Shown here in pieces: positions 1-32,593 of a DNA stretch of 32,593 bases. Source of the stretch: Paenibacillus alvei. GTDB lineage: Bacteria > Bacillota > Bacilli > Paenibacillales > NBRC-103111. Position numbers and translations under genes: made by a program. The DNA is taken from NCBI GenBank assembly GCA_945881905.1, contig CAMCVV010000024.1, positions 1 to 32,593 on the forward strand, written 5' to 3'. Positions within the stretch are counted from its first letter, which is position 1; every line of letters starts with the position of its first letter. Below the pieces are notes generated by a model, which worked only from the letters and a program-made list of their open reading frames with translations, did no database searches and was not told the DNA's origin.

Positions 1-503
1 TAAAGGTCTATACTCGTTCCTGATTCAACCTCGTGAAGGAAGTTGATACACCTCGATTCATAATAAATTGCTGGTGTAGCACCTGCTACAACTTGCATGA
101 CAAGCCCTAAATGAAAAATTATATCGTTCACATTCAATAATTGCTTTAACAGTTCTATTTTAGGTTCGAATATGTCAAGAATAGGAGTTATGGTATCATC
201 CATATCACGAGTTTCCTCGTAACCAGTGGATACTTGCCAACTAGAAAACCTCATCTTAAAATTTTGTTTAGGATCATGATGATCGTCACCTTTATTAAAA
301 AATTCTGTCGGGGTTATTTACAAGAAATTCGATACCTTATCCCAGTAGATGATCTGATTGGATTGAATTGAAAAATTCGCTTTAATGATTGTTTTCGTGA
401 AATTATCAACTTTAATTTCGCTGATTTTTTCGAAGTGAAAATTAGTTTTATTTTTTCGTTTTCCATTAGTTCCCTTTCTTCTTGATACATATTCCTGTTT
501 CAA
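1..503 (-). pseudogene. DUF4279-like candidate immunity gene, interrupted by an in-frame stop, partial
   Basis: Read on the minus strand from a TTG at 501-503, the frame is open to a TAA at 318-320. It then continues in exactly the same frame to the window edge without another stop. The two halves join into one recognisable protein: an N-terminal strand ending DKVSNFL, the TAA, then ITPTEFFNKGD, a downstream FSSW motif and a C-terminal INFLHEV stretch. This order (first strand, PT...KGD, SSW, helix, strand, INFL) fits the DUF4279 family as I know it. Members often sit beside polymorphic toxins and are candidate immunity proteins. The TTG overlaps the TGA of the preceding immunity gene. A better Shine-Dalgarno followed by an ATG near 460 lies in another frame, so an extra frameshift near the N-terminus is possible. 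The gene is either decayed, miscalled by one base, or read through. Confidence 0.55.
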
Positions 504-736
504 TTATCTTCAATTATCACTTTTTGAATGCGTTCAGTAAATTGATTATTTCTTTGTTCCCGATATTCTGAAATTAAGATTTGATGTGTTTCATCTTCAA
601 AGTGCGTATGATCGTTTTCAACCGGTTCTTTCAACATTCTTTCTAAGTCGCAGTAAAGTTGGGATATTTCATCTAATGTGAGAAAAATTTGAATATCTTT
701 AACTGTTCTATCAAGTTCAGGAATATAAATTCTCAC
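500..736 (-). CDS. small candidate immunity protein of the adjacent secreted toxin
   Basis: A 78-residue acidic, cytosolic-looking protein without signal or membrane segments. It starts at GTG 734-736 behind a good AAAGGAG site, 12 bases after the toxin stop codon. The layout IYIPELD, then LTLDEISQL, then DHTHF near residue 43 is one I recognise from small proteins encoded directly behind polymorphic toxins. That recollection is of the family type, not a database match. Its position directly after the toxin, tight spacing and small acidic character support an immunity role: binding and neutralising the toxin C-terminal domain inside the producer. An orphan regulatory protein is possible but less likely. 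Confidence 0.6.
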   Translation of the reverse strand: MRIYIPELDRTVKDIQIFLTLDEISQLYCDLERMLKEPVENDHTHFEDETHQILISEYREQRNNQFTERIQKVIIEDN

Positions 737-748
737 TTAAATTCTCCT

Positions 749-1540
749 TTATTTTGGTTTTACATCGGAAGGATATAGGGGTCCAGACTTCCACCAATTT
801 CTACTATTGGGCTTCTTCTCCTCGACATGTCCATGTCCGTTTTCGTGAGGCTTAGGATTTTTTAAATCAAATCTAACTCTTTTCGTTTCATCTTTAGACA
901 ATAATACGTGATCTCCGCTTTTATTTATTGTCAGTTTTGCATCTTCTCCAACATATTCTTTGATTTTTCCGAGTGCATCTTGTACTTTGTCATTTTTAAT
1001 GGCAACTTTAGCTACATAAGACCCAGGAACAAAAGGGACTACGGTGGCGACTGCATCCCATGCCATGAATACAGCATTGATCTTAGTAGGATTCTTGTTG
1101 TACTCATATACACTATGCCCTAAGCTAGCGGCGTCAGCAACTGTTTCTATCGCTCGTTTGCTTCGTATTGAAGGGTTCTGTTCATCAGATGGTGTTGCAT
1201 CTGCAAGATCAGTTAGAACTTCTTCATCTGTTACAAGTTCTTCTTCTGTTACAAGATGATTCGTTACTTCAATTTCTGGAGCAGGAGTAGGAGCAGGAGC
1301 TACATCGGGATTAAGCATTTGAAACAAGTTGATACAATCAAAAATTGTCGATAAGTCGAGTAAGTCGTGTAACTCTGCAGGCGTTAAAGATGCAAGGTCT
1401 TCTACTTGCTGTTCTACTGATTGTGCTACTGGTTGTGCTACTGGAGCTTGATCCGTCATTCCGAAGATGGCTTGAGTTGGGATCATCATCGTAGCGAGTA
1501 ACATGGTCACGATGATTTTACTGAATAATTGGGTAAACAT
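749..1540 (-). CDS. secreted polymorphic-toxin-like protein with C-terminal toxin domain
   Basis: A 263-residue protein. Residues 1-24 form a signal peptide (basic start, hydrophobic core, alanine before the likely cleavage site). Residues 25-125 are a low-complexity linker rich in V, A, P, E and T. Residues 130-185 resemble the small hydrophobic pre-toxin region of many polymorphic toxins (DAASLGHSVYEY and VVPFVPGSYVAK). The last 55 residues carry HVLLSKDETKRVRFD, the histidine-rich NPKPHENGHGHVEEK and SGPLYPSDVKPK. I recognise this ending from the polymorphic toxin type 24 class, a predicted nuclease-like fold. The start is ATG 1538-1540 with GGAG at a spacing of about 8. Most such toxins are much longer, so this is a compact, Sec-exported version. 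It is the first gene of a unit with one or two immunity candidates behind it. Confidence 0.6.
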   Translation of the reverse strand: MFTQLFSKIIVTMLLATMMIPTQAIFGMTDQAPVAQPVAQSVEQQVEDLASLTPAELHDLLDLSTIFDCINLFQMLNPDVAPAPTPAPEIEVTNHLVTEEELVTDEEVLTDLADATPSDEQNPSIRSKRAIETVADAASLGHSVYEYNKNPTKINAVFMAWDAVATVVPFVPGSYVAKVAIKNDKVQDALGKIKEYVGEDAKLTINKSGDHVLLSKDETKRVRFDLKNPKPHENGHGHVEEKKPNSRNWWKSGPLYPSDVKPK

Positions 1541-1709
1541 GATGAAATCTCCGTTGATTCTAGTTGTAAAATGGATATAATTACCATTTCGTATTCTTAT
1601 ACTAGCAAAAACAACGGATCAATGCAAAAAAAACAGGCAATATGTATGTAAAGTATTGATATAATTTTGGGTACCTAAAACAATCTATAAAAAGAACTAA
1701 TTTTATGTA

Positions 1710-1754
1710 TAAGTGCAGGATGCTCGTGTGCTCGTGTGTATGCGCACTTATAAT
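1710..1754 (+). repeat. inverted repeat TAAGTGC/GCACTTA enclosing a tandem octamer
   Basis: TAAGTGC (1710-1716) and GCACTTA (1744-1750) are perfect inverted copies. Between them TGCTCGTG occurs twice in tandem (1721-1728 and 1729-1736). A TATAAT at 1749-1754 overlaps the right arm and could be the -10 box of the broken LacI gene, although no good -35 is visible. This may be leftover operator sequence of the lost repressor and its operon. Confidence 0.25.
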
Positions 1755-1809
1755 TGAAGACTCGGAGTTCAAGTAAAGACGATGATTTAATAGAAGGCAT
1801 CGTGTATGC

Positions 1810-2037
1810 ATGTCCAAACCAACCATGAAGCAAGTCGCACAAGAGGCTAGAGTCTCAACAGCTACAGTATCGCGAGTACTAACAGGCAGTGGATTTGTGA
1901 GCAAAGAAGTGAAAGCAAGAGTAAATGAAGTGATGCTAGAGCTTTACTACCAGCCTAACGCGGTAGCTAGATGTCTAAAACAAGTTAAAACACACACAAT
2001 CGGAGTGATCATACCAGATATTTCGAATCCGTCCTGA
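1810..2037 (+). pseudogene. LacI-family repressor, truncated after the DNA-binding domain
   Basis: Residues 1-60 are a complete LacI helix-turn-helix and hinge helix (TMKQVAQEARVSTATVSRVL, later YQPNAVARCLK). They are followed by the first strand of the ligand domain (HTIGVIIPDISNP), which normally continues for another 270 residues. Here a TGA at 2035-2037 comes right after ISNPS, and the same frame then runs into a piece of L-fucose isomerase. The gene has lost its whole effector domain through a deletion that fused it to the next gene. A free 75-residue DNA-binding stub could still be made, but the fusion to other fragments argues for a relic. Confidence 0.8.
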
Positions 2038-2652
2038 TGCTATCCTACAGAAACGATCGACACAGACCCTGCAATCCCCAAAGCGATCTGGGTATGAGAA
2101 ATGAATACATAGAAATGAGTGAGTTCATCCGTCGGATGGATCGGGAGATCTATGATAAGGACGAATATCACAAGGCACTTGCTTGGACGAAAGAACACTG
2201 TATAGAAGTGCCAGACGCGAATCCACATCACCTCTGGAGGACTCGTGAACAAAAGACGCAGGTTGGGCAGACGGTTGTAAATATGACGCTTATCGTTCGC
2301 GACCTGATGATTGGGAATCCTGTACGTGGCGAGATGGGTTATGGTGAAGAAGCATTAGGACATCATGCGATTGCAGCGGGATTCCAAGGTCAAAGAGCAT
2401 GGACAGATCATTTTCCCAACGGAGATTTCATGGAAGCGATACTTTCAAGCTCGTTTGATTGGAATGGGATCCGTGAAGCTTTTGTGATGTCTACAGAAAA
2501 TGATGCCCTGAACGCTGTAACGATGGCTCGGATTAACTTAATTAAAGGACTTGGACCAGTACTGCAGCTCGCAGAAGGTTACACCGTTGAATTACCTCAA
2601 ACAACACACGATATACTCGATAAGCGAACGAATCCCACATGGCCAACGAAGA
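2038..2652 (+). pseudogene. L-fucose isomerase, collapsed remnant with internal deletions
   Basis: Three conserved slices of FucI (about 590 residues when intact) remain. Slice 1 (2044-2091, frame of the LacI stub) reads ETIDTDPAIPKAIW. Slice 2 starts near 2088 in another frame (LGMRNEYIEMSEF) and runs through AIAAGFQGQRAWTDHFPNGD and SSFDWNGIREAF to TENDALNAVTM near 2525. Slice 3 (INLIKGLGPVLQLAEG to KRTNPTWPT, up to about 2648) is close to the normal C-terminal region. The blocks between them, including the end of the protein, are missing. The segment from slice 2 onward is open and could give a roughly 260-residue chimera with the next fragment, but it cannot be a working isomerase. The lost operon probably used fucose or a related sugar. 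Confidence 0.85.
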
Positions 2653-2915
2653 TCACCCCTTTTACACAAAACAAGGAAGTGGATTACCCGCAGTTCGCTC
2701 AATGGATTGAATGGTACATACACAGAGGGGTTCATGGACTATTCGCTGTCTGTCAATCCAGTGAAATGTTCGAATTAATTCTCGAAGAACGCATTCGGAT
2801 TGCACGGTTTACTGTAGAATAAGCTGCGAATAGAGTTCCTGTCATTGCTTCTGGGCACATCTCATTTGGCATGTACGAATGTCCTTATCCCTTTAAGCGA
2901 CTCACCAATCCAGCG
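2649..2915 (+). pseudogene. dihydrodipicolinate-synthase-family (DapA-like) remnant
   Basis: Directly fused in frame to the FucI remnant. ITPFTQNKEVDYPQFAQWIE and GLFAVCQSSEMF match the N-terminal part of DapA-like aldolases that work on sugar acids. A TAA at 2820-2822 interrupts the frame, which then continues as RVPVIASGHIS. A deletion next joins this to MYECPYPFKRL, which belongs near residue 200 of such proteins. The Schiff-base lysine segment lies in the missing middle. Beyond about 2915 nothing recognisable remains before the end of the minus-strand YheC/YheD gene. With the LacI and FucI pieces it marks a lost catabolic operon. Confidence 0.75.
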
Positions 2916-2990
2916 CTATGCAGCTTTATTCCATCGATCAGGTTACTGAATTCGGAAGATCCAGTAACGCTAATCGAACATCGTCTGTCA

Positions 2991-3791
2991 CTATCGACTA
3001 GAGATAGGAGCACTTTTGGCTTTATTACAATCCAAACGATATTCCTGACCATATGCTCTAGCATACCTTACGATTTTTTTGATCATTGTTTTGTTCGCAA
3101 GTTTGGTAAATGGACAAGGATCTGGCTGAATGTTAACTTCTAAGATCCACGGATGTAGTTTACGGTCAACAGCGATATCGAGTCCAAGTTCTTTCACATG
3201 AGGATGCTTACGCGTGAATTGCGTAGCAGTTAATTGGGCGATGCGATGCATTTCCCGAAGAACAAGAGCAGTTGTCTTCTTACTACCTGTTACGGATTGA
3301 ATAATTACAGATGCAGGATAAATGGTACCCCCTTGGCTTCCATTCGTTACTGCTTTCAGCGGGTGAGCAACACGACCCACTATTCCTGTGCGAACCCATC
3401 TCCCTGCAGGATTTTTTTGGACCATTATACGAAAATCAAAAGGACGTCCACGCAATCGCAATAAGTCGATTCCTTTTTGCACGAGGTAGCGTCTTTTGCC
3501 GATGCGCTTCTTCATGGAATGGTAAACAGATCGAAACCTAGGGAAGGTATAAGTCCGAATCCCACTCCGATACTGGTACTTATTCCCTTTGTTTTCTACG
3601 CGCATTACCCCGATTCCTTTCGAGCCTTTATCTGGCTTTACGTACACCATACGATACCGCTTTAGCATAATACGTAATCGATTACGAGTAAATGAACGTG
3701 TAAGAGGTACATATTGAGCTAATTGGCGATCTTTCATCACGAGATGAGTCTTTACCATCTTACTTACAAGTTCTTTTAGATTTTTCTTCAT
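2991..3791 (-). CDS. YheC/YheD-family ATP-grasp protein (spore-coat associated family)
   Basis: A 266-residue, very basic ATP-grasp protein. ATP-grasp marks include VYVKPDKGSKGIGVMRV (residues 49-65, ATP-binding lysine and glycine loop), a YLVQKGIDL strand, FDFRIMVQ, and the C-terminal metal-binding segment ELGLDIAVD...WILEVNIQPDP. This fits the short YheC/YheD proteins, which are abundant in spore-forming Bacillales and known mainly as endospore coat-associated. The ligase substrate is unknown. The start ATG 3789-3791 has GAGG at a spacing of about 8. It is divergent from the diaminopropionate cassette, which would suit a ligase using that amino acid, but this is only a neighbourhood argument. 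Confidence 0.8.
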   Translation of the reverse strand: MKKNLKELVSKMVKTHLVMKDRQLAQYVPLTRSFTRNRLRIMLKRYRMVYVKPDKGSKGIGVMRVENKGNKYQYRSGIRTYTFPRFRSVYHSMKKRIGKRRYLVQKGIDLLRLRGRPFDFRIMVQKNPAGRWVRTGIVGRVAHPLKAVTNGSQGGTIYPASVIIQSVTGSKKTTALVLREMHRIAQLTATQFTRKHPHVKELGLDIAVDRKLHPWILEVNIQPDPCPFTKLANKTMIKKIVRYARAYGQEYRLDCNKAKSAPISSR

Positions 3792-3908
3792 AGGGGTCCT
3801 CTTTTCTGAACATTGAACTTCGTTTCGGCATCATACGAAACCATACGAGAATATGTGATGGGTACAAACTTCTAGGGTACAAACGTCATGGAGAGGATGT
3901 CAGGATAG

Positions 3909-3937
3909 AACCAACTTCGGACGGATTACATAGGGTA
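3909..3937 (+). promoter_or_regulatory. possible SigK-type promoter of the diaminopropionate cassette
   Basis: CATAGGGTA at 3929-3937 matches the CATANNNTA -10 pattern of mother-cell sigma K. An AC-containing element (AACC, 3909-3912) lies about 16 bases upstream. The first gene starts 59 bases downstream. No convincing sigma A promoter is visible in the 3792-3995 gap. Short motif match only. Confidence 0.25.
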
Positions 3938-3995
3938 TGTGGATAACAGTGGTTCACGCACCAACGATGGGCGATAGGAGAGGAGGCGAAAGTCT

Positions 3996-5237
3996 GTGCG
4001 TAACAACGTTCAAGAAACGATTGAGCGGATGTCTCAACAATTTCCATGGTATGCGCAGATGACTCGACAAGAGCGAACGAATCAAGTCAAAGCATATATG
4101 GACTTGAAGAGTTTGCCGTTGATCACAGCTTCTATATTAGAGGCGCATTATTACACAGATAACAACCCACTCGCACAATGCAACCACCACAACCGTTATC
4201 TGACATCGGGTACAAGCGCTAATAAACGTAAAGCCATCTATTATTCAACCTTCGATGAAGAAGCGTATCTACGGATCAAGTTAGAGGTATTCCGACGAAT
4301 TCTAGGAACATCGTGCTACCGGACAGCTTTAGCGGATATGGGTACGGGACATGCAGAAGCGACAGCAGTAGCTGTATTTCGATACTTGGGGATTGAGGTT
4401 GAATCAATATCTCATCGTCTACCCATCGAACAGCACATCGTTCGATTAGTTCATAGTAGACCCGAGGTATTGTACACGATGCCGTCGATTTTGGACCGTA
4501 TTTTACTTTCATCTGCTGATCCAACAATATATGGGATACGTCATGTGATTCTCGTAGGAGAAATGGCTTCACCTGCATGGATTCAACGCGTCGCTCAACG
4601 TTTGTGTATTGGTGTTGAACAGATCACGGATACGTATGGCTCCATCGAGATCGGAACGATCGCTTACTTTTCTCATGAACACGGAAGATATATATGTACA
4701 GAAGGACTTATTGCCGAGGGTGTTGGCACAGAAGCTCTCGGAGAAGATCTAGAGCCTTTGATGGCAGAAGACGAGCAAGTGCTTGTCTTGACATCGACAG
4801 TGCGCGATTCTTTCCCTGCTTTGCGATATGTCACTTACGATGTCGTGCGTGATCTTCGCCCAATCAGAGTCAACGGTTCACTTCAGCAAAGCTTTCAGTG
4901 TGTGGTGAAAAGAATAGGAGCTGACTTGAAGCATGGTGAGAAGATTAGTATCTATGATATTGAGAATATCGTATATCGCTATGTGAGTGACGCGATCGTT
5001 CGTGTGTTGGTTGCGGGTAATGCGCTTAACATAAATGTATACAGTCCACATATCAGCGGATCAGTACTAGAGCATATTCGGGTTGAGGTGGAGAACTGCA
5101 TACCAGCGATTGGGATGATGATTCGTGCGCGAATACTTGAAGGCATCCAAGTCATCCAAGGGAACTTCGAGGATTTCTTTCACAACCAGGATGTTGTCAA
5201 AAACAAAAAAATATGGGTGGAGTCTAGGGAGGAATGA
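3996..5237 (+). CDS. PaaK-like adenylate-forming (AMP-binding) enzyme
   Basis: A 413-residue protein starting at a GTG behind GGAGAGGAGG. It has ANL-superfamily marks: the phosphate loop LTSGTSANKRKA (near residue 69), a DTYGSIEIG block (near 212) in the place of the usual YGxTE, and a RYVTYDVV segment (near 277) in the place of the RxGD-type hinge. Overall length and spacing are closest to phenylacetate-CoA-ligase-like enzymes rather than NRPS adenylation domains. It activates a carboxylate as an adenylate; the substrate cannot be read from the sequence. It overlaps the next gene (ATGA) and so is translationally coupled to SbnA and SbnB. It could activate diaminopropionate or an acyl group to be joined to it. 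No carrier protein is visible. Confidence 0.75.
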   Translation: MRNNVQETIERMSQQFPWYAQMTRQERTNQVKAYMDLKSLPLITASILEAHYYTDNNPLAQCNHHNRYLTSGTSANKRKAIYYSTFDEEAYLRIKLEVFRRILGTSCYRTALADMGTGHAEATAVAVFRYLGIEVESISHRLPIEQHIVRLVHSRPEVLYTMPSILDRILLSSADPTIYGIRHVILVGEMASPAWIQRVAQRLCIGVEQITDTYGSIEIGTIAYFSHEHGRYICTEGLIAEGVGTEALGEDLEPLMAEDEQVLVLTSTVRDSFPALRYVTYDVVRDLRPIRVNGSLQQSFQCVVKRIGADLKHGEKISIYDIENIVYRYVSDAIVRVLVAGNALNINVYSPHISGSVLEHIRVEVENCIPAIGMMIRARILEGIQVIQGNFEDFFHNQDVVKNKKIWVESREE

Positions 5238-5239
5238 AG

Positions 5240-6217
5240 GTGAAATTAGAGAGCGGGATTGTGAAAGCAATCGGCAGCACACCTTTAATCAAGCTCAATC
5301 GGTTGTTCGAAGGTGAATCGTTCCATGTGTACGGCAAGATGGAGTGGATGAACCCAAGTGGCAGTGCCAAAGATCGACCTGCACTCTATATGATGCGAGA
5401 AGCGATAAATCGTGGTGAAATCACCAGTGAAACCGTTGTGATCGAATCAAGCTCAGGCAATCTTGGTATCAGTCTAGCGCAAATATGTGGATATCTAGGT
5501 CTTCGATTCATTTGCGTCATCGATCCGCGTACGACAGAGCAACACACACAAATTATTCGTAGCTTCCGTGGAGAAATCGAATGCGTCACGGAACCAGATC
5601 AAGAGACGGGCGAGTATCTACCAGCACGGATTCGACGAGTGAAGGAACTGCTTCAGCATATACCGAACGCCTATTGGACGAACCAATATGGGAACCCTGA
5701 CAATTATGTGGCACATTGGGAAACCACGATGAGTGAAATCGGGGAACAGCTTGGGCCCATCGATTATTTATTTTGTGGAGTAAGCTCATGTGGAACGATA
5801 CGCGGGTGTATGACGTATATACGTAGCCGTCAGTGGGCAACTCAGATTGTAGCTGTAGACGCGGCGGGTAGTGTGATTTTCGGAGGGGAGAAAGGCCCGA
5901 GAAAGTTTCCTGGATTAGGTTCAGGGTTAAGACCAGATCTGTATCGAGATGATTTAGCAGATATCGTCATGTATGTATCGGACAGTGACTGTGTTCGAGG
6001 CTGTCGTGAATTGGCGAAGCGCGAATCAATCTTGGCGGGAGCATCCTCAGGAGGTGTTATATCTGCTGTAGCACATATGAAGCATAGTATCATGGAAGGA
6101 TCGATTTGCGTAGCGATACTTCCGGATCGAGGTGAGCGATACCTAAGTACAGTATACAACGATACTTGGGTATACGAACAATTAGGCTTTGATCCTTGTT
6201 CTTTGAAAGGTGGATAA
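5240..6217 (+). CDS. sbnA: 2,3-diaminopropionate biosynthesis protein SbnA (PLP-dependent)
   Basis: A cysteine-synthase-fold enzyme. In the known pathway SbnA joins O-phospho-L-serine and L-glutamate into N-(1-amino-1-carboxyl-2-ethyl)-glutamate, which SbnB then oxidises to L-2,3-diaminopropionate. Key parts are GSTPLIKLNRL near the start, the PLP lysine in NPSGSAKDRPA (about residue 46 from the upstream ATG), the substrate loop SSSGNLGIS, the phosphate-binding stretch CGVSSCGTIRG and AGASSGG. The ATG at 5234 overlaps the previous stop, but GGGAGG at 5227-5232 lies only one base before it and seven bases before GTG 5240. The GTG is therefore the more likely start (325 residues). Pairing with SbnB supports the specific call over an ordinary cysteine synthase. 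Confidence 0.88.
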   Translation: MKLESGIVKAIGSTPLIKLNRLFEGESFHVYGKMEWMNPSGSAKDRPALYMMREAINRGEITSETVVIESSSGNLGISLAQICGYLGLRFICVIDPRTTEQHTQIIRSFRGEIECVTEPDQETGEYLPARIRRVKELLQHIPNAYWTNQYGNPDNYVAHWETTMSEIGEQLGPIDYLFCGVSSCGTIRGCMTYIRSRQWATQIVAVDAAGSVIFGGEKGPRKFPGLGSGLRPDLYRDDLADIVMYVSDSDCVRGCRELAKRESILAGASSGGVISAVAHMKHSIMEGSICVAILPDRGERYLSTVYNDTWVYEQLGFDPCSLKGG

Positions 6218-6220
6218 AGC

Positions 6221-7201
6221 ATGATCTATGTGAACGATGGTCATATTCGAGAGATCGGTGTTGACTGGGAACAATTGATCCACGTCATCGAGGATGTAGT
6301 AAGGATAAAAGATGCCGGTGATTGTGTAAACCCGCTCAAGCCCTATCTGCGATTTCATGAATCCATGAATCGGATTATTGCGATGCCAGCCTTTGTTGGG
6401 GGAAGCTATCAGATGGCAGGGATCAAGTGGATTGCTAGTTTCCCGAATAATACGCACATCGGACTGCCGAGAGCTCACAATACCATCATACTGAATCGAC
6501 CTGACACAGGTGAACCGATAGCATTTTTTGAAAGCAGGTTACTTAACGGGATACGAACAGCTGCCGTTAGTGGATTAATGCTTCGTTGTTATCTCGCGCA
6601 GAGGCGACTTGTCAAGCTACAGATCGGAATTATCGGATGGGGACCAGTCGGTCGTCTTCACCTTGATATGTGCTTCAAGATATGGGGAGATCACATTGAC
6701 CGTATTACCTTATATGATATTCGAAGTATTGATCCAAATACGATACCCGCTCACGTAAAAGCCATTACGGTTATTGCAGATGATTGGCGTTCAGTCTATA
6801 GAGAATCGAATGTGTTTATTACGTGTACAGTATCTTCAGAGCGATATATCAACGAAAAACCACAAGCAGGTGCATTGCTAATTAACGTATCTCTTCGCGA
6901 TTATATCGTAGATTATGTAGCGCAGGTGAAAGCGATTGTCGTCGATGATTGGTTAGAAGTATGCCGTGAAAATACAGATATAGAGCAGTTGCATCAAAGT
7001 TACGGCTTGATTGAATCCGATACATGCACCATAACAGATGTCTTATGCCATAATCGTTTGGCGGCATATGCCTGTAATGAACCGGTGTATGTCAACCCGA
7101 TGGGACTTGCGATATTCGATATTGGCATTGCGACATTCTATTTACGTGAAGCATACTTGCGAAAGAAAGGAGTGATGCTTGAAAATGCTTATGAATTCTA
7201 G
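6221..7201 (+). CDS. sbnB: 2,3-diaminopropionate biosynthesis protein SbnB (NAD-dependent dehydrogenase)
   Basis: A 326-residue member of the ornithine cyclodeaminase/mu-crystallin fold. SbnB oxidatively hydrolyses the SbnA product to L-2,3-diaminopropionate and 2-oxoglutarate using NAD. Visible marks are GIKWIASFPNN (residues 67-77, with the conserved lysine), LNGIRTAAVSG (108-118) and the Rossmann loop IGIIGWGPVGRLHL (135-148). The start ATG at 6221 is three bases after the sbnA stop, with AAGGTGG at a spacing of 7. The order activating enzyme, sbnA, sbnB makes one transcription unit. Confidence 0.88.
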   Translation: MIYVNDGHIREIGVDWEQLIHVIEDVVRIKDAGDCVNPLKPYLRFHESMNRIIAMPAFVGGSYQMAGIKWIASFPNNTHIGLPRAHNTIILNRPDTGEPIAFFESRLLNGIRTAAVSGLMLRCYLAQRRLVKLQIGIIGWGPVGRLHLDMCFKIWGDHIDRITLYDIRSIDPNTIPAHVKAITVIADDWRSVYRESNVFITCTVSSERYINEKPQAGALLINVSLRDYIVDYVAQVKAIVVDDWLEVCRENTDIEQLHQSYGLIESDTCTITDVLCHNRLAAYACNEPVYVNPMGLAIFDIGIATFYLREAYLRKKGVMLENAYEF

Positions 7202-7283
7202 CATGCACAGTCAGTCACGCCGCGCACCGACATCAAAGGTATCGAAGCAAGCTCTAGTAAGCAGTGTGATTTCTGGAAGCTAG
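7179..7283 (+). pseudogene. short ORF overlapping the end of sbnB, probable truncated fourth gene
   Basis: AAAGGAG (7166-7172) inside the end of sbnB is followed by TTG 7179 and then ATG 7185. The frame encodes 34 residues rich in Ser, Arg and Lys (MNSSMHSQSRRAPTSK) and ends ALVSSVISGS before TAG. The strong ribosome site argues for real translation. The polar start followed by a hydrophobic run resembles the cytoplasmic N-terminus and first membrane helix of a transporter such as an MFS exporter, cut off at once. It could instead be a genuine small peptide. I favour a truncated export gene of the cassette. Confidence 0.35.
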
Positions 7284-7559
7284 ACAAGAGGTACACCTAG
7301 GATAGGTGATCCATGTGAAGAAGGCACAAACCTGTGAGGTGGAGCTTTCTTCTTAAGTATCTGAAGGCAGAGTAACCACAGCAAGCAGATCTATAGATGC
7401 AGACACTGGCGATGAACTTACGGATATGATTATCCCCATGACGAACAACCGAACCATGGAGAAAGTCGTCTCGAGTTGAAAGAAACCAACCCCGTGCAGT
7501 ATAAGTGAAGCCGATCTTTTTGCATAGAAATAGTAAGCATGCGGGTTTAATTCTTGTGG
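7284..7559. other. gap with hairpins and an orphan coding-like stretch
   Basis: A small perfect hairpin, CACCT/AGGTG, lies at 7294-7308. A longer imperfect one (7317-7352, GAAGAAGGCACAAACCT against AGGTGGAGCTTTCTTC) ends in a pyrimidine run and may terminate the sbn unit. At 7363-7479 one plus-strand frame reads as plausible protein (SIDADTGDELTDMIIPM and NNRTMEK) but has no start codon or ribosome site. It looks like another gene fragment of unknown family. Nothing else is recognisable up to the TetR gene. Confidence 0.35.
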
Positions 7560-8198
7560 CTAAAGAAGGGATGCATCTAACGATGGTTCATATGAACGAG
7601 GTTTGAGTCCATCAAACAATATATCAAAGGACTGAGCTACATCTGTATTCAGCGTAGATTCCTCAAGAACGAAGCACCATTGCATTAACAAACCCATGTG
7701 CAATTGCTCTACTAATTTCACTACATAGAAAGATTCGAGATCGTCACGAATTTCCCCCAGCTGTTTCGCTTTATCGACTAATGTAACCATGCCCTCATAG
7801 AACATTTTGACTTGATCAGCATTTTTTTGTAATTGTCGGGTATCTTTCAATTTGGTCAGGAGCACTGCCCGCATCAAAGGTTTGGACAAGGTGTCATCGG
7901 TTAGCATAGCGACGAGAACTTGTTTGATTTGCGGAACGACAGCTCCCGTAAGTTGTAAAATAGGCATAAGCTTATCATACGTAGTCATGAATTGGACTTC
8001 AGAGACTACATCTTCCTTGCTATGGAAATAGTTAAAGAAAGTCCCTTTGGCGAGACCAGCTTCGCGAGTAATTTCAGATACTTTCACTTCTTCAAATTCT
8101 CTTTTGGAAAAAAGACGGTAGGCGGATTCCATTAATCGAATCCTGGTTTCGCACTTTTTTTTTGCTCGAGCTGTTTCTGGTATTTTGCCAAACATCAT
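7560..8198 (-). CDS. TetR-family transcriptional regulator of the adjacent MMPL exporter
   Basis: About 212 residues. The N-terminal TetR helix-turn-helix is clear: TRIRLMESAYRLFSKREFEEV, then VSEITREAGLAKGTFFNYFHSKEDV. The rest is an all-helical ligand and dimer domain without a recognisable ligand signature. A GTG at 8205-8207 could start a protein three residues longer, but it lies inside the AGGTG ribosome site. The ATG at 8196-8198, eight bases after AGG, is the better start. The gene diverges from the exporter with twin palindromes between them. The usual arrangement is repression of the exporter and of itself, relieved by a transported compound. Confidence 0.85.
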   Translation of the reverse strand: MMFGKIPETARAKKKCETRIRLMESAYRLFSKREFEEVKVSEITREAGLAKGTFFNYFHSKEDVVSEVQFMTTYDKLMPILQLTGAVVPQIKQVLVAMLTDDTLSKPLMRAVLLTKLKDTRQLQKNADQVKMFYEGMVTLVDKAKQLGEIRDDLESFYVVKLVEQLHMGLLMQWCFVLEESTLNTDVAQSFDILFDGLKPRSYEPSLDASLL

Positions 8199-8265
8199 GT
8201 TCATCACCTGTCATGTATACAAACTTTTTGTTCATTCTAACACACATCATCTACTTTTAGAACAG

Positions 8266-8293
8266 TGACCTTCGGTCATTGACCTCTAGTCAA
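8266..8293. promoter_or_regulatory. twin palindromic operators, likely bound by the TetR regulator
   Basis: Two adjacent inverted repeats: TGACC-TTC-GGTCA (8266-8278) and TTGAC-CTCTA-GTCAA (8279-8293). They share the TGAC...GTCA half-site typical of many TetR-family operators. The second one contains the -35 box of the exporter promoter, so binding would block RNA polymerase. Confidence 0.7.
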
Positions 8294-8307
8294 TTATACG
8301 ATATAAA
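8279..8307 (+). promoter_or_regulatory. sigma A promoter of the MMPL exporter gene
   Basis: TTGACC (8279-8284), a 17-base spacer and TATAAA (8302-8307), 46 bases before the start codon. The -35 lies inside the second TetR-type palindrome. Confidence 0.7.
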
Positions 8308-8352
8308 TAGATAGTAGTTCTATTTTGTAGAGACAAAAAGGAGAGAAGAGAA

Positions 8353-10566
8353 ATGGTTACTACGTTTTTCAAAAAAATCATAATTTATCGATGGTTAGTT
8401 GTAATGGTTTGGATAGCTTTGGCTATAAGTTCGACCTTGTTTCTACCTCAATTAGCAGCAGTTGTGAACAAGACAGACACGAGTTTTTTGCCCAAAGATG
8501 CGGATACCGTGATGGCAGAGAAATGGGTTAATGCTATTAATCCTGATGCCACATCAAAAACAAGTGCAATTGTAGTCCTCCACAATCAAAAGGGGATTAC
8601 CGAGGAAGATCGTACTTGGTTCTATGATAAGCTCACACAATTGACTACCGAAAGTGAAACCTATACCATTGCTAATATCCTGTCAGTTAACGTCATTCCT
8701 TCGCTAAGCAATCAATTGATCAGTGAAGATGGAACACTCGAAATGGCACAAATCAACTTAATCAACGATGTGATTTCTGAGAAAACACAAACAGCGATTA
8801 TAGACATTCGTGATATATTTGCTGAGAATGCTCTTGAAGATACATACACATATCTCACAGGTGGAGCTGCAATTACTGTAGACTTCAAGAAGTCGTCAGA
8901 CGATGGACTAAGAAAGACAGAATACATTACACTGATCTTGGTATTGAGTATTCTACTGATTGTATTCAGATCGCCGATCACTCCGTGGATTCCTTTATTT
9001 GTTGTAGCGGTATCGTTTGTTGTAACCACTGGACTTGTAGCGTGGGCTGCTGAATTAGGGATGCCTATCTCCTCATTCACACAAGCGTTCCTGATTGCAG
9101 TGATGTTTGGTGCAGGAACTGATTATTGCATCTTAATTATGCAACGTTTTAGAGAAGAACTTGCGAATGGATTGGCGAAGACAGATGCTATCTTGATCAC
9201 GATGCAGACGGTAGGCAAGACTGTTTTGTATGCTGGAAGTACAGTCCTTATTGCTTTCTCCATCATTGGTTTCTCAGCACTGAACACATACGCTTCAGCA
9301 ACAGGTGTAGCGATTGGGATCGCAGTCACATTACTTGCATCGATCACGTTGGTTCCAGCACTGATGATGATTTTTGGAGCAAAATTATTTTGGCCCATTC
9401 GTTTGAAAATAGGACAAGGACATGGTGATTCCAAAGTTTGGAGTTCACTTGCGTATATCTCGATCAAACGTCCAATAGTGGTCATCGTTGTGATGCTGAT
9501 GCTTGTTTCACCTTTGATATATTTCTTCCAAGGACAGCGTTCTTTTGATGATTTGGCAGAAATCGATGCCTCCTTTGATTCAGTTGTTGGATTCCGTCTG
9601 ATCGAAGAGAAATTCAGTTCAGGTGAAGTATTTCCTGTTACTGCCGTGTTGAGTGATTCAACGCAAGCTTTACGTGATCCTCAGTCGATTGGTGTAATTG
9701 GAGTAATCACCCAAGCCCTCAGTCAATTATCTTTCGTAGATAAAGTGAGAAGTATTTCTCAACCTACCGGAGAAGCACCACCTCTGTTAAGTAACGAACA
9801 GCAGATGGCGATGTTGCAATCACCAGAGTATCAAGAAGCCATGAATATATATACCTCATCAGATGGACAATATAGCAAAATCGAAATTATTTTGAAAGAT
9901 AATCCCTACAGTGAAACATCGCTAAACCAAATACCAATCATGCGTGATACGATAGAGAAAGCGATAGCTTCCTCGCCACTTCAAGAGACCGAAGTTCAAT
10001 TTGCGGGGACGACGGCTGCGTACTATGAATTAGAAGGCATTTCACAATCAGATTTGGTGCGGACAATGATCCTTGTCGTGATTGGTATTTTTATCGTATT
10101 GATGGTTATGCTTCGCTCATTCATTGCACCAGTATATATTTTACTTTCATTGACTTTGAATTATTTAATAACTATGGGGCTTCTCGAGTTAGTTTTTGTC
10201 AAATGGTTAAGCTTTCCAGGATTATCATGGACGGTGTCATTTTTCACATTTGTCATCATCGTTGCATTAGGTGTTGATTATAGCATATTCTTGATGGCTC
10301 GAATCAAAGAAGAGTACACGAAAGGGAATATCGTCGAAGCGATTCGCAAAACGATGGTATCGACAGGTGGTGTAATCACTTCAGCAGCTGCGATTATGGG
10401 CGGTACATTCTCAGCATTCATGTTCTCAGGTGTGACGACACTGGTGCAGATCGGGGCAGGGATTGCAATCGGGCTAGCGCTCTATACGTTCCTCTTCATG
10501 GGACTGATTGTGCCCGCTGTCGTCCGCTTACTCGGCGACAACAACAGCTGGCCATTCAAATCTTAG
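8353..10566 (+). CDS. MMPL/RND-family membrane exporter
   Basis: A 737-residue, 12-segment membrane protein. It is built as two similar halves: one membrane helix, a roughly 150-residue outside domain, then five helices. The first helix is near residues 12-32, helices 2-6 are at about 190-345 and helices 8-12 at about 570-730. Each half has the MMPL Asp-Tyr pair needed for proton coupling: GAGTDYCILIMQRF near 256 and ALGVDYSIFLMAR near 640. Family members use the proton gradient to export lipids, antibiotics or other hydrophobic compounds. The start ATG 8353 has AAGGAGAG upstream. Its own TetR regulator is divergent, pointing to inducible export or drug resistance. The substrate is not predictable. 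Confidence 0.9.
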   Translation: MVTTFFKKIIIYRWLVVMVWIALAISSTLFLPQLAAVVNKTDTSFLPKDADTVMAEKWVNAINPDATSKTSAIVVLHNQKGITEEDRTWFYDKLTQLTTESETYTIANILSVNVIPSLSNQLISEDGTLEMAQINLINDVISEKTQTAIIDIRDIFAENALEDTYTYLTGGAAITVDFKKSSDDGLRKTEYITLILVLSILLIVFRSPITPWIPLFVVAVSFVVTTGLVAWAAELGMPISSFTQAFLIAVMFGAGTDYCILIMQRFREELANGLAKTDAILITMQTVGKTVLYAGSTVLIAFSIIGFSALNTYASATGVAIGIAVTLLASITLVPALMMIFGAKLFWPIRLKIGQGHGDSKVWSSLAYISIKRPIVVIVVMLMLVSPLIYFFQGQRSFDDLAEIDASFDSVVGFRLIEEKFSSGEVFPVTAVLSDSTQALRDPQSIGVIGVITQALSQLSFVDKVRSISQPTGEAPPLLSNEQQMAMLQSPEYQEAMNIYTSSDGQYSKIEIILKDNPYSETSLNQIPIMRDTIEKAIASSPLQETEVQFAGTTAAYYELEGISQSDLVRTMILVVIGIFIVLMVMLRSFIAPVYILLSLTLNYLITMGLLELVFVKWLSFPGLSWTVSFFTFVIIVALGVDYSIFLMARIKEEYTKGNIVEAIRKTMVSTGGVITSAAAIMGGTFSAFMFSGVTTLVQIGAGIAIGLALYTFLFMGLIVPAVVRLLGDNNSWPFKS

Positions 10567-10602
10567 ATGCATATGAGGCTTCAATGAAAGGAAGTAGATG
10601 GT

Positions 10603-11592
10603 ATGAATTCGCTCAAGGGGAATACTCGCCCACATAAGTATAGAAACCAAATCCCCACATCGATGAATATAGGATTAAGTAACTCCGCTTCATTGATACG
10701 AGATTATATCAAAGGCAACCCGAAGTCAAAGCCTAGTTCTACACTAGCAATTCAGCAGATCGACACACGTGTATTGGAGCATCATGATCAGACGAACATC
10801 ACCTGGTTGGGGCACTCTGCCGTATTATTGCGCATAGGCGGTAAGAATGTATTGATCGATCCGATGTTGAGCAATAAAGTATTACCGTTTCCCTTCATTG
10901 GAGGGAAACGATTTAGCGGTAAGCCACCGATTGAAATCTCAGCTATACCTGAGATGGATGTTATCCTCATCACGCATAACCATTATGATCATTTGAATCG
11001 CGAATCGATTATGCAGTTGAAAGAAAAAACACATCAATTCATTGTTCCCGAAGGCGTGGCAAGCTACTTAGTGAACTGGGGAGTCGAACATTATAAAATT
11101 CAAGAAATGAGTTGGGGAGAAGAGTGTGGAATGGCGAGCTTGAAGATCGCTTGCACGCCAGCTCGGCATTTCTCGGGGAGAAACATATGTGATCGTGATC
11201 GATCATTGTGGTGCTCTTACGTGATTGCAAGTGAGCATTCCAAGGTTTTTTTTAGCGGAGACAGCGGATATGCTCCTCACTTCACAGACATTGGGAATCA
11301 ATATGGTCCATTTGATGTTACACTCATGGAGTGTGGGCAGTATGATCGTCGGTGGTCTGCCATACATATGATGCCGGAAGAAACCGTGCAAGCACATATG
11401 GATTTGCGTGGCAAATTACTTATTCCCATTCACTGGGGAGCATTTACATTATCTTTGCATGACTGGAACGAACCTGTCGAACGTGCAGTTGTAGCTGCCC
11501 AAGAGAAACAAGTACAGATCGCTACACCGATGATGGGTGAGACAGTAATTATTGGTGCCGATACGTATCCTACTGCGACTTGGTGGAAATAA
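10603..11592 (+). CDS. MBL-fold metal-dependent hydrolase (NAPE-PLD/UlaG-like)
   Basis: A 329-residue metallo-beta-lactamase-fold protein. It shows NITWLGHSAVLLRIGGKNVLID, the metal motif THNHYDH (about residues 124-130), a TPARHFSGR stretch with a further metal histidine, FFSGDSGYAPHF near 219, and IPIHWGAF near the end. This pattern matches the NAPE-hydrolysing phospholipase D-like and UlaG-like branch, whose bacterial members mostly have unknown substrates. It starts 36 bases after the exporter stop and is probably co-transcribed with it. That suggests it acts on the same lipid-like or toxic compound. Confidence 0.85.
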   Translation: MNSLKGNTRPHKYRNQIPTSMNIGLSNSASLIRDYIKGNPKSKPSSTLAIQQIDTRVLEHHDQTNITWLGHSAVLLRIGGKNVLIDPMLSNKVLPFPFIGGKRFSGKPPIEISAIPEMDVILITHNHYDHLNRESIMQLKEKTHQFIVPEGVASYLVNWGVEHYKIQEMSWGEECGMASLKIACTPARHFSGRNICDRDRSLWCSYVIASEHSKVFFSGDSGYAPHFTDIGNQYGPFDVTLMECGQYDRRWSAIHMMPEETVQAHMDLRGKLLIPIHWGAFTLSLHDWNEPVERAVVAAQEKQVQIATPMMGETVIIGADTYPTATWWK

Positions 11593-11637
11593 GTATGTAG
11601 GTGAAGTAATTTCTTCATAGCCTATGCTCAGGATGAA

Positions 11638-11666
11638 TTCAAAAATACAACGATTTGTGTTATAAT
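11638..11666 (+). promoter_or_regulatory. probable sigma A promoter for the small HTH gene
   Basis: TATAAT at 11661-11666, with a weak -35 TTCAAA at 11638-11643 and a 17-base spacer. Confidence 0.4.
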
Positions 11667-11718
11667 GATTATATATTGCCAGTAGATGTTATTGGCTCAA
11701 AATAAGAAGGGTTGCCGA

Positions 11719-11958
11719 ATGATGAATTTGTTCGAAGATTGGAATCTAAAAGTAAAGAAAACATTTAATGCTACAAGTAATGAAGTTGTATTAACAGTTA
11801 CAGAAGCAGGGAGTTTGTTAGGTTTATCTAAAGATCAGATGAAAACGTATGTAGACAAAAATGGACTAACGAAAGTTCCGATCATGAGAAGCGTTCATCG
11901 GTATCTTTTATTGAAGCATGAAGTAGATGAGATATTGAGAACTTGGCCAAAATCATAG
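11719..11958 (+). CDS. small helix-turn-helix (excisionase-like) DNA-binding protein
   Basis: 79 residues from ATG 11719, which has AGAAGG at a spacing of about 8. An upstream ATG at 11686 in the same frame lacks a ribosome site. After a 25-residue N-terminal part comes VLTVTEAGSLLGLSKDQMKTY, then a wing-like VPIMRSVHRYLL and a closing helix. This is the MerR/excisionase type of fold used to recognise DNA through a short helix-turn-helix. No phage or integrase genes lie nearby, so it is more likely a small chromosomal regulator than a true excisionase. Its target is unknown. Confidence 0.6.
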   Translation: MMNLFEDWNLKVKKTFNATSNEVVLTVTEAGSLLGLSKDQMKTYVDKNGLTKVPIMRSVHRYLLLKHEVDEILRTWPKS

Positions 11959-11994
11959 ATTGGAACGAAAGCAAAAAAAAGTTATTATAGGGGG

Positions 11995-12023
11995 TTGCCA
12001 TTCCTCATTTGTTCTGTTATTAT
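11995..12023 (+). promoter_or_regulatory. sigma A promoter of the cold-shock gene
   Basis: TTGCCA (11995-12000), exactly 17 bases, then TATTAT (12018-12023). Transcription would start near 12030, giving a leader of about 125 bases before the csp start codon. Confidence 0.6.
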
Positions 12024-12049
12024 TTAAATAATGATTATTTTGAAGCCGG

Positions 12050-12110
12050 TTCACATATTGGAAAAGGTATCAACTTATGATGGAACTTTTTCCAATGTGT
12101 GAATTTTTTG
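12050..12110 (+). promoter_or_regulatory. long hairpin with U-tract in the cold-shock gene leader
   Basis: The left arm at 12050-12066 (TTCACATATTGGAAAAG) pairs with the right arm at 12086-12103 (CTTTTTCCAATGTGTGAA) over about 17 pairs, with one G-U pair and one bulged base. The loop is 19 bases and TTTTTT follows directly. This is the layout of an intrinsic terminator, but it lies between the promoter and the gene. It may be a temperature-dependent attenuator or an RNA thermoswitch. Confidence 0.55.
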
Positions 12111-12155
12111 TTTACTGGAAAATGATCATGTTAAAATTATTTTGGAGGTAATATC

Positions 12156-12356
12156 ATGCAAACAGGTACAGTTAAATGGTTTAACAGCGAAAAAGGATTT
12201 GGTTTTATTGAAGTTGAAGGTGGAAATGACGTATTCGTTCATTTCAGCGCAATCCAAGGCGACGGCTACAAATCATTGGACGAAGGTCAACGAGTTCAAT
12301 TCAATGTAGTTCAAGGTAATCGTGGACCACAAGCTGAGAATGTAACTAAACTGTAA
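12156..12356 (+). CDS. cold-shock protein, CspA/CspB family
   Basis: 66 residues, the standard length of the family. It has both RNA-binding motifs: RNP1 KGFGFIEV (residues 14-21) and RNP2 VFVHF (about 27-31), plus the GTVKWFN start and GPQAENV end. It binds single-stranded RNA or DNA and acts as an RNA chaperone and antiterminator, mainly after a temperature drop. The start ATG 12156 is preceded by TTTGGAGG. It is a single-gene unit with its own promoter, structured leader and strong terminator. Confidence 0.96.
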
Positions 12357-12367
12357 TCAGCCACATT

Positions 12368-12404
12368 AAAGCTACTTCTATTCACTTAGAAGTAGCTTTT
12401 TCTG
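12368..12404 (+). terminator. intrinsic terminator of the cold-shock gene
   Basis: AAAGCTACTTCTA, loop TTCACT, then the perfect complement TAGAAGTAGCTTT followed by more T. It starts about 11 bases after the stop codon. Confidence 0.9.
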
Positions 12405-12453
12405 TTTTTCTGTTTTTCTTCGAATTGGGAAGAAGTCAGTATCTATGTATGCG

Positions 12454-13200
12454 CTATTGACTCGGATTATTAATGATTTCATGCGGAAGTCCATCTCGCG
12501 TAGCGCTGTTTTTCGTGATCAAGGGGATTAACCATTGTGATGTTGCTTTAAGGGCTAAAGAATCATCTAACTGGAGTAAGGGGATTCCTTGATTTGCCAC
12601 CCATGAATCTGTAGTATCAAGAACAGTGTTCTTGCCTAAATTCGATGCCATAGATACAGGTATCCACATCACAGTCAATATCGTAGCAAGTAAACCTGCA
12701 GTCACTATACCCATAATGGCTCCACCGATTTTATTAAAGTTGCGAAATAGAGGAATTTTTTTTGCGCTGTCTTCTGCAAGCGCGAATACATACTGGGATA
12801 ACAGCTTAAAAGAAATAAATAAGATCATTGAACATACAGCTAACAACATAGAGGTGACAATAAGTTCAATTAGACTTAATGATTCATATACCATACGGTC
12901 AATACCATCCAGATTTTGTTGCATGAGCAGTGCTTTCACTTCAGGTTCTTGCATCCATAAGCTGTAGGGGGTTTGTAATTGTTGCAATTGAATTTTCGAA
13001 GAAAGCCAATCACGTATGATGTCATCAATGGGTGTATATGTAGTTATACCTACAACAACGTATGGAACGGTCCACTTCGTCAATAAAGCGGACAAGTAGA
13101 AACCGGAAAGACTAGAGAAGGCTCGGAAAAACCCAGCATAGATACCTAACAACCCGCCTGCGAGGATAATGACTAGAATGATTAGATCAAAGCTATTCAT
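12454..13200 (-). CDS. CvpA-family integral membrane protein
   Basis: A 248-residue protein with four predicted membrane segments: about residues 5-25, 32-52, 112-135 and 158-182. The start FDLIILVIILAGGLLGIYAGFFRAF is typical of CvpA (colicin V production) proteins, with the conserved glycine-rich first helix. The role in Firmicutes is poorly known. The family is linked to envelope stress and colicin V production in enterobacteria, without a defined reaction. The start ATG 13198-13200 has AAAGGAG at a spacing of 8. The cold-shock terminator lies just beyond its 3' end. Confidence 0.8.
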   Translation of the reverse strand: MNSFDLIILVIILAGGLLGIYAGFFRAFSSLSGFYLSALLTKWTVPYVVVGITTYTPIDDIIRDWLSSKIQLQQLQTPYSLWMQEPEVKALLMQQNLDGIDRMVYESLSLIELIVTSMLLAVCSMILFISFKLLSQYVFALAEDSAKKIPLFRNFNKIGGAIMGIVTAGLLATILTVMWIPVSMASNLGKNTVLDTTDSWVANQGIPLLQLDDSLALKATSQWLIPLITKNSATRDGLPHEIINNPSQ

Positions 13201-13315
13201 GGAATATGCTCCTTTATCAAGGGTGGATGCAATCGTTCATAGACAACCAGCAATATGTATTTCATATTTTACGTTAACTTCGATGAGATAGCTATACGAA
13301 CTATCCGTAACAACA

Positions 13316-13341
13316 TAAAAAAAGAGCATCGAGAGATGCTC
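13316..13341 (-). terminator. intrinsic terminator behind the Ena-like gene
   Basis: On the minus strand GAGCATC, loop TCTC, GATGCTC is followed by seven T. It lies about 35 bases after the stop codon of the Ena-like gene. Confidence 0.85.
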
Positions 13342-13374
13342 CTTCTTCTTATGCGAAGTGAAGAATTTCGGGGC

Positions 13375-13755
13375 TTATATCGAATAACGTGGAGTTAAAC
13401 TTAACTCGAAGCGAATAGTTCCACCTGTGTCTGAATCAATACGAATCTCATCAAAATTGATTACAGTAAAGGCAACGGATTCGAAATTACCAAGTGGATC
13501 GATAGCTGCAGGAATGTTAAGCAGGACATTATTATATAAGAACTGTAAAGTTATAACTGTTGTTAATGTGGGCAGTTCCAAGATTTTGAAGTATCCTGTA
13601 GAACTTATTCGGGTGTTAGAGAAATAGATCTGCTCAGAAAGTGCTCCATTTGTACCAACTAACGTTCTCTCTCCTGTCAAACAAACTTTGTCTTGAACTG
13701 AATTCGTACAACAATTATCATTTGCAAACCATCCTTGATTAGAATTACATGACAT
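13375..13755 (-). CDS. Ena-like endospore appendage subunit (DUF3992-type)
   Basis: 126 residues from ATG 13753-13755, which is about eight bases after AAGGGG. The ATG at 13762-13764 abuts that site and is unlikely to be used. The layout matches the endospore appendage (Ena) subunits described in the Bacillus cereus group as I remember them: a short flexible N-terminal connector with cysteines (MSCNSN...NDNCC), SVQDKVC, a jelly-roll of beta strands (STGYFKILEL, FESVAFTVINFDEIRI) and the ending FELSLTPRYSI, close to the TRYSL ending of Ena proteins. In Ena fibres the N-terminal cysteines cross-link stacked subunits, so the product is probably assembled on the spore surface by the mother cell. 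It has its own terminator and is divergent from another possible appendage-like gene. No clear SigE or SigK box is visible. Confidence 0.72.
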   Translation of the reverse strand: MSCNSNQGWFANDNCCTNSVQDKVCLTGERTLVGTNGALSEQIYFSNTRISSTGYFKILELPTLTTVITLQFLYNNVLLNIPAAIDPLGNFESVAFTVINFDEIRIDSDTGGTIRFELSLTPRYSI

Positions 13756-14011
13756 ATATAACATCCCCTTAATATTTTTTCGAAGACGTATTTCGCTGTC
13801 TTCCCAAATAGTTAATGAATTTTCGATTGAATGTGCATGTGTGATTTGTCAGAAAATCCCCCATTTATTTCAAGGAGCACATACATACACCAACAGCCTC
13901 TTTTGTTATGATTTCGCAGAGGGTAGTCATTTATCAAGTGCAAAAAGAACGAAATTCACATTTAATAGATATTGAGTGCATGGCTAAATGCCATAGTAGA
14001 GCTGGAGGTGG

Positions 14012-14731
14012 TTGAGCTTGATGTCAAAGACAACTGTAGTGAAACCGAATTTCGATCAGCAGAATGACCAAGTTTCGGATCGGACTGGGAATAGCGAAAT
14101 ACAGATCAAGAAAGTACTATGGAGAAAACCTAGTGGGAAACCTATCCTCAAATTCAAGACTAAAGTAAAAACTAAATTACGCAGTAAACTGAAAGTAGTG
14201 AATCGTAATAAGAATTTACAGGTCGTGAATATGAAACTTGGTTGTGATAAAAAGAAAAAGAAGAGAAGGGTAACGGTCGTTAAGAAAATTGTGCGGAAGA
14301 TCATTCAAGCTCCAATGCTTAAAGATCAACAAAAAAACTTCTTACAAGAAACCGTTTGTGTCGATTTCAACTTAAGCTCATCCTCAGGACCTCAACTGTT
14401 ATGGACTGGTGTTGATGTGTTGCCAATAGGTAGCTTAGTTATCGATAACCAATCTGCAGAAGCACTCCTTTTGAACATCAAGCAATCCCAGGGTGAATTC
14501 GTTACACATGAAGTTCAACCGCGCACGGAACTTTCGCTGACCGTGAAGGGTATTACTTCAGTCGAAGTCATATGCAAACCGCAGGTCGCATATCACAGTT
14601 ATCTCGATGTAACGAAGCACGGTACTAAGCCCAAAGTATGTTTTGGGAATCTGAAATTGCATTTGTTCATTCCACTCAGTACTCACCCTATCGTGAAACA
14701 CGTTGGTCAATACAATCAAGCTATCCGTTAA
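14012..14731 (+). CDS. lysine-rich protein with possible DUF3992-like C-terminal domain, candidate spore-surface component
   Basis: About 239 residues; the start is uncertain between TTG 14012, TTG 14018 and ATG 14021, all behind GGAGGTGG. Residues 33-105 are extremely basic (KFKTKVKTKLRSKLK, DKKKKKRR, VKKIVRKII), like DNA- or polyanion-binding tails. Residues 110-230 form a beta-rich domain: a cysteine near its start (ETVCVDFNL), LLWTGVDVLPIGSLVIDNQS, LSLTVKGITSVEVIC and a second cysteine stretch KVCFGNLKLHLFI. The order WTG, PIGS.VI.NQS, SVEV, C.L.L resembles the core of appendage-type DUF3992 domains, but more distantly than the divergent neighbour. It may anchor or cap the appendage, with the basic part binding a coat polyanion. 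A stand-alone basic coat protein is the alternative. Confidence 0.45.
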   Translation: MSLMSKTTVVKPNFDQQNDQVSDRTGNSEIQIKKVLWRKPSGKPILKFKTKVKTKLRSKLKVVNRNKNLQVVNMKLGCDKKKKKRRVTVVKKIVRKIIQAPMLKDQQKNFLQETVCVDFNLSSSSGPQLLWTGVDVLPIGSLVIDNQSAEALLLNIKQSQGEFVTHEVQPRTELSLTVKGITSVEVICKPQVAYHSYLDVTKHGTKPKVCFGNLKLHLFIPLSTHPIVKHVGQYNQAIR

Positions 14732-14760
14732 GGATAACGATGCACAATGTTCTCCACATC

Positions 14761-14800
14761 AAAAGCCGATACACCACATGTTTGTGGAGTATCGGCTTTT
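14761..14800. terminator. bidirectional intrinsic terminator
   Basis: An 18-base arm (14761-14778) beginning AAAAGCCGATAC pairs with 14783-14800 around a four-base loop, with one A-A mismatch. T-runs on both strands let it end the lysine-rich gene and the convergent FkbM gene. Confidence 0.9.
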
Positions 14801-14849
14801 GTTCTATTCGTTCATATGTACGACAACGTTGTTCGAAAGCGGAATCCAG

Positions 14850-15791
14850 TTACGATGTAGGGTAAAGCAAGCTGATCAACTGATGTTCTTTTGATGTGAG
14901 TATGAAATCAGCATGAAATTCATCTGTTCCAAAAAATTGGCGAAGCCAGTCATAAGAATAGTGATCAACTTTCTTGACATTGCGCTCATTGAGGAAAATG
15001 TAAACTTTAAAATAGGTCTCCAAAGACGTGATGAATGCGTTTAAATCGATACCCGTTTTCTTCAGATACACAGTGTCGAATTCGATAATTCCCAAAACCT
15101 GATCACACGAGGTAACGCATGTTTCCATGCCCTTCAGCACGAATGATTCATAACCCTCTACATCAATTTTGAAAAGTAACCGCTGTCCATCTAAAGAAAT
15201 GTGCCGAAGGAGTGAATCGATCGTTATCGTAGGAATCTCTACATGTTCTATGTGGTTATGGTTCATAAGATCAACCGCGGAAGATGTTCCCGACCAATTC
15301 ATATCAATATTGAAAGACTGTACTTCAGCATCTTGATCTGACGCAAAGGCATTTACGATGGTCATCTGTGATTTATTCGTATGTAATTGAAGAGATTGGT
15401 TGATATATCGATGCAAGTAGGGATTCGCTTCAATACCCCAAATCCGTGCGTTCTCTGCATAGTTCGCAGAAAAGATGCATTCACCATAATTCACACCGAC
15501 GTCAATAATCAATGTAGGATCGAATCGCTCTACAGATCTTTGCCAAAAATCATTGACTTTGATTTGTGTTACGCCATCACGAAGCAATATGGCTTTACTT
15601 CTGTTTTCACTTGGATTTACATGGATGATGTTTCCATTGGATAAAACAACTTGCGAAGGTAGTTTGGCAGGATTCATCGTTTTGTATTTCAGAAGAACAC
15701 CTAGATTTAATAAGTACTTCCATGTTAGTGGATAACGATACCATAATTTTGTTGAAATGTGTTCAAGTAAAGTGACATTTTTGTGCATCAC
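14850..15791 (-). CDS. FkbM-family SAM-dependent methyltransferase
   Basis: 313 residues. The FkbM methyltransferase core is visible: LIIDVGVNYGECIFSANYA (SAM-binding loop, about residues 93-111), WGIEANPY (acidic ribose-binding strand end), LFKIDVEGYESFVLKGME (about 203-220, the most characteristic FkbM motif) and IIEFD. Family members O-methylate sugars or small molecules. In spore formers they often sit near spore-surface glycan genes. The N-terminal 60 residues are an extra helical part. GTG 15789-15791 has GAGGAG at a spacing of 6; ATG 15786-15788 is also possible. It is convergent with the lysine-rich gene and divergent from the sensor kinase. Confidence 0.8.
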   Translation of the reverse strand: MMHKNVTLLEHISTKLWYRYPLTWKYLLNLGVLLKYKTMNPAKLPSQVVLSNGNIIHVNPSENRSKAILLRDGVTQIKVNDFWQRSVERFDPTLIIDVGVNYGECIFSANYAENARIWGIEANPYLHRYINQSLQLHTNKSQMTIVNAFASDQDAEVQSFNIDMNWSGTSSAVDLMNHNHIEHVEIPTITIDSLLRHISLDGQRLLFKIDVEGYESFVLKGMETCVTSCDQVLGIIEFDTVYLKKTGIDLNAFITSLETYFKVYIFLNERNVKKVDHYSYDWLRQFFGTDEFHADFILTSKEHQLISLLYPTS

Positions 15792-15953
15792 GCGAATCTC
15801 CTCTAATAAAGAATATGTGTATATGATAATAGTATCTAACTCATATGTTCGGTATGTAAATAGAGTTCAAGACTTTGATTAAATCATCTCATCGACGAAA
15901 GATTGGGTGAGAGACAAGAAAAATAAGTATAAATTAACAAAATTAAAAAAATA

Positions 15954-15999
15954 TTACTAATTTTAGTAAATATAAATTATAATAGGTAAACAATATACC
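15954..15999 (+). promoter_or_regulatory. promoter with palindrome upstream of the sensor kinase operon
   Basis: A perfect inverted repeat TTACTAA-TT-TTAGTAA (15954-15969) lies where the -35 should be. The -10 TATAAT is at 15978-15983 and no good -35 hexamer is present. A second small inverted repeat, GGTA...TACC (15985-15999), covers the likely start of transcription. The layout suggests control by a DNA-binding protein. Confidence 0.45.
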
Positions 16000-16022
16000 A
16001 ATTATATCACGTAGAGGAGGTA

Positions 16023-17840
16023 GTGACCTTCAAAATAAAGTGGGTTCATGTGCTACTGTTGGGTGTACTGATTTCATTTCCCCTCATCATGATATGTATG
16101 CTTGTACCTATTTGGCAACACCACCACGAGTTAACGCGATTAAGTATGAGATACATCGATATGGAATTATTATCAAGTTATATGATGGCTACACTGTTTC
16201 AACGAGGAAGATATTTGAAAAATCATAGGATCACTAAGGGGACATATTTCTTTTTATTCTGTCTGTTTTCATCCTTATTCGTAGTGATACAATCTGAGGA
16301 AATGCTGTCTCGAATCTTCAATAACGTATCGAACATAACGCAATTGAAAGTAGAAGTGATTCTACTAATCGGAAGCTTATTCCTTGCAAATCGATATACG
16401 TATCATCTCGATCTGCAACCGGATCAAACTGTAACGATGAAAATCCTTGATTTTTTGACATTGCTTTTGACCTTCCAAACCATATTCACAACGGCTACTT
16501 CTTACACAGCATATATATATATACTTATTGTCTATGGAGTCATCATAAGTTCTCTTACGGTATTGAATTTGATTCGAGTAATCCAGCAACATGGCAAAGG
16601 TTCTCATCTTCTTGTAGTAGGTATGCTGAGCTATGGGCTATTCGTGATCACAGGCATACTTACTCCTATGGGTACGAAGGATCTATATATGATACAACCC
16701 ATGCTACTACTACTTTTCATCTTTACACAAACCGTATATCTATCCTTAACGATCAAGTATTCCCGTCATCTTAAGTCGCATCAACTCTATTCGACACCTA
16801 TCCCTGCACAAGGTTTGGAAACTAGAAGTTCTCAAACCCCTAAAGTTGCTTCTTCCATTTTGATCATTCATGATGCATACCGGAGTGTCAGCTTCCTAGC
16901 CTCTATGTTAAGAGATGAACAGGATGTTGTTCATACAGTGAGTAACGGAATCGAAGCATTAGAACTCATTATACAAGGTAATTGCTATGACTTATTAATC
17001 GTAGATGTCAATCCGTCGGGGAATTCGGGAGTTGAAATATCTCGAATATTCAAAGCAACGCATCCCAATATGGACGTACCTATTTTACTTATCATCGACA
17101 AATCGATGTCAATCGATTCTGAAGCAAGTTATTTGGAAGTAGTGAATGATATAATTCGCAAGCCTTTCGATCCCATCGAAGTGATATTTAGAGTAAGAAC
17201 ATTGATCAAGTTAAAGAAAGCTGAAGTGAAGCTTCATCAAGCCGAAATGTTGATTCTCAAAGCACAAATCAAACCGCATTTCTTCTATAACGCACTCAAT
17301 ACGATTGTTTCGTTTTGTTATACGGACTCCCATAGAGCAGGAGAATTACTTACGCAATTCAGTCGATATTTAAGAAATAGCTTTGATTTCCAAGATCATG
17401 TGGATTATGTCTCTTTCCATAAAGAGCTAGAAGCGCTGAAAGCGTATCTGATGCTAGAAGATGCTCGGTTTGCCGAACGACTTCAAATTCAGTGGTCTAT
17501 CGATCCTCAATCACATGGATGCAGGGTGATTCCATTTGCAGTTCAACCCATTGTCGAAAACGCAATACAGCATGGAATCATGTCGCTTGAACAAGGCGGA
17601 CAAGTCACGATTTCTTCACAACTCATCGATCAAGACCTATGGATCTTCATCACTGACACAGGAGTCGGTATTGCTCCAGAAGTGCTTTCTTCGATAATGG
17701 ATATGCAAACTATGTCAAGAAGTTTTGCGCTTAGAAATATTCATGCTCGCATGATTCATCTAACAGGTGAAGGATTGCAGATCGAAAGTGAGTTAGGAAA
17801 AGGAACTAAGGTTTCTATTTGTATTCCACAGTTGAGGTGA
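16023..17840 (+). CDS. hybrid sensor histidine kinase: 7 membrane segments, receiver, LytS-type kinase
   Basis: 605 residues, GTG start directly behind AGAGGAGG. Seven hydrophobic segments fill residues 8-243. Residues 276-395 form a receiver domain with the phospho-acceptor D328 (LLIVDVN) and K380 (IRKPF); its acidic pocket is reduced to HD at 283-284 instead of two acidic residues. Residues 410-605 are a His_kinase/LytS core: H419 in IKPHFFYNALNTI, N513 in VENAIQHG and the ATP loop DTGVGI (545-550). There is no sizeable extracellular domain, so the signal is probably sensed within the membrane. It is followed after four bases by a receiver-SARP regulator, its obvious partner. The internal receiver may return or gate the phosphate. 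Confidence 0.88.
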   Translation: MTFKIKWVHVLLLGVLISFPLIMICMLVPIWQHHHELTRLSMRYIDMELLSSYMMATLFQRGRYLKNHRITKGTYFFLFCLFSSLFVVIQSEEMLSRIFNNVSNITQLKVEVILLIGSLFLANRYTYHLDLQPDQTVTMKILDFLTLLLTFQTIFTTATSYTAYIYILIVYGVIISSLTVLNLIRVIQQHGKGSHLLVVGMLSYGLFVITGILTPMGTKDLYMIQPMLLLLFIFTQTVYLSLTIKYSRHLKSHQLYSTPIPAQGLETRSSQTPKVASSILIIHDAYRSVSFLASMLRDEQDVVHTVSNGIEALELIIQGNCYDLLIVDVNPSGNSGVEISRIFKATHPNMDVPILLIIDKSMSIDSEASYLEVVNDIIRKPFDPIEVIFRVRTLIKLKKAEVKLHQAEMLILKAQIKPHFFYNALNTIVSFCYTDSHRAGELLTQFSRYLRNSFDFQDHVDYVSFHKELEALKAYLMLEDARFAERLQIQWSIDPQSHGCRVIPFAVQPIVENAIQHGIMSLEQGGQVTISSQLIDQDLWIFITDTGVGIAPEVLSSIMDMQTMSRSFALRNIHARMIHLTGEGLQIESELGKGTKVSICIPQLR

Positions 17841-17844
17841 ACCT

Positions 17845-18990
17845 ATGATTACAGGAATTATTGTAGATGATGAGATCCCGTCGATTGAACTGAACAAACG
17901 CGTACTAGAAGCTAGTGGAGATATTCGGATTATTGCATCATCGCACAAACCCAAAGAAGCACTTAGACTCATTGAGCAATTAAAACCAGATGTAGCATTT
18001 ATCGATATTCAAATGCCAAATATGAGCGGATTTCAGTTAGCTCATCGAATCCAAGTTTTATCTATCCATACCCAAATCGTATTTGTTACAGCACACGAAA
18101 AACATGCACGGGAAGCATTTGATATCGAAGCTATGGATTACTTGCTGAAGCCCTTAGCATTAGATCACACGAAAAGAATCGTCAAAAGAATCAAAAAAAT
18201 AAAGGAAAAGATAAATTATCTAGATGAGACAGAGAGTCATGGGGGCATATTCATATTAGGTGCGATGAAAGTATCGAGCCAAGACTTAGACGAGCAAACT
18301 TTCAGATGGAGAACGAATAAAACTGCAGAACTGATGGCCTATTTCTTAATCAATCTTGGTGAAGAAGTGACCAAAGATAAAATTATTGAATCATTGTGGC
18401 CCGATTCTGATATCCTCCAAGCTTCAACTCATCTGCACACTACGATCTACAAACTGAAAGATACGTTAAAAAAAGCGAAAATACCTGCTGAATTGATCTA
18501 TCGTGAAGGATCATATTACTTCAAGCTACATGATATTTATATCGACTTGGTGGAGTTTGAGTTGTTGATGAAGTCCAAAGAGGAAGTACAATCGAGAAAT
18601 CTGTCTTGGTTTGAAGAGAAACTTGCTTTATACAAAGGCCACTTATTTGGAGATAAGGATTATCCTTGGTCGACAACGGCTAGAGAAACTTACCTATTGA
18701 ATTTCATTACGCACACTACCCGGGTAGCAAGCTATTATCTTAAACAACATGAATTTCAAGCAGCCAAGAGACATCTCCTCAAAATCTTACAAGTCTCTCC
18801 GTATGAAGAAGAAACACATTGGAAAATACTGAACATTTATTATCAAACGGACGATCGAGTTACTTTTTTGAAGCACTATCAACAACTGGTTAAGCTATTT
18901 GAAGCAGAGCTAGGAATATTGCCAAGCAAAGCAATCAAACAATTGTATGATCAATTTCAGAATGAAAATAAATCCAACAATCATAAGTAA
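17845..18990 (+). CDS. response regulator with SARP-type DNA-binding and BTAD domains
   Basis: 381 residues. Receiver at 1-120: acidic pair D8/D9 (IIVDDE), phospho-acceptor D54 (VAFIDIQMPN), T82 and K102 (LLKPLAL). An OmpR-like winged helix at about 135-230 has WRTNKTAELMAYFL and ESLWPDSDILQASTHLH. A bacterial transcriptional activation domain (helical repeats) at about 235-375 begins IDLVEFELL and ends LGILPSKAIKQLY. SARP proteins activate transcription from direct repeats with an 11-base period overlapping the -35 region. Such repeats are present right after this gene. The ribosome site GAGGTGA overlaps the stop of the kinase gene, so the two are co-translated. Predicted target: the surface protein genes downstream. 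Confidence 0.9.
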   Translation: MITGIIVDDEIPSIELNKRVLEASGDIRIIASSHKPKEALRLIEQLKPDVAFIDIQMPNMSGFQLAHRIQVLSIHTQIVFVTAHEKHAREAFDIEAMDYLLKPLALDHTKRIVKRIKKIKEKINYLDETESHGGIFILGAMKVSSQDLDEQTFRWRTNKTAELMAYFLINLGEEVTKDKIIESLWPDSDILQASTHLHTTIYKLKDTLKKAKIPAELIYREGSYYFKLHDIYIDLVEFELLMKSKEEVQSRNLSWFEEKLALYKGHLFGDKDYPWSTTARETYLLNFITHTTRVASYYLKQHEFQAAKRHLLKILQVSPYEEETHWKILNIYYQTDDRVTFLKHYQQLVKLFEAELGILPSKAIKQLYDQFQNENKSNNHK

Positions 18991-18992
18991 AC

Positions 18993-19036
18993 ATTAGAAG
19001 TTCATTAGAAGTTCATTAGAAGTTCATTAGATGTTC
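18993..19036 (+). repeat. four tandem 11-base direct repeats, candidate SARP operator
   Basis: ATTAGAAGTTC occurs three times without a gap (18993-19003, 19004-19014, 19015-19025), then once as ATTAGATGTTC (19026-19036). The period of 11 puts every copy on the same face of the helix. The array starts just after the SARP gene stop and ends where the promoter of the first surface gene begins. Confidence 0.85.
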
Positions 19037-19054
19037 AGATTCGGTTGTGATAAT
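19031..19054 (+). promoter_or_regulatory. SARP-type promoter of the surface protein operon
   Basis: ATGTTCAGAT (19031-19040) is followed by an extended -10 TGTGATAAT (GATAAT 19049-19054), with 18 bases from motif start to -10 start. No -35 hexamer is present; the last repeat takes its place. The same motif, spacing and -10 occur at 27647-27670. Confidence 0.7.
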
Positions 19055-19115
19055 TGGATTAAGGTAACCAATCAAAGAAATGTGTATATGATATCAATGG
19101 AAATTGGGTGAAATC

Positions 19116-21980
19116 ATGGAGTTACACCGAATGATGACCAGCACATTCATCAGTATACTGATATGTAGTTCTTTCTTTGTTACGACCAATACTTCAATAC
19201 TAGCAGATGCACAGAACATCACACTTCAACCAGAATCCAAACCCTTATCATCCATCACTTCAAATCGACCGAATTCAAGTTTGGCGACTTCAATAAGTGA
19301 TTTTTTTGTTAGAAGTCTCTCCTTAGATAACTACACATTGGGTTATCGGCAAGTCAATGGGGGAATCCCTCGTGTATGGACCAATCTCCCGGACGAGCAT
19401 CTAGAAATACCTGTTGATTCTTTCGAAGATCAGTCATTGAATGACACGATGAGAACGATCGTGACAGGGTACACGGCAGATAAACAAATCAAATTAACTC
19501 ACGTAACGACATATCACATCGGAGATCAACTGATCAAGATGACGATTACTTGTGAGAATATCTCTCCACAAAAACTTCATGACATCCGATACTTGAGGAT
19601 TCTTGATATCGTGAATGAGGAAGCAAGCGGACAACTACCTCCTGATATGTCGATCGAAGGAACTGTTCATCAAGTCGTCAAGAACTTCTCAGTAGATATC
19701 CCTTCAGATGAGGGTATAGCTGTAGTAGCAATGATCCATCCAACCCATGAAAGCTTAGGGGCATTATTATCGTATGATCCTAGATCAAGAGCAGCAGTCT
19801 TCCCTCGAACCATAGATAAAAAGCTCATGTTAAATCCCTATGTGGATTCTACATGGAAAGCTAGAGGGGAACTTATGAAAGCGACTATGGATTATAGAGG
19901 TGCGGTGGGTACACTAAGTTACCAACTTGGTGATCTATCTGTCGGCCAAAAGGTAAGTTTCGAATATACTTATTTTTTGGGTAGTCAGCTCGATCAAGTA
20001 CCACACGAACCAAGCGAACCTGCGATGCCCAAACTCAAATCATTATTGATTCAAGGTGCAGTCGGTGCGATGACTCCATCTTTTCACCCATCCATAAACC
20101 AATACGCTTGGGATATAGAGGATCGCGATTACACGAGAAATTCAATCAGCATTGTACCCACTGCTGAAGGTAATTCGATGATTCTCGTGAATGAACAGCT
20201 AGTGATGAGCGGCTCCACATCACCTCCGATTCTGATAAGAACGGGAAGCAATCTAATTGATATTCAAGTGATATCCGCAGACGGTTTCCATAAACAAACG
20301 TATCAGCTCACTGTATACCGCCACACACCTGGACTTATTGACCTTAAGCTCAACCCGAGTGATACACCTATTCTTTTGGAACCTAGACAATATGTGTATG
20401 GTGTAGTTGTGCCCCATGAAACAGAAACGATTTCTTTGACGCCTATGCAGAGCCAACTCGATTCAGAGGTCACGATCACTGTGAATGGACAATTGGTAGT
20501 GAATGGTTCACAGAGCCAGATGATTCCGATTTCCCAAAACATAGTAAACGATGTGGTCATTCGATATTCGCACAAAAATAAATATGATATTCCTGAAGAT
20601 CTCATCTACATGATTAAGATTACGCGGCAGCCGGCTAATGTAGGAGGGGGTAAAGGTGGATCCGAAAACATAGGTCACCCGAAATCGGGAATCACAACTA
20701 GTCTCATCTTTGAGACAATGGAGCCTGTAGTAATCGATAAGGGAATCATAGAAGTCTCACTGAAAGATGGCGACGTAGCAAGTCCAGGTGTCTATATGAA
20801 AAAAACCGTTCAGATCTCTGATGAACAGATGCAGAAGTCGATAGAGTCATTGTCTTCGTCTCTAGAACAAGTCGTACAACTTCTTCTCATCGATCCATTA
20901 AATCAGGTATCTGAAATTAAATTAGAGTTATCACAGACAGCGATTGATATGTTGAAGAGAAGTGGAGCGGGTTTCGCAATCTTGACTAGAGATGTCTCGA
21001 TGAGTCTTCCGAAAAAGACCGTGGCCGCGATACCCAAAGATTTCGCACTCACCATCAATACGAGTAAATCCACGGAGGCACATCGTCAAGAAGAAATCAA
21101 GGCTAATCAACAGATCAAGCAGTTAATGAATACAGAGAACGTTACTATACAATGGGCAGGGAATCCTATCCAGATTATCACGAATCTACAAGGACATGAG
21201 GTAGAGGTAACGATACCCATAAATGAAACATGGATTCCCAGAGAACCCATTCAGCGTCAGAAATATTTGAATCGATTGGTACTGTTCATCGCTCACAGTG
21301 ATGGGGAAAACGTCTTTACAAGAGGCAAGTTAAAGATGAATTCGCTTGGTAAATTAACCATAGAGACGACGACTAATACATTCAGCATGTTCAATACCTT
21401 GTCCATGTCTCAAGCACCTGTAGCACAATTACCCTACATGTTAGGCTATCCAGACCGATCATTTAAGCCCAATGCTTCCATCTCAAGGAGCGAAATTGCA
21501 TCGATCATATCACGCCTGAGCTATAAGAGCTCAAGCGAAGTTGTAACACGATATGTGGATGTGCCTATCGAACATTGGGCATATCAAGCAATCTCTATGC
21601 TAAGTGGCCTAAAGATCATGACAGCGTATGAGCAAGGAAGGTTCTACCCTCAACAAGTAGTGACTCGCGGTGAAATGGCCGTAATTCTCACCAATTGGAT
21701 TGGTCTGACTCAAAGAAAGTCCACAGATATAGGTGATATCACAGGTCACTCATTACAAGTACCCATCGAAAAAGTAATCTATGCAGGGTACATGATCGGT
21801 GATCCATCAGAATCCTTTCGACCGGATGAACCGTTAAGTCGAGCAGAAACTGTAGTGATGATCAATCGAATTCTTGAGCGAAAACCGATTCCACATACAC
21901 ACACATTCAGTTGGACAGATATCGACGTAAATTTCTGGGGTTACTCAGACATTCAAGCAGCTACACAATCATCACAATGA
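19116..21980 (+). CDS. exported SLH-anchored surface protein with one cadherin-like A-B repeat pair
   Basis: 954 residues from ATG 19116, with GGGTGA just upstream; a TTG at 19104 would add four residues (numbering below is from that TTG). Residues 1-36 are a signal peptide. Residues about 60-295 are a beta-rich domain (TTYHIGDQLIKMTITCENIS) that may be a divergent form of the N-terminal module of the next two genes. Residues 311-510 are one pair of cadherin-like sandwich repeats (GAMTPSFHPSINQYAW, then PGLIDLKLNPSDTP). Residues 520-770 are a pre-SLH domain shared with the next protein (SGAGFAIL, TNLQGHEVEV). Residues 775-950 are three SLH domains with SRSE, TRGE and SRAE in place of the TRAE motif. 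SLH domains bind pyruvylated cell-wall polymer, so the protein sits on the outer surface. It begins the operon with the next gene. Confidence 0.85.
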   Translation: MELHRMMTSTFISILICSSFFVTTNTSILADAQNITLQPESKPLSSITSNRPNSSLATSISDFFVRSLSLDNYTLGYRQVNGGIPRVWTNLPDEHLEIPVDSFEDQSLNDTMRTIVTGYTADKQIKLTHVTTYHIGDQLIKMTITCENISPQKLHDIRYLRILDIVNEEASGQLPPDMSIEGTVHQVVKNFSVDIPSDEGIAVVAMIHPTHESLGALLSYDPRSRAAVFPRTIDKKLMLNPYVDSTWKARGELMKATMDYRGAVGTLSYQLGDLSVGQKVSFEYTYFLGSQLDQVPHEPSEPAMPKLKSLLIQGAVGAMTPSFHPSINQYAWDIEDRDYTRNSISIVPTAEGNSMILVNEQLVMSGSTSPPILIRTGSNLIDIQVISADGFHKQTYQLTVYRHTPGLIDLKLNPSDTPILLEPRQYVYGVVVPHETETISLTPMQSQLDSEVTITVNGQLVVNGSQSQMIPISQNIVNDVVIRYSHKNKYDIPEDLIYMIKITRQPANVGGGKGGSENIGHPKSGITTSLIFETMEPVVIDKGIIEVSLKDGDVASPGVYMKKTVQISDEQMQKSIESLSSSLEQVVQLLLIDPLNQVSEIKLELSQTAIDMLKRSGAGFAILTRDVSMSLPKKTVAAIPKDFALTINTSKSTEAHRQEEIKANQQIKQLMNTENVTIQWAGNPIQIITNLQGHEVEVTIPINETWIPREPIQRQKYLNRLVLFIAHSDGENVFTRGKLKMNSLGKLTIETTTNTFSMFNTLSMSQAPVAQLPYMLGYPDRSFKPNASISRSEIASIISRLSYKSSSEVVTRYVDVPIEHWAYQAISMLSGLKIMTAYEQGRFYPQQVVTRGEMAVILTNWIGLTQRKSTDIGDITGHSLQVPIEKVIYAGYMIGDPSESFRPDEPLSRAETVVMINRILERKPIPHTHTFSWTDIDVNFWGYSDIQAATQSSQ

Positions 21981-22015
21981 TGAAAGATAAATAGAACCTA
22001 AGAGGAGGATCGCAT

Positions 22016-25000
22016 ATGAAATTATGGAGAACCGCAATTCATGTATCGCGAATTTTGTTACTCATGTTAGGCTTATATGTAACTCTTGTAGTACCTGCGC
22101 ATTCTGAATCTTTGGACTCCGTTACCTTAGGCGGTGGTACCAATGGTAATGAGAAACCATTGAAAATTATCGTCTACAAAAACGGCGATATTGCACCTTA
22201 TTTATGGCAACCAACTGTAGTGGAGAACGGAAACTATTCATATTACAGGTATATCAATCAATACTTTGGTGACACCGATTTTGGCTTGAAACTTTCATTC
22301 AGTATCAATGAAGTACTTTATAAATACAGCACACCATATAATCATTTTTCACATCAAACAATTGAGACTTTACTAAGTGATGGTAACCTCATCGTCATAG
22401 ATGCGAACACTGTTGTCATTCAGTGGACACTGGCACAAGGAATCAAGCTTTCATTCAAAATACACTATCCTGAGAATGCCAGATATTTCGAAAAGACTTG
22501 GATCATAGAAAATGCGACAGAAAGTTCTTCGAATACATCCATATCGGATCTCAAGATCATTTATGGGGGGGATACTTTTTTTGGTGGAGATGATATGGCA
22601 CAATCATTTTATAATGCGGGTTTAAATATGGTCTATTTGAAAAATTCGAATGTGAACCTTACTGGAATCATGGGGTTCTCTGGCAACGTGATATCACCAG
22701 CAAGCAGATACTTTAGCGGACTTTATTATTTGGGAAACAGTCTAGCTAGGATAGGGCAATTAGATAATACTTCAGACGCGGTATATCAAGATGCAGGATA
22801 CCATTTGCAGTGGGATCGTTCTGCCGCATTGCTACCTGGTGAGTATTGGGAAGTGAAAGCCACCGAGCAATGGACCCCACCCGGAGGAGCGCAAATCATT
22901 GCACCTCCATCGAAGATCGTTAAACCTGGCAATCAAGTAACGTATCAATTTCTAACGCAAAATTTCGAACAAATCACGATAGTCGGTGATACGCAAATCG
23001 ATAACGACACATTCCAATTCATAGCTTCATCAGCTATCGATAATACTCCGACAATCACAGGCGGTTCGATCCGTTCGTTGAACCGACGGGGAGGAACAGA
23101 TATCGTCGAAGTGACCGTGGACATACCTCCTAATACTTCTGCAAGCTCTGACGTACTCACGCTTACGATGATTAAGACAGGAACCGACTCTAGCATAAGT
23201 CAATCAGCATCGGTGACTTCGTATATTCAATACCCTCAATTGAGAGGGATTCGATCAAATACAGGGGATATGTCACCTTCATTTTTACCTGAAGTGTTAG
23301 ATTATCAAATCATCGTTAACGATGTGCTTAATCAAATCAATGAAATCAAGTTGACTCCTGTAGCTTATGATGATGAAGTCATCACAATCAATGGCGCTAC
23401 AGTAACCAGCGGGGAGCAAAGTGAGCCTATCGCGATTCAAGTTGGAAACACGTCAATCACAATAAATGTCGCTAGACCTGACGGGGGAACAATAAGAACC
23501 TATACCATAGATGTGTGGCGAAAAGCACCAGGATTCACCAATATCACTTCGAGCAAAGGACAATTCACCCCTGCTTTCAATAACGAGACAATGTCATATA
23601 ACATCAAGGTTTCTTCCGAAACAGATCGCATTCAATTCACTCCGACTATGACGGATTTCGATCCGAATGCGACAATTCATATTGCAGTAAATGGACAAGT
23701 ACAGACGGTTGTGAGCGGAACAGCAAGCACTGAAATTCCCTTGGTCCAAGGGGTAACTCAACTCATCACAGTAACCTACTCAAGCGTGAAGATACCGAAT
23801 CCACGCATATATTCGATCAATGTAGTAAGGCAAGCACCCTTGTTCACATTGAGTCAAGGGACATTATCACCTCTGTTTGATAAAGAAATTACGACGTATA
23901 CCGTTAACTTAGACGATGTGCTCAATACCATCTCAAGTATAACGATTAAGCCGAATATGTATCAAGGGGAGGTCATGAAGATCAATGGCGAAATCGTCAG
24001 CAGCGGATCCGATAGTCCACCGATATATCTTAATTCGGGTGTGAACTCGATTACGATTGAAGTAACCTATGCACCCGGAACACTACCGACAACGTACCAA
24101 GTGAATATCAATCGCAACATGTCAGGTCTGACAGCGATAGAATTAAGCCGCTATCCACTCACTACTCATGTAGATCCATTGGTAACAAGTTATCATACTA
24201 CCGTATCTGCGATTACAGAAACGATCCAAATCACGCCAACCATGGGTAGGGTAGACCCCAGCGCAACGATTAGCTTGACTGCTAATGGACAGACACAAAC
24301 CATCATGAGCGGTACAATCAGCACAGAGATTCCACTTGCGAGAGGAGTCAATAATCCAATCACGCTCACATATGTAAGTGTGATAAATCAGATAACTTTG
24401 ACATATACCGTGAACGTCACCCGTGAGAAGGAGTTATTCCAGCTGTATGTTAACGGTGCGATGCGTGCGTATTCACCTGTATTTGATACGTCTATTCGCA
24501 CCTATACAGTGAACCTAGTAGACATGAATAGTAATCAGAATGAGATCATAATCATTCCCAAACTTCAAGAAAATGACATCTTGAAGATCAATAATTCGAG
24601 GGTAGATGCCCCAACTTCCAATCAAGTGTTACCCATACAGTTTGGAACAAATACCATCAAATTGGATGTAAAGACCAGAGGAAGCACTTCGTTCGAAACG
24701 TATACGATCATGCTCAATCGGACAATTCCCGGTCTCTCACAAATAGAATTAAATACGGATCAAGTACTTCTAGATATGGAGCCCAATCAATTGAATTACA
24801 CAGGGCAGGTGTCTTCAGCGACGGCAAGCATTCGCATCACGCCAACAATGAGTAATCATGATGCGAATGCGACCATTACGATAGTCGTTAATGAACAACC
24901 ACAAGTCGTTATCAGTGGGGCCCAGAGCACAGAGATTCCGCTGACCAAGGGAATAGACAATATCATCAAACTGATATATTCAAGCGAAGAATTAGAGTTT

Positions 25001-27535
25001 TCACGTATCTATGAGTTAACCATATTCCGTGAGGAGGACTTATTCCAACTAAGTGAAGGTAGTCTAGATCGCGAATTCGATCCATCTATGTATCAGTATG
25101 AAGCCATCATCAACGACAATCTAAATAATAAGACCAGCACGACATTCTCGTTCAATGTGTACCATGGTGAGCGTGTAAGTGTGAATAATCAACTTGTAGC
25201 TAATGGCACAAGTCAACCAATTCCTTTGCAAGTCGGGGATAATCGGGTCACGATCATCGTTACCAGCTCCGATGAAGCCATCTCCAAAACATATGCAGTG
25301 ACGGTTCGTAGATCAATTCCAAGCCTTACTTCAATTGGACTCAGCACCGGACAACTAGATCGTATATTTGATCCGCTGCAATTTGTATATCATATCCAAG
25401 TAGCATCTGCAGCAGATACGATCATGCTTAGTCCGATCATGAGCAGTAATGATCCGCAAGCTACCATCGAGATTAAAGTGAATGGCGGACAATCTCAATA
25501 TGTTGCTAGTGGTGAACTGAGCACATCGATTGCCATTGCAGCCAATATAGCCAATCTCATCACCATTGAGTATAGAAGTCCGAATTTGAAAGTAAACCGA
25601 TTATATAAGATAAATGCAATTCGTAAAGTGAAGGATATATCCGTTAATCGGGGTACACTAACGCCTAGTTTCGATCCTTCCATCTTTCAATATGAGGTCA
25701 AACTGATAGATCGAGAATTGAATATGAATGATATTCAAGTGACTTCAAGTGTGTATGTGAGTGAGTCGATCCAAGTGAACGGTGAAACAGTTAGTAATGG
25801 TGGTTCAAGTAGGAAAATTCCATTAAATCCAGGTGAAAACCTGATCCAAGTTCTCATCAGAAATGAGCTGAACAATTCACAGAACATCTATAAGATTAAG
25901 GTATATAGAGAGATTCCTGGTCTAATGGGAATCATCCTTAGCGAAAAACGAATAAATCCCGACTTTTCACCATTCAAAGATACGTACGATGCAGTTATAC
26001 CGAATTCTTCGGAAAACATTAAGGTGAAGCCTGTTATGAGTTCTCACGACACCACAGCAACGATTACCCTACTTGCTAATGGGCAAACGCAAATACTTCA
26101 AAGTGGTCAAGCAAGCAATCCGATTAATATCTTGAGAGATGTTAATAATCCAATAACGATCAGCTACATTAGTGAAGAACTAGGCATTAATCGTGTATAC
26201 ACGATTAATGTTAAGCGTCAGCCTATATTCCTGATCGATCCGGGAAATGAGACAAACTTAGATTTCTCATCAGTATCGAATTCAAGCTCCGGCACAACCC
26301 AAATGGGATATGCAAATATTAAAACCGATATCAAACGTGTTAATTTAAGTGATGGAACGATCGTCAACCAAGTCGACTTGTCGGCAAGTGAAGCACTAGC
26401 AGCAATCAATCAATTATCCAAATATACAGATAAAACGTTACAGCTCCAAGTCAAAGATCCTAGTAATGAAGTATCCCAAATAAGGATTTCCTTAGCTAAG
26501 GGAACTCTTGATGCCATCTCTGATAGCGGTGCAGGACTCTCAATCATATCAAACCGTGTATGTGAGCGAATACCCAATTATTCATTCAAAGATTTGCCCG
26601 AAGAGATATCGATGTCAATTGATTCTAAGAAAGAACAAATGATCAGTCAAGAAAAAAAGAATGAAATTCAAACAAATGTGTCCAATATTTTACGAGAAAA
26701 AATTGAGATATCGAAGATGTATCAACCTATCTCGATCGTTACGAATCTACAAGACCGTGAAGTCTTATTAGATATCATTGTCGATCCGAGTGTAATTCCT
26801 TCGAATCCGATAGCACGTCAATCATTCATAAACAATATTGCTGTGTATGTGCAACATAGTGACGGTGAAGTGTCTCTCGAGAAAGGTCAATTACTCCAAA
26901 CAGATTGTGGACTGAACTATCGGGTTTACACTAAAAAATTCAGTACATTCAATCTATTAAGCATGACAAATGCCCAAATCGGTAATACAGCTTATATCAG
27001 TGGATACCCCGACGGTACGTTTAAACCTGGGGTCATTATCACCAGAAGTGAAATCGCTATGATTATTTCACGCTTATCAGAAAAAGACGTAATAGTGAAA
27101 GACACGTCCTACAAAGACGTATCCACGTCCCACTGGGCGTATGAAGCGATTAGGGAAGTAAGTGTTCAAGGGATTATGTCACAGTACACCCCCTCTCAAT
27201 TCTTACCTGATCGAGGAATGACACGCGGGGAAATGGCTGACATTCTAGTGAAATGGTTTGATTTAAATACAACAGGTCCATCGAATTTATTGGATATCAG
27301 CAAACATCAATATCAATCATCGATTGAAAAAGTAGTGAAAGCTGGTTATATGAGAGGGGACCCAGGAGGCACATTTCGTCCTGACGATACAATTAATCGG
27401 GTAGAGACAGTTGTGATGCTCAATCGAGTGCTAGGGAATATTCCTTCCCAACCGCCGAAGAGTTCATATTTCTCAGATATTGATAGTACTTATTGGGGTT
27501 CGGGCGACATCCAAATTGCAACAAAGAAGAGATAA
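22016..27535 (+). CDS. giant SLH-anchored surface protein with five cadherin-like A-B repeat pairs
   Basis: 1839 residues, AGAGGAGG seven bases before the ATG, 35 bases after the previous gene. Signal peptide 1-30. Residues 37-293 are an N-terminal module opening TLGGGTNGN.KPLKI and containing YLWQPTV. Residues 294-403 are an Ig-like module (IIAPPSKIVKPGNQVTYQF, NRRGG). Residues 406-1402 are ten cadherin-like repeats of about 100 residues, strictly alternating between type A (LFxLSxGxLxPxFDxxxxxY) and type B (PGLxxIxLS...TPTMSxxDxxATI). Residues 1403-1650 are the shared pre-SLH domain (DSGAGLSIISN). Residues 1655-1839 are three SLH domains (TRSE, TRGE, NRVE). It is probably a long rod-like cell-surface fibre or adhesin. 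No catalytic residues or sortase motif are visible. Confidence 0.87.
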   Translation: MKLWRTAIHVSRILLLMLGLYVTLVVPAHSESLDSVTLGGGTNGNEKPLKIIVYKNGDIAPYLWQPTVVENGNYSYYRYINQYFGDTDFGLKLSFSINEVLYKYSTPYNHFSHQTIETLLSDGNLIVIDANTVVIQWTLAQGIKLSFKIHYPENARYFEKTWIIENATESSSNTSISDLKIIYGGDTFFGGDDMAQSFYNAGLNMVYLKNSNVNLTGIMGFSGNVISPASRYFSGLYYLGNSLARIGQLDNTSDAVYQDAGYHLQWDRSAALLPGEYWEVKATEQWTPPGGAQIIAPPSKIVKPGNQVTYQFLTQNFEQITIVGDTQIDNDTFQFIASSAIDNTPTITGGSIRSLNRRGGTDIVEVTVDIPPNTSASSDVLTLTMIKTGTDSSISQSASVTSYIQYPQLRGIRSNTGDMSPSFLPEVLDYQIIVNDVLNQINEIKLTPVAYDDEVITINGATVTSGEQSEPIAIQVGNTSITINVARPDGGTIRTYTIDVWRKAPGFTNITSSKGQFTPAFNNETMSYNIKVSSETDRIQFTPTMTDFDPNATIHIAVNGQVQTVVSGTASTEIPLVQGVTQLITVTYSSVKIPNPRIYSINVVRQAPLFTLSQGTLSPLFDKEITTYTVNLDDVLNTISSITIKPNMYQGEVMKINGEIVSSGSDSPPIYLNSGVNSITIEVTYAPGTLPTTYQVNINRNMSGLTAIELSRYPLTTHVDPLVTSYHTTVSAITETIQITPTMGRVDPSATISLTANGQTQTIMSGTISTEIPLARGVNNPITLTYVSVINQITLTYTVNVTREKELFQLYVNGAMRAYSPVFDTSIRTYTVNLVDMNSNQNEIIIIPKLQENDILKINNSRVDAPTSNQVLPIQFGTNTIKLDVKTRGSTSFETYTIMLNRTIPGLSQIELNTDQVLLDMEPNQLNYTGQVSSATASIRITPTMSNHDANATITIVVNEQPQVVISGAQSTEIPLTKGIDNIIKLIYSSEELEFSRIYELTIFREEDLFQLSEGSLDREFDPSMYQYEAIINDNLNNKTSTTFSFNVYHGERVSVNNQLVANGTSQPIPLQVGDNRVTIIVTSSDEAISKTYAVTVRRSIPSLTSIGLSTGQLDRIFDPLQFVYHIQVASAADTIMLSPIMSSNDPQATIEIKVNGGQSQYVASGELSTSIAIAANIANLITIEYRSPNLKVNRLYKINAIRKVKDISVNRGTLTPSFDPSIFQYEVKLIDRELNMNDIQVTSSVYVSESIQVNGETVSNGGSSRKIPLNPGENLIQVLIRNELNNSQNIYKIKVYREIPGLMGIILSEKRINPDFSPFKDTYDAVIPNSSENIKVKPVMSSHDTTATITLLANGQTQILQSGQASNPINILRDVNNPITISYISEELGINRVYTINVKRQPIFLIDPGNETNLDFSSVSNSSSGTTQMGYANIKTDIKRVNLSDGTIVNQVDLSASEALAAINQLSKYTDKTLQLQVKDPSNEVSQIRISLAKGTLDAISDSGAGLSIISNRVCERIPNYSFKDLPEEISMSIDSKKEQMISQEKKNEIQTNVSNILREKIEISKMYQPISIVTNLQDREVLLDIIVDPSVIPSNPIARQSFINNIAVYVQHSDGEVSLEKGQLLQTDCGLNYRVYTKKFSTFNLLSMTNAQIGNTAYISGYPDGTFKPGVIITRSEIAMIISRLSEKDVIVKDTSYKDVSTSHWAYEAIREVSVQGIMSQYTPSQFLPDRGMTRGEMADILVKWFDLNTTGPSNLLDISKHQYQSSIEKVVKAGYMRGDPGGTFRPDDTINRVETVVMLNRVLGNIPSQPPKSSYFSDIDSTYWGSGDIQIATKKR
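23231..26220 (+). repeat. tandem array of ten cadherin-like domains in an A-B-A-B pattern
   Basis: Protein-level repeat, weak at DNA level, so old. Type A units open near LRGIRSNTGDMSPSF, LFTLSQGTLSPLFD, LFQLYVNG, LFQLSEGSLDREFD and ISVNRGTLTPSFD. Type B units open at PGFTNITSSKG, SGLTAIELS, PGLSQIELN, PSLTSIGLS and PGLMGIILS. Type B units carry an extra conserved TPTM...DPxATI stretch. Confidence 0.8.
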
Positions 27536-27572
27536 GTCGAGAAGAGATTCTTGGGCTGAAGCTGTTAAGTCA

Positions 27573-27596
27573 AAGTCAGTGCACAAGCACTGACTT
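27573..27596 (+). terminator. perfect hairpin after the surface operon, weak terminator
   Basis: AAGTCAGTGC, loop ACAA, GCACTGACTT: a perfect 10-pair stem 37 bases after the stop codon. Only CTTGT follows, so it lacks a real U-tract and may terminate poorly or protect the RNA 3' end. Confidence 0.5.
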
Positions 27597-27635
27597 CTTG
27601 TATCAGGATGTCACATTTCTCCATGTGTGAAGTGA

Positions 27636-27670
27636 ATGTTCAGAAAATGTTCAGATACATTATAGATAAT
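27636..27670 (+). promoter_or_regulatory. SARP-type promoter of the third surface protein gene
   Basis: ATGTTCAGA occurs at 27636-27644 and again at 27647-27655, a period of exactly 11 bases. GATAAT follows at 27665-27670, 18 bases from the start of the second copy to the start of the -10. The arrangement matches the promoter at 19031-19054. A weaker in-phase copy (GTGTGAAG, 27625-27632) may extend the array. Confidence 0.7.
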
Positions 27671-27926
27671 AAGTTTAAAATAACTATTCTTTATACCAAA
27701 TAAAAGGAGTGTATTTATTGATATTTATAATTAATTATAAATAAAATATGTAAATTAATTTCACAAAATGGTTACTTGCTGATCAATGTCAGTCACATAC
27801 ATTCGCTCCGAACTTTTCACTGCAAATTGTTTTTTTGGAAACCATCACCATCACCATCAGAGGTACATCTTTTATGCGATGCGATCATTTCTTAAATAAA
27901 AGTTGCAAGTTAAAGGAGAAATTAGA
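27671..27926 (+). promoter_or_regulatory. long AT-rich leader of the third surface gene
   Basis: About 250 untranslated bases between the predicted promoter and the ATG. It contains A/T-rich sequence, a T7 run at 27830-27836 and three tandem copies of ACCATC (27841-27858). No ORF with a ribosome site and no known riboswitch core is recognised. The leader is far longer than that of the first surface gene (about 50 bases). Confidence 0.4.
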
Positions 27927-30900
27927 ATGAAAAAAACCATGATGTATTATACAAATGTAATCCTCCTCCTCACGATATTCGTTCAACTATTTGCGATAAC
28001 GCCGAGCGCTAATGCTACAGAGGCTTCACAAGTTCAAGAAATCATAACAGGGAACATGGCTACACTTGGTGGAGGTGCAGATGGCAATAATCCGTTGAAG
28101 ATCGAGATTAATCGCAACGGAGAACTAGGTATTTATTTATGGCAACCTTCTTCTGTAGGTGGTACTGTCTATGCTTATATGCCTCAATATAATAATGGGA
28201 AAGATGTAGGTGGGAGGGCAAGTGTTCAACGACATGTTCGTGGAAGTAACGAATTCGGGGATAGCTATACAAGCGAACCTTATTTCATGAATCAATCATG
28301 GACATTTGATTATATAAATACACCTGTGTTAACGCAAATAGATGCCAATACAGTGAAATTAAGATATCCCAACTTCGCTGGGACTTACAACGTATCTGCT
28401 GAAAAAATCATTACCTATGTACCAGGTAGTCGTAAGATGCAAGTGGAATGGAAGTTCATTAATGATCATCTACAAGATCAAATTGTAGCGATAAACTTTA
28501 AATATGGGGGTAACGTCACACCAGGAGGCATAGCACAATCTACTGGTTACTATGAACCAGAGATGTCTACGATTTATTTCAAAAATGATGCGAGTCCATA
28601 TGCAGGTATGATGAGCATTACATCAAGTCCAGATACACCATTCATAAATTATATGGTTGGAAATATTACTGATTTAAACAATGCAGTAGGTCATCGAAAA
28701 GATTTACCAAACACAGTGAATTCTAGTTTAACGAATGCAGGGTATTATTTCCAATGGATCACAGAAGTTCTCAATCCAGGACAATCTTCTAGCTATAAAT
28801 TCGAAATGCAGTGGAGTAAACCTGGTCAAGTAGGTATGATTGCTCCTGCGTCGCAAACGACGAAAGTCGGGAAATCAATCAGACATAAATTCCTTGCAAT
28901 CAATGATTTGCCAGTAGATGGAACCATCACGAAAGATGATTTTCAAATCTCGCTTAATTCAAACGTGGATATCACCCCTACTTTGTCAGGTCTTTACACC
29001 AATAATGTAACAACCATCAACCGCGGTGGAGGAAAAATTTTCATTAATACAGTCATTGATGTTCCACCGGATACACAGCTGACGTCTGATGAGATAACAG
29101 TGACTTTAACAGATCAGAGAGTAGGAGTTCCAATATCACCGGTTACAGCGACTGCGAAGACGAATATTATGTTACCTCCATACAATGAAACACCAGATAA
29201 CCCAGCAGAGAGAATCACATTAGGTGGTGGAACAAATGGCGCGAATCCGCTTAAAGTCGTGGTGGACAGATATGGGAATATTGAGACCCATTTATGGCAA
29301 AAAACACCAGATGCATACGGGAGCTTGTATTACGATTATGTCTCGCAATACGATCATGATAAAGATTTTGTAACACAAATCTATTATGATGTGCAATACG
29401 ATTATAATTCTTCTTCATCAGGTCATTATACTGAACCTTATAATACTTCGAAGTATCATTTATTTGATAAGTATCAACCTGGGACATTAACCAAATTAGG
29501 TCCTAATATAGTCAGTCTAACGAATTACTTACAACCCGATAATCCTTATCTTAAAGTTGTGAAAACAATTACGTATCTTCCGGGAACTAGGAGTTATGAT
29601 ATTGAATGGGCAATCACAAATGTATTTCCTTCAAGCACATTTTCCAAATATTATAGAAATATATGGCTTACTTTCGGTGGCGATACGAAGAATGGTGGAG
29701 AAGACTATGGCAATGCTTACTATAGCTCGAGTCTTCAAACCGCGTACGTCAAAAATAATACGATAGATGTTGCTGGAGTCATGAGTGTGGTGGCAGATGC
29801 GAATTCACCTATCAGAGGATATTTTGCAGGAAATATTCAGACAGGGAAACTCTTGGCATATCAAAAAGCTATAAAGGATACAGTAGATAGCTCTTATACA
29901 GATACTGGATTTTATTTACAATGGACACGAGATAGACTTAATTTAGGGGAAACATGGAATACAAAAGCAACGGTACAATGGACAGAACCAGGGAAACTAG
30001 TAATTATTCCTCCGCCAAGCCAGACAGTAAAAGCAGGAAATGCTGTCACATATCGGTTTTTCGTGATGAATTTCGAAGATCCAGCGAATGGTGTGACAAG
30101 TGATGTATTTAATGTGAGTGCGACTTCACAAGTAGATGCAACACCAACGCTTTCAAGCAATTCAGTGACGATCAATCGAAGTGGAGGAAGTGCAACAATC
30201 GATGTCACAATAGATGTTCCATTAGGAGTTACTCTCACTAAAGATGACGTCGGGCTTACGGTGACACATGCTACACTTGGCTCAGTATGGCAAAATAGCG
30301 GTAAAGTTACGACACAAATCTTGTTTCCTGCGTTAATCGATTTGCAGACAGACAGTGGCACACTTACACCTAGTTTTGATCCAACCGTATATAATTATAA
30401 CGTCACTGTAGCGGATACAGACACCATTAAGTTCACACCGACAGCAAATGCCGGTGAAACCATCAAAGTCAAGGGTACAGGAGTAGCTAGCGGAACAGCA
30501 AGCAGCGCGATTTCGTTAGTAGAAGGCGCAAACATCATTCCAGTAGAAGTCACCAGTAGTGATGGAACATTGAAGCGAACATATAATATTACAGTGAATA
30601 GTGTCGTCCCGGGTATTACAGGCATGGCATTAAGCACAGGAACATTATCGCCTGCTGTCAGTATTAAGCAACCCACATACAGCGCGAGCGTGCCTTCTAC
30701 TACATCAAATATTTCGATTACGCCAACCAAGACTGCAGATGACTCTAACGCGACCATTACCATTACGGCTAATGGTGCATCGCAGACTGTAGCGAGTGGC
30801 AGCGCAAGTACCTTGATTGCATTGACCAAAGGAAGCAATAATGTCATTTCCGTAGAATATAGAAGTAATCAGCTGGGTGTGACTCGGATCTATACATTAA

Positions 30901-32593
30901 ATATTACACGCGAAAAAGATTTAATCACGTTAAGTCAAGGGACGCTTACGCCATCGTTTGATCCGAGTATCATGAATTATCAAGTGACAGATATTAACTA
31001 TGCGGTTAACAGCATTACGTTAACTCCAACTGTATATAGTGGGGAAACTGTGAAAGTCAACAATACACTTGTCTCAAGTGGAACCGCAAGTGCATCTATT
31101 TCTTTACTCTCAGGCAATACCTCGATCCAAGTCGATGTGACCCAAACAGACGATACTACGAAATCATATACAGTAACAGTCGTTCGCAATATACCAGGTA
31201 TAATAAACATGCCACTGAGTGCGGGACAATTAACTCCTGCTGTAGATCCGAATACGCTCATCTATAGTGCGCGCATTCCTGCTAAGGAAAGTAGTATCAG
31301 AGTGACACCTACGATGAGTCCCATAGACCCTAACGCAAAGATGACCATTCAAGCTCCAGGTTGGAATAATGGTGTGGCTAAATCCATCACAAGTGGATCG
31401 GCAAGTGAGTTTATTCCTATTGCCAAAGGTGAAACGAAAGTGATTACGATTACTTATAATAGTGCGACATATAGCGAAAACAAAGCTTATCAATTAAGTA
31501 TCACAAGAGAAAAAGATTTGCTTACCTTTAATCAAGGAGCGGAATTAAGTCCGCAATATGATCCTGCGACTACGAACTATACCGTCAAATTGATTGATAA
31601 GAACATCAATATGACGAGTATTGACATCACACCCAATGTGTATAATTCGGAAACAGTGACAATCAATGGGCAACCTAAAAGCAGCGGTAGTGTGTATACA
31701 GCCACTAATTTGACAATAGGTTCAAACCTCATTCCGGTTGTGGTGACGCCTTTAGGGGGAGGAACAGCGAAGACATACACTATTGATATACAACGGATTG
31801 TTCCGGGTTTAGCGAATTTAACGTTAAGTGCTGGACAAGTCACTCCTGTAGTGAAAGCAGAAACGCTAAGTTATACAGCTCAAGTTCCATTCAATGTCAG
31901 TAGTATTACACTTTCACCGCTTGCAAATGAAGCAGACATTGTCGCGTTGTTCGATATATCAGCAGATGGTTGGAACAATGGTCAAGTGCTTAATATAGCA
32001 AGTGGAGATCCTTCGACTTCTATTCCTTTGGAAAAAGGGGTTCCAAAAGTCATTACCATCATGTATAAAAGCACTATATATCCAGATGTAACGCGCGCTT
32101 ATACACTGACTGTCATGCGGGAAAATGATTTATTCACAATCAGTCGCGGCACTTTAAATCCAGCTTATTCTACTTCAGTGAATGCATATACCGTGGATTT
32201 ACTGGATAAAGATTTAAGCATGAACGACATCGCGATTACTCCACGTGTCTACAATGGTGAATCCGTTACTGTGAATGGAATAGCTGTTGCTAATGGAGTA
32301 GCAAGTCAGTTAATTCCATTAAATACCGGTACCAATACCATTACGATGGTTGTAACCCCTACAGGCGGAGGTTCACCTAGAACCATTACCATAACCATCA
32401 ATCGGTTAGTACCTGGGATTAGTGCGATTGCGTTAAGTGAGGGCGCATGGTCACCTACAGTAAATACGTATACCTTAACCGGATATACTGCGCGTATTCT
32501 AGCGAAGACTGCTAGCATTACAGTCACACCTACAAAGAGTAGCGAAGATCCCAGTGCACAGATTACAGTTTCGGCGAGTGGATTGAATGGTGG
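27927..32593 (+). CDS. giant exported surface protein with duplicated N-terminal module and at least four cadherin-like A-B pairs, partial
   Basis: Starts at ATG 27927 behind AAAGGAG and stays open for at least 1555 codons to the window edge. Signal peptide 1-31. The N-terminal module seen in the previous protein occurs twice: from residue 46 (TLGGGADGNNPLKIEI, IYLWQPSS) and from 430 (TLGGGTNGANPLKVVV, HLWQK). Each copy is followed by the Ig-like module (304-428 and 693-800) with a conserved NRGGG/NRSGG motif. From about 801 the A-B cadherin-like repeats run on: A at LIDLQTDSGTLTPSFD, LITLSQGTLTPSFD, LLTFNQGAELSPQYD and LFTISRGTLNPAY; B at PGITGMALS, PGIINMPLS, PGLANLTLS and PGISAIALS. The C-terminus, expected to be SLH domains, is outside the window. 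It has its own SARP-type promoter. Confidence 0.85.
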   Translation, partial: MKKTMMYYTNVILLLTIFVQLFAITPSANATEASQVQEIITGNMATLGGGADGNNPLKIEINRNGELGIYLWQPSSVGGTVYAYMPQYNNGKDVGGRASVQRHVRGSNEFGDSYTSEPYFMNQSWTFDYINTPVLTQIDANTVKLRYPNFAGTYNVSAEKIITYVPGSRKMQVEWKFINDHLQDQIVAINFKYGGNVTPGGIAQSTGYYEPEMSTIYFKNDASPYAGMMSITSSPDTPFINYMVGNITDLNNAVGHRKDLPNTVNSSLTNAGYYFQWITEVLNPGQSSSYKFEMQWSKPGQVGMIAPASQTTKVGKSIRHKFLAINDLPVDGTITKDDFQISLNSNVDITPTLSGLYTNNVTTINRGGGKIFINTVIDVPPDTQLTSDEITVTLTDQRVGVPISPVTATAKTNIMLPPYNETPDNPAERITLGGGTNGANPLKVVVDRYGNIETHLWQKTPDAYGSLYYDYVSQYDHDKDFVTQIYYDVQYDYNSSSSGHYTEPYNTSKYHLFDKYQPGTLTKLGPNIVSLTNYLQPDNPYLKVVKTITYLPGTRSYDIEWAITNVFPSSTFSKYYRNIWLTFGGDTKNGGEDYGNAYYSSSLQTAYVKNNTIDVAGVMSVVADANSPIRGYFAGNIQTGKLLAYQKAIKDTVDSSYTDTGFYLQWTRDRLNLGETWNTKATVQWTEPGKLVIIPPPSQTVKAGNAVTYRFFVMNFEDPANGVTSDVFNVSATSQVDATPTLSSNSVTINRSGGSATIDVTIDVPLGVTLTKDDVGLTVTHATLGSVWQNSGKVTTQILFPALIDLQTDSGTLTPSFDPTVYNYNVTVADTDTIKFTPTANAGETIKVKGTGVASGTASSAISLVEGANIIPVEVTSSDGTLKRTYNITVNSVVPGITGMALSTGTLSPAVSIKQPTYSASVPSTTSNISITPTKTADDSNATITITANGASQTVASGSASTLIALTKGSNNVISVEYRSNQLGVTRIYTLNITREKDLITLSQGTLTPSFDPSIMNYQVTDINYAVNSITLTPTVYSGETVKVNNTLVSSGTASASISLLSGNTSIQVDVTQTDDTTKSYTVTVVRNIPGIINMPLSAGQLTPAVDPNTLIYSARIPAKESSIRVTPTMSPIDPNAKMTIQAPGWNNGVAKSITSGSASEFIPIAKGETKVITITYNSATYSENKAYQLSITREKDLLTFNQGAELSPQYDPATTNYTVKLIDKNINMTSIDITPNVYNSETVTINGQPKSSGSVYTATNLTIGSNLIPVVVTPLGGGTAKTYTIDIQRIVPGLANLTLSAGQVTPVVKAETLSYTAQVPFNVSSITLSPLANEADIVALFDISADGWNNGQVLNIASGDPSTSIPLEKGVPKVITIMYKSTIYPDVTRAYTLTVMRENDLFTISRGTLNPAYSTSVNAYTVDLLDKDLSMNDIAITPRVYNGESVTVNGIAVANGVASQLIPLNTGTNTITMVVTPTGGGSPRTITITINRLVPGISAIALSEGAWSPTVNTYTLTGYTARILAKTASITVTPTKSSEDPSAQITVSASGLNG

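Follow-up and report, generated by a model that had tools for sequence, protein, structure and literature searches.

Here we describe a tandem array of 11-bp repeats between a response regulator gene and a set of surface-protein genes in Paenibacillus alvei. The array is very probably the operator of the adjacent regulator, a two-component REC-wHTH-BTAD protein that, judging from sequence comparison, would activate the surface genes in the style of a SARP. The stretch analysed, 32,593 nucleotides in length, is referred to as the window throughout, and the features of the cluster are collected in Table 1.

Table 1 Features of the regulator–surface gene cluster in the window
Feature	Description	Position	Strand
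Sensor histidine kinase	N-terminal membrane region, REC, His_kinase, HATPase_c; proposed partner of the regulator	16023..17840	+
Response regulator	REC (5–110), OmpR-type wHTH (157–212), BTAD (234–370); proposed activator	17845..18990	+
Proposed operator 1	Four head-to-tail 11-bp units, ATTAGAAGTTC three times and ATTAGATGTTC	18993..19036	+
Promoter-proximal core pair	8-bp cores AAGTTCAT (19020–19027) and ATGTTCAG (19031–19038), 11 bp apart	19020..19038	+
Promoter 1	-10-like box GATAAT	19049..19054	+
Surface protein 1	Cadherin-like (two), SLH (two); first gene of the proposed target operon	19116..21980	+
Surface protein 2	Cadherin-like (eight), SLH (two)	22016..27535	+
Proposed operator 2	ATGTTCAG (27636–27643) and ATGTTCAG (27647–27654), 11 bp apart	27636..27654	+
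Promoter 2	-10-like box GATAAT, 18 bp from the core start	27665..27670	+
Surface protein 3	Cadherin-like (seven), extends past the window end; proposed target of operator 2	27927..32593	+

The regulator and its gene cluster

The regulator is the sole full-length REC-wHTH-BTAD protein encoded in the genome, and its gene abuts operator 1. Its BTAD scores 51.2 bits (cut-off 22.1) and its Trans_reg_C domain 25.8 bits, slightly below the cut-off of 26.2. An OmpR-type wHTH followed by a BTAD is the domain combination of SARPs. However, the wHTH of SARPs is N-terminal, whereas here the receiver domain comes first, and we therefore class the protein not as a classical SARP but as a two-component relative with a proposed SARP-like mode of action. 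Judged by domain order, it has the REC, wHTH and BTAD arrangement of the SAPR family of response regulators (COG3947). A profile of 51 regulators of the family matches, over wHTH and BTAD, both EmbR of Mycobacterium tuberculosis (E 4e-17, the best match to a natural protein in the PDB) and AfsR (E 4e-15, PDB); EmbR carries a C-terminal FHA domain, in contrast to the N-terminal receiver of the window protein. An AlphaFold two-sequence model of the regulator (mean pLDDT 55) was too poor for fold searches.

The first-pass annotation had regarded a Firmicute two-component SARP with its operator alongside as new. The protein type is not, being common in the family: REC-wHTH-BTAD regulators (E < 1e-40), 27–38% identical to the window protein, are present in 89 of 104 family genomes, with up to nine per genome. 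For Firmicute regulators of the SAPR/COG3947 type, the open-licence literature yielded no described operator or target, which is weak evidence that the operator site is new. The genome itself is small, at 2.4 Mb against 4–10 Mb for most family members, and holds one SARP-type regulator against several in many relatives, which suggests genome reduction.

Downstream of the regulator, surface genes 1 and 2 are separated by 36 bp and are probably cotranscribed as an operon. The start of surface protein 1 appears in the ORF list as a TTG at 19104.

The repeat array and promoter 1

The array begins 3 bases after the stop codon of the regulator gene, with copies of ATTAGAAGTTC at 18993, 19004 and 19015 and the variant ATTAGATGTTC at 19026, and no gaps between them, exactly as the first-pass annotation had it. 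Tandem Repeats Finder (TRF) places the array at 18992–19037 (period 11, 4.2 copies, 97% matches) and ranks it as the top-scoring tandem repeat in the window. The identity run at offset 11 extends over 29 bases. None of 100 Markov-1 simulations of the window gave a run longer than 10, and the remaining offsets of the real sequence give runs of 6–18.

From the first base of ATGTTCAGAT (19031) to that of GATAAT (19049) is 18 bases, the distance reported earlier. Promoter 1 has no usable -35: at spacers of 15–19 bp, at most 3 of 6 positions match. The register of the cores in operator 1 was fixed by a family-wide rule, according to which the core start plus 18 gives the -10, and the earlier copies of the unit stand further upstream of the promoter-proximal core pair thus defined. 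Only 6 of 8 core bases agree between the last two units, which counts against the operator reading.

A second proposed operator and its confinement in the genome

Operator 2, which the first-pass annotation missed, stands ahead of the third surface gene in a perfect two-core form followed by N10 and GATAAT. Its core, 11-bp step and 18-bp distance all match those of operator 1, and promoter 2 is also without a -35. SARP sites are direct repeats with an 11- or 22-bp step and a 3′ unit 8 bp from the -10 (PMC10936776), the AfsR repeat is given in a review as CGTT(T/C)ATCGNN (PMC10972967), and PimR binding needs at least two repeat units (PMC5930380). In the window, TTCAGAT-N8-GATAAT is present at both sites, so that the 3′ repeat lies 8 bp from the -10, and the repeats are direct with a step of 11 bp; SARP repeats overlap or replace the -35, which both promoters lack.

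With at most one mismatch, operators 1 and 2 are the only matches to TGTTCAGAT-N9-ATAAT in the whole 2.4-Mb genome (99.6% complete), and a looser two-core pattern has exact matches in the same genome at these two sites only. Within the window, no operator copy was found in front of the regulator's own operon. The site is tied to the window regulator by where it lies, by the fact that it is unique in the genome and by the agreement of its core with the helix (see below).

Other GTTCA-N6-GTTCA arrays in the genome, on C13 and C23, were set aside because neither has a clean -10 at the 18-bp distance. The C13 array sits among DnaA-box-like TTATCCACA repeats, which form a cluster with CAGTTCATCCA repeats ahead of a carbonic-anhydrase-like gene (L048; G000:C13:36690-36760). 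The C23 array consists of about five TGTTCATAAAC units directly before an esterase-like gene (L051; G000:C23:25976-26030).

Recurrence beside related regulators

The same design was sought at 121 related REC-wHTH-BTAD regulator loci of the family by comparing intergenic DNA near to and far from the regulator gene. Exact repeats of at least 8 bases near the regulator numbered 43 at period 11, against 0–7 at each of the remaining periods between 5 and 33, and far intergenic DNA of the 121 loci contained 6 runs at period 11; these locus counts are not independent trials, as the loci have common ancestry. A rigid model, comprising two 8-mers with an 11-bp step and a core start 18 bp before the -10, fitted near the gene at 52 of the 121 loci and far from it at 9, with 0–9 near matches for other repeat offsets. 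That only 52 of 121 loci satisfy this strict model counts against the operator reading. Per-locus counts are used here instead of a grid scan, which was too noisy with a lax -10 rule. Among 60 loci from other families of the order, 13 period-11 runs were found against 0–5 at other periods, together with 17 matches to the rigid model. Among the putative targets at other loci are giant proteins carrying SLH, Ig-like, fn3 or lectin domains, as well as the kinase gene itself.

In the nearest relatives (L053, L054, L055, L057 and L059), NTGTYCAG pairs with the same spacing lie in the same cluster as the regulator, whose helix resembles that of the window protein (LHTT or LHTA, with Q or K at position 203). 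The pair at L053, which reads TTGTTCAG-ATGTTTAG, stands immediately before the regulator gene. Most pairs precede surface genes encoding SLH and cadherin-like domains (L059, L055) or SLH and collagen domains (L057, L054). With at most one mismatch, the motif has 18 matches in six genomes (approximately 49 Mb) and its reversed control none; many of the matches lie ahead of secreted-protein, kinase or regulator genes, and several have no clear target. A contig scan for close relatives returned one only, from Paenibacillus glycinis (36%), with no matching pair near the regulator. The first-pass annotation had proposed looking for the repeats upstream in relatives and would have counted their loss against an operator; the opposite was found, as the design is present in the nearest relatives and recurs throughout the order.

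At L057, two back-to-back operator pairs (oriented +6045 to +6071; G103:C23:32249-32342) lie between an SLH/collagen/BclA_C gene and a gene for a SecDF–glycosyltransferase fusion.

Core bases and the helix of the adjacent regulator

In the AfsR structure, R92 contacts T-38 and T-27, both of which are essential in the afs box, and T88 contacts the base pair at -36/-25 (PMC10936776). If GATAAT is numbered -12 to -7, TTCA falls at -38 and -27 in the window, the register of the AfsR afs box. Across the loci, the core varies with the helix of the adjacent REC-wHTH-BTAD protein, even between paralogues within one genome. At the position equivalent to R92, R goes with G at -27, Q and K both go with T, and S and G both go with C; at the position equivalent to T88, N goes with G at -25, and T is found with either C or T. 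Of 55 clean sites, 53 have the base at -27 expected from the R92 equivalent (within-genome shuffling, p 0.045), and of 59 clean sites, 53 have the base at -25 expected from the T88 equivalent (within-genome shuffling, p 0.021). For base -27, the R92 position ranks first among all columns by normalised mutual information. A tree-based test of the code contained only two independent contrasts and was not significant, and common ancestry may underlie the association. In the window protein, the R92 position is occupied by K and the T88 position by T, and the core bases are T-27 and C-25; this agreement with the code represents consistency and not prediction, because the window sites themselves contributed to the code.

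On balance, we favour a reading in which two-component SARPs across the order share an operator grammar (at least two 8-bp cores, an 11-bp step and a core start 18 bp from the -10) and a readable code, in which the AfsR R92 position would set base -27 and the T88 position base -25, with paralogues keeping separate sites and separate targets, either giant surface protein sets or their own kinase operon.

Alternative explanations

At 29 CssR-like control loci, which encode OmpR-type regulators without a BTAD, we found 4 period-11 runs, with the core TGTTCATATT where readable. The 11-bp step is thus a property of OmpR-type wHTHs more widely and is not diagnostic alone. PhoP/OmpR-type regulators have the same type of wHTH as the window protein and bind direct repeats in tandem, but have no BTAD, and the cores at the CssR-like loci are different ones (TGTTCATATT). 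The array in the window could be the operator of such a regulator without a BTAD, PhoP-like or CssR-like, with the SARP-type gene a neighbour by chance. Period-11 TGTTCATATT repeats at CssR-like loci fit this explanation, as does TGTTCATATTGAGTTCAC, a GTTCA pair beside a regulator of this kind in the window's own genome. TTCATT and TTCAGA are, in addition, each one base off the B. subtilis PhoP box. We nevertheless consider the explanation unlikely. The exact composite with its -10 is confined to this cluster in the genome, the core follows the helix of the adjacent REC-wHTH-BTAD protein, paralogues included, and the nearest relatives retain the NTGTYCAG pair beside the SARP-type gene.

The TGTTCATATTGAGTTCAC pair (L177; G000:C25:11485-11517) precedes a TATACT box and is flanked by a CssR-like two-component pair on one side and a gene for an RND-type transporter on the other; its relatives have period-11 TGTTCATATT repeats.

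It is much less probable that we are dealing with a slipped-strand minisatellite that tunes the surface operon by varying in copy number (phase variation), the regulator being incidental. Three exact 11-bp copies do point to recent tandem duplication, and copy number differs among relatives, most of which have only two whereas L080 has three. However, the same core and spacing are found with two copies at 27636, the cores have diverged across the order while the 11-bp step and 18-bp distance were kept, and a fixed distance to the -10 is predicted neither by chance nor by slippage. Copy-number change superimposed on an operator is possible.

Least probable is that the repeats repress, or terminate or process the regulator transcript, as their start 3 bases past the regulator stop codon might suggest, given that both promoters are without a -35, which fits a need for an activator, and that the sites lie upstream of the -10 without covering it and are direct, not inverted.

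Proposed mechanism and comparison with known systems

Under SARP-style activation by the adjacent regulator, the histidine kinase would phosphorylate the regulator, and protomers would bind side by side, one per 11-bp unit, that is, one per helical turn. The bound protomers may stand in for the absent -35 and keep RNA polymerase at the GATAAT promoters, by which the SLH/cadherin-like surface genes (the operon at 19116–27535 and the gene from 27927) would be switched on. In operator 1, the two additional units further upstream probably make binding more cooperative.

The 11-bp period, the 8 bp between the 3′ repeat and the -10, and the wHTH and BTAD homology to AfsR and EmbR support the earlier proposal of a SARP binding site. 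AfsR and the afs box in the afsS promoter of Streptomyces coelicolor likewise combine a wHTH and BTAD with 11-bp direct repeats that replace the -35, with TTCA at -38 in the same register and 8 bp from the 3′ heptamer to the -10 (PMC10936776, PMC10972967). By contrast, AfsR has C-terminal NOD and TPR domains and responds to Ser/Thr kinases, whereas the window system has an N-terminal receiver with a histidine kinase, a Firmicute host and proposed surface-protein targets. ActII-ORF4 and PimR (small and SARP-LAL types) also use heptamer repeats with 4-bp spacers (PMC5930380), but are activators of actinomycete antibiotic clusters and are without a receiver domain.

Other features of the window

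A single ORF at 2037–2822 combines parts of L-fucose isomerase (the N2 domain and a truncated C domain) with the beginning of a DHDPS-family protein, which suggests either a deletion fusion or a join made in the assembly. At 3996–7201, three genes that overlap or abut one another encode AMP-binding-like, PLP-dependent (PALP) and ornithine cyclodeaminase-like proteins, with a TetR gene and an MMPL transporter gene nearby. They resemble genes for diaminopropionate synthesis of the SbnA/SbnB type, and are perhaps a small natural-product cluster.

Implications

With the operator proposed here, a large regulator family gains a predicted binding site and predicted targets. Given a fixed operator grammar and an initial recognition code, the regulons of REC-wHTH-BTAD proteins, which most family genomes encode in numbers of up to nine, would become predictable from sequence. 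These regulators would connect a sensor system with S-layer-type surface proteins carried by many of these bacteria, and the findings suggest that SARP-style promoter activation extends beyond the antibiotic clusters of actinomycetes.
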